From assembly GCF_000190435.1 (NCBI RefSeq), contig NC_015152.1, positions 1,184,458-1,248,457 on the forward strand: a stretch of DNA of 64,000 nucleotides, in the 5' to 3' direction. Below the pieces are notes generated by a model. That model saw only the letters and a program-made list of their open reading frames with translations, was not told where the DNA came from and ran no database searches. The stretch comes from Sphaerochaeta globosa str. Buddy (lineage in GTDB: Bacteria; Spirochaetota; Spirochaetia; Sphaerochaetales; Sphaerochaetaceae). The position numbers and the translations under genes were made by a program. This document shows, one piece after another, positions 1 to 64,000 of the stretch. The number at the start of each line of letters is the position of its first letter. The first letter of the stretch is position 1.

Positions 1-30
1 GAAGATGATTTTCTTCTGGTTGTCTGTCAT
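1..30 (-). CDS. Start of an unidentified gene running off the window
   Basis: An ATG on the minus strand at position 30 opens a frame reading MTDNQKKIIF up to the window edge. It lies 11 bases beyond the stop codon of xseB, so it would be the next gene of the xseA-xseB run. Only ten codons are visible, so neither the product nor the reality of the gene can be judged. Confidence 0.35.
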   Translation of the reverse strand, partial: MTDNQKKIIF

Positions 31-41
31 GAATGGTGCCT

Positions 42-251
42 CTATGCTAGGGATGTAATTTCAGCTTCCTGGGGATTTTCGCCCAAAACAATCTCAACAC
101 TTCGCTTTGCCTCTGCCAATGCCTTTTCCAAGGCTTTGGCTAGGCGCATTCCCTCTTCGAACAAAGCAATGCTCTCTTCAAGAGAGGTGTCGGAGGCATT
201 GAGCTTTTGGGCGATCTCCTCAATTCTGGAAATATCAGTTTCAAAACTCAT
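42..251 (-). CDS. xseB: Exodeoxyribonuclease VII small subunit
   Basis: This is the small subunit of exonuclease VII, a cytoplasmic single-strand-specific nuclease in which several XseB chains bind one XseA. The 69-residue product has the family layout: a helical hairpin with the pattern LEESIALFEEGMRLAKALE, in which acidic and aliphatic residues alternate, and the usual length of 65-80 residues. The ATG at 251 is chosen because AAGGAG lies five bases upstream; a GTG two codons earlier is less well placed. It overlaps the stop codon of xseA at 254, which indicates translational coupling and a single transcript. Confidence 0.93.
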   Translation of the reverse strand: MSFETDISRIEEIAQKLNASDTSLEESIALFEEGMRLAKALEKALAEAKRSVEIVLGENPQEAEITSLA

Positions 252-253
252 TG

Positions 254-1450
254 TCACTCCTTTACCAGCGCCTTGCGTTTTCCGTCGGCGAATGTCAGCG
301 TAAGCATGGATCCCGGTTCGGCTTGCTCCTTGGATGCAACGAGCTTGCCTTCCTGGTTTTGTACGACCGTATAGCCTCGGGCAAGTATAGCAAGGGGGCT
401 GAGGGCTTGCAACTCTCTGATGGCAAGTTCCACCCGGGCGTCATGGCTTTTAAGGAGTTGTTTTTGTGCAATGACCAAATTGTTGCCTGCGTTGGCAAGC
501 AAGTACTCCTTGGTGCTGATAATATTGCTGATTCTCACCTGCATTGCCTTGGTGTCAAAACGCTTGACCTTGCTCTCAGCTAGAAGAAGCCGACTTTGCA
601 TGCTTTTTTGCAGTTGCTCATACAGGTTTTGTACCTGATTTCGGTAATCCATGTACCCTTGGCTGACCAATTCCGCAGCAGCGGAAGGGGTGGGAGCCCT
701 TAAATCGGCTACGAAATCCGAGAGGGCCCAGTCGATTTCATGCCCTACAGCGCTGATGATGGGAATCTGTGAGCAATGGATTGCCTCGATTACGCACTCT
801 TCGCTGAAGGGCAACAGGTCTTCGATCGAGCCGCCGCCGCGTCCGACGATCAACACGTCGCAGAGCAGCAAATCATTGGCTTGGAGGATGCGGTTTGCGA
901 TCGATGGTGCAGCACTCTCTCCCTGTACAGTGGCAGGAAGAACCAGAATGTCGAGCGAGGGAGCCCTTCGCCCAAGGATGTTCAATATATCCTGCAGCGC
1001 TGCTCCGGTTGGGCTGGTCACCACGCCGACCCGAAGAGGCCGCTTGGGGATGGGTTTCTTTGTTTTCTCGTCGAAGTACCCCAGCGCTGCATACTGGCGC
1101 TTACGCATCTCCAGCATTGCCAAGAGTTGTCCGAACCCGGACTTCTCCATGCTTTCACATTTAAGCTGATAGGTTCCCCGTGCCCCGTATACATCCAGGC
1201 TTCCGGTCACCGTTACCTTGTCACCCTCCTGGGGGGTGAAATCCACCTTCCAGGTTGAGCCTTTGAACATGACGGCGCTGATGGAACAGGTTTCATCCTT
1301 GAGGGTGAAAAACCAATGGCCGGTGGAGGAGGGGCGGAAATTGGAAATCTCACCGGTAACCTTGAGTCCGTAAAAGCCTTGCTCCAAGGTCTGCTTAATC
1401 AGACTGGTAAGGTCGGAGACCGAGAGTTCGGTTTGTAGTAAGCTATCCAT
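254..1450 (-). CDS. xseA: Exodeoxyribonuclease VII large subunit
   Basis: This is the catalytic large subunit of exonuclease VII, which degrades single-stranded DNA to oligonucleotides in repair and recombination. The 398-residue protein has an N-terminal OB-fold nucleic-acid-binding domain (about residues 1-100). The XseA catalytic domain follows, with the family signatures VGVVTSPTGAALQDI near residue 140, VGRGGGSIEDL near 200, and a GHEIDWALSDFVADLRAPTPS-type stretch (about residues 235-255). The start is placed at MDSLLQTE (1450); a longer frame exists but its extra residues are arginine-rich and out of family. It overlaps the upstream membrane-protein gene by 8 bases and xseB downstream, forming one operon. 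Confidence 0.95.
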   Translation of the reverse strand: MDSLLQTELSVSDLTSLIKQTLEQGFYGLKVTGEISNFRPSSTGHWFFTLKDETCSISAVMFKGSTWKVDFTPQEGDKVTVTGSLDVYGARGTYQLKCESMEKSGFGQLLAMLEMRKRQYAALGYFDEKTKKPIPKRPLRVGVVTSPTGAALQDILNILGRRAPSLDILVLPATVQGESAAPSIANRILQANDLLLCDVLIVGRGGGSIEDLLPFSEECVIEAIHCSQIPIISAVGHEIDWALSDFVADLRAPTPSAAAELVSQGYMDYRNQVQNLYEQLQKSMQSRLLLAESKVKRFDTKAMQVRISNIISTKEYLLANAGNNLVIAQKQLLKSHDARVELAIRELQALSPLAILARGYTVVQNQEGKLVASKEQAEPGSMLTLTFADGKRKALVKE

Positions 1451-2108
1451 TCGCCTGCTCCTTGCTCTGCTTCCGGTGTCCAAGTCTGTGCATTTGATTC
1501 AGAATTCCCAGAAAAGCAAGGATGGCCCACAAGGCGAAAAAGAGCCAGAATCCGAGATACCAGAATTGGGAGAGCAGGTAGGCAACGATCAGGGAGCCTG
1601 CAATGGCGCTTTCCAGGGCCATGTAGGAGGTGAACCTGATCAGGCAGTAGGCGAGTATGATGACCTGCAGAATCAGAAAGATGACGAAACTGGTTTGCAG
1701 AGGCAAAAAGCCCAGGATAAGCAGGAAAATGACCAAACCCATGCTCACACCGGTAAAGGAGGCGACCACCAACTGCAGGGAATTCGATTTTGTTCGTGAG
1801 AGGTAAAACAGCAATAAGCCGCCGACGCTGAAGGAAAGCAGATTGATCAGCACACCCGTATAGTCCTGGGTATTGAAAATAACATTCCAAAGTTCGGTAA
1901 GGGGGGTGGGGGAAGCGAGGCTTTGCAGGAGGGATTGCTGTTGGGAAAGCAGGAGGGCAATGGCAAGAAAAACCAGGCTGCCCGCAAAGATGCTGCGGAT
2001 GCTTACCAAGAGGCGCTTGGCAACATAGCCGTAGAAACAGAGGAAAAACCCGAGCAATAGCCCGATGAACATCACCGGAGCCGAGAGTGTCATACCATCA
2101 CCTTGCAT
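1443..2108 (-). CDS. Multi-pass membrane protein of unknown function
   Basis: The 221-residue product consists almost entirely of hydrophobic segments; about seven membrane helices are visible, from FIGLLLGFFLCFYGYVAKRL at the N terminus to FWLFFALWAILAFLGIL near the end. It closes with a short basic cytoplasmic tail. No catalytic or ligand motif is recognised. It is the first gene of a run with xseA and xseB, overlapping xseA by 8 bases, but nothing else links it to DNA metabolism. The ATG at 2108 has AAGGA six bases upstream; an alternative ATG at 2093 also has an AAGGTG in place. Confidence 0.75.
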   Translation of the reverse strand: MQGDGMTLSAPVMFIGLLLGFFLCFYGYVAKRLLVSIRSIFAGSLVFLAIALLLSQQQSLLQSLASPTPLTELWNVIFNTQDYTGVLINLLSFSVGGLLLFYLSRTKSNSLQLVVASFTGVSMGLVIFLLILGFLPLQTSFVIFLILQVIILAYCLIRFTSYMALESAIAGSLIVAYLLSQFWYLGFWLFFALWAILAFLGILNQMHRLGHRKQSKEQANG

Positions 2109-2125
2109 GCATTATCCTTGTATGG

Positions 2126-2158
2126 AAAAAAAAAGAGACAGCACAAAACGCTGTCTCT
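2126..2158 (-). terminator. Rho-independent terminator of the ferredoxin gene
   Basis: On the minus strand a perfect 9-bp stem (2150-2158 with 2134-2142, AGAGACAGC type) with a 7-base loop runs directly into a run of T (2134-2126). It lies 18 bases past the ferredoxin stop and isolates that gene from the downstream membrane-protein gene. Confidence 0.92.
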
Positions 2159-2175
2159 CAACCAAGCTGGTTGGC

Positions 2176-2427
<252 letters not shown>

Positions 2428-2582
2428 CTATCAGTACAATAGAAATCAAAATTAAAAACTATAAGTATGAGTACAAACCATTTTATTGCTGACTGTTCGC
2501 ACGTATTCTCAATATATAAGTATCTCATATATTTCTTTGTTGCAATAGGATTGTACACTACTTGAATCTGACTTGGCTGTGA

Positions 2583-2712
2583 CGCTCTTTTCTTGTATCC
2601 TATGCATAGCGGCGAAGTCCGGGGGCTAGTACGCCTTCCGAGTAGCCTAGGGCCCTCTCTGGTGGAGGGTCTTATTATATGAACTTCGGCCGTGCTGCTG
2701 ACACAAAAGAGT
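2583..2712 (-). ncRNA. Candidate structured non-coding RNA in a divergent gap
   Basis: This 130-base element lies in the 517-base gap between the ferredoxin gene and the diguanylate cyclase. It can fold as a closed multibranch structure. A 7-bp closing helix pairs 2585-2591 with 2705-2711. A second helix of about 10 bp with one bulge pairs 2609-2618 with 2683-2693. Two hairpins lie inside: 2624-2628 with 2643-2647, and 2653-2657 with 2665-2669. The element is much richer in G+C than the flanking sequence. On the minus strand a TACAAT box (2725-2720) would start transcription right at the closing helix, so minus is the preferred strand. It does not match the 4.5S, 6S, tmRNA or common riboswitch patterns I know. 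The rest of the gap shows nothing else. Confidence 0.45.
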
Positions 2713-2860
2713 ACAACACATTGTAGCTCATTTTGAACTCTGCAAAGGCCTTGTATGGTTTGCATTTCCTCAGGATACCCTACTGCATGAAAAACCTTTA
2801 CTTAGTGTGAGGCGGCTTCTATAGTTAAACCACTGCTATGCATAATGAGGTAACTCGCCT

Positions 2861-4075
2861 ATGGTGTTTCCTTACGACCAACCCACCATCACTTTCTTCA
2901 GCCTGTTTTTCTATGCGATGTTTGCTCTCTTCTATTTCTCTCTTTGGCTGGGCAATCACAAACACGTTGCAGGCTTGGGGTATTGGACCGTCAATCTTGT
3001 ATTGCAAGTTCTGGGAAAAAGCCTTGCTGTCTCTGCTCTCATACCCAATGCCCAGGTTGCAACCATTTTGGGATATCTGCTGATAAGCTGTGGTGCGATT
3101 TTCTTCTACTTTGGACTGGCAGCTTTTACGGGTACTGCCATCAATAAGAAATTCTACTACGTATTATTCTTTGTAGTGGCATCGATAATCATCTGGAGCG
3201 TCACCAGCGTAACCAATGCATATGGTCGTTCACTGGTCTATGGATTGTTCGTGCTGCTTATTTCCCTCAGATACCTATCAATTATTTGGAAAAACCTGAG
3301 GATCAATCCATGGTTTTTCAGGCCATTTCTTCTTTTGTTTGTTTTATACAGCATCCTAACTCTTTTCAATATTGTAAGAATTTCCATGGATGGAATCTTC
3401 TTGCTGCGAGGCGAACAATTGCGCACCTTTGATTCTTCGTTGTTGCGCATTAGCCAGTTTCTCACCCTCGCGCTGCTTAGCGGAGTCAACTTTTGCGTAC
3501 TTATGCTGACTAATAACAAATTGCTCTCCGATTTGGCTGAGGAAAGTCAGCAGAAGGATACCATCATGCAAAGGCTGAAAATTTCCGCCGAGCATGATGG
3601 ACTTACCGGATTACTCAATAGGAACACCACCGATAGCTATTTGTCATCAGTGTTGGACCAGATGGAAGTCAGCTTTCAATGCATGGTGAACATGGTTGAT
3701 ATCGACAACTTCAAAGCCATCAACGATACCTATGGGCATGAAACGGGAGATTTGGTGCTCGTAAACCTTGCAGCCATATTTTCTCGAATTATTCGCAAGC
3801 AGGATACGGTCGGTCGATGGGGTGGCGATGAATTTCTTTTCATACTGCAGGATGTCTCCATCGAAGAAGCTCCCGAACTGATCCGGCGGCTTCATGACGG
3901 GGTGTCAACCTTCGATTGGTCGAGCAACTTACACATCCCAAACCTCAAGATTGGCATTTCAAGCGGGTATACATTTTGTAGCGGTAAGGAATCAAAAAAA
4001 GATATTCTTCGGACAATAGACGTGCATCTCTATACTGCAAAACAAAACGGAAGAAATCAGTCAGTCGGCCCCTAA
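2861..4075 (+). CDS. Membrane-anchored diguanylate cyclase (GGDEF)
   Basis: This 404-residue protein makes the second messenger c-di-GMP from two GTP. Its N-terminal half has about seven membrane helices (to about residue 220) and is probably a sensory module. After a short linker, the C-terminal GGDEF domain has the intact active-site motif GGDEF at residues 321-325. The product-inhibition I-site is present as RKQD (312-315), five residues ahead as in PleD, so feedback control is expected. The substrate-binding DxxGLLNR-like segment (DGLTGLLNRN) is also present. The ATG at 2861 has GAGG upstream. The gene is monocistronic and meets the Fe-S protein gene tail to tail with a 4-base overlap. 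Confidence 0.93.
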   Translation: MVFPYDQPTITFFSLFFYAMFALFYFSLWLGNHKHVAGLGYWTVNLVLQVLGKSLAVSALIPNAQVATILGYLLISCGAIFFYFGLAAFTGTAINKKFYYVLFFVVASIIIWSVTSVTNAYGRSLVYGLFVLLISLRYLSIIWKNLRINPWFFRPFLLLFVLYSILTLFNIVRISMDGIFLLRGEQLRTFDSSLLRISQFLTLALLSGVNFCVLMLTNNKLLSDLAEESQQKDTIMQRLKISAEHDGLTGLLNRNTTDSYLSSVLDQMEVSFQCMVNMVDIDNFKAINDTYGHETGDLVLVNLAAIFSRIIRKQDTVGRWGGDEFLFILQDVSIEEAPELIRRLHDGVSTFDWSSNLHIPNLKIGISSGYTFCSGKESKKDILRTIDVHLYTAKQNGRNQSVGP

Positions 4076-4644
4076 GGCTTCATTTTTCGCTGTACTCTCA
4101 GTGTTGCATCACTGATCGTCCCAATCGGACAGACTGCACACCAAATCCTGGGTCTATAGATGCGTGAGAGCACCAAGGCAAGGATGGTTGTCGATGCCAT
4201 CATGCCATAGAAGCGGTAAGAGAGGTGCATAAGAAACAGGGGAGCTTGGAAGGTAATGAGCTGGGGCAGGCTGAAGAGCTTAATAGCGATGAAGAGCCTG
4301 ATGTATTGCATTGCTTCCATCCTGAGCATTGCCACCTGGATGGTGGAGCCGGTAATGAAGAGCAAGTTCAGTCCAAAGTACCAGAGCATGATGCCCCTGA
4401 GTTTGCCACTCGTGATCAAAGAGGGATTCTTTCTCCAGTTTGTCTTTTTTCCTGCGGCATCGAGCAGGCTTGCACGGGGACAGTAGGTCTGACACCAGAG
4501 TTTCTTTTTCGCCTTGGCAAGCAGGATGAAGGGAAGGACCATGCACAGTAAGGCAAGGTTGGCGAAAAGGATGGAAACGAAGCCGAGTGCAAAGTAGGAG
4601 AGGGTAATGATGAAGAGGTTGGGCAGCAAACCTTTTCTGTTCAT
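4072..4644 (-). CDS. Membrane 4Fe-4S protein (NapH/NosR C-terminal-like)
   Basis: The 190-residue product has four to five membrane helices and two cysteine motifs on the same side: WCQTYCPRASLLD and WCAVCPIGTISDA. These resemble the Fer4_5 type of polyferredoxin membrane protein that passes electrons between quinols or ferredoxins and periplasmic enzymes. Its partner in electron transfer is presumably the small ferredoxin encoded just upstream, because the genes share an ATGA stop/start overlap at 4641-4644. The start MNRKGLLP is chosen from that overlap. No terminal reductase is encoded nearby, so the acceptor is unknown. Confidence 0.75.
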   Translation of the reverse strand: MNRKGLLPNLFIITLSYFALGFVSILFANLALLCMVLPFILLAKAKKKLWCQTYCPRASLLDAAGKKTNWRKNPSLITSGKLRGIMLWYFGLNLLFITGSTIQVAMLRMEAMQYIRLFIAIKLFSLPQLITFQAPLFLMHLSYRFYGMMASTTILALVLSRIYRPRIWCAVCPIGTISDATLRVQRKMKP

Positions 4645-4883
4645 ACCTTCTCCATCACCAATGCCTTGGGAAAGCAATAACGGGTGCATTTTCCACAATT
4701 GATGCAGAGAGCTCGGTCAGCCGTTGGGGCTTTCTGGCCTTTTTGGCTCAATGCCCCGACAGGGCATGCAGAGACTGCAGGACAACGGTGGTTCTGCGGG
4801 CAGCGATGTTTGAGAATATTCAAAGTTTTTGGGGTTTTGTCAGGTGTTTTGAAGCCAAACAGTGAAGCAAGCGTGAATGCCAT
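4641..4883 (-). CDS. Small 4Fe-4S ferredoxin-like protein
   Basis: This 80-residue protein has a C-terminal cluster motif CINCGKCTRYC (C-x2-C-x2-C-x3-C) and a less regular first set (C-x5-C-x5-CP) around residues 28-41. It therefore probably carries two [4Fe-4S] clusters, with the CP of one set completing the other. A short hydrophobic N terminus (MAFTLASLFGF) could sit at the membrane. It overlaps the next gene, a polytopic Fe-S protein, by 4 bases, which suggests the two form one electron-transfer unit. A promoter is not obvious in the 160 bases shared with topB. Confidence 0.75.
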   Translation of the reverse strand: MAFTLASLFGFKTPDKTPKTLNILKHRCPQNHRCPAVSACPVGALSQKGQKAPTADRALCINCGKCTRYCFPKALVMEKV

Positions 4884-5042
4884 AAAGTCCTCCCGGGTAT
4901 TGCTCGTACCATAGCGAAAATACCGGATTCTGTCAAATGATTGTTAATAGCAACAATTGTGTATGACAATTAACATTGGTTTTTCTCCCTTGCCACTTCC
5001 TCATTCTTGGTTATATAGTCAAGCAGAGTGGAGGAGTGAGCA

Positions 5043-7367
5043 TTGAAAAAGCTTGTACTTGCTGAAAAGCCGAGTGTTGGAAGAGAGTTGGCACGTGTTC
5101 TGAATTGCTATAAACGGGAAACCGGATATATAGAAGGCGAGCACTACATCGTCACCTGGGCCTTGGGACATCTGGTGGAATTGGCACAGCCGGCAGCGTA
5201 CAGTGAACGCTATAAGCGATGGTCGCTGCGTGATCTCCCCATGCTGCCCCCTGTTTTGCAACAGGAAGTCATCGAGCAGAGCAAGGACCAGTTTGCAGTG
5301 GTAAAAAGCTTGATCAAGCGCCCCGATATCGAGAGTCTGGTCATTGCAACCGATGCCGGACGCGAAGGGGAATTGGTAGCCCGCTGGATTATGAAGCTTG
5401 CAGACTATCAAGGCCCAGCGCACCGACTATGGATCAGCAGCCAGACTGAAGGGGCCATTAAGGAAGGGTTTGCCAACCTCAAGGAAGCAAGCTTGTATGA
5501 CAACCTGTACAAGGCAGCCGAAAGCAGGGCCGCCGCCGATTGGTATGTCGGTATGAATGTCACCAGAGCCCTAACCTGCCATTACGATGCAAAGCTTTCC
5601 GCAGGCAGAGTACAGACTCCGACTTTGGCCCTCATGACCAGGCGTGAAGATGAGATTGAAGCTTTCAGCGGACAATTCTATTGGACACTCAAGGCAGATT
5701 TCATCCATTTCAGTGCTTCCTATTATCCAACGGAGGATACGATCAGGATCACCGAGGAGGCAACGGCCAAGGCTTTGGAGGCCTCACTGGTCGGCAAGCA
5801 GGGAAGGGTGGTGAGTTTGGAAACGGTACAGAGGAATGAACAGCCTCCACTTGCCTATGACCTGACCGAACTGCAGCGCGATGCAAACAACTTACTTGAC
5901 TTCAGTGCCAAACAGACATTGGATGTGCTGCAGGCCCTGTATGAGCAACATAAGATAGTTACCTATCCGAGAACCGATAGCCGTTACATCACCACCGATA
6001 TTGTAGCTACGCTTCCCGATCGCCTCCGTTCCCTGGCGGACACACCATTCGCTCCTCTCTGCAGTGGTTTTGTCAAGGACGGGTTCCGTGTAGACGAGGA
6101 GCGCTTTGTCCAGGATCTGCAGGTAACCGATCACCATGCCATTATCCCAACCGAACAACGGGTGAATCTATCAAGGCTCAATGCCCAAGAAAAGGCTCTC
6201 TGGGAGTTGATAGTTCTGCGCTTTTTGGAAGTGCTCAGTCCCGATTACATCTACCAGACCACTACCTTGATAGCCGAGGTTGAGGAAAGCCGGTTCAAGA
6301 CCCGGCTCACCATCCCTGTCCAGCAAGGGTGGAGAAGTGTAGCCACCTTGATCGGCAAGCGAAGCGCCCAGGCTTCATTGGGCGAGGAGGATGAGGCAAG
6401 TCCTGCCTTGTTGAGCCTGAAGCAGGGTGATGGACTTACCATTTCATCGCTCAAGCTCAGAAAGCTTGCCACAACCGCTCCCTCCCGCTATACCGAAGCA
6501 ACCTTGCTCTCTGCCATGGAACATGCAGGACGGTTTGTCGATGACGCAAAACTGAAAAAGCGGCTGTCCAATGGTTTAGGTACTCCTGCCACCCGCGCAG
6601 ATATTATTGAGAAGCTGATCCAGAACCATTACATCGAGCGGGCAGGCAAGGAACTGGTTCCCACCCCAAAGGGAAGGGAACTGGTTCGCCTTGCCCCGGA
6701 AGAGCTTCGCTCACCTGAATTGACCGGTCGTTGGGAAGAGAGACTTGGCAATATCGCAGAAGGGAAAGAGAATGGCGATTTGTTCATTCAGGATATCAAG
6801 CGTAATGCTTCAGCCCTGGTTACTCAGGTGACCGGTAGCAGCGATGTCTTTTCGCCGCATTTTCCCGACGCCAAGCAGTGTCCCTACTGCAAAACACCCA
6901 TGATGAAGGTTGTTGATGAGATCGGGCAGAATCACTATCTCTGCCAGAAGCTTTCTTGCAGTTATGAGGAGATGGAAGTCAAGAAACGAGTACCAAAACC
7001 CCAAGCTGCAAAGCCGGTGGAACCGGAAAAGAAAATGGTGGTCAAGGTTAAGGCAGTCGAAACCGACAGTGTGAAAAAACGGGTGGTAGTGAAAAAGAAG
7101 GCTCCCGTCCAAGCTTTTTCCCTGCCTGATGAAGTTGAGGCTCCGTCCTATACGTGGGAGACGGTCATCGAGGTGGTAAGGCCAAGCAAACTTGCTTTCC
7201 GCGCAGAGAGGAATGAACGGCCACCTGAAAACAGGGGTGGGTGGAGATCCCCGGTTCAATCGTCACATCTGGTGGAGCAGACTCCTTCCGAGGGTGGAAG
7301 CTTTGCTGATTTTCTTAAGCTGAATGAAGAAAGAAAGAAGCGCGATCGCGATAAAAAGCGTAAGTAA
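5043..7367 (+). CDS. topB: DNA topoisomerase III (type IA)
   Basis: This 774-residue type IA topoisomerase relaxes and decatenates DNA by a 5'-phosphotyrosine intermediate. The Toprim domain is at the N terminus (KLVLAEKPSVGRELARVL, then TDAGREGELVARWI near residue 105). The active-site tyrosine is Tyr308 in VTYPRTDSRYIT. A C-terminal Cys cluster beginning at Cys613 (CPYCKT, later C-x4-C) looks like a zinc ribbon. The last 130 residues are lysine-rich and probably bind DNA non-specifically. Translation appears to start at TTG (5043), which has GGAGGAG just upstream. A terminator hairpin follows at 7381, so the gene is monocistronic. Confidence 0.95.
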   Translation: MKKLVLAEKPSVGRELARVLNCYKRETGYIEGEHYIVTWALGHLVELAQPAAYSERYKRWSLRDLPMLPPVLQQEVIEQSKDQFAVVKSLIKRPDIESLVIATDAGREGELVARWIMKLADYQGPAHRLWISSQTEGAIKEGFANLKEASLYDNLYKAAESRAAADWYVGMNVTRALTCHYDAKLSAGRVQTPTLALMTRREDEIEAFSGQFYWTLKADFIHFSASYYPTEDTIRITEEATAKALEASLVGKQGRVVSLETVQRNEQPPLAYDLTELQRDANNLLDFSAKQTLDVLQALYEQHKIVTYPRTDSRYITTDIVATLPDRLRSLADTPFAPLCSGFVKDGFRVDEERFVQDLQVTDHHAIIPTEQRVNLSRLNAQEKALWELIVLRFLEVLSPDYIYQTTTLIAEVEESRFKTRLTIPVQQGWRSVATLIGKRSAQASLGEEDEASPALLSLKQGDGLTISSLKLRKLATTAPSRYTEATLLSAMEHAGRFVDDAKLKKRLSNGLGTPATRADIIEKLIQNHYIERAGKELVPTPKGRELVRLAPEELRSPELTGRWEERLGNIAEGKENGDLFIQDIKRNASALVTQVTGSSDVFSPHFPDAKQCPYCKTPMMKVVDEIGQNHYLCQKLSCSYEEMEVKKRVPKPQAAKPVEPEKKMVVKVKAVETDSVKKRVVVKKKAPVQAFSLPDEVEAPSYTWETVIEVVRPSKLAFRAERNERPPENRGGWRSPVQSSHLVEQTPSEGGSFADFLKLNEERKKRDRDKKRK

Positions 7368-7380
7368 TCGGAACTAATTA

Positions 7381-7424
7381 CTAAAAGCACGGGTATTTGC
7401 GTGAGCCAGTGCCGGTGCTTTTAG
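7381..7424 (+). terminator. Hairpin terminator after topB
   Basis: A perfect 10-bp inverted repeat (7381-7390, CTAAAAGCAC, with 7415-7424) encloses a 24-base loop and starts 13 bases after the topB stop codon. A T-rich run (CTTTTT) follows about seven bases later. The loop is long, so efficiency is uncertain. Confidence 0.65.
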
Positions 7425-7430
7425 TGTACT

Positions 7431-7740
7431 GTCTTTTTGGTGTCTCCAACCAATCAACTAAAGCACATTGAAACCCTATTTGTTATCTTTTTTAAGAACA
7501 AGACTACTGGTTTACAAAGTTACAGTTTGCATTTTCCGTTGACCCCCAAATACAGAGGTTTCCGACCTTTCAAGCCAGTTCTGGTTTATTGCTCCTGTAA
7601 ATCAAGTGCATGCATAGGTACGGTTCCTCTTCATCTATCCTTCAGATATTTCAATCCCTGCGTTTTTCCTCTGGGTAGCCACTGCTCTCATGTAGCAAGG
7701 GATAATCCTATAGTTGCTGTCTGGAAGTGATAATTTTCAT
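7431..7740. other. Intergenic stretch without a recognised gene
   Basis: About 310 bases between the topB terminator and the TAXI promoter region. Open frames here are short, lack ribosome-binding sites and resemble no protein I know. No RNA fold stands out. Confidence 0.6.
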
Positions 7741-7754
7741 ACAATACATATTGT
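7741..7754. promoter_or_regulatory. Palindrome upstream of the TAXI promoter
   Basis: ACAATA-CA-TATTGT is a perfect 6-bp inverted repeat with a 2-base centre, 20 bases upstream of the -35 box of the transporter promoter. The position suits an activator or a second regulator, but no matching copy was found elsewhere in the window. Confidence 0.4.
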
Positions 7755-7773
7755 TGGTTTAGAAAATATTGCG

Positions 7774-7801
7774 TTGACAACTGGCTCAGCCATGCTAAGA
7801 T
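7774..7801 (+). promoter_or_regulatory. Promoter of the TAXI-TRAP cluster
   Basis: A perfect TTGACA (7774-7779) and TAAGAT (7796-7801) are 16 bases apart, 69 bases upstream of the solute-binding-protein start. A candidate operator begins 8 bases further downstream, where it could block RNA polymerase. Confidence 0.75.
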
Positions 7802-7808
7802 ATAGTCG

Positions 7809-7830
7809 CTACTCACACTATAAGAAGTAG
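7809..7830. promoter_or_regulatory. Candidate operator of the FCD regulator (copy 1)
   Basis: This 22-base site begins CTACTCACACT and ends GTAG. The inverted repeat GCTACT/AGTAGC (7808-7813, 7826-7831) frames it. It matches the site at 17988-18009 at 17 of 22 positions, counted by eye. Both copies sit at the transcription start of a promoter of the same cluster, so the simplest reading is repression by the regulator encoded at 18147-18896. Confidence 0.6.
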
Positions 7831-7869
7831 CAAATATGGACACATGCGTCACTACTACAGGAGGAAGAC

Positions 7870-8922
7870 ATGAAAAGGAACCGAACAGGTTTACTAGTGC
7901 TTGCGTTGATACTGGTATCAGGGTTGCTCTTTGCGGCTGCGCAGGCTGAGACCGCTTCTCCGACGGCAGGAGGAATGGAGCCACTCAAGGCGGCCACGTA
8001 TTCGTGGACAGCTGGCGGAATGGGCGGCGGTTGGTACACACAGGCCGGAGCAATGTCGGCAATCGTGAAAAACACATTCCCCGAAATTACTATCAAGGTC
8101 ATTCCTGGTGGTGGAACAGCAAACCCGCTGGCCGTCGATCAGGGCAAAGATGATTTTGGTTGGGGAGTAGGGTATGTCGACAAAGCAGCGTACAATGGCG
8201 TCGCTCCTTTGTATGACAAAGAAGTCAAGAACATCAGAGGCCTTTTGGGCGGATTCTCGGTGGACTTCTATCACTTCTTAGCCGCGAAATCGACGGGAGT
8301 AAACACCATCGACGAATTTGCAGCGAAAATCAAGGCTGGAGAGAAACTCAACGTTGCCGCTCCGATGCCGGGAACCAGTGAACGTGCCCTTACCACGTTC
8401 ATCCTCGAAAACTACTATGGTATTTCGTACGAACAAATTGAGAAAAATGGTGGCAAACTGTTCCAGGCAGTATACGGGGATATGGTCAACTATTATAAGG
8501 ACCGACACGTTGATTACGTTATTGCTTGTCTCGGACTCCCCGGTGCAGCAATTACTGAAATGACGATTTCAAGAGAATCCACCATTCTTGAAGCTAGCGA
8601 TGATTTGATCAAATGGAGTGCCAACACCTATGGTACCGTTGCCCTCGAAAGCGGTTTGAATGTGATTCCTGCCGGCACCTACAAGGGTATTGATGCAAAC
8701 AAGAAGGCTATCGGCCATTCTACTGAAATCATTGCTTCAGCCAAACTGCCCGAAACTGTTGCCTACCACTTTGTCAAAGCTCTCATTGAGAACATTGGCG
8801 ATGTAAAGGCTATCAATCCTTCGTTTGGGAAGTATTTCACTGCCGAGACTGCTCCCGTTACGATGGTTCCGCTTCATCCAGGTGCAGAAAAGTATTACAG
8901 AGAAGTTGGGTTATTGAAGTAA
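7870..8922 (+). CDS. TAXI-family TRAP transporter solute-binding protein
   Basis: This 350-residue periplasmic receptor captures a small organic ligand for the TRAP permease encoded next. Residues 1-26 form a signal peptide with a hydrophobic core (LLVLALILVSGLLFAAA). The mature part has TAXI-family features: a GGxGGGWYTQAGAMSAI-like opening near residue 50, PGGGTANPLAVDQG near 80 and GTSERALTTFILENYYG near 165. Characterised TAXI proteins bind glutamate or related acids, but the ligand cannot be read from sequence. The ATG at 7870 follows AGGAGG. The gene is first in the cluster, behind a consensus promoter and a candidate operator. Its place beside amino-acid enzymes suggests an amino- or imino-acid ligand. 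Confidence 0.9.
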   Translation: MKRNRTGLLVLALILVSGLLFAAAQAETASPTAGGMEPLKAATYSWTAGGMGGGWYTQAGAMSAIVKNTFPEITIKVIPGGGTANPLAVDQGKDDFGWGVGYVDKAAYNGVAPLYDKEVKNIRGLLGGFSVDFYHFLAAKSTGVNTIDEFAAKIKAGEKLNVAAPMPGTSERALTTFILENYYGISYEQIEKNGGKLFQAVYGDMVNYYKDRHVDYVIACLGLPGAAITEMTISRESTILEASDDLIKWSANTYGTVALESGLNVIPAGTYKGIDANKKAIGHSTEIIASAKLPETVAYHFVKALIENIGDVKAINPSFGKYFTAETAPVTMVPLHPGAEKYYREVGLLK

Positions 8923-8939
8923 TCGAACATTGTCTATCA

Positions 8940-8969
8940 AAAACGGACCTTCCTAAAAGGGTCCGTTTT
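8940..8969 (+). terminator. Intercistronic hairpin between receptor and permease
   Basis: A perfect 10-bp stem (8940-8949 with 8960-8969, AAAACGGACC type) with a 10-base loop ends in TTTT. It lies 18 bases after the receptor stop. It probably ends part of the transcripts or protects the 3' end, giving more receptor than permease, as is common in binding-protein-dependent transporters. Confidence 0.7.
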
Positions 8970-9003
8970 CAAAAATGCCTAAAACATAAGTGGGGTGGAT
9001 TCT

Positions 9004-10917
9004 ATGCGTGAATTGAAGGGATGGTTGAGGTGGTTTATCAGTTTTTGCCTTGTTGCGGTGGCCGTATTCCATTTATATACCGCAATATTCGGAGTATTTC
9101 AGCCAAGAATTCAACGTGGTATCCACCTGATGGTTCTCTTGCCGATGGCATTTATTTTATTTCCGGCTACGAAAGATAAATCACCTAAGGATCGGCCGTC
9201 TGTCTTGGATATTATCTTAGCCATTCTGGCAATTCTCCCACCGCTGTATCTTATGTTGGCGGATGCGAGACTGAACTTGCGGTATGAGTTGATCGACCCG
9301 GTCTCCATTCTTGAGACGGTTCTGGGCCTTATCAATATCATATTGTTAATTGAAGCCGTACGCCGGGTTGTCGTACCTGCAATGGCGATCCTGATTGGCG
9401 GCTTTATTGTGTACCTGGTAGCTGCACCGCTTCTTGGCGGCATTTTTTACTCAAAGCCGATGCCTATCAGCCGTATGGTTGAAATTCTCTATCTATTTAC
9501 CAGTGAGGGAATCTATGGGTCCATCATTGGGGTTACGGCAACACTAGTCGCCGTATTTGTTATCTTCGGTGCGTTCATGCAGAATACGAAGACCGGAGAG
9601 TACTTTACAAACCTCGCAGTCGCTCTTGCGGGAAGATCCATTGGTGGTCCTGCGAAGATTGCCGTTATCTCAAGCGGTCTGTTTGGTTCCATCAGTGGCG
9701 TAGCCGCAGCCAACGTATATGCAACGGGTGTGTTCACCATTCCGCTTATGAAACGGTTGGGATATCGCAAGCAATTCGCCGGTGCAGTCGAAGCAGCTGC
9801 CTCAACAGGAGGCTTGATCATGCCTCCGATCATGGGTGCCGGAGCCTTTGTGATGTCGGAAATCACCGGTATTGCATATGTCCATATCATCAAGGCAGCT
9901 GTCATCGGAGCAATTTTCTATTATCTTAGCATTCTTATTAAAGTCCACTTCGAAGCAAAGAAAGAGAATCTTCGGGGCATGGATGAAAGTGAAATCATTT
10001 CAACGAAACAGGTGCTAAAAGACTCGTATCAGTTGATTCCCCTTATTCTGCTCGTCATTTTCTTGGTCATCGGGTATTCACCGTTCATGGCGGCTGTCTA
10101 TGGAATACTCGCTACGTTCTTGGTGACATTCTTCAAGCGTGCCACGTGGATGACTCCCAAGAAACTGTATGAAACGTTCGAGTTGGCGGGAAAGAATCTT
10201 ATCATGCTGGCAGTCACCTGTGCCGGAGCCGGAATGGTAATCAGTATTGTGACCTATACTGGTCTAGCTTTGGGAGTTGCCTCGGTCATCCAGTCTTGGT
10301 CCGGCGGTTTCTTGCTTCCTGCGTTGATGCTGATTATGGTTACATCAATATTGATGGGCATGGGTATGCCGTGTACTCCTGCCTATATCGTCGCCGTAAC
10401 AATCGGCGGCCCTGCTCTGCAGGCACTGGGTATCGATGTACTGACAGCCCACCTATTTGTATTCTATTTCGCTATTCTCGCGGAAGTAACTCCTCCTGTG
10501 AGTATTGCCAGCTACTGCGGAGCTGCAATTGCAGGCTCCGACCCGCTGAAGACCGGATGGGAAGCGTTGCGCCTGGCATTGGTAGGATTCATCATCCCCT
10601 ATATTTTTGTATTTAATCCTGCATTCTTGATGCGGGGAACATTCCTGGAGGTTGTCGCGCTTTGCATTCTCGTATTCTATGCCGTCATTACCATGGCGTC
10701 ATCGATGCGCGGGTACTTCAATAGGATTTTGAAACTATGGAAACGATCAGCATTAGGAGCCTTGACGATAGCTATGATCATCGTTGCATGTACACCAAAA
10801 ATCATGCACTCCTATACGGTTGATATTGCCATAATTATTTCCGCTATCGTTATCATAGTGTTTCTTGTCCTGGCAAAAATGAAAAAGAAGATTCTCCCGC
10901 CTGCCATGCCGGCTTGA
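9004..10917 (+). CDS. TRAP transporter fused permease (small plus large subunit)
   Basis: This 637-residue inner-membrane protein fuses the 4-helix DctQ-like and 12-helix DctM-like TRAP subunits, the normal partner of TAXI receptors. It drives uptake with an ion gradient rather than ATP. The first about 150 residues hold the small-subunit part. The large part shows the conserved GLFGSISGVAAANVYATG near residue 220, EAAASTGGLIMPPIMGAGAF near 260, and MGMGMPCTPAYI plus EVTPPVSIASYCGA toward the end. The ATG at 9004 is preferred because GGGGTGGA lies just upstream; a GTG at 8995 would overlap that site. It follows the receptor after a hairpin. Confidence 0.92.
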   Translation: MRELKGWLRWFISFCLVAVAVFHLYTAIFGVFQPRIQRGIHLMVLLPMAFILFPATKDKSPKDRPSVLDIILAILAILPPLYLMLADARLNLRYELIDPVSILETVLGLINIILLIEAVRRVVVPAMAILIGGFIVYLVAAPLLGGIFYSKPMPISRMVEILYLFTSEGIYGSIIGVTATLVAVFVIFGAFMQNTKTGEYFTNLAVALAGRSIGGPAKIAVISSGLFGSISGVAAANVYATGVFTIPLMKRLGYRKQFAGAVEAAASTGGLIMPPIMGAGAFVMSEITGIAYVHIIKAAVIGAIFYYLSILIKVHFEAKKENLRGMDESEIISTKQVLKDSYQLIPLILLVIFLVIGYSPFMAAVYGILATFLVTFFKRATWMTPKKLYETFELAGKNLIMLAVTCAGAGMVISIVTYTGLALGVASVIQSWSGGFLLPALMLIMVTSILMGMGMPCTPAYIVAVTIGGPALQALGIDVLTAHLFVFYFAILAEVTPPVSIASYCGAAIAGSDPLKTGWEALRLALVGFIIPYIFVFNPAFLMRGTFLEVVALCILVFYAVITMASSMRGYFNRILKLWKRSALGALTIAMIIVACTPKIMHSYTVDIAIIISAIVIIVFLVLAKMKKKILPPAMPA

Positions 10918-11034
10918 TTGAGAGAATTCGTTACCGAGTAATGACGCCATCATACAAGATGGTTTAGCTGGTTACGTGATAGGTAAAAGAACTAAAAGAA
11001 TTAGTACGCGTAACCGGCAGAGAAGGTGGTACAT

Positions 11035-12051
11035 ATGAAATCTTATCGAGTTGCGATTGTTGGTGCACTTGGAGCAGTAGGTCAGCAGATGATGAAGACT
11101 CTCGAACGGTCCTCTTTGGCCGTATCTTCGCTCAAACCGCTGGATATTGAGCAGAATGCCGGGAAGCAAGTATCGTTTAGGAACAAGATGTGGACAGTCG
11201 AGACATCGGGTAAAGGAAAGTTCCTTGATGTCGATATCGCTTTATTTTCTGCTGGAGCGGAAGCAAGTGAAATACTGGCTCCGATTGCCGTTTCAGAAGG
11301 AGCGATCGTAATCGATAACTCAAGTCAGTGGCGAATGACCGATGGTGTTCCCTTGGTGATTCCCGAAGTTAACCCACAAGCATTGCGATCTCATAAAGGC
11401 CTGATCGCCAACCCCAACTGCTCAACCATTCAGATGTTGGTTGCATTGAAGCCTTTGCATGCTGCGTTTACGATCAAGCGTGTCGTAGTTTCGACGTACC
11501 AGGCTGTCTCAGGGAGCGGAGCTGCTGCAATCCGCGAATTGCGTGAACAATCACAGTCGATATTGGATGGCAAGCAACCGGTTGCAAATGTGTATCCGCA
11601 TCCGATTGCTTTTAACGCAATACCCCAAATAGACGTTTTCTTGGATAACGGGTATACCAAAGAAGAGATGAAGATGGTCAACGAAACGCATAAGATGCTG
11701 GATCCAAATATTCTTGTCAGCCCGACAGCTGTTCGAATTCCGGTATTCAGAGGTCACAGCGAGTCCATCAACCTTGAGTTTGAAAAGCCATTTGAGATTG
11801 AACAGATAGTTGAGATATATAAAAAGGCCCCGGGTATACTGCTTGTAGACGATCCTGCCCAGCTTGCGTATCCGATGGCAATTAATTCTGAGGATCGCTA
11901 TGAAGTCTTTGTAGGAAGACTTAGAAGAGATCCCACAGTCCAAAACGGCCTGAATATGTGGGTGGTTTCTGATAACCTTCTCAAAGGAGCAGCGCTTAAC
12001 ACAGTACAGATAGCCGAAAAACTGGTCGAAATGGATTTGATCAGCCGTTGA
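11035..12051 (+). CDS. asd: Aspartate-semialdehyde dehydrogenase
   Basis: This 338-residue enzyme reversibly reduces L-aspartyl phosphate to aspartate 4-semialdehyde with NADPH, the branch-point step before DapA. The N-terminal nucleotide-binding loop reads GALGAVGQQMM. The catalytic nucleophile is Cys129 in NPNCSTIQ, and the active-site His241 lies in FRGHSES. Length is normal for the family. The ATG at 11035 follows GAAGGTGG; a GTG at 11026 is less likely. It lies 117 bases after the TRAP permease and 34 bases before an FAD oxidoreductase, all on one strand. Being in this cluster, not the lysine operon at 19.3 kb, is unusual; whether it is the only asd in the genome cannot be told here. Confidence 0.93.
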   Translation: MKSYRVAIVGALGAVGQQMMKTLERSSLAVSSLKPLDIEQNAGKQVSFRNKMWTVETSGKGKFLDVDIALFSAGAEASEILAPIAVSEGAIVIDNSSQWRMTDGVPLVIPEVNPQALRSHKGLIANPNCSTIQMLVALKPLHAAFTIKRVVVSTYQAVSGSGAAAIRELREQSQSILDGKQPVANVYPHPIAFNAIPQIDVFLDNGYTKEEMKMVNETHKMLDPNILVSPTAVRIPVFRGHSESINLEFEKPFEIEQIVEIYKKAPGILLVDDPAQLAYPMAINSEDRYEVFVGRLRRDPTVQNGLNMWVVSDNLLKGAALNTVQIAEKLVEMDLISR

Positions 12052-12085
12052 TCCTGCACTCGACATACTAGAGGAGACGAAGTAC

Positions 12086-13261
12086 ATGACATATGCTGCC
12101 GACGTATTGGTTATCGGGGGAGGCATTATTGGCCTTTCTTGTGGTTTTTACCTCTCAAAACGAGGTAAGCGGGTGTTTGTACTTGATTCAGGCGGATTTG
12201 CCGACGGCGCATCCGGTGCCTGTGACGACATGATACTGTTCCAGTCCAAAAAGCCCGGGATTAATCTGGCATTGACCTTTGAAAGCTTGGAACTCTATAA
12301 ATCACTGCTTACCGAGCTGGATGACGATCTTGGCTTTGCAAACATGGGTGGAATGGTGCTTATAGAAAACCAACAAGAGTTGGAGATCATGGAGGAATTC
12401 GTTGCCCAGCAACGCTCATATGGTCTGGATGTCGAGGTGATCGATAAGCGCGCGATGCTCAAGAAACAACCCTTTCTCAGTGACCATATCATTGCATCCA
12501 CGTACAGCAAAATGGATTCTCAGGTAGACCCATTTTCTGTCATGCGGGGCTTTGAGAGAAAAGGTGGCTCATACGGCATGAAAGTCTTCAGGCGTAATGG
12601 GGTAGTCGGTATCGATCGCATCGGTACCGGTGATTACCAGGTTGTCACCGAAGATGGAAGTATCTATCAAGCTCCGATTGTCGTAAATGCTGCAGGAACA
12701 TGGGCAGGCCAGATTGGTGAGATGGTCGGTGCCACTATACCGATCAAGCCCAAACGTGGTCAGATTATTGTGACCGAACGTATTCCCCAGATAGGTGACA
12801 CCAATCTTTGGAGTGCGAAATATCTGGTAACCAAATTACGGAGTGATGTCGTTGTTGATCTCAATGAAGATGAGCGGAGCATGGGATTGTCGATGGCAAT
12901 AACCCGTTCCTCCGGTGATACCTATCTGATAGGGAGTACCCGCGAGTTTGTAGGTTTCGATAAGAATACTACAATCGCGGGAATTCGAGCAATCATCAAA
13001 CAGACGCTTACCTATTTGCCGAAATTGCGGGATGTCAACTTCATCCGCGCGATGGCTGGATTGCGGCCTTCGACTCCCGACGGTAGGATGCTCTTGGGTG
13101 AGCATGCCGGCATCGAAGGATTCTTTACTGCAGCGGGACACGAAGGCGATGGAATCGCACTTGCCCCGATTACCGGCAAGCTTTTGGCTTCGATGGTATG
13201 CCGGGACCCGGTCGATCATCGCTTGGACGAATTGTCGCCCAATCGATTCGCTAACCCTTAA
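12086..13261 (+). CDS. FAD-dependent amine/imino-acid oxidoreductase, catalytic subunit (DadA/glycine-oxidase fold)
   Basis: This 391-residue flavoprotein of the DAO superfamily oxidises the C-N bond of an amino or imino acid. The FAD-binding motif VLVIGGGIIGLSCGFYLSKR opens the chain and an acidic residue follows in FVLDSGG. Near the C terminus, GLRPSTPDGRMLLG and AAGHEGDGIALAP are the typical flavin-contact segments of this superfamily. Related subunits act in D-hydroxyproline dehydrogenase, opine oxidases and HcnC. The three genes downstream encode matching Fe-S and flavin partners, so this is probably a dehydrogenase that passes electrons on rather than an oxygen-using oxidase. The substrate is not evident. 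The ATG follows GAGGAG. Confidence 0.85.
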   Translation: MTYAADVLVIGGGIIGLSCGFYLSKRGKRVFVLDSGGFADGASGACDDMILFQSKKPGINLALTFESLELYKSLLTELDDDLGFANMGGMVLIENQQELEIMEEFVAQQRSYGLDVEVIDKRAMLKKQPFLSDHIIASTYSKMDSQVDPFSVMRGFERKGGSYGMKVFRRNGVVGIDRIGTGDYQVVTEDGSIYQAPIVVNAAGTWAGQIGEMVGATIPIKPKRGQIIVTERIPQIGDTNLWSAKYLVTKLRSDVVVDLNEDERSMGLSMAITRSSGDTYLIGSTREFVGFDKNTTIAGIRAIIKQTLTYLPKLRDVNFIRAMAGLRPSTPDGRMLLGEHAGIEGFFTAAGHEGDGIALAPITGKLLASMVCRDPVDHRLDELSPNRFANP

Positions 13262-13273
13262 GGAGGACCGATT

Positions 13274-13579
13274 ATGACTGACGATAAGGATAAAGATAAG
13301 GACATGTTCATCTGCCGTTGTGAGGAAGTTACCCTTCGTGAGATAGAACAGGCAATAGACGACGGCTTTGTTACTGTCAAAGACGTCAAACGTGTGACGC
13401 GAGCAGGTATGGGCCTCTGCCAAGGGAGAACTTGCTCCAAGACCATCGCGAGAATCATTGCGCAACGTACCGGCAAGCCGCTTGAAGAGATATTACCGAA
13501 ATCCTTCCGATATCCTGTACGACCCGAAAAGATGATGGCTGTCGAAAATGAGGAGTTTGACGATGCAAAGAATTCTTGA
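13274..13579 (+). CDS. [2Fe-2S] BFD-like subunit
   Basis: This 101-residue protein has the four cysteines of the bacterioferritin-associated-ferredoxin-like fold: CRC near residue 13-15 and C-x4-C in GMGLCQGRTC about 34 residues later. Such domains occur as separate subunits or fusions in HcnB, opine oxidase and hydroxyproline dehydrogenase systems, where they carry one [2Fe-2S] cluster. A lysine/aspartate-rich N terminus (MTDDKDKDKDM) precedes it. AAGGAGG lies ahead of the ATG. Its end overlaps the next start by 17 bases, so expression is coupled. It probably relays electrons between the two flavin subunits. Confidence 0.88.
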   Translation: MTDDKDKDKDMFICRCEEVTLREIEQAIDDGFVTVKDVKRVTRAGMGLCQGRTCSKTIARIIAQRTGKPLEEILPKSFRYPVRPEKMMAVENEEFDDAKNS

Positions 13580-13883
13580 TCATCCGATACTTGGTCCGCT
13601 TCCCGATGAACAGAAGGTAATCATGTATGTTGACGGCGAGCCTGTTGAAGCGCGTAAAGGGGAAATGATTGCCGCAGCCCTCATAGCTGCCGGAAAACCT
13701 TATTTTCGCAAGACGGTAAAAACCCATGAACCGCGTAGTATTTTCTGCGGCATCGGTCGTTGTACCGATTGCGTGATGACAGTCAACGGAATTCCCAATG
13801 TCCGCACCTGTGTGACGGCCGTCGAAGACGGGATGGTGATAGAGACGCAAATGGGACTTGGCGATTGGGGAGGGAAACGATAA
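13563..13883 (+). CDS. [2Fe-2S] subunit, HcnA/Fer2_4 type
   Basis: This 106-residue protein is a plant-type [2Fe-2S] domain of the Fer2_4 class, found as HcnA or as the N-terminal part of sarcosine oxidase alpha. The cluster ligands are visible in FCGIGRCTDCVM (C-x4-C-x2-C) with the fourth cysteine 11 residues later in VRTCVT. The region before it (VIMYVDGEPVEARKGEMIAAALIAAG) is the usual beta-grasp start. The ATG at 13563 is chosen because AGGAG is seven bases upstream. It overlaps the BFD gene and is followed after three bases by the second flavoprotein. Confidence 0.9.
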   Translation: MQRILDHPILGPLPDEQKVIMYVDGEPVEARKGEMIAAALIAAGKPYFRKTVKTHEPRSIFCGIGRCTDCVMTVNGIPNVRTCVTAVEDGMVIETQMGLGDWGGKR

Positions 13884-13886
13884 CAA

Positions 13887-14978
13887 ATGATAGAAAGAGA
13901 TATAGTTGTTATCGGCTCTGGGCCGGCGGGATTGTGTGCGGCCATTGAAGCTGCCCAAGCCGGGGCAAATGTGCTGTTGGTTGACGAAAACGCCAAGCCC
14001 GGCGGACAATTGTTCAAACAGATACATAAATTCTTCGGTTCTCGAGAACATAATGCCGGTGTCCGTGGAATCGATATCGGAACATTGTTGTTGAAACAGG
14101 CAGAAGAACTGAATATTGAAGTCTGGCTCAACACCGAAGCCTGTGGAATTTTCGACCAGGATAAAGTCTGGGTCGTGCGTGATAAAAGCAAATCAGTAAC
14201 GATTCATGCGAAACGCATCATTCTGGCTACCGGAGCCAACGAGAATGCTGTAAATTTTCCCGGCTGGACACTCCCTGGCGTTATGGGAGCCGGTGCCGCC
14301 CAGACCATGATCAACATCCACCGGGTTCTGCCCGGTCAGAAAATCCTCATGATAGGCTCGGGGAATGTCGGCGTCATTGTGTCGTATCAGTTGCTTCAAG
14401 CCGGTGCACAAGTCAAGGCAGTTGTTGAAGCAGCCCCGCAACTTGGTGGGTATGGTGTCCATACCGCCAAGGTCAAACGTGCAGGAGTCCCTTTCTATAC
14501 TGGTCATACCGTATTGGAAGCTAGGGGAACCGATCATGTATCGTCGGCTGTCATTGTAAAACTTGATGCTGCGTGGAAACCGATTCTAGGCACCGAATTC
14601 GAATTGGATGTAGACACCATCTGCATTGCTGCCGGTCTTACCCCTGCAGTGGAACTAGCCTTTGGAGCAGGTTGCCGCTCGGTGAACAGTCCTGTGTTGG
14701 GTGGGTTGGTGCCGTGGCATGATGAAACGATGCGTACCAGCATACCTTCAATCTATATCGCTGGGGATGTTTCGGGTGTTGAAGAAGCCAGTACTGCGAT
14801 GGAGGAAGGGCGCATGGCCGGACTTTCGGCCGCCCAATCGCTTGGATTTCTTGAGGCTGCACGGTATACGTCTCGATTTGAAGCAATCAACCATAACTTG
14901 TTGGCGTTGCGTTCCGGCATGTTTGGACAAAAAAGGCGTGATGCGAAAGCAGCCATCATGGCTGCCAGGAAAGGATGA
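13887..14978 (+). CDS. NAD(P)/FAD-dependent oxidoreductase subunit, HcnB type
   Basis: This 363-residue protein has two dinucleotide-binding folds: VVIGSGPAGLCAAIEAAQAG at the N terminus for FAD and ILMIGSGNVGVIVSYQLLQ near residue 155 for a second nucleotide, with the flavin-binding IYIAGDVSG near residue 290. It is the pyridine-nucleotide-disulfide-oxidoreductase-like subunit of HcnB/OoxA-type enzymes, but here the BFD domain is a separate gene. It may reduce NAD(P)+ or pass electrons to the ferredoxin encoded next. The start codon lacks a strong ribosome-binding site, consistent with coupling to the gene three bases upstream. Its stop overlaps the next start (ATGA). Confidence 0.88.
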   Translation: MIERDIVVIGSGPAGLCAAIEAAQAGANVLLVDENAKPGGQLFKQIHKFFGSREHNAGVRGIDIGTLLLKQAEELNIEVWLNTEACGIFDQDKVWVVRDKSKSVTIHAKRIILATGANENAVNFPGWTLPGVMGAGAAQTMINIHRVLPGQKILMIGSGNVGVIVSYQLLQAGAQVKAVVEAAPQLGGYGVHTAKVKRAGVPFYTGHTVLEARGTDHVSSAVIVKLDAAWKPILGTEFELDVDTICIAAGLTPAVELAFGAGCRSVNSPVLGGLVPWHDETMRTSIPSIYIAGDVSGVEEASTAMEEGRMAGLSAAQSLGFLEAARYTSRFEAINHNLLALRSGMFGQKRRDAKAAIMAARKG

Positions 14979-15511
14979 ACGACATGGATTATCAAAACGA
15001 TACAGAAGGAAGACTCAAGACTACCGGTGCAGCAAGCCTGGCCGAATTGCATGCGACGAAGGAATATATCCTTCCTGATGAGCGCATGAAGCATCCTGTT
15101 GCGGTAATCGAATGCATCGAGGCAATCCCCTGTAATCCATGCGAGACAGCTTGTCCCGTTCATGCCATCACGGTAGGTTCCGAGATTACCAACCTGCCGG
15201 TCATTGACATCGAAAAATGTACCGGGTGCGGTTTGTGTGTTGCGGCATGTCCGGGCTTGGCAATTTATCTCAAGCAAAAGAACTATACGACAGATTTGTC
15301 CTTCATTGCTTTCCCGTTCGAATATGTGCCGCTTCCTGAAGCGGGACAAACAGTCAACATGGTCAATCGCTACGGCCAGGTAGTATGCGAGGGAACCGTG
15401 ATCAAGGTGGTGACAATCAAGCGGTTCAACCGAACCGCTATCATCCATGCTTCCTACCCAGTCAAGCAATACGAACATGTTGTGAATATGCAGAGATTGG
15501 CTCGCAACTAG
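14975..15511 (+). CDS. 4Fe-4S ferredoxin-domain subunit of the dehydrogenase
   Basis: This 178-residue protein carries two [4Fe-4S] motifs in the middle: CIEAIPCNPCETACP (about residues 45-60) and CTGCGLCVAACPG (about 80-92). A C-terminal domain of about 70 residues follows, without known motifs. It starts in an ATGA overlap with the HcnB-type subunit. A ferredoxin subunit is not part of classical HcnABC; it suggests the complex delivers electrons to, or takes them from, a low-potential or membrane carrier, which suits an anaerobe. The stop codon overlaps by three bases the end of the convergent dapB-ACT gene. Confidence 0.87.
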   Translation: MNDMDYQNDTEGRLKTTGAASLAELHATKEYILPDERMKHPVAVIECIEAIPCNPCETACPVHAITVGSEITNLPVIDIEKCTGCGLCVAACPGLAIYLKQKNYTTDLSFIAFPFEYVPLPEAGQTVNMVNRYGQVVCEGTVIKVVTIKRFNRTAIIHASYPVKQYEHVVNMQRLARN

Positions 15512-16722
15512 ATAGCAAATTCTTCCTTGATGATTCTGATTGCCTTATCGACGTCGGTGGAATGGATTGCGTACTCAATCTTATTCTCCGACGTTGTTAC
15601 AGCGAAAATCGAAATATCGGCTTTTGCCATGCACGAGAATACCTTGTAAGCTACACCGGACTGGAATTCCATACCGGGTCCTTCTACAGTCAACTTCGTA
15701 ATATTCTCAGAAATCGTGGCCTTGGTTTGAGCCTGCATCTCGGTAAGCTTTGCAATCACGTTTCTCGTCTTTTCCAGATCTTTGCGATTAATGGTGAACG
15801 CAATCGCGATATGTCCATTGGTTGCACCGGTATGGCTGATCATGTCGATGAATACATCGTTCGAAGCCAATGCACCGTAGAGGTCTGTCACCAGCGTCAT
15901 GTCCCTGGGAATATTTTCAATCGATACCAGTATCTGTTCCGGTTGCGCCAATAATGTCGTTATTGCACTTTTTGCGGTAATCATATCCTGCATCGTATAC
16001 ATACCGGGTTTTTTCTCGAAAATGTAGGAAGTTGCCAAAACAGCTCCGGTGGCGAACACTTGCCGAGAAAAGGCTTGATGTGCGATGGTTATCACCTCAT
16101 CTTTGCCTGCAAACGATACTTCGTGCTCTCCAACAATCGTCCCCCCGCGCAATGAGTGGATTCCCAGCTCATCGTTCTTACGCAGCGAGTCGTTGCCGTG
16201 TCGGCCGTATACGTATCTCAGTTTATTTGTCCGGCCCTCGTTAACCGAGTCAGCAAGCATTAATGCCGTACCGCTGGGTGCATCCTTTTTCAGATTATGA
16301 TGCTTTTCGATTATTTCTACATCGAATTGTTCGCCCAACACTTTCGCTGCATTTTTTATCAATTGCTGGACGAGGTTGACTCCAAGCGACATACTTCCAG
16401 AACGAAATACGGGAATCTTTTCAGATGCTGCTGCCAATAAGTTCAATTCGAGAGTCTCGAGTCCGGTTGTTGCCACAACAACAGCGAGCCTACGCTCGAT
16501 TGCAACGTCAAGATAGTCGTGCAGAGATTTGGGTGAGGAAAAGTCAAGCAGGACATCGGCTTCAACGGGACAGGTAAAAAGGCTCGGATACACCTGGTAC
16601 TCCCGTTCGCTTGGACATACATCAATTCCTGCAACGATGCAAAGATTGTCAATTCGCTCTACCATCGTTGTGATAACTTGTCCCATCCTTCCACTGCAAC
16701 CGTAAAGAATTACTCTAACCAT
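15508..16722 (-). CDS. Dihydrodipicolinate reductase fused to aspartokinase-type ACT domains
   Basis: The first about 245 of 404 residues are a complete DapB (4-hydroxy-tetrahydrodipicolinate reductase). The nucleotide loop is YGCSGRMGQV and the substrate/catalytic motif is KHHNLKKDAPSGTALML, retaining both the His and the Lys equivalent to E. coli His159 and Lys163. The remaining about 140 residues are not DapB. They match the tandem ACT domains of aspartokinases, with signatures VSIENIPRDMTLVTDLYGAL and KLTVEGPGMEFQSGVAYKVF, yet no kinase domain is present. ACT domains bind amino acids, so allosteric control by lysine or a related compound is expected. The start MVRVILYG at 16722 has AGGA upstream; an ATG at 16731 sits too close to it. 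No dapB symbol is given because the role may differ. Confidence 0.9.
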   Translation of the reverse strand: MVRVILYGCSGRMGQVITTMVERIDNLCIVAGIDVCPSEREYQVYPSLFTCPVEADVLLDFSSPKSLHDYLDVAIERRLAVVVATTGLETLELNLLAAASEKIPVFRSGSMSLGVNLVQQLIKNAAKVLGEQFDVEIIEKHHNLKKDAPSGTALMLADSVNEGRTNKLRYVYGRHGNDSLRKNDELGIHSLRGGTIVGEHEVSFAGKDEVITIAHQAFSRQVFATGAVLATSYIFEKKPGMYTMQDMITAKSAITTLLAQPEQILVSIENIPRDMTLVTDLYGALASNDVFIDMISHTGATNGHIAIAFTINRKDLEKTRNVIAKLTEMQAQTKATISENITKLTVEGPGMEFQSGVAYKVFSCMAKADISIFAVTTSENKIEYAIHSTDVDKAIRIIKEEFAI

Positions 16723-17094
16723 ACAAAACATCCTGTTATAATATTTGTCTATATGTTATTCTTAAAACACGAATGAATCAATAATAACATCAAAATATTT
16801 ATACATTTCTATCTGATTTTCTTACGATCATGCTAGAGAGCAAAAACTAGCTGCTACACCCGCTTCTTTTATGGAAGAATCAAAAAATCCTTCATTCCGC
16901 ACAATGGCCTATACAAGTGAGTAAGGTACTCATGGAATGAGGTTGCATATTGGTAGCAAGAAGATATCGCAGTAGGGGACCAAATGAGTAGGAAACGCTA
17001 TTGGCTGCCTGATTAGCTATGACCCCCACCATAGCAATCATGCCAGGTTGGGGGTCATAGGGTTGTATGCGTTTATAGGAGCTCTTGCAATGAC
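16723..17094 (-). other. Leader/gap between dapA and dapB-ACT with a strong hairpin
   Basis: This 372-base gap has no gene. Its main feature is a perfect 12-bp inverted repeat (17017-17028, CTATGACCCCCA, with 17049-17060) with a 20-base loop, 35 bases after the dapA stop. No T-run follows, so a plain terminator is doubtful. Close to the dapB-ACT start is an A+T-rich stretch with TATAAC-like boxes (16733-16790) that could be a promoter. dapB-ACT may therefore be read both from the dapA promoter and from its own. Confidence 0.55.
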
Positions 17095-17958
17095 TCAATT
17101 CTTAAATGTAGCGAGTAGCGTTTCCTTATGCGATGCCTGTAGCGGCACCAGCGGAAGTCTGAATACCTCCTCGAGCATACCCTTGGACGCCATATAGGTC
17201 TTAACAGGAACAGGGTTTGTCTCGATGAACTGATTCACAAAAAATGGATAGATCCAGTTGTAGACTTCCAATGCCGTCGAAAAATCACCTATGGCGGCAG
17301 CGTGGGTCATCTTCACCATTTCGGATGGGAACATGTTGCTGGCTACCGAAATGATGCCTTGTGCACCGCATACCATCATTGGTAGGGTAAGGGCATCGTC
17401 TCCTGATAACACAGCGAAATCAGAAGGCTTCCTATGCAGTAAATCCTGTATCTGTCCCATATTTCCACAAGCTTCCTTATCTGCGACGATAAGCGGATGC
17501 TGTGCTAGTCTGAGCACAAGGTTTACTGACATGTTGACCGCACTGCGGCCTGGAATATTGTATAAAACTACCGGTAATTCGCCCTTTTCCGCGATTTCGA
17601 CAAAATGTCGATATAAACCTTCTTCGGATGGTTTGTTGTAGTAAGGAGCAACTTGCAGTGTGTAATCGGCACCAGCATCCTTTGCTATTTTTGTTGCTTC
17701 TATCGCCGATTTCGTGCAGTTGGAACCGCTGCCGGCAATGATAGGAACTTTTCCTTTCGCAAGTTGGGCAACAGTCTTGATAATCAGCTCTTTCTCTTTG
17801 CTGTCAAGAGTCGGACTTTCTCCGGTTGTACCAATCGGTACTAAGCCATCGATACCTGATTCCAGTTGTTTTTGGACGATTGCCTTAAGCGCACCGATAT
17901 CAATAGTTCCATTTTGGGAAAACGGTGTGACTAGCGCAGTAAAAACTCCATGCAACAT
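17095..17958 (-). CDS. dapA: 4-hydroxy-tetrahydrodipicolinate synthase, cluster copy
   Basis: This 287-residue enzyme condenses pyruvate with aspartate 4-semialdehyde; the reaction is an aldol reaction and can be reversed. Residue numbers coincide with E. coli DapA. Catalytic Lys161, Tyr133, Thr44-Thr45, Tyr107 and the substrate-binding Arg138 are all present, so it should be a true DapA rather than a sialate or hydroxyproline-pathway relative. The lysine-inhibition residues are not kept: His53 is Ser, His56 is Lys and Glu84 is Ser. The operon copy at 20147 keeps them. It is divergent from the regulator gene, behind a consensus promoter with an operator-like site at the transcription start. 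AAGGAG precedes the ATG. Confidence 0.92.
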   Translation of the reverse strand: MLHGVFTALVTPFSQNGTIDIGALKAIVQKQLESGIDGLVPIGTTGESPTLDSKEKELIIKTVAQLAKGKVPIIAGSGSNCTKSAIEATKIAKDAGADYTLQVAPYYNKPSEEGLYRHFVEIAEKGELPVVLYNIPGRSAVNMSVNLVLRLAQHPLIVADKEACGNMGQIQDLLHRKPSDFAVLSGDDALTLPMMVCGAQGIISVASNMFPSEMVKMTHAAAIGDFSTALEVYNWIYPFFVNQFIETNPVPVKTYMASKGMLEEVFRLPLVPLQASHKETLLATFKN

Positions 17959-17987
17959 GGCGATTCTCCTTGATTTTATTTAAAACA

Positions 17988-18009
17988 CTACTCATACTGT
18001 GAGTGGTAG
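17988..18009. promoter_or_regulatory. Candidate operator of the FCD regulator (copy 2)
   Basis: This site begins CTACTCATACT and ends GTAG and matches the site at 7809-7830 at 17 of 22 positions. It is embedded in larger symmetry: ACACTACT (17985-17992) is a perfect inverted copy of 18008-18015. It begins next to the -10 box of the dapA promoter and covers its start site. It lies in the gap shared with the regulator gene, so autoregulation is also possible. Confidence 0.65.
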
Positions 18010-18010
18010 T

Positions 18011-18039
18011 AGTGTAAACCGCCGAATTCCTGCAGTCAA
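18011..18039 (-). promoter_or_regulatory. Promoter of the cluster dapA
   Basis: On the minus strand TTGACT (18039-18034) and TACACT (18016-18011) are exactly 17 bases apart. The candidate operator lies directly downstream. Confidence 0.8.
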
Positions 18040-18146
18040 GTAAAACCGTCGAAAGAACTTAGTGAAGAGCGATTGAATAGATAGGGAAAATAATAACGCC
18101 TTGCGACAATGTTTTAGATTCGTTAGACTGGCACGGAGGTAAAATC

Positions 18147-18896
18147 GTGGATATTTCTAAGGATAAATGGAAGAAGCCTATTCTGGAACTCGTCGGGACT
18201 TCTGAGGAACCGGTTGGATCTTGGTATATAGTCAACAACTTTAAAAAAAACGGTATTGAAGTGAGTAGTGCAACGATTGGACGAGAGCTCAACGAGTTGG
18301 AAACACTCGGATATCTCGAAAAAATCGGTTTTAAAGGGCGCTTGATTACTCCGCTCGGACGGAAAGTCATCGAGGATGCACGCACAACGCTCGAACTCGA
18401 TTACTACAAGACAAGCTTGGACTCCCTGCTAAGCAGCGATATGCTGGACAATTTTGTCATGGTGCTTGAAGCGAGGTCCGCCATTGAGCGCCAAACAGCA
18501 CGCCTTGCAGCCGAACGTATTACTGATGGGGAATTGGCAGAACTCAAACGTTGTTATGAAAACCAGCAGATGCATTCGTCTGACAGGCAAAGTATTGCAA
18601 ACGATGATGTGGCTTTCCATAGTTGTATCGCCAGAGCATCAAAAAACAAAGCGCTGGTATCATTGTATATGATGCTTTCTACTATGGGACAGCAGTCGGA
18701 ATTGTTTGAACAACTCAGGCATCGGGTAGGTGATAACTATCGCACGTATCACCTCAGCATTCTTGAGGCAATCGAGAATCATGACCCCGATCAAGCTGAG
18801 ACCTGTATGATGGAGCACATTCAGAAACTGACGCACGACGTCAATCAGTACTGGAACGAGTACATGCGTAAGCGTAAAGATAGTAAAGGGAAATAA
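18147..18896 (+). CDS. FCD-domain transcriptional regulator with atypical winged helix
   Basis: The 249-residue protein has a C-terminal all-helical FCD ligand-binding domain (about residues 95-240) as in FadR-type regulators. FHSCIARASKN, YHLSILEAIENHD and a final MMEHIQ supply the metal/ligand histidines. The N-terminal about 75 residues form a winged helix (SSATIGRELNELETLGYLEK, then a basic wing) that looks more like the HrcA/NrpR kind than the GntR wing normally joined to FCD. FCD domains sense small acids or amino acids. It starts at GTG (18147) behind GGAGG. Divergence from dapA and the two similar operator-like sites suggest it controls the whole 7.8-18 kb cluster. Confidence 0.85.
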   Translation: MDISKDKWKKPILELVGTSEEPVGSWYIVNNFKKNGIEVSSATIGRELNELETLGYLEKIGFKGRLITPLGRKVIEDARTTLELDYYKTSLDSLLSSDMLDNFVMVLEARSAIERQTARLAAERITDGELAELKRCYENQQMHSSDRQSIANDDVAFHSCIARASKNKALVSLYMMLSTMGQQSELFEQLRHRVGDNYRTYHLSILEAIENHDPDQAETCMMEHIQKLTHDVNQYWNEYMRKRKDSKGK

Positions 18897-19299
18897 TAAT
18901 TAAGATGATCTGACGTTGCTTTCTCTACCTTTTTTGAGATTATGTAGCCGGTGCATCAGCCACTCGACGCCTGGAATCCGTTAAAGCCGGCATTCCGGGC
19001 TTCATTTTTTTGGACTTCAAGGATTTCTGACAGAGCCATTTTTGAGCTTTCAGATGCTGCTCGCTTTTCGACTTGCTTTAGCTGAGAAGCAGCAGGCTCG
19101 ATGGGACCACTGTTGTGCGTGTAGCTTCGTCGACACAACCAGGTTTTTGGTGTTTTGTTTCCTCCTTTTTCGATGCTCTGTGCAGGTCTTGTTTTCCAGC
19201 AAACTATAGCTTTCAGACAGGCAGGTACAAAATATAGAGGGGATACTTGAAAGAAAATGGCATTGGAGTAGTTGCATAAAAAACATTTTGTTGTGATTG
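18897..19299. other. Intergenic stretch with a doubtful minus-strand frame
   Basis: About 400 bases between the regulator and the lysine-operon promoter. A minus-strand frame is open from 19333 to 18956 (125 codons). Its last about 65 residues look helical and protein-like (SQLKQVEKRAASESSKMAL), but it has no good ribosome-binding site and no relative I recognise. It may be a gene remnant. Nothing else was seen, and no lysine riboswitch pattern was recognised ahead of the dap operon. Confidence 0.4.
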
Positions 19300-19328
19300 T
19301 GGACAAAATGTTATTGAAATGATACACT
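19300..19328 (+). promoter_or_regulatory. Promoter of the lysine biosynthesis operon
   Basis: TGGACA (19300-19305) and TACACT (19323-19328) are 17 bases apart, 30 bases upstream of the dapB start codon. The -35 box and following AAATG are the same as at the first rRNA promoter (53668), suggesting a strong vegetative promoter. Confidence 0.78.
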
Positions 19329-19357
19329 CCCAATCAATACAAACAGAGGAGACCAGA

Positions 19358-20119
19358 ATGCATATTGCAATAGTAGGATTTGGTAAGATGGGAAAGCAAT
19401 TGCATGAGGCTGCAATTACAAGCGGACATGAGGTTGTCTCAATCATCGATCCCCATTCTACGGATTCGAGAGTGACACACCACACGCTGACTAGGCAGGC
19501 GTTGTCCGGTGTAGACGTAGCTATCGAATTTTCTGTAGCCGATGGGATCGAGGAACGGATGAAGCTGTACTGCGACACCTCGACACCTGCTGTCATTGCT
19601 ACTACCGGATGGTACGATAAGCTTAATGCCCTCAAGGCGCTCTATTCTCGTCCCGAATGTGCAATCATCTGGTCTGGAAACTTCTCGATCGGAGTACAGC
19701 TTTATTTTGCGATTGTACGGAAAGCTGCAAGCTTGATGAATAGGTTTCCGGAATACGATTCGTTGGTCCAGGAATGGTTTCATGCGGCAAAAGCTGATAG
19801 TCCCTCAGGTACTGCGGTGATGCTGGGGAACATTCTGACTCAACAGCTTGATGGAAAAACCACGCTTGAGACGGCTCGACTCGACCGAAAGCGGGAACAA
19901 CGTGAAATACATGTCTCTTCGGTTCGCGGGGGGTACACTCCAGGTGTGCATACGGTTCTATTCGATAGCCCGGTGGATACTATCGAGCTAAGCCATACAG
20001 CCCGCAGCAGAGAAGGCTTTGTCACAGGAGCATTGAAAGCCGCAACATGGATTACTGCACAAAAGCACGGATTCTTTTCCATCGACGATATGCTTGACGA
20101 CTTGCTGGGATCAAATTAA
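19358..20119 (+). CDS. dapB: 4-hydroxy-tetrahydrodipicolinate reductase (lysine operon)
   Basis: This 253-residue DapB reduces the DapA product to tetrahydrodipicolinate in lysine and diaminopimelate synthesis. The nucleotide-binding loop is IVGFGKMGKQLHEA and the C-terminal half keeps SSVRGGYTPGVHTVLF. The catalytic motif is EWFHAAKADSPSGTA: Lys163 (E. coli numbering) and one His are kept, but the residue equivalent to His159 is Phe. The DapB-ACT paralogue at 15508 has both histidines. It is the first gene of dapB-dapA-dapL-lysA, behind a consensus promoter. The ATG at 19358 is chosen because GAGGAG precedes it. Confidence 0.92.
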   Translation: MHIAIVGFGKMGKQLHEAAITSGHEVVSIIDPHSTDSRVTHHTLTRQALSGVDVAIEFSVADGIEERMKLYCDTSTPAVIATTGWYDKLNALKALYSRPECAIIWSGNFSIGVQLYFAIVRKAASLMNRFPEYDSLVQEWFHAAKADSPSGTAVMLGNILTQQLDGKTTLETARLDRKREQREIHVSSVRGGYTPGVHTVLFDSPVDTIELSHTARSREGFVTGALKAATWITAQKHGFFSIDDMLDDLLGSN

Positions 20120-20146
20120 TACTACTTTGAAAAACGAGGAATGAGT

Positions 20147-21058
20147 ATGAAGAAAGGACAGTTTTCAGGTGTACACACTGCCCTGATAACCCCATTTACC
20201 AAGAAGGACAATTTGGATGAGGAGCGCCTTGAGCAAATCATTGAGGCGCAGATTCAGAGTGGTATCGACGGGTTGGTTCCCTGTGGAACCACCGGGGAAA
20301 GCCCGACCCTCAGCCACGATGAGCACGACCGTACCATTGCTCTGACAGTCAAGTTTGCCAATGGCAGGGTGCCGGTCATTGCCGGTACCGGGTCCAATGC
20401 AACCAGTGAGGCGATCAGACTATCCCGGCACGCCCAGCAAGTGGGAGCCGATGCAGTATTGCTGGTCAATCCGTACTATAACAAGCCAACCCAGAAGGGG
20501 TTGTACTTGCACTTCAAGGCAATTGCTGAAAGCGTCGACATTCCCTGCATCCTGTACAACATCAAGGGAAGAACCGGTGTTAATATCGAAACTGAGACGG
20601 TGAAGGCACTCAGTGATGCATGTGCAAACATCGTTGGGGTGAAAGAGGCCAGCGGCAGCCTGGAGCAGATGCGGGCCGTCATCGATGCGACGCATGGCGA
20701 GTTCCATGTCCTCAGCGGTGATGACAACCTCTCTCTGCCTCTGATCGAAAGCGGCGGGGATGGAGTGATCAGCGTTGGTTCGAACATATGCCCAGCCTAT
20801 ATCTCCAACATGATTCATCTTGCTTTGGAAGGTAAGTTCGCTGCAGCCAGGGCGATGGAAGCAAACCTGGCAGGTTTCTTCAAAGCCTGCTTTTTGGAAA
20901 CCAACCCCATCCCGATCAAGACGGCGATGGCGCGGTATGGTTGGTGTGAGGAGTCGTTCAGGCTTCCCATGTGCACTTTTGAGAATGAAGAGAACAGGGC
21001 CCGGCTCTATGCTGAACTGGATGCATTGGAAGTGCTCGGAGCTATTACAAGGAGATAA
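20147..21058 (+). CDS. dapA: 4-hydroxy-tetrahydrodipicolinate synthase (lysine operon)
   Basis: This 303-residue DapA condenses pyruvate and aspartate semialdehyde. The Schiff-base lysine is Lys166 in GVKEASG, and GTTGESPTL, PYYNKP and YNIKGRTG supply the other active-site residues. Unlike the copy at 17095, it keeps the lysine-inhibition residues of E. coli DapA: both histidines in SHDEH, the Asn and Glu of GSNATSEA, and the Tyr of PYYNKP. It should therefore be feedback-inhibited by lysine, as expected of the biosynthetic enzyme. The ATG at 20147 is preferred, since GAGGA abuts the earlier ATG at 20141. It lies 27 bases after dapB and 6 bases before dapL. Confidence 0.95.
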   Translation: MKKGQFSGVHTALITPFTKKDNLDEERLEQIIEAQIQSGIDGLVPCGTTGESPTLSHDEHDRTIALTVKFANGRVPVIAGTGSNATSEAIRLSRHAQQVGADAVLLVNPYYNKPTQKGLYLHFKAIAESVDIPCILYNIKGRTGVNIETETVKALSDACANIVGVKEASGSLEQMRAVIDATHGEFHVLSGDDNLSLPLIESGGDGVISVGSNICPAYISNMIHLALEGKFAAARAMEANLAGFFKACFLETNPIPIKTAMARYGWCEESFRLPMCTFENEENRARLYAELDALEVLGAITRR

Positions 21059-21064
21059 GCATTC

Positions 21065-22294
21065 ATGGCAACAATCAATACCAATTACCAAAAGCTTGCA
21101 AGCGGGTACCTCTTTCCCGAGATAGCCCGCAGGACAAGCCTCTGGCAGAAAGCCCATCCCGGGGTACCTGTGTTGCGCCTGGGCATCGGCAATACCACCG
21201 AAGCACTTCCCGAGGCCGTGTGTGAAGCGATGAAGGAGAAAATTGATTCGCTTTCCGATCGCACCACCTATACAGGTTACGGGGATGAGCAAGGCGATAC
21301 CTATTTGCGCGAAGCCCTGGTTGCCTACTATCAGCGCTACGGTGTTGAGCTGCAAAGTACTGAGTTCTTTGTCAGCGATGGAGCCAAAAGCGATGCAGCC
21401 AATATTCAGGACCTTTTTGGGGAGCACAACATCGTTGCCATTCAGGATCCTGCGTATCCGGTGTATGTGGACAGCAATGTAGTGGGTGGGCGCACCGGGC
21501 TTTTCAACAAGGAAAAGGGGTGTTATGACGGTTTCGTCTATCTAGCCAGCACCGAGGAAAATGGATTCATCCCCGAGCCTCCCAAGCAAAAGGTCGACTT
21601 GCTATACCTGTGCAGCCCGAACAACCCCACCGGGGCAGTAGCAACCTACGACCAGCTGAAGGCCTTTGTCGACTATGCCAGAGAGAATAAAAGTGTCATT
21701 ATCTTTGACAGTGCCTATAGTGAATATATCACCGAGGATGGTTATCCCCGTTCCATTTATGAAGTTGAGGGAGCCAAGGAATGTGCCATCGAGATCAATA
21801 GTTTTTCCAAGTTCTCAGGCTTCACCGGTGTCAGGCTTGGTTGGACCATTGTTCCCAAAGCCCTTCGCTGCGAGGATGCCCAGGCGGGAGTACTGAATGC
21901 AATGTGGAACCGCAGACAATGCACCTTCTTCAATGGGGCGAGCAACATCGCCCAAAAGGGTGGTTTTGCAGCTTTGAGCGGAGCGGGGTATGAACAGAGC
22001 AGAGCCTTGGTGGCTTATTACCTGGAGAATGCCAGAATTATCAGGGAAGGTCTTTCCAAAGTAGGTTTGACGGTGTACGGCGGGGTGAACAGCCCCTATA
22101 TCTGGGCAAGGACACCCAATGGAATGGAGAGCTGGGATTTCTTCGATCTCTTGCTTGATTCCTGCCATGTGGTGGTAACACCGGGTGGCGGTTTTGGTCC
22201 TGCAGGTAAGAATTTTGTTCGTGTTTCCTCGTACGGCCATCGTGAGCAGGTTATCAAGGCAATGCAAATGATTGAGGAGAATTTGAAGATATGA
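21065..22294 (+). CDS. dapL: LL-diaminopimelate aminotransferase
   Basis: This 409-residue PLP enzyme converts tetrahydrodipicolinate directly to LL-diaminopimelate with glutamate as amino donor, bypassing the succinylase and acetylase routes. It shows the class I/II aminotransferase fold: LRLGIGNTTEALP near the N terminus, the TYTGYGDEQGD segment typical of DapL, CSPNNPTGAV near residue 185, and the PLP lysine Lys249 in NSFSKFSGFTGVRLGW. DapL is the variant characteristic of spirochaetes, chlamydiae and some clostridia. GGAG precedes the ATG, and the stop overlaps lysA by four bases. Confidence 0.95.
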   Translation: MATINTNYQKLASGYLFPEIARRTSLWQKAHPGVPVLRLGIGNTTEALPEAVCEAMKEKIDSLSDRTTYTGYGDEQGDTYLREALVAYYQRYGVELQSTEFFVSDGAKSDAANIQDLFGEHNIVAIQDPAYPVYVDSNVVGGRTGLFNKEKGCYDGFVYLASTEENGFIPEPPKQKVDLLYLCSPNNPTGAVATYDQLKAFVDYARENKSVIIFDSAYSEYITEDGYPRSIYEVEGAKECAIEINSFSKFSGFTGVRLGWTIVPKALRCEDAQAGVLNAMWNRRQCTFFNGASNIAQKGGFAALSGAGYEQSRALVAYYLENARIIREGLSKVGLTVYGGVNSPYIWARTPNGMESWDFFDLLLDSCHVVVTPGGGFGPAGKNFVRVSSYGHREQVIKAMQMIEENLKI

Positions 22295-23556
22295 GTAAGA
22301 AAACGCTTCCGATCGGTCACGGTGAAATGCTGGAGTTGGCCTACCAACTTCCTACCCCTTTCTATCTGTATGATGAAAAAGCCATTGTCGATAATGCCAG
22401 GAATTTGAAGAAGCTGTTTTCGTGGGCTCCTGGTTTCTGCAATTACTATGCAGTTAAGGCATGTCCAAACCCCACTATTCTCAAATTGCTCAGTCAAGAG
22501 GGCTTTGGTGCTGACTGTTCTTCCTTGCCGGAGCTTCTGCTGAGCAAGGCAAGTGGAATTACCGGTAAGAAAATCATGCTTACCAGCAATGATACTCCCG
22601 CCGATGAATTCAAGGCAGCCTATGAGCTGGGAGCAATCATCAATCTGGATGACATCACCCATATTCAAGCACTTGAAGAGGCTATAGGCACCGTTCCCGA
22701 AACCATCTGTTTTAGGTACAACCCCGGACCTGACCGGACAGGCAATGCCATCATCGGCAATCCTGTTGAGGCGAAGTATGGGGTCACTTCCTCCCAGATT
22801 GTCGATTGCTATCGGATCATGAAGGAAAAGGGCGTCAAGCACTTCGGCCTGCACACCATGGTCGCCTCCAATGAATTGGATGGGTCGTACATTGTAGAAA
22901 CAGCACGCATGCTGTTTGACTTGTGCGTCCGCATCCAGAAAGAAGCAGGGATACGCATTGAATTCATCGATATGGGCGGAGGCATCGGTATCCCGTATCG
23001 TCTCGACCAAGAGGCGATGGACCTTGCGATGGTCAGCAAAGAGATGCAGAAGCTCTATGAGACGATTGTCGTTCCTGCCGGCTTGGACCCGCTTCAGATA
23101 GTCTTTGAATGTGGACGGGTTATCACCGGTCCCTATGGATACCTGGTAAGCAAGGTGCTGCATGTAACGAACAAATACAAGGATTATGTCGGCCTTGATG
23201 CTTCAATGGCAAATCTCATGCGCCCGGCTCTGTATGGCTCGTATCACCACATTACTGTTCTGGGAAAGGACAAGCAACCTTGCGACCACACCTACGATGT
23301 GACCGGGTCGCTGTGTGAGAACAATGACAAGTTTGCCATCGACCGCAAGCTTCCAGCGATGCAGAAGGGTGATGTCGTAGTACTGCACGATGCAGGGGCC
23401 CACGGGCACAGCATGGGTTTCAATTACAACGCAAAACTACGCAGCGCCGAATATCTGCTCAAACGCGATGGATCGGTGGTTATGATTCGCAGGGCGCAGA
23501 CCTACGAGGATTATGTAGAGACCCTTCGTTTTGAGGGCTCAATGGTGGAGGTCTGA
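22291..23556 (+). CDS. lysA: Diaminopimelate decarboxylase
   Basis: This 421-residue fold-III PLP enzyme decarboxylates meso-diaminopimelate to L-lysine. The PLP lysine is Lys56 in YYAVKACPNP. HTMVASNELDG and the glycine-rich DMGGGIGIPYRL bind the cofactor phosphate, and the second-subunit motif is CGRVITGPYG, with a downstream CENNDKFA. No epimerase gene (dapF) is in this operon, so LL-to-meso conversion must be encoded elsewhere. Start and stop overlap both neighbours (ATGA with dapL, TGATG with the thioesterase), indicating tight coupling. Confidence 0.94.
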   Translation: MSKKTLPIGHGEMLELAYQLPTPFYLYDEKAIVDNARNLKKLFSWAPGFCNYYAVKACPNPTILKLLSQEGFGADCSSLPELLLSKASGITGKKIMLTSNDTPADEFKAAYELGAIINLDDITHIQALEEAIGTVPETICFRYNPGPDRTGNAIIGNPVEAKYGVTSSQIVDCYRIMKEKGVKHFGLHTMVASNELDGSYIVETARMLFDLCVRIQKEAGIRIEFIDMGGGIGIPYRLDQEAMDLAMVSKEMQKLYETIVVPAGLDPLQIVFECGRVITGPYGYLVSKVLHVTNKYKDYVGLDASMANLMRPALYGSYHHITVLGKDKQPCDHTYDVTGSLCENNDKFAIDRKLPAMQKGDVVVLHDAGAHGHSMGFNYNAKLRSAEYLLKRDGSVVMIRRAQTYEDYVETLRFEGSMVEV

Positions 23557-23972
23557 TGCACCGGTTTCCGATTCGCGTGTATTACAGCGATACCGACTGT
23601 GGTGGTATTGTCTACCACGGCCGGTATCTTGATTTTGCAGAACATGCACGGACCGAGCTGCTGCGCGAACTGGGCAGGCAGCATGGGCTTTCGGGGTCGC
23701 AAACCAGCTTGATGGAATCGGAAGGTTTGGTTTTTGTCGTAAAGTCGATTGCGGTTGACTACCAAAGCCCTGCACACCTTGATGATCTTTTGGAAGTGCA
23801 GACCGAACTTGAGAGTGCAAAACGATTCTCCATCGTCTTCAGGCAGACGGTACTCCGAGATGGACAGACGTTGTGTGTTCTCCAAGTTAAAGTTGCCTCC
23901 ATCAATACAGAGACGCACCGTCCGATGCCGATGCCCCCTTGGTTTATTCCAGCCTTCGAAGCTGCTAGATAG
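23556..23972 (+). CDS. Acyl-CoA thioesterase, YbgC/4-hydroxybenzoyl-CoA type
   Basis: This 138-residue hot-dog-fold thioesterase carries the family motif YYSDTDCGGIVYHGRYLDFA, whose Asp is the catalytic residue. YbgC proteins hydrolyse short-chain acyl-CoA or act with the phospholipid system. The start overlaps the lysA stop by one base (TGATG), so it is the last gene of the dap operon, although no metabolic link to lysine is apparent. It meets the lipoprotein gene tail to tail. Confidence 0.88.
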   Translation: MHRFPIRVYYSDTDCGGIVYHGRYLDFAEHARTELLRELGRQHGLSGSQTSLMESEGLVFVVKSIAVDYQSPAHLDDLLEVQTELESAKRFSIVFRQTVLRDGQTLCVLQVKVASINTETHRPMPMPPWFIPAFEAAR

Positions 23973-24954
23973 GCATATCCACAAGAATGCTCGCCGATCC
24001 CAGACTTCCCAGACGCGCATGATTGACGATGACATCATAGCGATGCACTCCAGGTAGGGGGAAGCTGGTATAGGCTGCACTACCCTGTGAGACTAGCTCT
24101 CCTTCGCAATACCAATCGATTAGCAGGTCCTCAATGCCGACATCGAAGGGGAGGTTGCTCGGATCATAGGTGAGTGTCACTTCCTGATCCCTTACGGCAT
24201 CCAGTGGAGTTGCTCCGATTGTTCCTTCGAGTGGAAGCATGGTGTTGTTCACTACCATGATGGTAAACTCAGTGGATAGATCTCCTATGACCATCTCCAT
24301 GGATTCATCACTGGTCACCGTGTCGAGAATCCTAAGGGCATGGCCGAAACCGCTGACCAGTACGTCCTGGCTGAAAAGCTGCACCTTAAGGTAATACGAC
24401 CCGGCGGGAAGCGCCTTTTGCAGTCTTGCAGTTCCTTCTGCTATACTCAGTTCTCCTGCGGTCAGTGCAATCGAGCTTCCTGTTTGGTCGAAAAGCTGGG
24501 CTTCCAGCCTTACATCGGTTGCCACCTGGTCGGGATCCCAAAAAAGTTGAATGCTCAGTTCCCCTGCTCCTACAAGCTGGGTCAAGTGCAAGGTCGCTTC
24601 ACTAGTCACCTTGGACAGCAAGGTGGTTACATCGCCGCTTACGAGCTGTATTCCCTTGCTGTTGGAGCCCACAGCATGCAGATTCCACGTTCCGATTGCC
24701 AGGTTACCGATTTCCACCGACTGATCAGCCGATTGAATGTCAATGTTCTGACCTTTCGGCCCGCTTCCGGTAATCCTTACCGAAGCAATGGTAAGGTCTT
24801 CCTGTGTCGGCAGCAAACTTCGGGATGTCCTGAATCGCTCGGAAGCAAGATTCAGACGCAAGGTGGCGCTTTCACTTTCCATACTGTTGTCACAACCGGT
24901 AACCAAGGTAAGCAGCAACGAGAGCGCAAGGACTAGCAACGTTCGATTTTTCAT
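23965..24954 (-). CDS. Lipoprotein of unknown function with Ig-like repeats
   Basis: The 329-residue product starts with a lipoprotein signal peptide (KNRTLLVLALSLLLTLVTGC), so it should be exported and lipid-anchored at the Cys near residue 20. The rest is rich in beta-strand patterns and Ser/Thr. It contains an apparent PKD/Ig-like segment near the end (YTSFPLPGVHRYDVIVNH) that resembles domains of secreted spirochaete proteins. No enzyme motif is seen. The ATG at 24954 is preceded by GAGGAG. It stands alone between convergent and divergent neighbours. Confidence 0.7.
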   Translation of the reverse strand: MKNRTLLVLALSLLLTLVTGCDNSMESESATLRLNLASERFRTSRSLLPTQEDLTIASVRITGSGPKGQNIDIQSADQSVEIGNLAIGTWNLHAVGSNSKGIQLVSGDVTTLLSKVTSEATLHLTQLVGAGELSIQLFWDPDQVATDVRLEAQLFDQTGSSIALTAGELSIAEGTARLQKALPAGSYYLKVQLFSQDVLVSGFGHALRILDTVTSDESMEMVIGDLSTEFTIMVVNNTMLPLEGTIGATPLDAVRDQEVTLTYDPSNLPFDVGIEDLLIDWYCEGELVSQGSAAYTSFPLPGVHRYDVIVNHARLGSLGSASILVDMPI

Positions 24955-25071
24955 AGTATTTCTCCTCATGTAACATTGCTACTCAAGGGAAAAACCCTGT
25001 GTTTTTGCTTCAAAATGCGCTAGGCTTGCTTGTCTCTCTCGTCTATACTCTTGGGCAGGGAGCATGAAACC

Positions 25072-25659
25072 ATGATAACTATCTACAACCGTCCGCTTGA
25101 GCAAACCCTTCCGATAAGCCTGATTCCTCTCTGGGGCGAGTATGAGGGTGTGGAGGCTGCTGTGCGTATGCAGTGGCAGGATCAGAGCTTGAAGCTGCGC
25201 TACCAAGTCCGTGAACCTCAAATGCGACGTATGGTCACCCTGCATAATGGCAGGGTATGGGAAGACAGTTGTGTAGAAGCTTTTTTACAGCGTGAAGGAA
25301 GAGCTGAGTATGTGAATATCGAATGCAGTGCAAGTACAAGCATTCTGGCCGGCAAAGGAGAAGGACGGGCCAACAGAACCTTGTTCCCCGTGGATTTCCT
25401 GCAAACGATTGAACATTCAGTCCAGATTCTGGAAAATTCAAATACTCAGAGCCGCTGGACTCTTGAGATAAGCCTGCCACTTCTTGCATTGGGTCTGGTT
25501 GAAGAAGGGGAGGACTTGAGAAATGTACAGCTGAGGGGAAACTTTTACTGCTGTGGTGACAAGCTTGCTGTCCCCCATTTTCTTGCAGCCTCGGAAATCG
25601 GGACGTTGAAACCGGATTTTCATTGCCCGTCGTACTTTGTTCCCCTCACGTTCGCCTAA
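25072..25659 (+). CDS. CBM9-like carbohydrate-binding family protein
   Basis: The 195-residue protein lacks a signal peptide. It shows the pattern of the family-9 carbohydrate-binding-module-like group: VWEDSCVEAFLQ near residue 60, YVNIECSAS a little later, and RGNFYCCGDKL near residue 165. Proteins of this stand-alone type are widespread in Bacteroidetes and spirochaetes, and their role is not established. GGGAG lies about ten bases ahead of the chosen ATG at 25072; the longer frame to 25030 is less likely. Confidence 0.65.
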   Translation: MITIYNRPLEQTLPISLIPLWGEYEGVEAAVRMQWQDQSLKLRYQVREPQMRRMVTLHNGRVWEDSCVEAFLQREGRAEYVNIECSASTSILAGKGEGRANRTLFPVDFLQTIEHSVQILENSNTQSRWTLEISLPLLALGLVEEGEDLRNVQLRGNFYCCGDKLAVPHFLAASEIGTLKPDFHCPSYFVPLTFA

Positions 25660-25691
25660 GTTCTTATTCTAGCCCCTTTTTATCAAAAGAG

Positions 25692-26489
25692 CTATGTTCC
25701 ACTCTTTGGGTTGAAAGCCTCTTGGCCCGAAAGCAATGAGCCCTGCAGCAACTTGCCAAGCGCCAAGTGGGCCAACTGCTGTCCGAATATGGCGGTAACA
25801 GTGGGAAGGCTTCCCAGCACATTGCGCTTTCTTCCAAGGTCCAGTATCTGCTCATTGAAATCTGCCTGTTCCTCTTCTTCGGGCTTTCGGTAGGTGAATT
25901 GAACCAGTTCTGGACTGTAGATGACTTCAATTCCCCTGCCGATGCCTCGTTTTTTGAGATTGGTTCGAACCACCCGTGCCAGGGGACACCCATACGTATC
26001 CATCAAGTCACCTTTTCTGATAAGAAAGGGGTCGCGCCTGAGGGCTGCACCCATGCTGCTGACAACGTTCATGTTGCGTTTATATGCTTGTTCGAGCAAC
26101 GCACACTTGGGATTTACCGAGTCTATGGCATCGATGACAAGATCCACATCCCCATCCAGAATTTGGCCCAATGTCTCCTGGTTGGCAAAGAGTGACAATA
26201 CTTCAAGGTTGCAATCGGGATTGATCGCCTTCACGCGCTCTGCTGCCACTTCTGTTTTCGGCCTTCCGAGGGTCTCGTAGGTTGCAAGGATCTGCCTGTT
26301 GAGATTGGTGATGCCCACCGTATCGAAATCGACAATACGTAGATTTCCTATGCCGCTGCGGACCAAGGATTCAAGGCACATGCCTCCCACGGCTCCCAGT
26401 CCTACCAGAACAACACGCTTTTCGTGCAGTGATTGTACGGCTTCTTCACCGAGAAGTCTGGTTATGCGTAAGAATTGCTCTGATCTCAT
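25692..26489 (-). CDS. tcdA: tRNA threonylcarbamoyladenosine dehydratase (ThiF/MoeB family)
   Basis: This 265-residue E1-like enzyme uses ATP to cyclise threonylcarbamoyladenosine-37 in tRNAs. The ATP-binding motif is LVGLGAVGGMCLESLVRSGI near residue 25, followed by DFDTVGITNLNRQI with the conserved Arg. VIDAIDSVNPKCALLE contributes the catalytic Asp, and PLARVVR-NLKKRGI is typical of TcdA/CsdL. A thiamine or molybdopterin role is less likely because no sulfur-carrier gene is nearby. The start (26489) lies 44 bases inside the upstream TatD-like gene, with GGAG about 12 bases upstream, so the two are coupled. Confidence 0.88.
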   Translation of the reverse strand: MRSEQFLRITRLLGEEAVQSLHEKRVVLVGLGAVGGMCLESLVRSGIGNLRIVDFDTVGITNLNRQILATYETLGRPKTEVAAERVKAINPDCNLEVLSLFANQETLGQILDGDVDLVIDAIDSVNPKCALLEQAYKRNMNVVSSMGAALRRDPFLIRKGDLMDTYGCPLARVVRTNLKKRGIGRGIEVIYSPELVQFTYRKPEEEEQADFNEQILDLGRKRNVLGSLPTVTAIFGQQLAHLALGKLLQGSLLSGQEAFNPKSGT

Positions 26490-27117
26490 TGTTATGTGTC
26501 TCCAATTGCTCTTCACTGTACCCGCTATGGCGGCTGAAGGCTGCGATATGGCGTGAAAATGTTGTTGTATAGTCTTGTTCCTGACCAGTAAAGTCGGTTT
26601 CCAATACAAAGGGCATACGAATAAGGTGTTTGATTTCCTGCGCCAAGCGGCTTGTGTACAAGGACGGTCCATAGGAAGGAATTACTGTATAGCGTACTGC
26701 TTGTGTAACTGTTTCCAAGCTCGCTGTACACCCATGCCAGAGAAGAGGTGGCAGGTATTTGGCCTCACTTCCCAGTAGGGAAAGCAAGAGGCCATCCTCT
26801 CTGACACAGTGCAGGCTCACGCTGCGGCCTAGTTCAAAACCGATGTGCAGCATGGTTCTTAAAAAGAGGGCTTGCCCATCGGTGTCAGGATAGCGCCGGT
26901 CCAATCCCACTTCTGCTATCTGTAATTCTGGATGGGCACGTAACAGATCATAGATGTCTGAAACGTCTATAGGAAGTTCAGGAGGCAGTATTCCGATACC
27001 TCCCATTGCCTTATCCCCGCTTTCCAGCAACCTGGGCCACTCGCTTTTTTTGCTGGTGGCATACAGCGCATTTTCTTTGGGAAACGCTAAGCTGAGGTGT
27101 CGGTGGGCATCAAACAT
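26446..27117 (-). CDS. TatD-like metal-dependent hydrolase
   Basis: This 223-residue protein has the TatD amidohydrolase pattern: FDAHRHLSL at the start (His-x-His metal ligands), the glutamate motif AEVGLDRRYPD near residue 95, SLHCVREDG near 125, LLWHGCTAS with the later His, and a final LETDFTGQE supplying the Asp. It is shorter than typical TatD (about 260 residues), so a nuclease role is not certain. It lies between azlD (36 bases) and tcdA (overlap) on one strand. Confidence 0.8.
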   Translation of the reverse strand: MFDAHRHLSLAFPKENALYATSKKSEWPRLLESGDKAMGGIGILPPELPIDVSDIYDLLRAHPELQIAEVGLDRRYPDTDGQALFLRTMLHIGFELGRSVSLHCVREDGLLLSLLGSEAKYLPPLLWHGCTASLETVTQAVRYTVIPSYGPSLYTSRLAQEIKHLIRMPFVLETDFTGQEQDYTTTFSRHIAAFSRHSGYSEEQLETHNNEIRAILTHNQTSR

Positions 27118-27153
27118 GCCTTATCGTACGGTTTAGGCCTGCTGTAGGTCAAG

Positions 27154-27465
27154 TTAGACGAGAAGCGCCAGATAGGTTACTCCGATACTCAGCAATATCG
27201 GGATGATCATCCCCCGCTTTCTATAGGCAAAGATTGAGGCGGCAAGAATTCCCAGCAACCCGGCATACCAATTTTGTTGGTAGTCGAGGATTACACCGGG
27301 GAAAATCAAAGGACCGAGGGCGGCTATGGGTAGCAGCTTGAGACTTTTGGAGAGGAACTTGGGAAGGCGGTCAAGAAATGTTGCGTAGTAGGGCAGGGCA
27401 CGAACGAGAAATGTGGCTAGGGCGCTGAGCAGGATGGGTACCATGAAGGGATGGCTTTCTGTCAT
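27154..27465 (-). CDS. azlD: Branched-chain amino-acid exporter small subunit, AzlD family
   Basis: This 103-residue membrane protein with three to four helices matches AzlD in size, in its position after AzlC and in the ALATFLVRALPYYA segment near the N terminus. AzlC and AzlD form a LIV-E type exporter for leucine, isoleucine and valine analogues. It shares an ATGA overlap with azlC. Confidence 0.88.
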   Translation of the reverse strand: MTESHPFMVPILLSALATFLVRALPYYATFLDRLPKFLSKSLKLLPIAALGPLIFPGVILDYQQNWYAGLLGILAASIFAYRKRGMIIPILLSIGVTYLALLV

Positions 27466-28163
27466 ACGTACTCCTGTACTTCATCGGTTAGGGCTGCCCC
27501 TATGAAACTGGCGGCAAGCATGGAGATGACGAAGGCCCAGCCGACTCCGAACTTGCAGACAATGATGAGAATGCTATTCAGAACCGCTGAAAGGCCTGCT
27601 ATCAAAAGAACCCTGCCTCCCTTCTGGCGGAACTCCTGGGCAAGCAGGGAGCTGAACATGGCATACAAGGTCACCCCGACTGCCAGTTGCAAGGCGCTGG
27701 GGAGAATCATACCGACCAGAAAACCGACCGCAGTACCGCTGACCCAGCCTAGGTAGGCTGTTCCTTCCAAACCGGCAAGATACTGTTTTGTTATAGGTTG
27801 GGCGTGGAGGACTGCCACGCTGAAGACTTCATCGGTGGTTCCATGGGCAAGCAGTACGCGCTGCCAACCTCCGATTCCCTTTGCCAGCTTGCGCGAGAGT
27901 TCCGCTCCCATGAAGGAGTAGCGAAGATTGACCAACATGACGCTGATAAAAATCTCAGCGAGTATGGCTCCCTTGCCCATAAGATTTGCGGCAAGGAACT
28001 GGCCGCTTCCTGCAAAGTTTGTTAGGGAAAAAAGTACAGCTTCCCAGATTCTCAGTCCAAGATCCCTGCACACCAAGCCGAAGGCCATGGCGGTAGGAAA
28101 GTATCCGACAAAGATGGGAAAGCCCTCTTGGCAGCCCTGTTTGAAGGTAAGCTCTGGTTGCAT
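27462..28163 (-). CDS. azlC: Branched-chain amino-acid exporter large subunit, AzlC family
   Basis: This 233-residue protein with about seven membrane helices carries AzlC signatures: GFPIFVGYFPTAMAFGL near residue 15, FAGSGQFLAANLMGKGA near 50, and MLVNLRYSFMGAELSRKL near 80. With AzlD it exports branched-chain amino acids. It is the first of four genes (azlC-azlD-tatD-like-tcdA) and is divergent from the 28240 gene, with a 76-base gap for both promoters. Confidence 0.9.
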   Translation of the reverse strand: MQPELTFKQGCQEGFPIFVGYFPTAMAFGLVCRDLGLRIWEAVLFSLTNFAGSGQFLAANLMGKGAILAEIFISVMLVNLRYSFMGAELSRKLAKGIGGWQRVLLAHGTTDEVFSVAVLHAQPITKQYLAGLEGTAYLGWVSGTAVGFLVGMILPSALQLAVGVTLYAMFSSLLAQEFRQKGGRVLLIAGLSAVLNSILIIVCKFGVGWAFVISMLAASFIGAALTDEVQEYV

Positions 28164-28239
28164 GTGAGCCAGAGTATTCTTTTACACCCTTTCTTGCAAG
28201 CCTTAGGTGTGCTATCATTCCTTACTTTTGGAGGTGCCT

Positions 28240-29004
28240 ATGGCTGTTTATCTTGCAAATACCGGGTTGGAATGTCTGCTTAAGGACGGATCGTTGGACC
28301 AGAAACAGATGCTCGCTTGGTTTGAGAAGGCGAAGCGTATTCCTACCAGTTATGGGTTTTATGCAACCAAGGTGCTGCAGAGCGGGCTCACTATTGTATT
28401 TCGCGTGCTAACAAAAAATAATGCTACCGAAATAGCCGGAGTGGATATGCATATGAGCGGGCGCTGCGTATGGTCTGCAAAACCCTTGGTTCGGATCGGG
28501 GAGGGCGAAGCTCTTTCCATTACTCTGTTGATGACCAATCCCTCCGAGAAAAGTGCCTTTATTGCAACCTTGGTGCATGCCGCAACCTTGGAGCAAATAG
28601 ATGAGGATACCATTCTCAATGTGCAAGTCTGTGCATTCCCCCAAGCCCTCGATGCTTTTGACAGCCGTCAGGCATATGAAGCTGCCACCGATGATAAGGG
28701 AAGGTTGGAGGATAAGAAGCTGCTTCCTTTCAACTACATCATGGCCCGTGATGAGAGCCTCAGTGAAGAAGATCGACAAAAGTTCGCACAACAGGAGCGC
28801 ATGGTCCTGCTGTGCGGTCCCGTTCTTGACGTCCAGGAACGGATGCACGGGTATCGCAATACCAAATGCATGGTTGCAACCATAGCAACCCAGATGGGAC
28901 ACCTTGACTTGGTATTCTCAGCCAAGCAACTGGCCAAGCCCTTACAGAAAGGCTCCTATGTTGTGGCCAGCTGCGCTATCAGCGCCGATGTACTGGCTGA
29001 CTAG
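28240..29004 (+). CDS. Conserved-looking protein of unknown function
   Basis: I do not recognise this 254-residue soluble protein. It has no signal peptide or membrane helix. The sequence looks folded, with beta-rich stretches (GLTIVFRVLTKN, SITLLMTNPSEKSAFIATL) and a charged middle part (DESLSEEDRQKFAQQ). The ATG at 28240 follows GGAGG with good spacing. It is monocistronic, divergent from azlCD, and ends against the convergent msrBA with a 4-base overlap. Confidence 0.7.
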   Translation: MAVYLANTGLECLLKDGSLDQKQMLAWFEKAKRIPTSYGFYATKVLQSGLTIVFRVLTKNNATEIAGVDMHMSGRCVWSAKPLVRIGEGEALSITLLMTNPSEKSAFIATLVHAATLEQIDEDTILNVQVCAFPQALDAFDSRQAYEAATDDKGRLEDKKLLPFNYIMARDESLSEEDRQKFAQQERMVLLCGPVLDVQERMHGYRNTKCMVATIATQMGHLDLVFSAKQLAKPLQKGSYVVASCAISADVLAD

Positions 29005-29990
29005 AATCGCTTTGTGTAGGCGTGGCAGTACGGCTGGGTACCCTTGTTTTCATAGTAATCCTGATGGTACTCCTCGGCAGGGTAGAAGATGGCAGCGGCT
29101 CTGAGAGTCGTTGCTATCTTGAGTCCTTTCCCTTCCAGGATTTCTATCAGGCGTACGGAGGTGTCGAATTCGCTCTTGCTGCGATAGAAAATGGCAGAGA
29201 GGTACTGGTTGCCGATATCCGGTCCCTGCCCGTTTGTTTGGGTCGGGTCATGAATTTCCAGAAAGTACTTTGTCAGTTCCTCATAAGAAATTTCCAGTGG
29301 ATTGTAATATACCATTACCGCTTCCAAATGGCCGGTGGTGTGCGTCAATACGTCTTGGTAGGTCGGATTCACCGTTGTACCGCCTGTATATCCGCTTACT
29401 GCTGAGTAAACACCTTTTTTCTGTGCAAAGAGGTGCTCAACCCCCCAGAAGCAGCCACCGGCGAATACTGCCTGGGCTACGGGCTTTTCCTGGCGGAAAA
29501 CCAAGGAGATGGAATTGACGCAGTGCCGGGTATCCTTTTCGGTGAACCGCTCTCCTAAAAATACGTGACCAAGGTGGGCCTTGCAGGTTGCGCAAACGAT
29601 TTCGGTCCGACTTCCGTCGGCATCGGTGTGACGCTCGACGGCAAAGGGGATTTCATCGTCAAAAGAAGGCCAGCCGCAACCCGAGTGGAATTTGCTCTCG
29701 GAACTGTAGAGGGGTGAATTACACCATTTGCAGTAGTAGGTTCCCTCTTCTGTTGTGTCGGTATAGGCTCCTGTGAAAGCCCGCTCGGTTCCTTTATTGA
29801 TAATGACTTGGGCTTCCTGAGCATTGAGCTCAGCTTTCAGGCTGTTGTCCAGGGGTTGAAAGGTGAATCGTTGGGTTGTAGTTGCCATAGGTTCCTCTTG
29901 TTGTGCTTGTGCTTGCACTTTGGGTTTGAAGAATACGATGATTGCGATAAGGATGAGAACGATGAACAGGACAAGTAGGTAACGGTTCAT
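29001..29990 (-). CDS. msrBA: Membrane-anchored methionine sulfoxide reductase MsrB-MsrA fusion
   Basis: This 329-residue bifunctional enzyme repairs oxidised methionine. An N-terminal membrane helix (LLVLFIVLILIAIIVFF) anchors it, probably facing the periplasm. The MsrB domain follows (about residues 40-165), with the four zinc cysteines (CKWC, CATC) and the catalytic Cys of RHCVNS. The MsrA domain follows with GGCFWGVEH near residue 175. The order B-A is the less common one. AAGGAGG favours the ATG at 29990 over the one at 29996. It closes an operon with an FMN-binding protein and two membrane proteins, which may supply electrons. Confidence 0.93.
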   Translation of the reverse strand: MNRYLLVLFIVLILIAIIVFFKPKVQAQAQQEEPMATTTQRFTFQPLDNSLKAELNAQEAQVIINKGTERAFTGAYTDTTEEGTYYCKWCNSPLYSSESKFHSGCGWPSFDDEIPFAVERHTDADGSRTEIVCATCKAHLGHVFLGERFTEKDTRHCVNSISLVFRQEKPVAQAVFAGGCFWGVEHLFAQKKGVYSAVSGYTGGTTVNPTYQDVLTHTTGHLEAVMVYYNPLEISYEELTKYFLEIHDPTQTNGQGPDIGNQYLSAIFYRSKSEFDTSVRLIEILEGKGLKIATTLRAAAIFYPAEEYHQDYYENKGTQPYCHAYTKRF

Positions 29991-30009
29991 GGGCATCCTC
30001 CTTCTGGAT

Positions 30010-30903
30010 TTACCAGAATTTGAGAAGAATCGGGGGGACCGATTGCTGATAGGCTTTGTACGCAGGATATTTGCCGGCGGTGATGCTTTCGGTGAAGATG
30101 GTCGATCCGATGAACAACAACGTCAGCAGAAGTGGACCGACGAGGCTGAAATGGAAAAGTGAGGGGGAGAACGAAACGCAAAACAGGTAGATTGCATACC
30201 AGACACCCAGCTCCCCGAAGTAATTGGGATGCCTGCTGAATTTGAAAAGCCCTGAAGTTCTGAAACCCCGTTCATAATCCTCTTCATGCTCCTCTGTTCT
30301 CGGTAGCAGGTTGTATTTGGCCTGTTGGAAGGTATATTGCTGTTGGTCAGCCAGTGTCTCGATACCCAAGCAGAGGGCAAACAACAGAATTGCCACATAG
30401 GAGAGCGGTGTAAAGGTAAGGCTGGATGACTGAACGAGCAGCATCAAAGGGCTGGTGAAGGCGATGAAGAGGAACTGCTGGTAGAAGGCGATGAAGAGCA
30501 GGTTGAACACCAGCCACAACACCGGATTGTTGATTCTCTGTCTGAGGATAGTCCAACGATAGTCTTCCTCTCCTGTATACCCGCCACGCCTTGCAAAGTT
30601 ATAGGTCAGTCTGGCTCCCCACAGCGTGATGAGCGCCATAGCGGTGAGGGAGGGTACCGTAAAGCCGGCAGCCGATGCATATATCCATGCATACGCAACA
30701 GGCAGGGTACTCCAAAGCCTGTCAGTCCAAGAATAATCAGAAGTAACCAGCGAGAAGAGGAACGTCAGACCGATGGAGCATGCAGTGATGACTCCGACGT
30801 GTACCAAAGGTGCCGTAGTTGGTGCTGCCTGAAGCATCGTGAAGCCGATACAGGCACTGATAAGGATGAAAAACAGGAGAATGGTTGTTTTTGTTGCCTT
30901 CAT
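30010..30903 (-). CDS. DUF1295-type membrane protein (steroid 5-alpha-reductase-like)
   Basis: The 297-residue protein has about seven membrane helices. Its C-terminal half matches the DUF1295/isoprenylcysteine-methyltransferase-like pattern: GYTGEEDYRWTILRQ near residue 125, YERGFRTSGLFKFSRHPNYFGELGVWY near 230, and KYPAYKAYQQSVP at the end. In eukaryotic relatives the corresponding region binds NAD(P)H or S-adenosylmethionine; the bacterial substrate is unknown. The start at 30903 avoids an odd N-terminal extension. It lies 37 bases after the upstream membrane-protein gene and 19 bases before msrBA. Confidence 0.78.
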   Translation of the reverse strand: MKATKTTILLFFILISACIGFTMLQAAPTTAPLVHVGVITACSIGLTFLFSLVTSDYSWTDRLWSTLPVAYAWIYASAAGFTVPSLTAMALITLWGARLTYNFARRGGYTGEEDYRWTILRQRINNPVLWLVFNLLFIAFYQQFLFIAFTSPLMLLVQSSSLTFTPLSYVAILLFALCLGIETLADQQQYTFQQAKYNLLPRTEEHEEDYERGFRTSGLFKFSRHPNYFGELGVWYAIYLFCVSFSPSLFHFSLVGPLLLTLLFIGSTIFTESITAGKYPAYKAYQQSVPPILLKFW

Positions 30904-30940
30904 GCACACACTATACCAAAGCGAGTGCTGAAGCGGCAAG

Positions 30941-31363
30941 TTAATTGACCAGCTCTCTCAAAAGATAGACCAAGTCTCCGCTTTGGATCAGTTGCCATAA
31001 GGCAAGGGCTGTTTGCACCAAACCTACTACCAAGAATATGATATGCAGAGCAACTATTTCTTGCAATATAAAACATTGGATGACAATCCAGGCGCTTAAA
31101 AAAAGTCCCAGAGCAAGACTGCTCAGCAGGCCCACGATGGGAAACTTCCAAACCATGAGAATACATACAAGGTTTCCCAAACCAATGACACCAAACAGAA
31201 ACAACCCAGGGAAAAAAAATGAGGTGAAAGGGGAATGCTCCAAAAGCGAGAGGGGTGCCCCCAAGGGATTATAGATGTCTGCAAGACATCCATACCCGCC
31301 CGCCAACGCTCCAATTCCTACGAGAATGTGTACAATAATGAGGGTTTTTCGAATCCAATTCAT
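30941..31363 (-). CDS. Four-helix membrane protein of unknown function
   Basis: The 140-residue protein has four membrane helices, with DIYNPLGAPLSLLEHSPF between the first two. No catalytic motif is visible. It begins two bases after the FMN-binding-protein gene and precedes the DUF1295 gene, so it belongs to the same operon and may form part of a membrane redox complex. Confidence 0.7.
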   Translation of the reverse strand: MNWIRKTLIIVHILVGIGALAGGYGCLADIYNPLGAPLSLLEHSPFTSFFFPGLFLFGVIGLGNLVCILMVWKFPIVGLLSSLALGLFLSAWIVIQCFILQEIVALHIIFLVVGLVQTALALWQLIQSGDLVYLLRELVN

Positions 31364-31365
31364 GG

Positions 31366-31764
31366 CTATTGTGCCTTTTTTAACGCATCTTCGATGGCTT
31401 TTAGGATAACGATACTACTGTAGGTTGCTCCACTGATGGTGTCTACATCCAGTTTTTGTTCAGTCAGAACCGAGGTAAGGATTGCTTCAGCCGGCTGCCC
31501 TTGACCGCTGCGGTGTTCGATGAGAGTAAGGTTTGCGATAGTGCCTTCTTTCAGGGTGGCTTCAATTTTTACTTTTACGGGAAAGGTAGCGAAGTTTCCT
31601 TCATAGGTACCCTCTTTCAAGGTGGAAACTGTAGGTGTAACCAGAGCTAGCTGTTTCAAACCTTCCAGATTCTGCTCTACACGTTTGAAGGCGAGCCTTC
31701 CAGCTATAATAAGTAGGATGAGACCTGCTACAACGACCAAGACAATGATTGCTCCCTTTGGCAT
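31366..31764 (-). CDS. Membrane-anchored FMN-binding domain protein
   Basis: This 132-residue protein has one N-terminal membrane helix (IIVLVVVAGLILLIIAG) and a C-terminal FMN-binding domain of the RnfG/NqrC/NosR kind. The flavinylation motif is SGATYSS near residue 110, whose Thr would carry covalently bound FMN. Such domains shuttle electrons outside the membrane, and an ApbE-type flavin transferase would be needed (not in this window). It is first in an operon ending with membrane-anchored MsrBA. The start at 31764 is preceded by a G-run (GGGGG) with normal spacing. Confidence 0.85.
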   Translation of the reverse strand: MPKGAIIVLVVVAGLILLIIAGRLAFKRVEQNLEGLKQLALVTPTVSTLKEGTYEGNFATFPVKVKIEATLKEGTIANLTLIEHRSGQGQPAEAILTSVLTEQKLDVDTISGATYSSIVILKAIEDALKKAQ

Positions 31765-31893
31765 TTGTATTCCCCCACGTTGGCAACCATATACTATATT
31801 GGGGCTGCATTGAAGACATGAATCCCCACATTTGTAACAATTTGTATAGGAATTATCGTACATATAACTCTGGGAAAAGAAATGTTGCTCCTA

Positions 31894-32616
31894 TTAGAAA
31901 AAGTTGATTACTTCTGTCTGTATCGTTCTTTCCATCTGGATAATGCGATACCCGAATGGCTTTTCATCCCTCTCCAATTTCTCTGAGTATTTCTTGATCT
32001 GATAGAAAATGGATGGGGTGATATACTGGTGGATGTTCGCAAAACTGCGTTCATCAGTAGCATGATAGTGACCACAGAACAGATGGATTTCTTTGTTTGT
32101 GGCACAGAGGGCTGATTTGACTGCATCGCGATTCTTGAGAGCATACTTCTGATCCATGAAGGAGTTGTCATAGTCGAGAACCGGATGGTGGAGGAAAAGC
32201 AAAATAGGAAGGTCGCTGGATGAAATTTCTTCGGTCAGCCAGCTGAGTTGCTCTTCATCCATATACGCTTGTCGGGTATCACAGAAGAGCAGGACGGCTT
32301 GGTCGCATGGGATTCTGTAGTAGTGATTGGCGATTCCCTGCTCGTTGCTCAGTTCCATAATCACCGGATTGTCATGATTGCCGAGTACGATATGTGTCAG
32401 AAATCCGTATTCTTTAATCGTATCGAAAAACCAAGAGGCCATTTCATCCTCGGCAATATCGCCGGTACATACTACCTCGGTAATGCCTCTTCGTTTGATA
32501 TCTTCCAATACAGTGATGAAGTTTCTCTGTATGTCCACACCGAATTTCTGTGCAAACCTATGTCCTAGATGTATATCTGTTATGTGAGCCAATACCACGG
32601 TAACCCTCGCTTTCAT
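31894..32616 (-). CDS. Calcineurin-like metallophosphoesterase
   Basis: This roughly 240-residue phosphoesterase has the full metal-binding set: HITDIHLGHRF at the N terminus, CTGDIAED near residue 55, LGNHDNPV near 85, LLFLHHPVLDY near 140, and HLFCGHYH near 185. The substrate is not predictable; relatives include cyclic-nucleotide phosphodiesterases. A clear ribosome-binding site is missing. ATG at 32616 is chosen by family fit, and a TTG at 32643 is an alternative. It stands alone. Confidence 0.85.
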   Translation of the reverse strand: MKARVTVVLAHITDIHLGHRFAQKFGVDIQRNFITVLEDIKRRGITEVVCTGDIAEDEMASWFFDTIKEYGFLTHIVLGNHDNPVIMELSNEQGIANHYYRIPCDQAVLLFCDTRQAYMDEEQLSWLTEEISSSDLPILLFLHHPVLDYDNSFMDQKYALKNRDAVKSALCATNKEIHLFCGHYHATDERSFANIHQYITPSIFYQIKKYSEKLERDEKPFGYRIIQMERTIQTEVINFF

Positions 32617-32716
32617 GTCAGGAATTTCGAGTATACGATGCAATGCATAAAAAACAAAGTATAGGTAGCACTACCTTCAGTGTATTCGACCGGCAAGGTC
32701 AAGCGAGAGTGAATGG

Positions 32717-33391
32717 TCATACGAGAAATTGCAGACTCAAGCCCATGAGAAGTTGTCCCATATAGTAAAGAGATAGGTTTGTGATCCGTAGTTTTTGTTG
32801 TTGTTTTGGTCCAAAAGTGTTGAGAATCAAGACTATGTCGCTTACCAGGAAAAAAACAGCTCCCATGGCAAACAAAGCACTCTGCATGGATGGGGAAGCA
32901 ATCAAAATGCCAAATGCAACGCTGTTCATCAGCATGATTGCACCAATATAGAGTATTCCAAAAATCTTGAATGCTTTGGTTACCGTGATTAAGCTGAACA
33001 TCCAAACCAGAATCAAAGCTGTCAGAACGATGCCGATGACCAAATACAGCAATAAGGAACTACTCTGGGGAATAAGGGCAGCCAGATAGAGGATATGGCC
33101 GCTTAGAAAGAACAGAATCCCAACCAGAAATATCAGCTTACCCTTCTTTTCAAAGACAAAACGCAGATTAAGCAGAATATCTGCAACACCACCTAGAACT
33201 AGTCCGGTGATAATGCGATTGACAAAAAGGCTGTCACCCCCCAGGGAACCGGAAAGAATACCGAAAAGTATAAAACAAAAGGAGGCAAACCCTTTTAGGA
33301 CAACAGCTAGGACATAGTTCTTCTTATACTCCTCATACATGAAAAAAGCAGCAAGAACCAAAGAAAGAATAGCAATAAGCATGTACCTCAT
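32717..33391 (-). CDS. YhhN/lysoplasmalogenase family membrane protein
   Basis: The 224-residue protein has about eight membrane helices and the YhhN pattern, with KGFASFCFILFG near residue 35, GLVLGGVADILLN near 65 and GAVFFLVSDIVLIL near 175, which place conserved Asp residues in helices. Family members hydrolyse the vinyl-ether bond of lysoplasmalogens, lipids found in anaerobes including spirochaetes. The gene is monocistronic. Confidence 0.85.
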   Translation of the reverse strand: MRYMLIAILSLVLAAFFMYEEYKKNYVLAVVLKGFASFCFILFGILSGSLGGDSLFVNRIITGLVLGGVADILLNLRFVFEKKGKLIFLVGILFFLSGHILYLAALIPQSSSLLLYLVIGIVLTALILVWMFSLITVTKAFKIFGILYIGAIMLMNSVAFGILIASPSMQSALFAMGAVFFLVSDIVLILNTFGPKQQQKLRITNLSLYYMGQLLMGLSLQFLV

Positions 33392-33507
33392 CGGATGATT
33401 TCCCCCTTTTTTGAAACTACTAGGTCAGTATAGGTACATACCGTTCGATTGCCAAGAAAAACAAATCCATTGGTGAGTCGATGCAGGGGAGGGTGCACCC
33501 GATGAGT

Positions 33508-33538
33508 AAAAAAAAAGGAACCGCTTTTCAGCAGTTCC
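33508..33538 (-). terminator. Terminator of tRNA-Pro
   Basis: On the minus strand an 8-bp stem with one wobble (33531-33538 with 33517-33524) and a 6-base loop is followed by nine T (33516-33508), directly after the tRNA 3' end. Confidence 0.92.
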
Positions 33539-33546
33539 TTGCAGAG

Positions 33547-33620
33547 TCGGGCTGGACGGATTTGAACCGTCGACCCCTAGTCCCCCAGACTAGTACGCTA
33601 AACCCCTGCGCTACAGCCCG
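33547..33620 (-). tRNA. tRNA-Pro (anticodon GGG)
   Basis: A full cloverleaf reads on the minus strand. The 7-bp acceptor stem is CGGGCTG (33620-33614) with CAGCCCG (33554-33548). A D-arm of TAGCGCAGGGG type follows, then the anticodon stem CTAGT/ACTAG around the loop CTGGGGG, giving anticodon GGG. The T-arm has GGTTCAAATCC. The discriminator is A, and CCA is not encoded. It has its own terminator. The remaining 405-base gap between the YhhN gene and the TetR gene holds only this gene and the TetR control region. Confidence 0.95.
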
Positions 33621-33710
33621 AACATAATATCGGTCACCCGACAGGAACGAACCTTAGCATAGAAGCCTACTTGTGTCAATAAATGAAAGATAGGTAGCCA
33701 AAGAAAGATT

Positions 33711-33740
33711 TTTACAGTAGTATTAGTACTAATTTTTAAT
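33711..33740 (+). promoter_or_regulatory. TetR-gene promoter with palindromic operator
   Basis: ATTAGTACTAAT (33722-33733) is a perfect 12-bp palindrome. It lies in the 18-base spacer between TTTACA (33711-33716) and TTTAAT (33735-33740), upstream of the TetR-family gene. A TetR dimer bound there would block its own promoter. Confidence 0.5.
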
Positions 33741-33796
33741 AACTAACTCAGGTAGAGCGGAAAAATAACGTACGTAGAGTAATGTGAGGGATACCA

Positions 33797-34366
33797 ATGG
33801 CACAGATGACCAAACTAGCACTTGCCCAATCACTGAAGCAATTGATGGCTGAACGAACCTTGGACAAGATTACCGTCAAGGAGATAGTTACCCGTTGCGG
33901 AGTCAATCGGCAAACGTTTTATTACCATTTCAAAGATATCTATGATTTGCTGGACTGGATGTTTACTAACGAGGGACAAGAGTTTTCCCGCAGTTATCCC
34001 GAAACGAAAACCAACGATGATGGTGAGTCGGCCATTCGCAATATGTGCACCTATTTGAAAGATAACAAGCAGATGGTGATCAATATTTACCATAGTCTTG
34101 GACGTGAGTTGCTTGATCGCTATCTGTGCGGGGAGATGTCCAAGCTTTTGCATACCACGCTCAGTTACCGGGCACAAGTCTTCGGAGCCTCGGAGAGTGA
34201 CCTTGCTTATTTAATTTCCTTCTACAAGCATGCTTTTGTTGGATCTATTCTGGATTGGGTGCATGATGAACTTGATGGCAATATTGACGAAATCGTGCAG
34301 AAAATGGTTCCTTTATTGCAGGGAACCTTCGATGCTGCCCTTAAAAGGATGGCTTTAAGCCGTTAA
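33797..34366 (+). CDS. TetR/AcrR-family regulator
   Basis: The 189-residue regulator has an N-terminal TetR helix-turn-helix (KITVKEIVTRCGVNRQTFYYHF, written here as its two halves ITVKEIVTRCGVN and RQTFYYHFKD). Its C-terminal domain resembles the DhaS/TetR_C type (RELLDRYLCGEMSKLL, then YKHAFVGSILDWV). The inducer is unknown. GAGGG precedes the ATG. It lies 94 bases upstream of the chaperone-usher pair on the same strand and may control it; a palindrome in its own promoter suggests autoregulation. Confidence 0.85.
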   Translation: MAQMTKLALAQSLKQLMAERTLDKITVKEIVTRCGVNRQTFYYHFKDIYDLLDWMFTNEGQEFSRSYPETKTNDDGESAIRNMCTYLKDNKQMVINIYHSLGRELLDRYLCGEMSKLLHTTLSYRAQVFGASESDLAYLISFYKHAFVGSILDWVHDELDGNIDEIVQKMVPLLQGTFDAALKRMALSR

Positions 34367-34379
34367 ATAGTGGTATTGC

Positions 34380-34407
34380 TTTAGATTCCAGTCTTGATGA
34401 ATCTAAA
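34380..34407 (+). promoter_or_regulatory. Inverted repeat between TetR and chaperone genes
   Basis: A perfect 9-bp inverted repeat (34380-34388, TTTAGATTC, with 34399-34407) with a 10-base loop begins 14 bases after the TetR stop. It could be a weak terminator or an operator; no T-run follows. Confidence 0.45.
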
Positions 34408-34460
34408 TCGATGGCGTACACTATCACAAACGTCATGCTTGTAGTGAAAGAGAGAAGAAT

Positions 34461-35225
34461 ATGAATCAAAGTGCTCATAAAACAATGAAGAAGGCTCTGC
34501 TCACACTTGGTGTGCTCTTGTTCTTGCTTTCTTCTGTACATGCGTATCAGTTTTCTCCGTTGGAACAATCATTTCAGCCAACCGGTGCAGAAAGTACGAA
34601 AACGTATACCATCGTCAATGATAGCAACGATTCAATTGCCATAAGTATCTCCGCTCTCATTCGCGATCAGGATGAACAAGGCAATGAAGTCAACACTCCT
34701 GCTGATGCCTATTTTTCTGTCGTTCCCAACAAGTTGGTAGTTCCTCCGCAGAGCAGCTGGGTTGTACGGGTTCAGTATCGTGGGCCGCGCACGGTTACCA
34801 ACGAGCTTTCTTTTCGACTGAAGGCTGAGCAGATACCTTATTCTCAAGGTAGGGCGAGTACTGATAAGGGAATGTTCAATTTCCTCTATATTTATACAAC
34901 CAGCTTATACGTACTCCCTTCCCGTGTTGTGGAAAATGTAGCAATCAGAACATTGGCCGCCTCCACTATGGAAGATGGATCTCCTGCTCTCTCTGTTACG
35001 TTGGCCAACCTGGGGACGGTTCACCAACTTCTTATCTCTGCAATTGTAGAAATTAAGGACAGCAAAGGAAATTCAGTAGTATTGCAAGGTGCTGAAGCTC
35101 TTCCCGGTGTTGATGGCATGAATATATTGGCAAAGAAAACGATTACCAAGAAGGTTCCCTGGCCTGAGGGACTTTCCCGCGATGCCGGGGTAACCTACCA
35201 AGCCACCATCAAGTATACAAAATAG
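34461..35225 (+). CDS. Periplasmic pilus-assembly chaperone (PapD-like)
   Basis: The 254-residue protein has a signal peptide (ALLTLGVLLFLLSSVHA) and the two Ig-like domains of chaperone-usher chaperones. The first shows ESTKTYTIVNDSNDSIAISI near residue 45, VVPNKLVVPPQSSWVVRVQY near 90 and ELSFRLKAEQIP near 120, matching the G1/F1 strand region. The second contains YTTSLYVLPSR near residue 145. The pattern is closest to the archaic (Csu/sigma-type) group. It keeps pilin-like subunits folded in the periplasm and delivers them to an usher, encoded 39 bases downstream. No subunit gene is adjacent. Confidence 0.78.
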   Translation: MNQSAHKTMKKALLTLGVLLFLLSSVHAYQFSPLEQSFQPTGAESTKTYTIVNDSNDSIAISISALIRDQDEQGNEVNTPADAYFSVVPNKLVVPPQSSWVVRVQYRGPRTVTNELSFRLKAEQIPYSQGRASTDKGMFNFLYIYTTSLYVLPSRVVENVAIRTLAASTMEDGSPALSVTLANLGTVHQLLISAIVEIKDSKGNSVVLQGAEALPGVDGMNILAKKTITKKVPWPEGLSRDAGVTYQATIKYTK

Positions 35226-35264
35226 GAAGAGTTTTCTCCTTCCTGGTAAAGAAAGGACTTTCAC

Positions 35265-38200
35265 ATGAAGAGAAGAGGGTTTGCACACGCAGTGTTCCTG
35301 GTGGTCTTGCTTGTGCTTTTGACCCTCTTTCTTTCTGCCTTCATGTGGACCTGTTTTCATCAGCCTGCCGGGACGCAGCAGGTCTCAAGCATCAAAGTAG
35401 TTTCCCCTGTGTCAGGCAAACCTACAGCACCTGTTGCTCCGGCACAAGAAGAACCAAAAGTCCTTCCAAGTATACCTTCTGTACCACGTTTCAAAGCAGT
35501 GCCAGCAATCGAAGAACTCAAGATTGCCGTTAAACCTTTGCCTCCTCCGGTCCATCTGGTCTCTTTCCCCCTCTTTGAACCAATTGTAGAAGTCGAAGAG
35601 CCTAGGATTCCTGCTGTGCCAACCTTTAAAGGACCACCAACCAGTAAAGCTTTTATTCCTGATCCTCCCTATATGTTTGAACCTTTGGTGCTTTCCGAAG
35701 AAGAGTTTGCTATGTTCTATCCAGAGCCGAGCTCCGAAGAACCGCTTTCTGACGATTTCTGGGCAGACTTCTTTGTTGTAGGTGAAGATGCAACAATTGC
35801 TTACGAAGATGGATTTTACTTCCTCGACCTGTTTGTAAATGATGAGCGGGTTGGTGATATTGAGGTGGAATTCAGCCAGGAACGCCGCCTTCTCAGCGCG
35901 GAGGATCTTACCTATTATGTCGGTTCCTATATCACCAAAGCTGCGTATGAGCGGGTTTTTGGGGATGGTTTGCAATTCCTCTCCCTGAAGGATTTGATAA
36001 GCCGTGGGGTGGATGCGCGCTATGATGCCGCTGGATTCGCTATTTATCTAAGTTTTGATATCGCCGATATGCCTGAACGTTCGGTCAGTGTAACAGCCTC
36101 TTCAATCAACCGAAGGGAGCAGTACGGTATGAGTGGAGCTATTGTGCTTAAGCCCGTAAAATTTGCTTTGGCAAGTTCTTTAAGCCTCTATGCAATGATG
36201 GATTATCCCTCAGATTTTTCACAGATCAACAACCGCCTTGTATCACTTTCAGTCTCCAATAGGGCATCAGTTTTGGGTATCGGGCTGAACTTCTATTTCT
36301 CACTCTCTTCAAAAGCCCCTGTTTTCAACCCCGGAAGCTGGAACGGTTTTTATGATTTCGTTGAATCGAATCATCGTTTGAGCTTCGGCAACGTTGGGAC
36401 CAACCTCAGTTCAGTTTCTGGTTCTTCCTCCAATTTCGGCTTAACCTTCGAAAAGAACTATGCATATGGTACCGGCAGTGCCAAGGGAAACCAATTTGAA
36501 TACCGGATTGTGCTCGTGGAACCCTCAAATGTGGAAATTTCCATCAATGGGGAGACGGTGTTTACCCGTAAGTTCCAAGCTGGAACATACCGATTGCGTG
36601 ATTTTGTTTTTACACAAGGTGCCAACCAGATCAAAATTACTACCACTCCTGATGCCCATCCTGATGATATAAAAGTGGAATACGTCGACATGGGCTACGA
36701 CTACCGTCTCCTTGGAAAGGGTGACAGCTTGTATGGTTTCGGTTTCAGCGTTCCTAAAGTCAAGAGTACAACAGCCGGGGGAACTATCAATTTGCCTTGG
36801 CTGAATAGTCAGTATCTTTCCTATTATCTTGACAAGTTCACCGCAACATACTATCAACAGACCGGTCTGACCGACACCTTTACCTTCACCACCGAACTTG
36901 CATTCACTCCTGGTATCTTCAGCGGTACGGTGAACGGAGTGCTTGCCACCTTGGTGGGAACCTCACAGGTTCAGATCACCTTGGGTCTGGATGCGAGCAA
37001 GCAGACTCCTTCGTTTACGGGAAGTTTGAGCCATAGATTCAGCGGTAAGCAGGATAGCAAGTTTGGAACCCTCAGTGCTACGTTGAATCACAGCATACCT
37101 GCTCGTGCATCAGGGGTGGCCTACAATTCCGTATCAACTCTCTCTCTTTCCTATTCCGGAAGCTTCACCGAGAAGATCCGCTATACGTTATCGAGCAATA
37201 TCATCTATAATACTGCTGCTGCAGGGCCCAGTTGGAGTCTCTCCTTCGCCTCAGGCTTCTCTCCCTTCAAGGGTTTCTCCCTCAGCGGTTCAATTACAGC
37301 AAACGGATCGGATACCAATCCGTTCAAACCCACTGTCACGGCACAGGTCAGCGGCAGTTACTCCCTCAATCCCAAGCTCAGCGCCAACTCTTCGACCAGC
37401 GTCCAAAGTGGTACTCCTTTCTTTGATGTTTCCGCCACGAGCTCTGCCGGTCTGAGCTGGCGGCCATCGAGTAATGACAACCTTAATCTTTCGCTAAGTT
37501 CCTTCAAGTTTGATGATCCCAAGAACCATTCAGTCGTCGGTTCCTGGTCGCACAGCGGTAATCTCAGTTCCTTCTCGTTGAGACAGCAGGTTTCCAACTC
37601 GTATCAGAACATGTCAACCACCTTCACGGCCAGTACCTCGTTCGCCTATGCAGGTGGGGCCTTCGCCATTGGCAAGTCGGTGAACGACTCTTTCTTGCTG
37701 GTTAAGCCTGTCGGGGAACTCAGGAAGAGCGAAATTTCGGTTGCCCGCAGCCTAGATAGTGCTCCGTCTTACCTGCCAAGGCCTTTGGGCAGTGCACTGT
37801 ACAATAGTATCTCCACCAACGTAAAGAATAGTGTGGTAGTGTTTTCCAGCGGTGCTACCGAATTTTCTACCGGTTCTTCCTTTGTCTTCGAGATTACTCC
37901 CAGAAGCAGGCAGTCCTTTGTTGCCAAGCTTGATGTACAGCCTTCCTTCACCGTAAGCGCAAGATTGCTGATGACTGATGGAAGCCCGTACGTCCAGTAT
38001 TCTTCTCCTGTCTACAAGATTGCAATTGATGAGAACGGCAATGAGGAACTTGTCCGTGACGATTCGTTGTACTTATTCACTGATCAGGAAGGGCGGTTCA
38101 TCCTCAGCGAAGTAAAGAACGGTACCTATTTGTTTGATTTGCAGGTCCAGGATCTATGGTACGCGGTACGGTTTACCGTTCCGGAGTTGGATTCTGAGGA

Positions 38201-38570
38201 ACTGGGTTTGGACCGTGTTCTCCTGCTGGAGGATTTCTGGGTAGCCGACCCGGCCTTTGTTGAACGGATTATTGTCAAGGATGTATTCACAGGAGCCCAA
38301 GTAGCAGAAGAAGAGAATGTATTCGGATCTGAACTAGCCGTCGGTTACGATGCTGAAGTGACACTCTCCAGCATTGACCGAATTAGTGAGGAGACTTTCT
38401 GGAATATCATTTTCCCACCGTTTGAAGAGAGTGACTTCAGTTTCGAGCAGTTCGATGAAAACTATGTTACTGATGCTGATTTCCAGTTCGATGAGAGTAC
38501 ATTCGAGGAAATGGTCGGAATTCCCGAGCAGGATGAAACAGCCCAACAGGTGTTCACTGCAGCTCCCTAA
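35265..38570 (+). CDS. Usher-like outer-membrane protein with N-terminal anchor
   Basis: This 1101-residue protein begins with a membrane helix (AVFLVVLLVLLTLFLSAFMW), then about 120 residues rich in Pro and Glu. An usher-like core follows: an N-terminal domain (LISRGVDARYDAAGFAIYLS), a barrel start with FNPGSWNGFYDFVESNHRLS, and the plug-region match VEISINGETVFTRKFQAGTY at about residues 422-441, continuing RLRDFVFTQGANQ. A long series of amphipathic beta strands reaches residue 860. A C-terminal domain and an acidic tail (about 1045-1101) complete it. Ushers form the pore for chaperone-delivered subunits. The N-terminal extension and acidic tail are not usual. It is paired with the chaperone upstream. 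Confidence 0.75.
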   Translation: MKRRGFAHAVFLVVLLVLLTLFLSAFMWTCFHQPAGTQQVSSIKVVSPVSGKPTAPVAPAQEEPKVLPSIPSVPRFKAVPAIEELKIAVKPLPPPVHLVSFPLFEPIVEVEEPRIPAVPTFKGPPTSKAFIPDPPYMFEPLVLSEEEFAMFYPEPSSEEPLSDDFWADFFVVGEDATIAYEDGFYFLDLFVNDERVGDIEVEFSQERRLLSAEDLTYYVGSYITKAAYERVFGDGLQFLSLKDLISRGVDARYDAAGFAIYLSFDIADMPERSVSVTASSINRREQYGMSGAIVLKPVKFALASSLSLYAMMDYPSDFSQINNRLVSLSVSNRASVLGIGLNFYFSLSSKAPVFNPGSWNGFYDFVESNHRLSFGNVGTNLSSVSGSSSNFGLTFEKNYAYGTGSAKGNQFEYRIVLVEPSNVEISINGETVFTRKFQAGTYRLRDFVFTQGANQIKITTTPDAHPDDIKVEYVDMGYDYRLLGKGDSLYGFGFSVPKVKSTTAGGTINLPWLNSQYLSYYLDKFTATYYQQTGLTDTFTFTTELAFTPGIFSGTVNGVLATLVGTSQVQITLGLDASKQTPSFTGSLSHRFSGKQDSKFGTLSATLNHSIPARASGVAYNSVSTLSLSYSGSFTEKIRYTLSSNIIYNTAAAGPSWSLSFASGFSPFKGFSLSGSITANGSDTNPFKPTVTAQVSGSYSLNPKLSANSSTSVQSGTPFFDVSATSSAGLSWRPSSNDNLNLSLSSFKFDDPKNHSVVGSWSHSGNLSSFSLRQQVSNSYQNMSTTFTASTSFAYAGGAFAIGKSVNDSFLLVKPVGELRKSEISVARSLDSAPSYLPRPLGSALYNSISTNVKNSVVVFSSGATEFSTGSSFVFEITPRSRQSFVAKLDVQPSFTVSARLLMTDGSPYVQYSSPVYKIAIDENGNEELVRDDSLYLFTDQEGRFILSEVKNGTYLFDLQVQDLWYAVRFTVPELDSEELGLDRVLLLEDFWVADPAFVERIIVKDVFTGAQVAEEENVFGSELAVGYDAEVTLSSIDRISEETFWNIIFPPFEESDFSFEQFDENYVTDADFQFDESTFEEMVGIPEQDETAQQVFTAAP

Positions 38571-38577
38571 ACCTTGC

Positions 38578-38606
38578 TTGACACTTACTTCCAAAAGGTA
38601 GAGTAT
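38578..38606 (+). promoter_or_regulatory. Probable promoter of the V-ATPase operon
   Basis: A perfect TTGACA (38578-38583) lies 17 bases ahead of a weak GAGTAT -10 box (38601-38606), between the usher stop and the first ATPase gene. The -10 assignment is uncertain because the stretch TAGAGTATA allows other registers. Confidence 0.55.
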
Positions 38607-38646
38607 AGGGACGTTATTGTACGAATTCAATCAAGGAAGTAACAAC

Positions 38647-38976
38647 GTGCGGAGCGATATAATCAACGAGGTATTATCAGTTGAGGATAGAGCGCAGAAG
38701 ATCATAAGAGACGCCGAACGAACAGCAAGAGATACTATTACCGACGCCCAGACCGAAGCCAATGAACTTGTTCGATCCTCCCTCAGGCAGGAGCGTGAAC
38801 GTTGTCATGCCTTGCTGCAAGAAGCTGAGGCCGATGCCGCTCTCCAACTATCTGAGTTTGAAGCAGGTTTGCAACGTGTCGAGACTTTGCAAGAAGAAGA
38901 ACTTGATCGGATTGCTAAAGTCATTGTAGAAAAGGTGTGCAAAACCGACCTTGAAAGCTATCTGGGAATGCAATGA
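38647..38976 (+). CDS. V-type ATPase stalk subunit (G/H-like)
   Basis: This 109-residue, strongly charged helical protein (RAQKIIRDAERTARDTITDA, continuing as a coiled coil) fits the peripheral-stalk subunit G/H of bacterial V/A-type ATPases, which pairs with subunit E to hold the stator. A heptad-like pattern covers about residues 10-90. The GTG at 38647 is selected because AAGGAAG precedes it; a TTG at 38617 is less likely. It starts the operon and overlaps subunit C by four bases. Confidence 0.82.
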   Translation: MRSDIINEVLSVEDRAQKIIRDAERTARDTITDAQTEANELVRSSLRQERERCHALLQEAEADAALQLSEFEAGLQRVETLQEEELDRIAKVIVEKVCKTDLESYLGMQ

Positions 38977-40067
38977 GCAGAGACCCTGTATCCGTATATG
39001 GATTCATCAACGCCAAGCTTCGAGCAAAAATTGGCTTGATGCGTCAAGACTGTTTAGCAGAATCTCTGCTTAAGTCAGCCTCTCTTGTGGAGGCTGTGGG
39101 TGTTTTGCGCGATAGTCGCTACCAGCAGGTGGCCCAAGCCTATGACCTGACTGGAGATCTGCAGCAGATGGAGTTGGTCCTCCTGCAGAAAGAGATTGAA
39201 ATGTATCGGGAAGTCCAAAAGTATCTGGAAGGTAGTCCTGCAACTTTTGTCCAACACCTTTTGGGCAAAATTGAAGTGGATAATCTGAAGAACTGTATCA
39301 GACTCTGGTACAGCAGCATCATCAGACACCGACCGATCAGACATCGAAGTGAGTACCTTTTCAAGGATATCATACTGCATCCGATAGACTGGACAGCCTT
39401 GATCAATGCAACTACGTGGGATTCTGTTCTCAAGGCAGTCAAACAAACTCCATACTGGGAGATTCTTAAAGACGTTACGGTCCAAAATTTGGAAACGGAC
39501 GGCCTTTTTGATCTCGAATGTGCTCTGGACCGATTGTGGTATGTTTCACTCATGCAGAGTACCAGCGCATTGTCCAAGCAGGATAGGGAAGTGGCAACTT
39601 CAATCTTTCTGCTTGAAATAGATTTGCATAACCTTACCATCCTTGTTCGCCATGGTGTGTACCACCAAATGGAAGCAGAAAAGCTAAGGAAGCTACTCTT
39701 GCCGTGGGGTAATGTTTTTGCTAGTTCCTACACTGAAAAATATCTTGCACAAAAGAGTGAGGAACGTAATCCGATTGATATCATCAACCGATACTTCCCT
39801 GGTCTGGAGCAGATACAGGTTGAAGAGAATCGCTTGCACGTACATCAGGATGAAGCAAGCGTGTTGGAGAACCTTAAGATTGAAGGGTTTTTGGCGACTC
39901 GCAGGCAAGCCCTGTACAGGAAAATGCTTGCAACCGATCCCTTTACCATCGGTCTCTGTTTGGCATACTTCTTCTTGTTCAAGGAAGAGACAGCCATGAT
40001 CAAGGCTATTCTGAACGGTAAATATTACGGATACGATGAGGAATACATCAGGGGGGTATTGGGATGA
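38973..40067 (+). CDS. atpC: V-type ATPase subunit C
   Basis: This 364-residue protein of the AC39/subunit-d family is the funnel-shaped central-stalk cap linking the rotor ring to subunits D and F. Three repeated helical modules are suggested by YGFINAKLRAKIGLM near the start, KIEVDNLKNCIRLWY near residue 100 and LEIDLHNLTILVRHG near 215. It overlaps both neighbours (ATGA type). Confidence 0.88.
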   Translation: MSRDPVSVYGFINAKLRAKIGLMRQDCLAESLLKSASLVEAVGVLRDSRYQQVAQAYDLTGDLQQMELVLLQKEIEMYREVQKYLEGSPATFVQHLLGKIEVDNLKNCIRLWYSSIIRHRPIRHRSEYLFKDIILHPIDWTALINATTWDSVLKAVKQTPYWEILKDVTVQNLETDGLFDLECALDRLWYVSLMQSTSALSKQDREVATSIFLLEIDLHNLTILVRHGVYHQMEAEKLRKLLLPWGNVFASSYTEKYLAQKSEERNPIDIINRYFPGLEQIQVEENRLHVHQDEASVLENLKIEGFLATRRQALYRKMLATDPFTIGLCLAYFFLFKEETAMIKAILNGKYYGYDEEYIRGVLG

Positions 40068-42055
40068 ACTTGTTCACAAGGCCGATGAAATTGCTTACAG
40101 CTGTCGTACTGGAACAAACCAGTGAGGCGGTGGTTAAGGCACTGCTCGAGTTGGGTGTGCTCGATTTTGTCCATATCAATAAGCTTGATCCCCAGCAGAT
40201 GGAAAAGCTTTCCAGCAGACCCAGTTCGGTCAACCGGGCCAACTTGGAGGAAATGCGAAAGCGTGTGGAGGCGTTGCTCCGCCAAGGCCATCTCGATATT
40301 CCCTCCAGTGAAGTACTTGATGTAAAGAAACTGGAAAAACCCGAGCTTGAAGAGTATAAGCGAATTTTGGACGAGCTTACCTCGAATCTGCTCACGTTGA
40401 AGGAAAAGCAAAAAGAGAGCAATCAGCAATTGATGGGCCTCGAAGAGATGAGACGGTACATCAATGAGAACAAGGGTGAATACCTTGATTTGAGAGTGGG
40501 TGAAATTACCCATGGCAAAATGGAAGACCTTGGGAGTAAACTTGCTGTGTACGGTGGACTGCTTGATCAGATTCCATCCACTGTGAAGTATATCTGCCTC
40601 ACGCTTCGCCGTGATGTGTCCCAAGTCGATCCCTTGCTGGAGAAATTCGGCTGGGTTGAATCCAGTGATGTCGAATTACAAAAGAAGGCAATTTTCCTGA
40701 TCAAGGGGCGTCTGGATGCAGAGCATCAGAAGGCCTTACAAAGCAGAACCGAGGTTGAAAAAGCGGTCGATGCGGTGGTCAAGCAGCAGCAAAGCCAATT
40801 GTTTACTATATGGTCGAATCTTCGGTTGAATGAACTATGTGATCAGATTCGTTCCTATTTTGCCTATACCCGCAATACGACCTTGTTCTCCGGTTGGGTT
40901 CCTTCCGACCAGGCTGACAGGGTCAGGGATGCAATTCTTGAAGCCAGTGAAGGACAGAGTGTCATAGAGTGGACCAATGCCACTGAAGTTCCCCGGCAGG
41001 AAGTCCCTGTAGCGATCGCTTCTCCCAAAGCTCTCAGACCCTTCCAGAATATTGTCAACAATTACAGCACACCCGAGTATGGAACAGTCAACCCAACAAT
41101 TTTTGTCATGGTTGCCTACCTCTCGATGTTCGGCTTGATGTTTGCCGATGTCGGCCAAGGTCTGGTGCTTTTGCTCGTAGGATTGCTCGGTTCCCGTTCG
41201 TATAAGAAGAATCCTCTCAAGCCTGATGGGATGCTCAGCCGCAACGTTACTTCGTTGCTGGTGTACTTGGGACTCTCTTCCATGGTTTTCGGTGCCTTGT
41301 TTGGTTCCTACTTTGGATTGGGCCTGTTTCCCGCCCTCTGGTTCAACTATGAGGCGGCGGTTGCCGGTCATGCCGAGGGAGCGTTGGTTCATGATGTATA
41401 TGGAATTCTTGGCATTACCATCAAATTCGGTATAATCATCATCTACACAGGGTTATTCCTCAACTGGGTCAACCTGATTCGCAAGCGGGCCTTTCTCACC
41501 TTGTTCTTGGATAAGAATGGCTTGATTGGTGGATTGCTCTTCGGCATCGGGTTGTACATGGGTTTTGGCTTCGTAGGAAGCGGCTATCGTCAGTTCCCCC
41601 AAGCAACCTGGATTGGTCCTGTGATAACACTCTGCCTAATCCTGCTTTTCGTGCGCGGCTTCCTTTCGTACTTCCTGTCAGTTCGCAGGGGAGGGCCGAA
41701 GCATGAGGTGGGTAAGCTCTTGCTCGATTGCGTGATGGAATGGCTGGTTGATGTGTTGGAGATCTTTACCGGGTATATGTCCAATACGCTTTCCTTCATG
41801 CGAGTAGCCGGACTCGGTATCGCACACGCATCTCTGATGGAATCCTTCAAAATGCTTTCATCCATGGTGGATGGATTCGGCGGTATTGGCATTTTCATTC
41901 TCGGCAATGTCCTGGTAATCGTATTGGAGGGTCTGAGTGCCGGCATTCAGTCGCTTCGTTTGAACTATTATGAATTCTTCTCAAGGTATTTTACCGGAAA
42001 GGGTGTAGCGTATGAGCCGGTGGGGCTCAATACAACCTCTTCCGAGAAGAGATAG
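40064..42055 (+). CDS. atpI: V-type ATPase subunit I
   Basis: This 663-residue stator subunit couples ion flow to rotation. The N-terminal half (about 1-330) is cytoplasmic and rich in coiled coil. The C-terminal half has seven to eight membrane helices, with GLMFADVGQGLVLLLVG near residue 365 and LSFMRVAGLGIAHASLMES near residue 580, where the Arg would line the ion half-channels. It follows subunit C with a 4-base overlap. Confidence 0.93.
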   Translation: MNLFTRPMKLLTAVVLEQTSEAVVKALLELGVLDFVHINKLDPQQMEKLSSRPSSVNRANLEEMRKRVEALLRQGHLDIPSSEVLDVKKLEKPELEEYKRILDELTSNLLTLKEKQKESNQQLMGLEEMRRYINENKGEYLDLRVGEITHGKMEDLGSKLAVYGGLLDQIPSTVKYICLTLRRDVSQVDPLLEKFGWVESSDVELQKKAIFLIKGRLDAEHQKALQSRTEVEKAVDAVVKQQQSQLFTIWSNLRLNELCDQIRSYFAYTRNTTLFSGWVPSDQADRVRDAILEASEGQSVIEWTNATEVPRQEVPVAIASPKALRPFQNIVNNYSTPEYGTVNPTIFVMVAYLSMFGLMFADVGQGLVLLLVGLLGSRSYKKNPLKPDGMLSRNVTSLLVYLGLSSMVFGALFGSYFGLGLFPALWFNYEAAVAGHAEGALVHDVYGILGITIKFGIIIIYTGLFLNWVNLIRKRAFLTLFLDKNGLIGGLLFGIGLYMGFGFVGSGYRQFPQATWIGPVITLCLILLFVRGFLSYFLSVRRGGPKHEVGKLLLDCVMEWLVDVLEIFTGYMSNTLSFMRVAGLGIAHASLMESFKMLSSMVDGFGGIGIFILGNVLVIVLEGLSAGIQSLRLNYYEFFSRYFTGKGVAYEPVGLNTTSSEKR

Positions 42056-42079
42056 AGATTTTTTTAGGAGGGTCACAGT

Positions 42080-42430
42080 ATGACCAACATCGAATTCAGA
42101 AGAAAAGTATCGATGACCTTTGTTGCAACGGCTCTTGTGTTGCTTGCATCCGCCTTTGTTTTCGCCCCGAGTGCTTATGCTGCAACTACTGAAGCCGCAC
42201 AAGTCGGTAACGATTACAACCTTGCTCTTGTTTGCTTCAGTGCAGCGATTGCCTTCGCAGTCGGAGCCCTTGCAGCAGGAATGGCTATCGGCAAGGTAGG
42301 AAGCGCTGCCATGGGTGCAATCAGCGAAAGGCCGGAAATTGCCAGCCAGGCTTTGATTTTCATCGCTCTTGCAGAAGGTTTGGTAGTGTTCGGTTTCATC
42401 ACCAGTCTGATGATTCTCGGAAAGGTATAA
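42080..42430 (+). CDS. atpK: V-type ATPase rotor subunit K (short, single hairpin)
   Basis: This 116-residue rotor proteolipid carries one ion-binding hairpin rather than the doubled four-helix form seen in many bacterial V-type ATPases. Its ion-binding carboxylate is Glu99 in IALAEGLVVFGF. Helix 1 reads AVGALAAGMAIGKVGSAAMG. Residues 8-35 form an extra hydrophobic segment ending SAYAATTEA, which looks like a signal peptide and may be cleaved. Sodium-type ligands (Gln in helix 1, Ser/Thr after the Glu) are absent, so proton use is more likely; this is inference. GGAGG precedes the ATG. Confidence 0.9.
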   Translation: MTNIEFRRKVSMTFVATALVLLASAFVFAPSAYAATTEAAQVGNDYNLALVCFSAAIAFAVGALAAGMAIGKVGSAAMGAISERPEIASQALIFIALAEGLVVFGFITSLMILGKV

Positions 42431-42433
42431 TGC

Positions 42434-42736
42434 ATGAAGTATTTTGTCATCGGTGACGAAGATACCGTATTGGGGTTCTCCCTTGTCGGTGTTTTCGGCA
42501 TGCAGGCGACAACTACCCAGCAGGCGATGCAGGCTTGGGAAAAGGCATTGGAGAATCCGGAACATGGCATTATCATCATAACGGATGAAGTTGCAAATTT
42601 GATTCGTTCGGTGGTCAACCGGTATCTTTTCAGTGAAACCTTCCCGCTTGTGGTGGAGATACCCTCTCCGAACTCCAAGCAGGGGCCACCAGATTTACGA
42701 TCCCTGGTCAATCAAGCGATCGGGGTTTCGTTATAG
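42434..42736 (+). CDS. atpF: V-type ATPase subunit F
   Basis: This 100-residue subunit of the central stalk has the Rossmann-like start MKYFVIGDEDTVLGFSLVGV and HGIIIITDEVANLI near residue 48, both typical of V/A-type F. It begins three bases after subunit K and precedes subunit E by nine bases. Confidence 0.9.
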   Translation: MKYFVIGDEDTVLGFSLVGVFGMQATTTQQAMQAWEKALENPEHGIIIITDEVANLIRSVVNRYLFSETFPLVVEIPSPNSKQGPPDLRSLVNQAIGVSL

Positions 42737-42745
42737 GAAGATAGT

Positions 42746-43342
42746 ATGGAAACAACTGACAGTCGCCTGCTCACCGGAATACTGGAGCAAGCCGACCAAG
42801 CTGCCAACAAGACTTTGCAGGAGGCCAATCGACAAGCGAAAGCTATTGTGGAGGAAGCCAACAAGCGAGCGCAGTCTGAGATGGAAGCAGAGCGGCGAAC
42901 TCTTGAGCAGAAGATGAAACAGGTTCAGCTTCGGCTCCAAGCAAATATGACCAGCGCAAAGCGCAAGGCTATTCTGCGCCATGGGGATGATCGGTATCAA
43001 GAAGTGCTTGGGCGGGTAACCTCTTTGCTCGATGCAAAGACCATTGAGCCATATTTACCCCAATGGATTGCGGAAGCCGCTCTAGGTCTGGATCTGAAGG
43101 AAGCAAAAGTTTCCTGTAGTACCCAGTGTCCTGTTACCGAGGCACATCTTTCGATGGCAGCTGCACTGGTGAAGAAAGCTACCGGCAGTACTATTGTCTT
43201 ACACCTTGATACCAAACCCATCCGTAGTCTAGGAGTGGTTGTTTCCTCGTTGGACGGCATGGTTTCGTTCAACAATCAGGTCGAGATCCGTCTCAGACGG
43301 CTGGACCGCGTACTTAGGGCTATGATTCAGGAACATACATGA
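42746..43342 (+). CDS. atpE: V-type ATPase subunit E
   Basis: This 198-residue peripheral-stalk subunit has a long charged N-terminal helix (about 10-75, QANRQAKAIVEEANKRAQSE-like) and a C-terminal alpha/beta domain ending [20 protein letters not shown], where it contacts the A/B head. It overlaps subunit A by four bases (ATGA). Confidence 0.88.
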   Translation: METTDSRLLTGILEQADQAANKTLQEANRQAKAIVEEANKRAQSEMEAERRTLEQKMKQVQLRLQANMTSAKRKAILRHGDDRYQEVLGRVTSLLDAKTIEPYLPQWIAEAALGLDLKEAKVSCSTQCPVTEAHLSMAAALVKKATGSTIVLHLDTKPIRSLGVVVSSLDGMVSFNNQVEIRLRRLDRVLRAMIQEHT

Positions 43343-45117
43343 AAGAGAGAATTATCGGACGCGTCAAACGAGTAAACGGACCAATTCTCATTGTCAAGGA
43401 CATCAAGGATGCCATGATGATGGAAATGGTGCGTATCGGTGAGCAGCAATTGGTCGGAGAAGTAGTGAAACTCTATGATGGGTTGGCTACCGTTCAGGTC
43501 TATGAGGATGCCACCGGTATTTGCCCGGGCGACAATGTCTATGGAAGTGGCATGAGCTTGTCCGTCGAGCTCGCTCCCGGTCTTATAGGAACCATCTATG
43601 ATGGAATCCAACGACCGCTTGAGCAATTGATGGCTGCCAGCGGGGCCTTTATTTCCCGTGGCTTGACCTTTGATGCAGTCGACCACCAAAAGCGGTGGAC
43701 TTTTACACCCTCACTTGAGGTAGGTGCTGCTGTAACTGCCGGCCAGATTCTTGGCACTGTGCAGGAGACCAGCAGAATTGAGCATCGAGTCTTGGTCCCT
43801 GTCACGATAGCAAGTGCTGTGATTGTGGAAATAGCAGTGCAGGGTGAGTATACCGTTGAAGATGTAATAGCCACGGTTGTGCTGCCCAACGGGCATCAAC
43901 AGCAGATTTGTATGCTGCAGCGCTGGCCGATCAGAATTCCCCGACCGGTGGACAAGCGACTTGCACTCAAGCAGCCGCTGATCACAGGCTTGAGGGTCAT
44001 CGATACACTCTTTCCTTTGGCAAAGGGAGGGACGGTAGCCATTCCTGGTGGATTTGGAACCGGCAAGACCATGACCCAGCACTCAATCGCCCAGTGGTGT
44101 GATGCGGATCTCATCGTCTATATCGGCTGCGGCGAACGTGGCAATGAGATGACCGATGTACTTAAGGAATTTCCGCTTCTTATCGATCCCCGTACCGGCC
44201 ATTCGTTGATGGAGCGAACCATCCTTATTGCCAATACTTCAAACATGCCGGTCAGTGCCCGTGAAGCCTCCATCTATACGGGAATTACGATGGCAGAGTA
44301 TTACCGAGACCAGGGCTACCATGTAGCCATCATGGCCGATTCGACCAGCCGATGGGCTGAAGCATTGCGCGAACTCAGCGGTCGTATGGAAGAGATGCCC
44401 GCCGAAGAAGGGTTCCCGGCCTATCTGCCGACCCGTATCGCCCAGTTCTATGAACGGGCGGGGTTCATGCAAACCCTTTCGGGAAGCAAGGGATCGGTCT
44501 CGATCATTGGTGCGGTAAGTCCTCCCGGTGGTGATTTCTCCGAACCGGTAACCCAGCACACCAAACGTTTCGTACGCTGTTTCTGGGGTCTTGATCGACA
44601 GCTTGCCAGTAGCCGACACTATCCTGCGATCAGCTGGTTGGAGTCCTACAGTGAGTATCTTGGGGATGTGAAGCAGTGGTGGAATGACCATAGCGACGGC
44701 ACATGGTACCTCAGTCGACAGAAAATCATGGATTTACTGCAGAAAGAAGTACGACTGCAACAAATTGTGAAGCTGGTCGGCCCCGATGCCTTGCCTGATA
44801 CCCAAAATTTCATACTTGAAGTGTGTTCATTGTTCAAGACTGCATTCCTGCAACAGAACGCTTTTGACGATGTTGATCGGTTCTGTTCGGTGGAGAAGCA
44901 GGTGAAAATGCTCTCAGTCATACTTGCCTATTATGAGAAAGGGCTTGAGGCCATTACCAAGGGTGTTCCCATGGTTAAGATCAGGCGTCTGAAGGCAGTG
45001 CAGGAAATGGTACGCATGAGGTTGACCGTCAAGGGCGACGAACTGGAAAACATAGACCGTTTGCAACTGCGCCTTGAACGCTCGATTGATCAGATTGGAG
45101 GCATCTATGAGAACTAA
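43339..45117 (+). CDS. atpA: V-type ATPase catalytic subunit A
   Basis: This 592-residue catalytic subunit binds and hydrolyses (or makes) ATP. The Walker A motif GGFGTGKT lies around residues 236-244 with Lys243, the Walker B stretch [20 protein letters not shown] near residue 330, and [17 protein letters not shown] carrying the catalytic Glu near 260. The non-homologous insert typical of A subunits lies between about 115 and 190. The last 11 bases overlap subunit B. Confidence 0.97.
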
Positions 45118-46528
45118 GGCTGAAACCTTGCTGGCCCAAACTGACCGACGGCTTCTCAGTGGAAGAGAGTATCGCGGCGTAAGTCGCATTGATGGTCCTC
45201 TGGTATATATGCGCAATACCCACGCCGTGGGGTTTGGCGAACTTGTTGAGATACTTGCTCCCGATGGATCTCGTCGGTCGGGGCAGGTCCTGGACACCAG
45301 TGATGATGCGGTAGTCGTACAAGTCTTTGAAGGAACCGACGGTTTGACACTGCCGGGAACGGGCATGCGGTTCATGGGTGAACCTTTGACACTCAGTGTT
45401 TCAGAGCAGATGCTCGGCCGGGTCATGAACGGCTTGGGCAAAAGCCGTGATGGTTCGGGCACTGTCCACGGGTTTGCTGAACGGGATGTGAACGGGGAAC
45501 CGATCAACCCGACAGCCCGCGAATATCCGAGGGATTTCATCCAGACAGGTATTTCCGTCATCGATGGAATGACAACCCTCATTCAAGGCCAGAAGCTTCC
45601 CATTTTCAGTGGAAACGGCATGGATCACAACCAGCTTGCGGCTCAGATTGCCAGACAGGCGAAAGTAAGGGGCAGCTCGGGGGATTTCTGTATTGTATTT
45701 GCAGCCATGGGTGTAAAATATGACGTAGCTCGATTCTTCATCGACAGCTTTGAGGAGACCGGGGTTACCGACAATGTAGCGCTGTTCCTCTCCCTCGCCG
45801 ATGACCCCTCCATTGAGCGAACCATTACGCCCAAGACAGCCCTCACCCTTGCAGAGTATCTGGCTTTCGACAAGGGCAAGCAGGTATTGGTGATCATGAC
45901 CGATATGACCAACTACTGCGAGTCTTTGCGGGAGATCGGTACCATGCGCGGCGAGATTCCCTCCCGCAAGGGGTACCCGGGGTATTTGTACTCCAACCTT
46001 GCCGAGCTGTATGAACGGTCGGGAAAAATCAGCGGCCGCAGCGGTTCCATTACTCAGCTGCCCATTCTTTCCATGCCCAACGATGATATCAGTCACCCGG
46101 TACCTGACTTGACCGGGTATATTACAGAAGGACAGATTGTTTTTGAACGGGGTATGCAGGCTCGAGGCATATATCCTCCAATCAATTGCCTGCCTTCGCT
46201 TTCCCGTCTGATGAAGGATGGAATCGGGGAGGGCATGACCCGTGGCGATCACCCTCACTTGGCTAACCAATTGTTTGCTTCGTACAGCCACGTAAAGGAT
46301 GTACAGAACCTTGCATCGGTCATCGGTGAGGAAGAGCTGACCAGTCTTGATCAGCAGTATTTGGAGTTTGGCAACTTCTTTGAGAAGAAATTTGTGAATC
46401 AAGGCTTCGATGAAGATCGCAGCATTGAGCAGACACTCGATCTCGGATGGGAGGCACTTGGCAAGTTGCCCAGTGAGGAACTGCAGCGCCTGACCGACGA
46501 GGAGATAGCACAGTACTATGGCAAGTAA
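45107..46528 (+). CDS. atpB: V-type ATPase regulatory subunit B
   Basis: This 473-residue non-catalytic nucleotide-binding subunit alternates with A in the head. It lacks a P-loop, as expected. It keeps family motifs [20 protein letters not shown] near residue 150, [15 protein letters not shown] near 200 and [20 protein letters not shown] near 320. The ATG at 45107 is selected because GGAGG precedes it; it starts inside the end of subunit A. Confidence 0.96.
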
Positions 46529-46537
46529 GGAGGAAGG

Positions 46538-47236
46538 GTGAATACCACGCTTGCTCCTACAAGGAGCAACCTGCTCAAATTATTGGAAGACCTCAAGTTT
46601 GCCCAGCTGGGTCACGAGCTGCTCGACCAAAAGCGGTCGATTCTCGTGGTGGAACTGCTCACCTTGGTCGACCAGGCTGTCGATTATGAGCAAAGGGTTG
46701 TCAAGGCTCTTTCAGAGGCTCAGCTTTCCTTGTCGGATGCCATCATGCAGATGGGGCGGCTGAGAGTGGGAAACCTTGGAGGAGCTGTAAACATCGATTA
46801 TACCATCACCCTTGGAAGTAGACGGGTTATGGGTGTATCGGTTCCCAAGGTGGAAACTACCTTTGTGGACAAGAGTCCCTACTTCAGCAGTGAGGATACC
46901 AGCATACTCAGCGAGCTCTCCATAGACCGCTACCGTACAACCTTGCAGTTGATGGGCAGGCTTGCTGAGTTGAAGGTTTCCATCATGCGTCTTGCGAGGG
47001 AAGTGAAGAAGACCATCCGCAAGGTCAATGCACTGGAAAAAATTGTTATTCCCCAGAATAAGGAAACCATCACTTGGATGCGAGGCCGCATCGAGGAACA
47101 GGAGCGGGAGAATTTCATTCTGCTTAAAGTTGTCAAAGACCGTATGGAACAGGCTAAGACGCAGGTGCAGGCTTTGACCTCTTCATCCGATAATGATACG
47201 ATAGATAAGGGAGGCTTGCATGGGAGTTCCATTTAG
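46538..47236 (+). CDS. atpD: V-type ATPase subunit D
   Basis: This 232-residue rotor shaft subunit is a long antiparallel coiled coil. The family start APTRSNLLKLLEDLKFAQLG and the C-terminal helix RTTLQLMGRLAELKVSIMRL (about residues 132-150) are visible. Translation starts at GTG (46538) behind AAGGAGG. Its last 17 bases overlap the universal stress protein gene, so operon expression continues beyond the ATPase. Confidence 0.93.
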   Translation: MNTTLAPTRSNLLKLLEDLKFAQLGHELLDQKRSILVVELLTLVDQAVDYEQRVVKALSEAQLSLSDAIMQMGRLRVGNLGGAVNIDYTITLGSRRVMGVSVPKVETTFVDKSPYFSSEDTSILSELSIDRYRTTLQLMGRLAELKVSIMRLAREVKKTIRKVNALEKIVIPQNKETITWMRGRIEEQERENFILLKVVKDRMEQAKTQVQALTSSSDNDTIDKGGLHGSSI

Positions 47237-47702
47237 GCAGATTGTCGTGTATTTAGATGGCTCGGAAAGTTCTATGACCGCCATCATGTATGGGATCAAG
47301 CTGGCAAAGGAACATGATGCGAAGCTGATGGCTGTGTATGTAATCAATACGCGTGCACTCAGTGAGTTGGTCAAAGCCGGAATATTCGTAGCAATTGAAC
47401 GCGATGAGTACCAGAAAGACCTCCAACAGGATGCCGACCGCTACCTTAGGCATGCTGCTCGACTTGCTTCCCAGAAAGAGGTAGACATTGAAACGGTCAA
47501 GCTTGAAGGCGCAGTGCACATTGTGATGAAGGAACTGTTGAAAACACAGAAAGCTGATTTGCTGGTGCTTGGAGGGATTACCGATATCCGTTCCCGTCGT
47601 GAAGAGCTTGCCAGTGAGACTGATAGGATGATGCGCACATCCCCCTGTCCGGTATTGGTGGTGCGGGATGATGACGATATCTGGCTCGAGTTTGAAGCGT
47701 AA
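47220..47702 (+). CDS. Universal stress protein (UspA family)
   Basis: This 160-residue protein has the USP fold: QIVVYLDGSESSMTAIMYGI at the start and the nucleotide-loop region LLVLGGITDIRSRREELASE ahead of SPCPVLVVRDD. The classical ATP-binding G-x2-G-x9-G-S pattern is changed (GGITD, then SET where GS is usual), so ATP binding is doubtful. It overlaps subunit D by 17 bases and precedes the EIIA gene by ten, placing it firmly in the V-ATPase operon. A regulatory link to the ATPase is inferred from position only. Confidence 0.85.
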   Translation: MGVPFRQIVVYLDGSESSMTAIMYGIKLAKEHDAKLMAVYVINTRALSELVKAGIFVAIERDEYQKDLQQDADRYLRHAARLASQKEVDIETVKLEGAVHIVMKELLKTQKADLLVLGGITDIRSRREELASETDRMMRTSPCPVLVVRDDDDIWLEFEA

Positions 47703-47712
47703 GGAGCTCTGC

Positions 47713-48165
47713 ATGAATGTACTGGATGTATTGGACAAGAACCTGGTCAAAGTGCCGCTCATGCACACCGACAAGCGTGGGATTATCAATGAGCTTGTTG
47801 AAGTGGTAGCAAAAGCCAAGGGGTATTCAACACAGCAGTTCGAACAGATTCTGGATGCTGTTCTCAATCGAGAGAGCTTGGGATCGACCGGTATCGGCAA
47901 TGGAATTGCCATTCCCCATGCCAAGACCGATGTAGTCGAACAAGTTGCCATGGTTGTAGGCATAAGCCGATTCCCTGTTGATTTTGACTCCCCCGATGGA
48001 CAGAAGAGCAGAATTTTCTTTTTGGTGTTGGCTCCATCCAAGCGAGCATCCGCTCACGTTGAGTTGCTCGCTTCCATTGCCCGCACCTGCACCAGCCAGG
48101 TGTTCAGGAGAATGCTTGAGCAAGCAAGGGATAGTGAAGAGGTTGTGCGACTTTTTATGGAATAA
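47713..48165 (+). CDS. PTS EIIA component, nitrogen/fructose type
   Basis: This 150-residue EIIA domain of the PtsN/fructose class carries the phosphorylatable His in GIGNGIAIPHAKTD near residue 65. No EIIB or EIIC is encoded nearby. EIIA-Ntr proteins are mostly regulators of ion transport and metabolism rather than sugar carriers. It closes the V-ATPase operon, followed by a terminator. The start at 47713 follows AAGGAG; a longer in-frame extension has no ribosome-binding site. Confidence 0.88.
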   Translation: MNVLDVLDKNLVKVPLMHTDKRGIINELVEVVAKAKGYSTQQFEQILDAVLNRESLGSTGIGNGIAIPHAKTDVVEQVAMVVGISRFPVDFDSPDGQKSRIFFLVLAPSKRASAHVELLASIARTCTSQVFRRMLEQARDSEEVVRLFME

Positions 48166-48192
48166 TGCAATCATTTCATTCTTTTCATACAG

Positions 48193-48225
48193 GCACTGCT
48201 TCCCCGGAGGTGGTGCTTTTGTTTT
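48193..48225 (+). terminator. Terminator of the V-ATPase operon
   Basis: An 11-bp stem with three wobble pairs (48193-48203 with 48206-48216; the innermost pairs must open to form a loop) is followed by TTTTGTTTT. It lies 28 bases past the EIIA stop. Confidence 0.75.
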
Positions 48226-48292
48226 GCTCTGGACATTTTGTTGTTTCCATCCTATGGTTTTGGTATTACAGATTCATTGAGGTTACTGCTCC

Positions 48293-49279
48293 GTGAGCAA
48301 TATCATTGCCTTTACCGAACAAGAACTCAGCTTGCTGGCGAATTGCCGTGAGCTGCTTTTTGCATTTGATGCGGACCTTGCCTCCCTTCTGGAAGGAAGA
48401 GTGAAGGATTTGGGGATGCTTGCAGGAATTGTCGGTCGCTCTGCGTCCCTGACGACAGACCTAGGTTTTTCAGATACGGTACGGAGTGTGGAAACCCTCG
48501 CTGCAAAGCTTGCCAATCAAGGGATAGAGGAAGTGGTGAACCTTCCTGCAAAAGCTTCCTTGGGACGGTCCTATATGGTCTCCAAATTGCATCTGTATGG
48601 ATTCCTGCTAAAAGTCGGCCAGAAAAACGAGTGTCTTGCCTCACAAAAAGAGGAGATACTTGTCTGTTATTACGGGATTCTGTTTTCCTTAATGGCTGAA
48701 GACCTGTACATATCCATTATATCGGACAGCTTGGGAAATGAGAGCTGGACCCGCCGTGCAACCAGGGACTTGGTGGTGATGTGGGAACAACGCAGCAATG
48801 CCCAGGCCCCTTCCTTCGCGCCCTTGGTACAACAGCTGTGGGATGTCAGGCATACCTTGGTACCGGTCCTTGGAACCCTGCTGGGTACAGTGGAATTGCT
48901 GCAGCTCTCGTTCCGACTTCCCCGATTGTGGCACGAGTTTCTTCAAGCACGGGGCAGAGACGAAGAAGTGGCCTATGCATTGAACGAATTTCTGTTTTCC
49001 CTTAGTTTCGAGCAGTTGAAAAATCTGCAAGGGATTATGGAGGAAAAACAGGTGATGGCCGTAAGCAGGGAAGAAGCGCATCAGTTGCTTAGCCTGAGGT
49101 CGAACCACTTGCTGGAAGGATCCAATGAGGATGATCTTCCAGCCATTCGGCTCTATCGGTCTTTCTTGAGGCGCAATGCACTAGCAAGGTTGCGACGGGA
49201 CTCTGACCGTCCCGGTCCCCGCCGCACCCTCGAGCAGCTTCTGCTGCTCTATCTCTGGTCCATGGATGCGGCCAATTGA
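48293..49279 (+). CDS. Helical protein of unknown function
   Basis: I do not recognise this 328-residue protein. It has no signal peptide or clear membrane helix. The sequence is strongly helical, Leu-rich and without conserved cysteines, with LAGIVGRSASLTTDLGFSDT early and a basic C-terminal stretch (RSFLRRNALARLRRDSDRPG). It starts at GTG (48293) with only a distant GAGG. It overlaps the convergent alcohol dehydrogenase by 31 bases. A regulatory or scaffold role is possible but unsupported. Confidence 0.6.
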   Translation: MSNIIAFTEQELSLLANCRELLFAFDADLASLLEGRVKDLGMLAGIVGRSASLTTDLGFSDTVRSVETLAAKLANQGIEEVVNLPAKASLGRSYMVSKLHLYGFLLKVGQKNECLASQKEEILVCYYGILFSLMAEDLYISIISDSLGNESWTRRATRDLVVMWEQRSNAQAPSFAPLVQQLWDVRHTLVPVLGTLLGTVELLQLSFRLPRLWHEFLQARGRDEEVAYALNEFLFSLSFEQLKNLQGIMEEKQVMAVSREEAHQLLSLRSNHLLEGSNEDDLPAIRLYRSFLRRNALARLRRDSDRPGPRRTLEQLLLLYLWSMDAAN

Positions 49280-50448
49280 TAGATGGCCCTGATTTCCTCT
49301 TTGCCCAACACCAGTACATTCCCGAGTGTCCGTTTTCCGAAGAAGGTGGCTTTTTCAGCCATCTCTTCGATTTGGGCTTCAGTAGGCTCAATGCCAAGCT
49401 CGGCAAAGTTGGTAGGCATATCGATGCTTCTGAAGAAGTTCTGCATTGCATCGATGGTTTTTAAGGCATCCTTAGTGTCATCGCCGCTTCTCTGCAGCAA
49501 TAAGACTTTCTCTCCAAACCGTGCAAAGCGTGCCGCATTGTGCTGATAGACATAGGTGGCCCAAGCAATCCAAACAGCTGAAAGTCCGGCACCATGCGCT
49601 ACGTCGAACATCCCCCCCATCTCATGCTCCAGCTGATGGGGAGCCCAGTCTCCTCTTTGGCTGTTGCCACAGCCCATCAGGCCATTGTGAGAAAGGCTGC
49701 TTGCCCACATCAGGGTGGCTCTTGCATCGTAATCCTTACTGTCCACTTTCAGCTTTATTGCAGCTTGGATGACTGAACGCAGGAGAGCTTCAGCCATCTG
49801 GTCCGTCAGGTCCATGCTTGGACCGTTGATGAAATACCGCTCGATGGTATGCATCATAATATCAACAGCTCCGCTCATGGTTTGATAGGCGGGCAGGGTG
49901 TAGGTCAGCTCAGGATTCATAATGGCAAATCTGCAGCGTGAAGAGTCGTGGTTGGCCCCGCGCTTGAGATTCCCGTCCTCGTTGGTGATGACCGAGGAGT
50001 TGCTCATCTCACTGCCGGCAGCGGCAATGGTCAGCACTGCACCGATGGGATAACAACCCTGGATCGGACGGCTCTGGTCATAGAAATCCCAAACCTCGCC
50101 GTCGTGGTAAAGACCGTATCCGATGGCCTTGGCTGAATCGATTACCGATCCTCCGCCCACGGCCAAGAGGAAGTCCACTCCTTCCTTTTTGCACAGCTCA
50201 ATACCCTCATGCACCTTGCTCAGCCTTGGATTGGGAACTACGCCACCCAAGGTGACATACTGAATTCCCGCTTTCGCAAGCGAAGAGGTGACACGATCAA
50301 GCAAGCCGGATTTCTTGGCGCTTTCCGATCCATAATGGACCAAGACTTTTTTGCATCCTTCTTTTGCGATAAGCGAACCGACTTCCGATTCGGTATTCTT
50401 GCCGAACATGACTTTGGTTGGGGTATAGTACGTAAAATCTGAGATCAT
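49249..50448 (-). CDS. Iron-containing alcohol dehydrogenase (butanol dehydrogenase type)
   Basis: This 399-residue group III alcohol dehydrogenase reduces aldehydes with NAD(P)H in fermentation. The nucleotide site is LLAVGGGSVIDSAKAIGYG near residue 90. The metal ligands are the Asp and His of GAVDIMMHTIERYF near 195, and two His in WAPHQLEHEMGG and FDVAHGAGLS near 265-285. The length and TYYTPTKVMFGKNTE start match YqdH/BdhA. It starts 11 bases after the LUD gene, one operon. The physiological substrate is unknown. Confidence 0.92.
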   Translation of the reverse strand: MISDFTYYTPTKVMFGKNTESEVGSLIAKEGCKKVLVHYGSESAKKSGLLDRVTSSLAKAGIQYVTLGGVVPNPRLSKVHEGIELCKKEGVDFLLAVGGGSVIDSAKAIGYGLYHDGEVWDFYDQSRPIQGCYPIGAVLTIAAAGSEMSNSSVITNEDGNLKRGANHDSSRCRFAIMNPELTYTLPAYQTMSGAVDIMMHTIERYFINGPSMDLTDQMAEALLRSVIQAAIKLKVDSKDYDARATLMWASSLSHNGLMGCGNSQRGDWAPHQLEHEMGGMFDVAHGAGLSAVWIAWATYVYQHNAARFARFGEKVLLLQRSGDDTKDALKTIDAMQNFFRSIDMPTNFAELGIEPTEAQIEEMAEKATFFGKRTLGNVLVLGKEEIRAIYQLAASMDQR

Positions 50449-50459
50449 GCAATCCTCCG

Positions 50460-51140
50460 TTAGTATCCTAGGCTCTCACCGACGATGAGAACTTTCATTC
50501 TTCCCTGTATTTGCTGATGGGAAAAGACAACGTAATTTGAGCAGATGGTATGTTCGCAGGCTCCGCCACTCAACGCCATTAGATGCCTGTCATCGCAACC
50601 GGCATTGATGCACTTTCCGTTCTGGGTGCAATAGGCACCGGTGGATAGGCGCGTTGCGTTTGCCGGGGCGGCAATTTGCTTCACCCGAAGGATGGCACTG
50701 ATGAGGTCGGGAACAATTTTATCCCAGGAGACGACCAAAATCACTTGCTTCGGGCCGTAAAGCATTGCCGAAACCCGGTTGGACCTACCGTCGACGCAAT
50801 AGATTTCACCGTGTTCGGTAAGTGCATTGGCGCTGCTGAGATAGGTATCGACGGAGAAACTTTTCAAAAACACCTCATCAAGCTCCGCTTTGGTGATTCC
50901 TTTCTTATAGCGGTCGTAAAAAACATACGAACCGTTTCTCAGATGGCTGAGCACCCCAGTTTCATCGAGGGTCACCGAACCGCCTACAGCTACGCTCTCG
51001 CCCTCTTTCATCAAGGTTGACAGCGTAGGGACAACTTCTGATACCGACACAACGAATTGGGCTTCAATATTGTTCTTTGCCAGTGATTTTATCGTCCGTT
51101 CAACCTGCAGCAGTTTTATTGCTTTCTTGTTTGCGTCCAT
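50460..51140 (-). CDS. LUD-domain protein (lactate-utilisation C-like)
   Basis: This 226-residue protein is of the LUD/DUF162 superfamily, with GESVAVGGSVTLDETGVLSHL near residue 65 (given here in part), SANALTEHGEIYCVDGRSNR near 120 and KQVILVVSWDKIV near 145. A C-terminal cysteine set (GCDDRHLMALSGGACEHTIC) could bind metal. Members take part in lactate utilisation or similar redox tasks; the exact role of single-gene forms is unknown. It is cotranscribed with the iron alcohol dehydrogenase. Confidence 0.82.
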   Translation of the reverse strand: MDANKKAIKLLQVERTIKSLAKNNIEAQFVVSVSEVVPTLSTLMKEGESVAVGGSVTLDETGVLSHLRNGSYVFYDRYKKGITKAELDEVFLKSFSVDTYLSSANALTEHGEIYCVDGRSNRVSAMLYGPKQVILVVSWDKIVPDLISAILRVKQIAAPANATRLSTGAYCTQNGKCINAGCDDRHLMALSGGACEHTICSNYVVFSHQQIQGRMKVLIVGESLGY

Positions 51141-51260
51141 TGCCAGTCTCCCTTTTGCTAAGAATACCCAATACCTTCGGTCTAAGCAAGGTCACACGGA
51201 TTTGCAATATAAGTTGCATCAAACGCCTATCAATCGTATCTTTGGATTAGGAGTCAACAC

Positions 51261-52940
51261 ATGCATATAACTTTCTTTGGAGCAGCACAGCAGGTGACCG
51301 GTAGTTGTACCCTGGTCGAGGTGAATGGCAAGTACCTTTTAGTCGATTGCGGCCTTCCACAGGGAAACGACGAACGCGAGGTGGGTATGGATTTGCCCTT
51401 CAGAGCCGATGCCATCGATTATGTTTTTCTCACACATGCACATATCGATCATACGGGAAGGATTCCTCTGTTGGTCAAGGAAGGGTTCAAAGGTAAGATT
51501 TTCGCCACGTCGGCGACGGCGCAGCTTTGCGATATCATGTTGGCTGACAGCGGTCATATTCAGGAGATGGAAGCGGAGTGGAAGAGCCGCAAGGCTATCA
51601 GGGCAGGCAAAAAAGGAGTGGAGCCGCTCTATACAGTACAAGATGCCCAGAACGCAATGCAATTTTTTGAAAGTTGCGTTTATGAAGAGATTTGCGAAAT
51701 CGATGAAGGCCTCAAGGTAAGGTTCAATGATGCCGGCCACTTGCTTGGGTCCTCCTCCATTGAATTCTGGTTGAAGGAAGGCAAAGAGCGACGCAAATTG
51801 GTTTTTTCCGGTGATATCGGCAATTTTGACCAACCGCTGATCAAGGATCCCGACTATATCGATGAAGCAGACTTTGTAATTATGGAGTCAACCTATGGGA
51901 ACAGGGTTCACAAGAAGCCTGAGAATGCTGTAGGCAGCAGTGTTCCCACCCATATCCGTGCCCAGGAGTTGGCAGAAATCATTGAACGGACGTTCAAGCG
52001 CGGAGGAAATGTTATTATCCCTTCCTTCGCAGTAGGGAGGACCCAAGAGATTCTTTATCTGCTCAGGGTGGTAATCGAAAAAAAACTCTGTCCCACAGTA
52101 CGAGATATTCCCGTGTTTGTAGACAGTCCGCTATCCGTGAAGGCAACCCATGTATTTGCCGGTAATTTGTTCGGGTATATGGATGATGAGACTATGGAGT
52201 TGGTGAACAAGGGAATCAATCCGATCCTGTTTCCCTCCCTGGTGACCATCACCGACGTTGCCGATTCCATTGCCTTGAATAAACGAAAGGAGAGTTGTGT
52301 CATCATCAGCTCCAGCGGTATGTGTGAAGCGGGACGAATCAAGCACCACCTCAAACATAATCTCTATAGAAGTGAGTGCACCGTACTTTTCAGCGGATAT
52401 CAGGCAGGAGGTACGCTGGGACGGTCGATTCTTGACGGGGCACGACATGTAACCATTTTTGGTGAGCAGATAGATGTGCGTTGCGAGGTGTGCGAATTGC
52501 ACGGCATAAGCGGGCACGCCGACCAAGAGGGGTTGATCAAATGGCTGACTTCCTTCAAGAAAGAACCGAGAAGGGCCTTCATCGTCCATGGAGACAAAGA
52601 AGTGGCTCCGTGGTTTGCTTCCTTTGTAACACGGACACTGAACATTCAGGCATATGCCCCGGTGGCCCTGGAGCGTTTTGACTTGTTGGACGAGGCTTTG
52701 CTGCCGGTCGGCCTGGAGGTCGATGACAAGGTTGTACCATACATTAGGGAACTGCGTGAGGCCTTGGAGGAATTGAAGAAGCAGGAAGCTTCAATGCTGT
52801 CGGTTGTCCAGCGCATGCAAACTTCAGGGAGTGAGCTTCATATGGACGAAAAGCGTGCTGTTCGCCTGACCAATGCCATTCATCGTCTTGCCAGCGACTT
52901 GGAGTATCTGAAAATGAAATGGGCTGCCGATGCGGATTAA
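51261..52940 (+). CDS. Beta-CASP metallo-beta-lactamase-fold nuclease
   Basis: This 559-residue protein joins a metallo-beta-lactamase fold (HAHIDHTGR near residue 58 and the His of DAGHLLGSSSIEF near 160) to a beta-CASP domain (VDSPLSVKATHVFAGN near 290, SSSGMCEAGRIKHHLKHN near 355). The final metal motif is HGISGHADQEGL near 415. These are features of RNA-processing or RNA-degrading nucleases of the CPSF73/YmdB-neighbour type. The last 85 residues form a coiled coil (ELREALEELKKQEASML) not seen in all relatives. It is divergent from the LUD gene. Confidence 0.88.
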   Translation: MHITFFGAAQQVTGSCTLVEVNGKYLLVDCGLPQGNDEREVGMDLPFRADAIDYVFLTHAHIDHTGRIPLLVKEGFKGKIFATSATAQLCDIMLADSGHIQEMEAEWKSRKAIRAGKKGVEPLYTVQDAQNAMQFFESCVYEEICEIDEGLKVRFNDAGHLLGSSSIEFWLKEGKERRKLVFSGDIGNFDQPLIKDPDYIDEADFVIMESTYGNRVHKKPENAVGSSVPTHIRAQELAEIIERTFKRGGNVIIPSFAVGRTQEILYLLRVVIEKKLCPTVRDIPVFVDSPLSVKATHVFAGNLFGYMDDETMELVNKGINPILFPSLVTITDVADSIALNKRKESCVIISSSGMCEAGRIKHHLKHNLYRSECTVLFSGYQAGGTLGRSILDGARHVTIFGEQIDVRCEVCELHGISGHADQEGLIKWLTSFKKEPRRAFIVHGDKEVAPWFASFVTRTLNIQAYAPVALERFDLLDEALLPVGLEVDDKVVPYIRELREALEELKKQEASMLSVVQRMQTSGSELHMDEKRAVRLTNAIHRLASDLEYLKMKWAADAD

Positions 52941-53539
52941 GTGAGTTTCCTTCCAAACAAGGAACCCCAGTTCTGCTGTTCGAGTATCTCAAAGCCCATT
53001 CTCTCGTAGAATCCATAGGCACGGGTGTTTCTGCCGTCCACTCCCAAGTGGACACCAGAAGCACCCTTTTTCTTTACTGCTTCAAAGAAGGTGAGCATAA
53101 GACTTTTTCCTATTCCCTTCCCTTGCAGATGCTCCAAAATATCAATATGCAAGTGTGCTGGATAACCGAGGTTCTGCCACAACCCTTCGCCGGGCCCTTT
53201 GAGTAACGTTTTGATTACCGATTGTTCGGCTTCACTCTTAAAGTCCTTTATCTGACTATAGTGGTCTTGAAGGACAGGGAGCCAACGTTGCTGCATCCAT
53301 GTGTTGAAAGCCCTGGTATCGCTGGTACCAACGATATAGCCGGAGACTCTGCTGTTTTCGTCAAGTGCAATAAAGCATACATCTGGTTCATAAAAGAAAT
53401 AGGGCGCTGCATAGTAATGTCCGACACACCATTGATCGTAAAAATACGGGGTGCCGTCCAACCCGGCAAAGGCGGTTTGCAGGGCAATGGAATACATATA
53501 GGGTAGGTCCTGTGGTAGGGCTTGTCGGATATTCTGCAT
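52937..53539 (-). CDS. GNAT-family N-acetyltransferase
   Basis: This 200-residue acetyltransferase uses acetyl-CoA. The CoA-binding motif A is visible as LHIDILEHLQGKGIGKSLML (Q/R-x-x-G-x-G/A) near residue 135, and motif B as GVDGRNTRAYGFYERMGF near 170. The long N-terminal half resembles the group acting on small molecules or proteins; the acceptor is unknown. It meets the nuclease gene tail to tail with a 4-base overlap. Confidence 0.88.
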   Translation of the reverse strand: MQNIRQALPQDLPYMYSIALQTAFAGLDGTPYFYDQWCVGHYYAAPYFFYEPDVCFIALDENSRVSGYIVGTSDTRAFNTWMQQRWLPVLQDHYSQIKDFKSEAEQSVIKTLLKGPGEGLWQNLGYPAHLHIDILEHLQGKGIGKSLMLTFFEAVKKKGASGVHLGVDGRNTRAYGFYERMGFEILEQQNWGSLFGRKLT

Positions 53540-54012
53540 AGTTCATGCTTCCTCTCTTTTTTACACAATATCGCTGAATCTGTATTTTCTCAATACTCTT
53601 TTTAAGTATTTATTTTATTGTGCAGAAAAACATTAGTAAACGTTTGATAAATTTCGCAAAAAAGTGCTGGACAAAATGTGAGTTAGGGTGTAGTATCCCA
53701 TCTCGTTCGGTAACGAGAACTAAATCACTCAAATACGGCGGGTACCGCAAGGCACTTGACGGAATGCGAAAGAATCGAGTACTCTTAAAGAACGCCCGCT
53801 TTGAAAAAAGAGGGAGATTTGAAAGGCCTTCAAGGCTTTGATAATCAGTTTATTGACAAACTAAGCGTAGGGAAGAATAAAGAGATTGGAATAGTGGAAG
53901 ACCACCAAGATGGGCTTCCCAGTCAATTACCTAAGAAAGAAATGATGAACGGTAGTATAAAAGCTACGTTCGTTTGCGAGGAATGACAGGGCGAACTATT
54001 GAAGAAATAGAG
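53540..54012 (+). promoter_or_regulatory. rRNA operon control region with two promoters
   Basis: P1 has TGGACA (53668-53673) and TAGTAT (53691-53696), 17 bases apart. P2 has TTGACG (53756-53761) and TACTCT (53780-53785), 18 bases apart. A small hairpin CTCGTT-CGGT-AACGAG (53702-53717) lies between them. About 255 bases of leader follow P2. Short open frames here have no coding character. Confidence 0.72.
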
Positions 54013-54032
54013 CCCGCCCCTTCGGGGGCGGG
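54013..54032 (+). other. GC-rich hairpin at the 5' edge of 16S
   Basis: CCCGCCCC-TTCG-GGGGCGGG forms a perfect 8-bp stem with an ultra-stable TTCG-type loop, ending seven bases before 16S. It probably marks a processing or antitermination structure, not a terminator, since no T-run follows. Confidence 0.6.
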
Positions 54033-54038
54033 ATTCCT

Positions 54039-58754
<4,716 letters not shown>

Positions 58755-58825
58755 TATCATTATTCCAGTCCCGTGGGCTGCCAAGGCCGGTCGTGCGAGT
58801 TATCTCGCGCTCCCAGGCGTTGGCC

Positions 58826-58941
<116 letters not shown>

Positions 58942-58990
58942 TCTTTTTTTCCCCTTCAACAACCCTCCTTCCTTAGGAGGGTGTTTTTAT
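58942..58990 (+). terminator. Terminator of the rRNA operon
   Basis: A perfect 8-bp stem (58962-58969, ACCCTCCT, with 58975-58982) and 5-base loop is followed by GTTTTTAT. A run of eight T (58943-58950) right after 5S may add to it. Confidence 0.9.
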
Positions 58991-59039
58991 TTGCCTCCAG
59001 GTTGTTCAGTCTGTGTTACACTGCTTCGGGAGGCAGAAA

Positions 59040-59765
59040 GTGTTATTGCTGAGTGTTGCTTTGATTGTATTGGTAGGTTCGTTTCTCCAAGCAAACATTG
59101 GGTTCGGTTTTCCCATACTTGCCATGATTTTCTTTCCCTCACTCTTTCCATTTTCAACTGCAGTAACGCTTAATCAAGTGATTGCAATAGCAAGCACAGC
59201 CTTCATATCCATCAGCTACCGAAAACATATACAATGGCGAATCCTAATTCCGTTACTTTGTTCCTCACTTATCGTTGCTCAAGTGGTAATTCTTTTCAGC
59301 CTGAGCATCGACGCTTCTCACCTAACCATAGTGCTTGGATTCTTTTTGGTTTTGCTTGCACTCTACTTTGCCTATTTCAGTGAAAGAATCCATATCACGG
59401 CAACTCCAAGGAATGGGTTGCTCATGGGTTTGGTGGCAGGCTTGGGCAATGGGTTTTTTGGCATCGGAGGACCCCCGGTGGCACTCTATCTTTTTGCTGC
59501 CATATCTGACAAGAAAGCCTATCTTGCCACCATCCAGGCGTATTTTTTCTTCTGTAATGTGCATAGCATCTTGGTACGAAGCCTCTATGGCTCACTTCTT
59601 GTAACCCATATTCCTTTGATCCTTGTCGGATGGGCTGCCATAGGTCTTGGCACCTTTACCGGGCTGAAGCTGTTCAACAGAGTCTCCAATCATCTACTTA
59701 AGCGTATTGTGTATCTATTTGTCGGTTTGAGCGGCTTATGGATTGCTTTGCAGCAGCTATTGTAA
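59040..59765 (+). CDS. TauE/SafE-family membrane permease
   Basis: This 241-residue permease has about eight membrane helices. The two family repeats show FLQANIGFGFPILAMIFFPS near residue 20 and GLVAGLGNGFFGIGGPPVAL near 140. TauE/SafE proteins export sulfite, sulfoacetate or other organic anions; the substrate here is unknown. The GTG at 59040 is selected because GGGAGG precedes it by six bases; an earlier GTG at 59013 lacks a site. It follows the rRNA terminator and is monocistronic. Confidence 0.85.
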   Translation: MLLLSVALIVLVGSFLQANIGFGFPILAMIFFPSLFPFSTAVTLNQVIAIASTAFISISYRKHIQWRILIPLLCSSLIVAQVVILFSLSIDASHLTIVLGFFLVLLALYFAYFSERIHITATPRNGLLMGLVAGLGNGFFGIGGPPVALYLFAAISDKKAYLATIQAYFFFCNVHSILVRSLYGSLLVTHIPLILVGWAAIGLGTFTGLKLFNRVSNHLLKRIVYLFVGLSGLWIALQQLL

Positions 59766-59768
59766 TAC

Positions 59769-59797
59769 TTGCCATACAAAACAATCTTTTATACAAT
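59769..59797 (+). promoter_or_regulatory. Promoter of the ABC-F gene
   Basis: TTGCCA (59769-59774) and TACAAT (59792-59797) are exactly 17 bases apart, leaving a transcribed leader of about 140 bases before the ABC-F start. Confidence 0.72.
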
Positions 59798-59803
59798 ACC
59801 AAC

Positions 59804-59944
59804 ATCCAAGGAGCTTACCAAGCGAATGAAGAACTGAAGAACACCTAAGAGCGCAACAAAACGAATCATCATCGATTGTCTGCGTCACCGCGTGTTCTCT
59901 GTATTTCATTACCATTGCGTGTGACGCCTCAGAACGGAGGCAGT
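59804..59944 (+). promoter_or_regulatory. Attenuator-like leader of the ABC-F gene
   Basis: The leader has AAGGAG (59808-59813) followed 12 bases later by a tiny frame ATG-AAG-AAC-TGA (59826-59837). Downstream, GCGTCAC (59882-59888) is perfectly repeated inverted at 59921-59927, so a stem can close just before the ribosome-binding site CGGAGG. Such leaders are common ahead of antibiotic-protection ABC-F genes; the function here is inferred. Confidence 0.5.
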
Positions 59945-61480
59945 ATGAGTATCCAAACCTTGGAATTCCAACAAGTTACTTTTCATTATCCAGATCAAAG
60001 CATTGACTTGTTCTCTGCTTTGTCACTTTCAATAGGACCCGGCTGGACTGCTGTCATCGGAGCCAATGGAGGCGGTAAAAGCACCCTGCTCAAGCTTGCT
60101 TGTAGTATGCTTGAGCCACTGTCGGGTACTATCCTCCATTCGGCTTCGTGTATCTATGTACCACAGCGTACCGACGAGCTTCCCTTTTCCTATGGTAATT
60201 TTGCTACTTCCTATGATGCCTTGGCATGCAAGCTTCACGGACAACTAGGTATCGAGCGCGATTTCCTGGATCGATGGGGGAGCTTAAGTCATGGAGAGCG
60301 TAAACGTGCACAAATCGCTTGGGCGCTCTATGAGGAGAGTGATCTCTTATGCATCGACGAACCTACCAACCATCTCGATTCTGATGCAATGCATCAGATC
60401 CTCAATTCGCTTCGTTCCTATCGGGGAATAGGGTTGTTGGTTAGCCATGACCGTGAGGTCTTGGACGCGCTTTGTAGCAATACGATACAGGTGCTGGCTC
60501 CCTACGTGCAAAAGCTTTCCTGTTCTCCATCCCAGGCTATACAGGAGATCAAAAAACAACGCATAGCGATGGAAACTGTGTATCAGGAGCAAGGCAAGGA
60601 GCTCAAGCGAATCGAAAAAGAAAAACAACGTCGCAAGGATCTTGCCCGTGTACAAGATGTGCGCAATACCAAGCGGCATCTTGATGTCAAAGATCATGAT
60701 GCGAAAGCACGTATCGATGGTTTTCGGGTAAGCGGTGGTGACAAGGTAGCCGGCAAGCTGTCACGTCAGTTGGATTCACGCATGTCTGGCAACCTTGCTG
60801 CAAAGAGTTCGCTGTTTAACTCACTCTCCGAGCAACGGGCATTGGACCTTACCAAATCTGTTGGGGGCATTACCCTCCAAAGCTTTCCTCATGGCGGGAA
60901 AATCTTGCTCGATGCAAAGCCTGCCATTCTTTCCATCGCTCCTGGTCGAAGACTCTTTTTGCCTCACCTGACACTAGGGAACAACCAGAGGGTGGGCATC
61001 AGGGGACCGAATGGGATTGGAAAAAGTACCCTGATCAGACATCTTCTTCCAGCATTCTCCCGAAAGAGCATACGATATTGGTACCTTGAACAGGAGTTGG
61101 ATGGACAGGAAAGCCTGGCTTCCTATCGTGCTTTCCAACAGCTCGATGCACAGGCAAAAGGAAGCATAGTCTCGACCTTGGTGCGATTGGGCAGCAATGG
61201 GCAATTATTTTTGGGTTCCGCCCTGCCAAGTCCGGGCGAGCTCAGAAAGCTCCTTATTGCACAAGCTCTGGAGCAAGAGCTTTCCTTGCTGGTGCTCGAT
61301 GAGCCCACCAATCACCTGGACCTTCCTTCCCGTCTTTGCTTGGAGCAGGAACTCAAATCCTTTACGGGTGCCTTGCTTTTGGTGAGTCATGACCAACCTT
61401 TTCTTGATGCACTATGTACCACTTGGTGGGATCTGTCCTATAAGGAAGGAAACATTGATTCTCTTCTTGTGATGCATTGA
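59945..61480 (+). CDS. ABC-F family ATP-binding protein (probable ribosome-protection type)
   Basis: This 511-residue cytoplasmic protein has two ATP-binding cassettes and no membrane part. Cassette 1 has GANGGGKST near residue 40, LSHGERKRAQIA near 115 and LLCIDEPTNHLDSD near 140. Cassette 2 has GPNGIGKST near 360, a weakened signature SPGELRKLLIA near 430 and LLVLDEPTNHLD near 450. The linker (about 200-300) is long and basic, as in ABC-F proteins that enter the ribosomal E site. It is similar in size to Msr/Vga/Lsa resistance factors. The start at 59945 follows CGGAGG. The leader suggests drug- or ribosome-stress-controlled attenuation. Confidence 0.88.
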   Translation: MSIQTLEFQQVTFHYPDQSIDLFSALSLSIGPGWTAVIGANGGGKSTLLKLACSMLEPLSGTILHSASCIYVPQRTDELPFSYGNFATSYDALACKLHGQLGIERDFLDRWGSLSHGERKRAQIAWALYEESDLLCIDEPTNHLDSDAMHQILNSLRSYRGIGLLVSHDREVLDALCSNTIQVLAPYVQKLSCSPSQAIQEIKKQRIAMETVYQEQGKELKRIEKEKQRRKDLARVQDVRNTKRHLDVKDHDAKARIDGFRVSGGDKVAGKLSRQLDSRMSGNLAAKSSLFNSLSEQRALDLTKSVGGITLQSFPHGGKILLDAKPAILSIAPGRRLFLPHLTLGNNQRVGIRGPNGIGKSTLIRHLLPAFSRKSIRYWYLEQELDGQESLASYRAFQQLDAQAKGSIVSTLVRLGSNGQLFLGSALPSPGELRKLLIAQALEQELSLLVLDEPTNHLDLPSRLCLEQELKSFTGALLLVSHDQPFLDALCTTWWDLSYKEGNIDSLLVMH

Positions 61481-61534
61481 CAGATAAGGCCCATTTTTTT
61501 AATATATAGACAAACATCGATATGAGAGGGAAGC

Positions 61535-61837
61535 ATGGATGCTCAAGAACAAGTAACGATACTGAAAGCCTTGGCCGACCCGAATAGGCTCGCCATTATC
61601 CAACATCTTACAGAAGGGGAGGCTTGCGTATGCGAGTTGCTTCAGCTCTTTTCTGTCACCCAGCCCACGCTGAGCCATCATATGCGCATTCTATCGGATG
61701 CTGATTTGGTGAAAGGCCGAAGGGAAGGAAAGTGGATTCACTATTCGATCAACGAGGAGCTGCTACAGGCATTCAAAACCTTTGTTGCTTCCATCTCTGT
61801 TGCCTCAGATCAAAAAAAGGGGTATGCATGTCTGTAA
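61535..61837 (+). CDS. arsR: ArsR-family metalloregulatory repressor
   Basis: This 100-residue winged-helix repressor senses As(III)/Sb(III) or a related metal(loid). The sensor motif ACVCELLQLF in helix alpha-3 has the two Cys typical of ArsR. The DNA-reading helix is TQPTLSHHMRIL and the wing is GRREGKWIHYSI. GAGAGGG precedes the ATG. It leads a four-gene run: permease, thioredoxin-like protein and arsenate reductase. An A+T-rich ATATA region at 61500-61522 is the likely operator. Confidence 0.9.
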   Translation: MDAQEQVTILKALADPNRLAIIQHLTEGEACVCELLQLFSVTQPTLSHHMRILSDADLVKGRREGKWIHYSINEELLQAFKTFVASISVASDQKKGYACL

Positions 61838-62832
61838 TTTTTGATTTTCTCCAGTATCAGGTATTGGGTATGCGTTGGCTCAACGATGCAGTTGGCAAAC
61901 TGCTAGCCGCCTTGGGTATGGTCGCTGATAGCAAAGTGACGCTGAGTGTACAGTTTTTCATCTACGATGTTACCAAAATACTGATTCTCCTCTCGTTTTT
62001 AATCTTTCTTATCAGTTACATCCAAAGCTATTTCCCACCTGAACGCACCAAACGCATTCTAGGCAGGTTTTCGGGCTGGAAAGCTTACACCCTTTCAGCC
62101 TTGCTTGGAACGGTTACCCCGTTTTGCTCGTGTTCATCCATACCCCTGTTCATTGGCTTTACCGCCGCCGGCTTGCCGTTGGGGGTAACCTTCTCATTTC
62201 TGATTTCTTCGCCATTGGTCGATCTCGGATCGCTGCTTCTACTTTCCAGCATCTTCGGCTTTCAGACTGCAATCGTGTATGTCATTGTTGGTCTGGTGCT
62301 CGCCGTTGTAGGAGGCAGTCTGATCAACCGTTTTGGTCGTGAGGAGGATATTGAAGGCTTTATCAGGACGATCAATGTCCAGGAAACAGCCGAATCGACT
62401 ATGACAAGGAAGGAGCGGCTGGAGTATGCATCCAGTCAGGTCAAATCGACGGTGCATAAGGTATTCTGGTACGTCATCGTTGGAGTGGGTATTGGAGCGG
62501 TCATCCACAATTGGATTCCCACGTCTCTCATCCTTTCCGTTCTCGGCTCATCCAATCCCTTCTCGGTCATCCTTGCCACGATTGTGGGGGTGCCGATGTA
62601 TGCCGATATTTTTGGTACGCTTCCGATTGCAGAAGCCTTATGGGCGAAGGGTGTGGGACTGGGTACCATTCTGGCATTTATGATGGGGGTGACTGCACTC
62701 TCCCTGCCATCTCTCATCCTCTTACGCAAAGCAGTGAAACCACGGTTGCTTGCCCAGTTCTTTGTGATTGTTACGGTAGGCATTATACTCATCGGGTATT
62801 TGTTCAATTTCATAGGACCATTCCTAGCATAG
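61828..62832 (+). CDS. Permease of the ArsP/YraQ (DUF318) family
   Basis: This 334-residue permease has about eight membrane helices and the family signature TPFCSCSSIPLFIGFTAAGL near residue 95, whose Cys pair may bind metal(loid). A related second repeat is VGVPMYADIFGTLPIAEAL near residue 255. Members export organoarsenicals or other oxyanions. A long cytoplasmic loop lies between the halves (about 170-205). It overlaps arsR by 10 bases, and no arsB or acr3 is encoded here, so this permease may be the efflux route of the operon. Confidence 0.88.
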   Translation: MSVIFDFLQYQVLGMRWLNDAVGKLLAALGMVADSKVTLSVQFFIYDVTKILILLSFLIFLISYIQSYFPPERTKRILGRFSGWKAYTLSALLGTVTPFCSCSSIPLFIGFTAAGLPLGVTFSFLISSPLVDLGSLLLLSSIFGFQTAIVYVIVGLVLAVVGGSLINRFGREEDIEGFIRTINVQETAESTMTRKERLEYASSQVKSTVHKVFWYVIVGVGIGAVIHNWIPTSLILSVLGSSNPFSVILATIVGVPMYADIFGTLPIAEALWAKGVGLGTILAFMMGVTALSLPSLILLRKAVKPRLLAQFFVIVTVGIILIGYLFNFIGPFLA

Positions 62833-62847
62833 GATTAAGGAGAAATT

Positions 62848-63144
62848 ATGGCACTCTTTGGATTAGGTAAAAAACAGAAAACAAGTGCTGAGCAATCCTC
62901 AGCCATCAAGATTCTCGGCTCAGGATGTGCAGCTTGCAATGCTTTGGAAGCGAATACCAAGAAGGCTTTTTCCCTGCTCGGCCAGGAAACGGAAGTCGAG
63001 CATGTCACTGATTTTGCCAAGATTGCCACCTATGGTGTGATGACAACACCGGCTTTGGTGGTGGATGGGAAGGTACTGGTATCAGGCAGGGTGGCTGAGG
63101 TTGATCAGATTGTCTCACTCATCAAGGAAGCAAGAGCGCTGTAA
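62848..63144 (+). CDS. Thioredoxin-like small redox protein
   Basis: This 98-residue protein of the glutaredoxin-like thioredoxin_3 type has the active site GSGCAACNAL (CAAC) near residue 26 and the cis-Pro loop GVMTTPALVVDG near 65. Such proteins are often found beside ArsP/YraQ permeases. It may reduce ArsC or the permease cysteines. GGAG precedes the ATG, and its stop overlaps arsC by one base. Confidence 0.88.
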   Translation: MALFGLGKKQKTSAEQSSAIKILGSGCAACNALEANTKKAFSLLGQETEVEHVTDFAKIATYGVMTTPALVVDGKVLVSGRVAEVDQIVSLIKEARAL

Positions 63145-63554
63145 TGAAAAAAATGAATGTTGCTTTCATATGTGTTCATAATTCTTGTCGCAGCCAAATT
63201 GCCGAAGCATTGGCAAAAGCAACGTACAGCCACCTGTTCAATGCGTATTCAGCTGGGACTGAGACCAAGCCGGCAATAAACCAAGATGCTGTAAGAATTA
63301 TGAAAGAATTGTATGATATTGATATGGAATCAACACAGAAGTCAAAGCTTCTGGAAGAACTTCCTCCGATCGATATCGTTGTTACCATGGGTTGCAATGT
63401 CAATTGTCCTTATCTTCCGTGTAAAAGCAGGGAAGATTGGGGTTTGGACGACCCCAGCGGCAAGGATGATGCAACGTTCAGGCAAACAATCAGCAGTATT
63501 GAAGCAAAGCTTGAGGACTTGGCAGAGCGGATTCGTCAGGGTTTGGGCGCTTAA
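63144..63554 (+). CDS. arsC: Arsenate reductase, low-molecular-weight phosphatase family
   Basis: This 136-residue enzyme reduces arsenate with the P-loop VCVHNSCRSQIAEAL-like motif (C-x5-R-S, ICVHNSCRS near residue 10). It also has the later Cys pair CNVNCPYLPC near residue 80-90 used as redox shuttle in thioredoxin-coupled ArsC, and WGLDDPSGKDD with the catalytic Asp near residue 105. The ATG at 63144 overlaps the preceding stop; an internal ATG at 63153 is an alternative. It is the fourth gene of the ars operon. Confidence 0.92.
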   Translation: MKKMNVAFICVHNSCRSQIAEALAKATYSHLFNAYSAGTETKPAINQDAVRIMKELYDIDMESTQKSKLLEELPPIDIVVTMGCNVNCPYLPCKSREDWGLDDPSGKDDATFRQTISSIEAKLEDLAERIRQGLGA

Positions 63555-63568
63555 TCGCTTGACAGGGG

Positions 63569-63588
63569 ATGCTGGTGTGTACCAGCAT
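63569..63588 (+). terminator. Hairpin after arsC
   Basis: ATGCTGGT-GTGT-ACCAGCAT is a perfect 8-bp stem with a 4-base loop, 15 bases past the arsC stop. No T-run follows, so it may act as a pause or RNA-stability element and only weakly as a terminator. Confidence 0.5.
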
Positions 63589-63597
63589 GCAAGCATT

Positions 63598-64000
63598 ATG
63601 AAGCTGGATATTCAAAAAATTGAGGGATACGCGCTGGTAGCCCTTTCCGCCTGTTGTTTTGGCATAATGCCGATTTTTGCCCGCATCGCCTATGCTTCGG
63701 GTGTAGATACCACAACGCTGCTGCTTGGCAGGTTTCTCATTGGAGGCTTTCTTCTCTCTTTCATCGCATGGAGAAACCATGCTTTACTGCCACCCAGGCA
63801 ATCATGGCCGGTTCTGTTTTTGCTAGGAGTAGTAGGGTATACCGGAACCTCATTCTGTTATTTCAATGCCCTCAACCATGCTTCAGCTTCACTGGTTGCC
63901 CTGTTGTTGTATGCCTATCCCGCCTTGGTGACCTTGCTGGGCTTTTTCTTCATCCATGAAAAACTTTCCAAAACCAGCTTGATCGCCCTGTTGTGTGCGA
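63598..64000 (+). CDS. EamA/DMT-family transporter (partial)
   Basis: The frame starts with MKLDIQKIEGYALV at 63598 and stays open to the window end (134 codons). Four to five membrane helices are visible, with the EamA pattern GIMPIFARIAYASG near residue 25, LGRFLIGGFLL near 45, TSFCYFNALNHASASLVALL near 85, and YPALVTLLGFFFIHEKLS near 108. DMT permeases export amino acids or metabolites; the substrate is unknown. No clear ribosome-binding site precedes the ATG. The 3' part lies beyond the window. Confidence 0.85.
   Translation, partial: MKLDIQKIEGYALVALSACCFGIMPIFARIAYASGVDTTTLLLGRFLIGGFLLSFIAWRNHALLPPRQSWPVLFLLGVVGYTGTSFCYFNALNHASASLVALLLYAYPALVTLLGFFFIHEKLSKTSLIALLCA

Follow-up and report, generated by a model that had tools for sequence, protein, structure and literature searches.

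A recurrent gene cluster of Sphaerochaeta globosa couples a TAXI-TRAP importer and a DAO-type dehydrogenase to DapA and suggests a catabolic regulon

Results

The window analyzed here is a stretch of 64,000 nucleotides from the genome of Sphaerochaeta globosa str. Buddy. An earlier note had described a TAXI-TRAP importer, Asd, five dehydrogenase genes, DapA, DapB-ACT and an FCD regulator between positions 7741 and 18896, and profile matches recovered each of these genes in its place. The forward strand encodes a TAXI-family TRAP solute receptor (7870-8922; TIGR02122, 146.5 bits, cut-off 84.35), a fused TRAP permease (8995-10917; TIGR02123, 591.6, cut-off 320.65) and a bacterial-type Asd (11026-12051; TIGR01296 equivalog, 434.2, cut-off 324.2). 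Five dehydrogenase genes follow, for a DAO-family FAD catalytic subunit of beta type (12086-13261; PF01266), a BFD-like [2Fe-2S] subunit (13274-13579; PF04324/PF17806), a Fer2_4 [2Fe-2S] subunit (13548-13883; PF13510), an HcnB/SoxA-like PyrRedox subunit of alpha type (13887-14978; PF07992) and a 4Fe-4S ferredoxin-like subunit (14975-15511; PF00037 and others). Gaps among these eight genes are at most 108 nt and two of the eight overlap their upstream neighbor, so that they look like one transcription unit. The reverse strand carries DapB with an aspartokinase-type ACT tail (15508-16731; TIGR00036, 204.2, cut-off 122; ACT PF22468/PF13840), associated with the cluster but not part of its core, and DapA1, a dihydrodipicolinate synthase (DHDPS; 17095-17958; TIGR00674, 335 bits, cut-off 206.15) with the motifs GTTGES, YYNKP and YNIPGR and the catalytic Lys. 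An FCD-domain regulator (18147-18896, forward strand; PF07729) completes the locus.

Genes for a DAO beta, a PyrRedox alpha and a [2Fe-2S] subunit stand in tandem, as in the heteromeric DAO-type dehydrogenases, whose family features are described in PMC4575208. The five subunits are predicted to assemble into one complex. HcnABC, opine dehydrogenase (Nox/Oox/Odh), D-hydroxyproline dehydrogenase and archaeal L-proline dehydrogenase share these three subunit types with it, but the cluster dehydrogenase forms its own clade, is linked to DapA and has its own motif, CD(D/E)MI(L/F)xQSKKPG, found in 18/18 core-clade members showing that region. Five-gene versions that include BFD and 4Fe-4S genes are found in other settings too, for example beside a RocA-like gene (locus L191; RocA assigned by eye).

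As the earlier note had proposed, a separate lysine operon adjoins the cluster. This neighbor encodes another DapB and another DapA, together with an aminotransferase taken to be DapL and a decarboxylase of the LysA family, and holds the fuller lysine set. A lysine riboswitch was looked for between window positions 7300 and 24000, and Rfam gave no hit at E up to 1; DapB might nonetheless sense lysine through its ACT tail. Up to 4-hydroxy-tetrahydrodipicolinate (HTPA), the enzyme families are those of the diaminopimelate lysine pathway and its asd-dapA-dapB operon. Unlike that operon, the cluster is a second copy with DapB optional, an importer and a dehydrogenase attached, a separate operator-like site and an Asd of a different clade.

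A link between dapA1 and the TAXI operon comes from two palindromic operator-like sites, and no such site precedes the window's lysine operon. Copy 1 (7809-7830) lies 7 nt after a sigma-70-like promoter for the TAXI operon (7774-7801, forward strand; TTGACA, 16 nt, TAAGAT, with TG before the second hexamer), and copy 2 (17988-18009), between dapA1 and the FCD gene, lies 1 nt downstream of a promoter-like site oriented towards dapA1 (18039-18011, reverse strand). The TAXI promoter-like site is weak by itself (1 found, 0.6 expected in shuffles), and such sites are common by chance in the dapA1-side scan (7 found, 5.5 expected). The operator consensus was taken from the window's two sites, so that the window count is circular. 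Sites before both TAXI and dapA1 recur in L113, L114, L033, L169 and L170, which we count in favor of a regulon, and L118 has similar sites with 2-3 mismatches at both equivalent places; these clusters are close relatives, L118 excepted. FCD genes are found within or next to the clusters of L033, L113, L114, L116, L118, L169-L173, L223, L225 and L263.

Comparison of neighborhoods revealed the same gene set, with diverged members and a changed gene order, in further families and phyla, which is more than chance would be expected to produce. The proposal that these genes belong together, for which the earlier note had looked to co-occurrence elsewhere, thus survives, and the operator-like site common to both arms agrees with it. 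Loci outside the window were examined by eye and through BLAST searches with the window genes. The core clade (support 1.000) comprises 18 full-length DAO loci from Spirochaetota and Bacillota, and a TAXI receptor ortholog is present in 13/13 of its full-length spirochaete loci. DapA accompanies 15 of the 18: 13 on the same stretch (L117 having a C-terminal fragment where its contig starts), and for L116 and L222 on another contig from that genome (L164 and L263). It is missing from L188 and L227, and L115 is cut by a contig end. At least one of Asd, aspartokinase and aldehyde:ferredoxin oxidoreductase (AOR) occurs in 14/18 loci (10, 4 and 2 loci, respectively). Both the DapA linkage and the recruitment of these mutually unrelated aldehyde-handling enzymes count for a catabolic reading. 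Counted against it are the presence of DapB in 10/18 clusters, of DapB but not DapA in L227, the absence of Asd from the clusters of L117 and L170, and aspartokinase without Asd in L172 and L173.

The DapA position is occupied by two lineages, one being that of spirochaete DapA1 and the other a clade (support 0.959) common to spirochaetes (L171-L173) and Bacillota (L223, L225, L263), in which dapA stands between the genes for BFD and Fer2_4 in six loci. In Geosporobacter subterraneus (genome G437), aspartokinase-Asd is divergent from DAO in L222, and a second contig, L263, has the order SSS, FCD, BFD, DapA, Fer2_4, PyrRedox, Fd; neither stretch contains DapB, and a separate asd-dapA-dapB operon is found elsewhere (L267). 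Within the genus of the window genome, DapB-ACT and asd_B each occur in 5/5 dehydrogenase-bearing genomes and in 2/19 and 3/19 of the others, respectively, in counts that ignore kinship. The two DapA lineages, the Geosporobacter arrangement and these counts favor the catabolic reading as well. G004 and G015 (86% and 80% complete) keep DapA1, DapB-ACT (their sole DapB match) and Asd with no dehydrogenase match, which counts against the catabolic reading, although the contigs span 3.2 and 4.3 kb. Another reading is chance adjacency of a spare lysine set and an unrelated imino-acid dehydrogenase and importer. In its favor, DapA1 and DapB-ACT are paired without an adjoining dehydrogenase in L036, L040, L041 and L060, and many clostridia have DapB-ACT as the DapB of their lysine loci. 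Given the re-ordered co-occurrence across families and phyla, the dapA genes placed between subunit genes and the shared operator-like site, we consider chance adjacency very unlikely.

The window Asd is an extra copy; the genome's other Asd is of asd_EA type (TIGR00978, 344.4, cut-off 301.2), and an asd_EA-like gene is found in 21/24 genomes of the genus (the profile scan covering the window genome's copy). Cluster Asd groups with the Asds of three ectoine-type gene clusters and separates from 26 Asds chosen at lysine loci of clostridia (support 1.0), which counts for the catabolic reading. An aspartokinase is added in the clusters of G402, G354, G375 and G437, and the two scanned, from L171 and L222, gave no ACT match. 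The end products proposed earlier, pyruvate and aspartyl phosphate, fit these four additions. In L223 and L225, AOR takes the place of Asd and aspartokinase. Aspartokinase, Asd and DapA are also the steps to HTPA, the dipicolinate branch point (PMC9024752), and the complex could in principle be a dipicolinate synthase that makes dipicolinate or another chelator from aspartate. We regard such biosynthesis as highly improbable, given the uptake systems in the clusters (TAXI-TRAP or sodium symporter), the replacement by AOR and the kinship with ectoine-cluster Asd. Geosporobacter forms spores, as this alternative would favor, but spirochaetes, which also carry the cluster, do not. At E up to 0.001, none of the genes of the window's cluster matched a SpoVFA/SpoVFB (dipicolinate synthase) family in Pfam.

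DHDPS motifs are seen in 14 of the 15 DapAs of core-clade loci, the L117 fragment being the exception, and nine cluster DapAs scored 284-349 on TIGR00674. Within the stretches that were read, the clusters of G032, G402, G354, G375, G437, G800 and G712 lack DapB, and 7/7 of them retain a DHDPS-type DapA. This pattern makes it more likely that the dehydrogenase delivers HTPA or dihydrodipicolinate, and that the two halves of the cluster meet at HTPA rather than at tetrahydrodipicolinate, the node proposed in the earlier note. The motifs likewise point to HTPA, and they give no direction. DapB-ACT lies outside the conserved core. G402 and G354 have no DapA above the TIGR00674 cut-off besides that of the cluster, which may therefore also serve lysine synthesis there, a point counted against the catabolic reading.

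A route close to the earlier scheme would degrade diaminopimelate or piperidine-2,6-dicarboxylate, with the complex oxidizing the imported compound to tetrahydrodipicolinate, DapB-ACT oxidizing this product to HTPA, and DapA1 and Asd following. Diaminopimelate is abundant, D-amino acid dehydrogenases belong to the DAO superfamily, and DapB-ACT is in the cluster in Sphaerochaetaceae; G024 has a same-strand run of DapA1 fragment, DapB_ACT, DAO, BFD, Fer2_4, PyrRedox, Fd, TAXI and TRAP, and in L227 a true DapB comes after the complex. We nevertheless judge this route unlikely, since the seven DapB-less clusters keep DapA, G800 lacks any TIGR00036 match, and DapB is expected to run uphill towards HTPA. 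Piperidine-2,6-dicarboxylate, which would yield tetrahydrodipicolinate, fits less well than a dipicolinate-type compound, which the earlier note had envisaged as a product and we favor as a substrate.

The cluster also resembles trans-4-hydroxy-L-proline catabolism, which employs an epimerase, D-hydroxyproline dehydrogenase, a Pyr4H2C deaminase of the DHDPS superfamily and alpha-ketoglutarate semialdehyde dehydrogenase. In both, a DAO-type dehydrogenase for a cyclic imino acid is followed by a DapA-fold enzyme and an aldehyde-oxidizing enzyme. Despite this shared complex family and layout, hydroxyproline or proline catabolism with a DapA-family deaminase is most improbable here. DapA1 has DHDPS motifs and not those of a Pyr4H2C deaminase; two plasmid hydroxyproline-type clusters (L184, L185) show GSLGEY and NNPLD/NNPID in place of GTTGES and YNxPGR, and the one plasmid enzyme scored reached 207.1 on TIGR00674, barely above the cut-off and below the range of the cluster DapAs. 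The aldehyde sink, Asd/aspartokinase or AOR, differs as well, aspartokinase and Asd having no role in that route; the cluster has a TAXI-TRAP importer and an extra 4Fe-4S subunit, and neither a proline-racemase-family epimerase nor an aldehyde dehydrogenase was found among the scanned window genes.

The parallel can instead be read as oxidative entry at HTPA, in which the complex would oxidize a 4-hydroxylated piperidine-2,6-dicarboxylate or 4-hydroxy-diaminopimelate, a six-ring homolog of hydroxyproline. Oxidation is the described chemistry of the dehydrogenase family (PMC4575208), and hydroxyproline catabolism matches closely (DAAO-family oxidase, DHDPS-superfamily enzyme, aldehyde dehydrogenase; PMC4113996), with a hydroxyproline-type parallel in Priestia and Citricoccus clusters. 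A racemase-like gene in L171 hints at a chiral substrate, which favors this route and counts against dipicolinate. We know of no abundant natural 4-hydroxylated compound of this type, and find the route doubtful.

Discussion

On balance, the cluster is probably a catabolic regulon in which the dehydrogenase delivers HTPA or dihydrodipicolinate and DapA cleaves it to pyruvate and aspartate semialdehyde, with dipicolinate as the leading substrate. The catabolic direction proposed earlier is the simplest reading of the gene set; of that scheme, gene linkage, direction and end products find support, and HTPA is a likelier node than tetrahydrodipicolinate. TAXI-TRAP would import a cyclic 2,6-dicarboxylate, and the five-subunit flavin/Fe-S complex would change it by one electron pair to dihydrodipicolinate or HTPA. 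DapA1 would then act in reverse, releasing pyruvate and aspartate semialdehyde by retro-aldol cleavage; Asd, with phosphate, would oxidize the semialdehyde to aspartyl phosphate, from which the aspartokinase encoded in some relatives would yield aspartate and ATP. In clusters that include it, DapB-ACT most likely diverts HTPA to lysine and diaminopimelate synthesis. A probable role of the FCD protein is to repress both arms, by way of the operator they share, as long as no inducer is bound.

For dipicolinate, the computed stoichiometry is redox-neutral (dipicolinate + 3 H2O = pyruvate + aspartate): the complex would reduce the substrate with electrons freed by Asd (as NADPH) or AOR (as ferredoxin). 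Dipicolinate leads because this stoichiometry balances and because the route would yield acetate, propionate, ammonia and CO2, the products reported for its fermentation (PMC9826295). The predicted carbon flow thus matches the fermentative degradation of Seyfried & Schink 1990, for which the 2022 paper citing it states that the exact enzymatic pathway has not been elucidated (PMC9826295). According to the same source, dipicolinate accounts for 5-15% of the dry weight of endospores. We tentatively suggest that the cluster may be the missing anaerobic pathway, with the DAO-family complex as dipicolinate reductase, the lysine steps from aspartate to HTPA reversed, and aspartokinase making ATP where encoded. 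Counted against this, we know of no pyridine-ring reduction by a member of this dehydrogenase family. Mu et al. 2022 reportedly described aerobic dipicolinate catabolism in Alcaligenes faecalis JQ135, through a dip gene cluster with the monooxygenase dipD (as cited in PMC11494986). The substrate is possibly the same, but that pathway starts with a monooxygenase and needs oxygen, whereas the route proposed here is anaerobic, and we know of no retro-DapA step in it.

The cluster offers a concrete gene set, open to testing, for dipicolinate fermentation. If the proposal holds, the aspartate/lysine pathway would run backwards for energy, and a family described as dehydrogenases may have a reductive role. 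To our knowledge no catabolic retro-DapA route has been known before, and it would be new even with another substrate. In that case too, the names dapA, asd and lysC would not always denote biosynthesis, which calls for caution among annotators.

Organization of the cluster

The S. globosa genome is a single 3.3-Mb contig, on which eight plus-strand genes (7870-15511), separated by gaps of at most 108 nt, encode in order a TAXI receptor, a fused TRAP permease, Asd, a DAO-family subunit, two [2Fe-2S] proteins (BFD and Fer2_4), PyrRedox and a 4Fe-4S protein (Fd). Convergent to this run lie the genes for DapB-ACT, a DapB with an aspartokinase-like ACT tail (15508-16731), and for DapA1, a dihydrodipicolinate synthase (DHDPS; 17095-17958), 363 nt upstream of dapB-ACT. 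An FCD regulator gene (18147-18896) is divergent from dapA1, and beyond it is a lysine operon, which encodes another copy each of DapB and DapA, an aminotransferase taken to be DapL, and a decarboxylase of the LysA family. We conclude that this cluster is a real, conserved module, probably co-regulated and catabolic, whose chemistry would meet at 4-hydroxy-tetrahydrodipicolinate (HTPA); within the literature searched, it is without earlier assignment.

Distribution and conservation of the module

The genomes sampled for neighborhoods comprised 392 from spirochaetes and 398 from Bacillota, together with some smaller sets (loci are numbered L, genomes G). DAO orthologs of at least 54% identity occur in 7 of 40 relatives, the S. 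globosa genome included, and DAO matches at E 1e-80 or better in 7 of the 392 genomes of the phylum sample; two genomes are common to both sets. In Bacillota, 25 of the 398 genomes gave profile matches that reached 1e-100, 35 in total, and every one of these places was read. The entire gene set was found in L113, L114, L033, L169 and L170, the last without Asd; L033 and L169 are almost identical and are thus not independent cases. Contig ends cut the versions at L115 and L116.

Re-ordered versions occur in other families. The contig of L117 opens with a DapA1 fragment, and DapB-ACT, DAO, BFD, Fer2_4, PyrRedox, Fd, TAXI and TRAP follow on the same strand, without Asd. At L118, FCD is divergent from DapA1, TAXI, TRAP, Asd, DAO, BFD, Fer2_4, PyrRedox and Fd, with DapB-ACT located away from the cluster in that genome. 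L171 runs TAXI, TRAP, a racemase-like gene, DAO, FCD, BFD, DapA, Fer2_4, PyrRedox, Fd, Asd and aspartokinase; L172 and L173 share this layout minus the racemase and Asd, the aspartokinase being present. The Bacillota loci L223 and L225 have DAO, a sodium symporter, FCD, BFD, DapA, Fer2_4, PyrRedox and Fd, with an aldehyde:ferredoxin oxidoreductase (AOR) at one end.

In a FastTree phylogeny of 43 DAO proteins, the S. globosa protein falls inside an 18-protein core clade (support 1.000) together with those of L033, L113-L118, L169-L173, L188, L222, L223, L225 and L227. The clade persists in a 56-protein tree containing 12 further Bacillota matches, added as a control, and the fragment L190: 0 of the 12 joined it, and with L190 it has 19 members (support 1.0). 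Its Bacillota members are L223, L225 and L227 plus two loci of Geosporobacter subterraneus: L222, which goes with L263, and L188, a second DAO gene that stands alone; the other Bacillota matches belong to other DAO groups. L190, on a 3.2-kb contig, also has BFD, Fer2_4, PyrRedox and Fd, and its genome (G430) bears FCD, DapA1 and DapB-ACT on a separate contig (L035).

Partner genes were counted over the 18-member tree clade rather than over group A, a set of 19 loci defined by having DapA, and L190 was omitted because its contig is only 3.2 kb. DapA accompanies the core-clade DAO in 15 of 18 cases (as a fragment in L117; via another contig of the same genome for L116 and L222); L115 is contig-cut, and L188 and L227 are without DapA. 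Asd is present at 10/18 loci, aspartokinase at 4/18 and AOR at 2/18, so that 14 of 18 have at least one of the three and L117, L170, L188 and L227 have none. DapB occurs with 10/18 (via another contig for L116), and the neighborhood comparison across loci led us to reject DapB-ACT, which the earlier note had placed in the cluster, as a core component. The L227 stretch (7207-13645) has no DapA; behind its core-clade dehydrogenase come a racemase-like gene and a true DapB (200 bits against TIGR00036). TAXI-TRAP is found in 13/13 spirochaete core-clade loci, and L223, L225 and L263 carry a sodium:solute symporter.

Related dehydrogenases outside the core clade

Beyond the core clade, DapA adjoins a DAO gene in L231, L240, L269 and L270, a DapA fragment is present in L189, and a weak DapA relative lies near L279, a locus in the hydroxyproline part of the DAO tree. 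L269 and L270 combine DAO, DapA and a sodium symporter, as does L240 (8891-12781), and all three lack their own Fe-S and PyrRedox genes; a complete complex is encoded elsewhere in the genome of L240 (G736, L232), and likewise in G779 and G614 (L230, L229). These DAO proteins may exchange subunits, by analogy with the exchange that PMC4575208 describes for opine dehydrogenases.

Many complexes outside the clade adjoin a racemase-like gene (one family member, from L171, was scanned: PRK07475, PF01177). In eight Bacillota loci (L224, L226, L229, L230, L232, L233, L241 and L274), a five-subunit dehydrogenase lies near an Asp/Glu-racemase-like gene with an xGDIGN motif, spotted by eye, and no DapA is near the dehydrogenase; these represent another complex. 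The five-subunit complex of a clostridial genome (L191) adjoins a RocA-like gene, recognized by eye, and is therefore probably a proline dehydrogenase.

Lys56 of DAO is conserved in 18/18 core-clade proteins showing the region. It also occurs in 5 of 37 proteins outside the clade and is missing from the DapA-linked L240, L269 and L270, and we do not take it to prove that the substrate has a second carboxylate. In a HMMER alignment, the residue adjoins glycine-oxidase loop 51-54, in which introduced arginines are reported to aid glyphosate binding; the alignment is gapped there, making the proximity no more than a hint. An apparent recoded TAG inside two DAO genes proved to be the terminal stop.

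A shared palindrome links dapA1 to the importer and dehydrogenase

An imperfect palindrome, spotted by eye, occurs twice: one copy, at 7809-7830, precedes the TAXI gene, and the other, at 17988-18009, lies in the dapA1-FCD interval. Its consensus, CTACTCAnACTnTnAGnnGTAG, has no third match in the 64-kb window when up to 3 mismatches are allowed; 0.10 matches are expected by chance, and 2 of 100 shuffled sequences contain two. As the consensus derives from these two sites, the real test lies outside the window. Both places carry an exact copy in L113, L114, L033, L169 and L170, as does the place before TAXI in L115, and in L118, which belongs to another family, the two corresponding positions have copies with 2 and 3 mismatches. 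At 3-4 mismatches, sites precede TAXI in L116 and dapA1 in L164, a contig of the same genome; further sites, with 4 mismatches, lie between TRAP and the gene after it (L033, L169, L170) and where TAXI starts (L172, L173). Except for L118, L116 and L164, these loci are close relatives, so ancestry accounts for part of the conservation. The 422 nt that precede the lysine operon of the window contain no site, even with 4 mismatches allowed. The putative operator thus groups dapA1 with the importer and dehydrogenase genes instead of with lysine synthesis, and it suggests repression by the FCD protein. Both window sites lie no more than 7 nt beyond a promoter-like site, although such promoter matches are common by chance.

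The 363-nt gap between dapA1 and dapB-ACT (16732-17094) holds an inverted repeat (CTATGACCCCC ... GGGGGTCATAG; found by eye), so that dapB-ACT may have its own control. The repeat has no Rfam match; a scan of 7300-24000 gave none either at E up to 1, and a lysine riboswitch was rejected on that ground. DapB-ACT proteins (L037-L065) also occur in clostridial lysine loci, in spirochaetes and on one Desulfobulbaceae contig, and are possibly feedback-controlled forms of DapB. That contig (L042, 4934-11517) has racemase-like, SDR-like and GntR-like genes, by eye, in a row with DapB-ACT and TAXI-TRAP, and no dehydrogenase; elsewhere in the same genome, L189 encodes a DAO complex, accompanied by an aldehyde dehydrogenase and a fragment of DapA.

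The cluster DapA and the direction of the pathway

The module resembles the hydroxyproline-type scheme, in which a dehydrogenase feeds a DapA-fold enzyme and then an aldehyde sink, and is a variant of it. Catabolism of hydroxyproline or proline with a DapA-family deaminase would account for the same layout, which two plasmid clusters (Priestia and Citricoccus) share, with proline-racemase genes adjoining the DapA-family gene. However, the DapA-family enzymes of those clusters have GSLGEY and NNPLD or NNPID in place of the DHDPS motifs, and the one scored reaches 207.1 bits against TIGR00674. The cluster DapAs retain the DHDPS motifs, with single changes (GTTAES in L113, GTTGEA in L225, YYSKP in L164, YDVPGR in L118), and all nine scored pass the cut-off of 206.15, at 284-349 bits. 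Judged by motifs and scores, the cluster DapA should therefore handle HTPA. Asd and aspartokinase also speak against hydroxyproline or proline, and we set that explanation aside. Two distinct DapA lineages occupy the cluster role, and in six loci the gene lies between two subunit genes, which argues for a step that the predicted pathway needs.

The partners of DapA vary, and all act on the aldehyde or its phosphate: Asd, aspartokinase with or without Asd, or AOR; outside the core clade, L189 has an aldehyde dehydrogenase. Two scanned cluster aspartokinases gave no ACT match. Cluster Asds share a clade (support 1.0) with Asds of three ectoine-catabolism-like clusters, a reading made by eye, with only the L167 Asd scanned; 26 Asds chosen for closeness from 80 DapB-ACT-type loci fall outside it. 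Geosporobacter has a separate asd-dapA-dapB operon (L267) in addition to the cluster aspartokinase, Asd and DapA, and no DapB in its cluster stretches. Together, the aldehyde-handling partners, the importers, the Asd clade and the Geosporobacter gene sets fit a degradative route that ends in aspartate and pyruvate and passes through HTPA as its node. In the ectoine-type spirochaete clusters themselves (L166-L168), a phosphorylating Asd adjoins an aminotransferase-like gene, the other genes being read by eye; these pathways may therefore end in aspartyl phosphate, sparing ATP.

Other genomes complicate this picture. G402 and G354 have no DapA over the cut-off besides the cluster DapA, which there may also serve lysine synthesis, a point against the proposed reading; G402 has two further aspartokinases and two further semialdehyde-dehydrogenase-family genes. 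G004 and G015 keep DapA1, DapB-ACT and Asd with no dehydrogenase match. The Asds of these two genomes fall within the cluster Asds, a pattern that looks like loss of the dehydrogenase, although the contigs are only 3.2 and 4.3 kb long. In other spirochaetes, DapA1 and DapB-ACT are paired with no cluster alongside, and the pair thus probably began as lysine genes. Within the genus, DapB-ACT and asd_B are present in 5/5 dehydrogenase genomes versus 2/19 and 3/19 of the others (p = 0.0005 and 0.0013, ancestry ignored).

Candidate substrates

We propose that the complex would make HTPA or dihydrodipicolinate from its substrate in one two-electron step, and that DapA would cleave the product to pyruvate and aspartate semialdehyde, a reading we consider reasonably probable. 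Two kinds of substrate would suit this step: dipicolinate, which the complex would reduce, and a 4-hydroxylated form of piperidine-dicarboxylate or diaminopimelate, which it would oxidize. DAO enzymes act on the C-H adjoining a nitrogen and a carboxylate, which on chemical reasoning is the bond separating dihydrodipicolinate from dipicolinate. To our knowledge, no DAO-family member works reductively, which counts against dipicolinate, and we advance it as the substrate tentatively and with some doubt. By computed mass balance, dipicolinate + 3 H2O gives pyruvate + aspartate, and dipicolinate + 4 H2O gives acetate + propionate + NH3 + 2 CO2. Acetate, propionate, NH3 and CO2 are the products listed for a marine anaerobic coculture in PMC9826295 (after Seyfried & Schink 1990), which calls the fermentation pathway unelucidated. 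Searches of the open-licence PMC literature on dipicolinate breakdown listed no paper that we recognized as giving genes for the anaerobic route. The module is a plausible explanation of dipicolinate fermentation.
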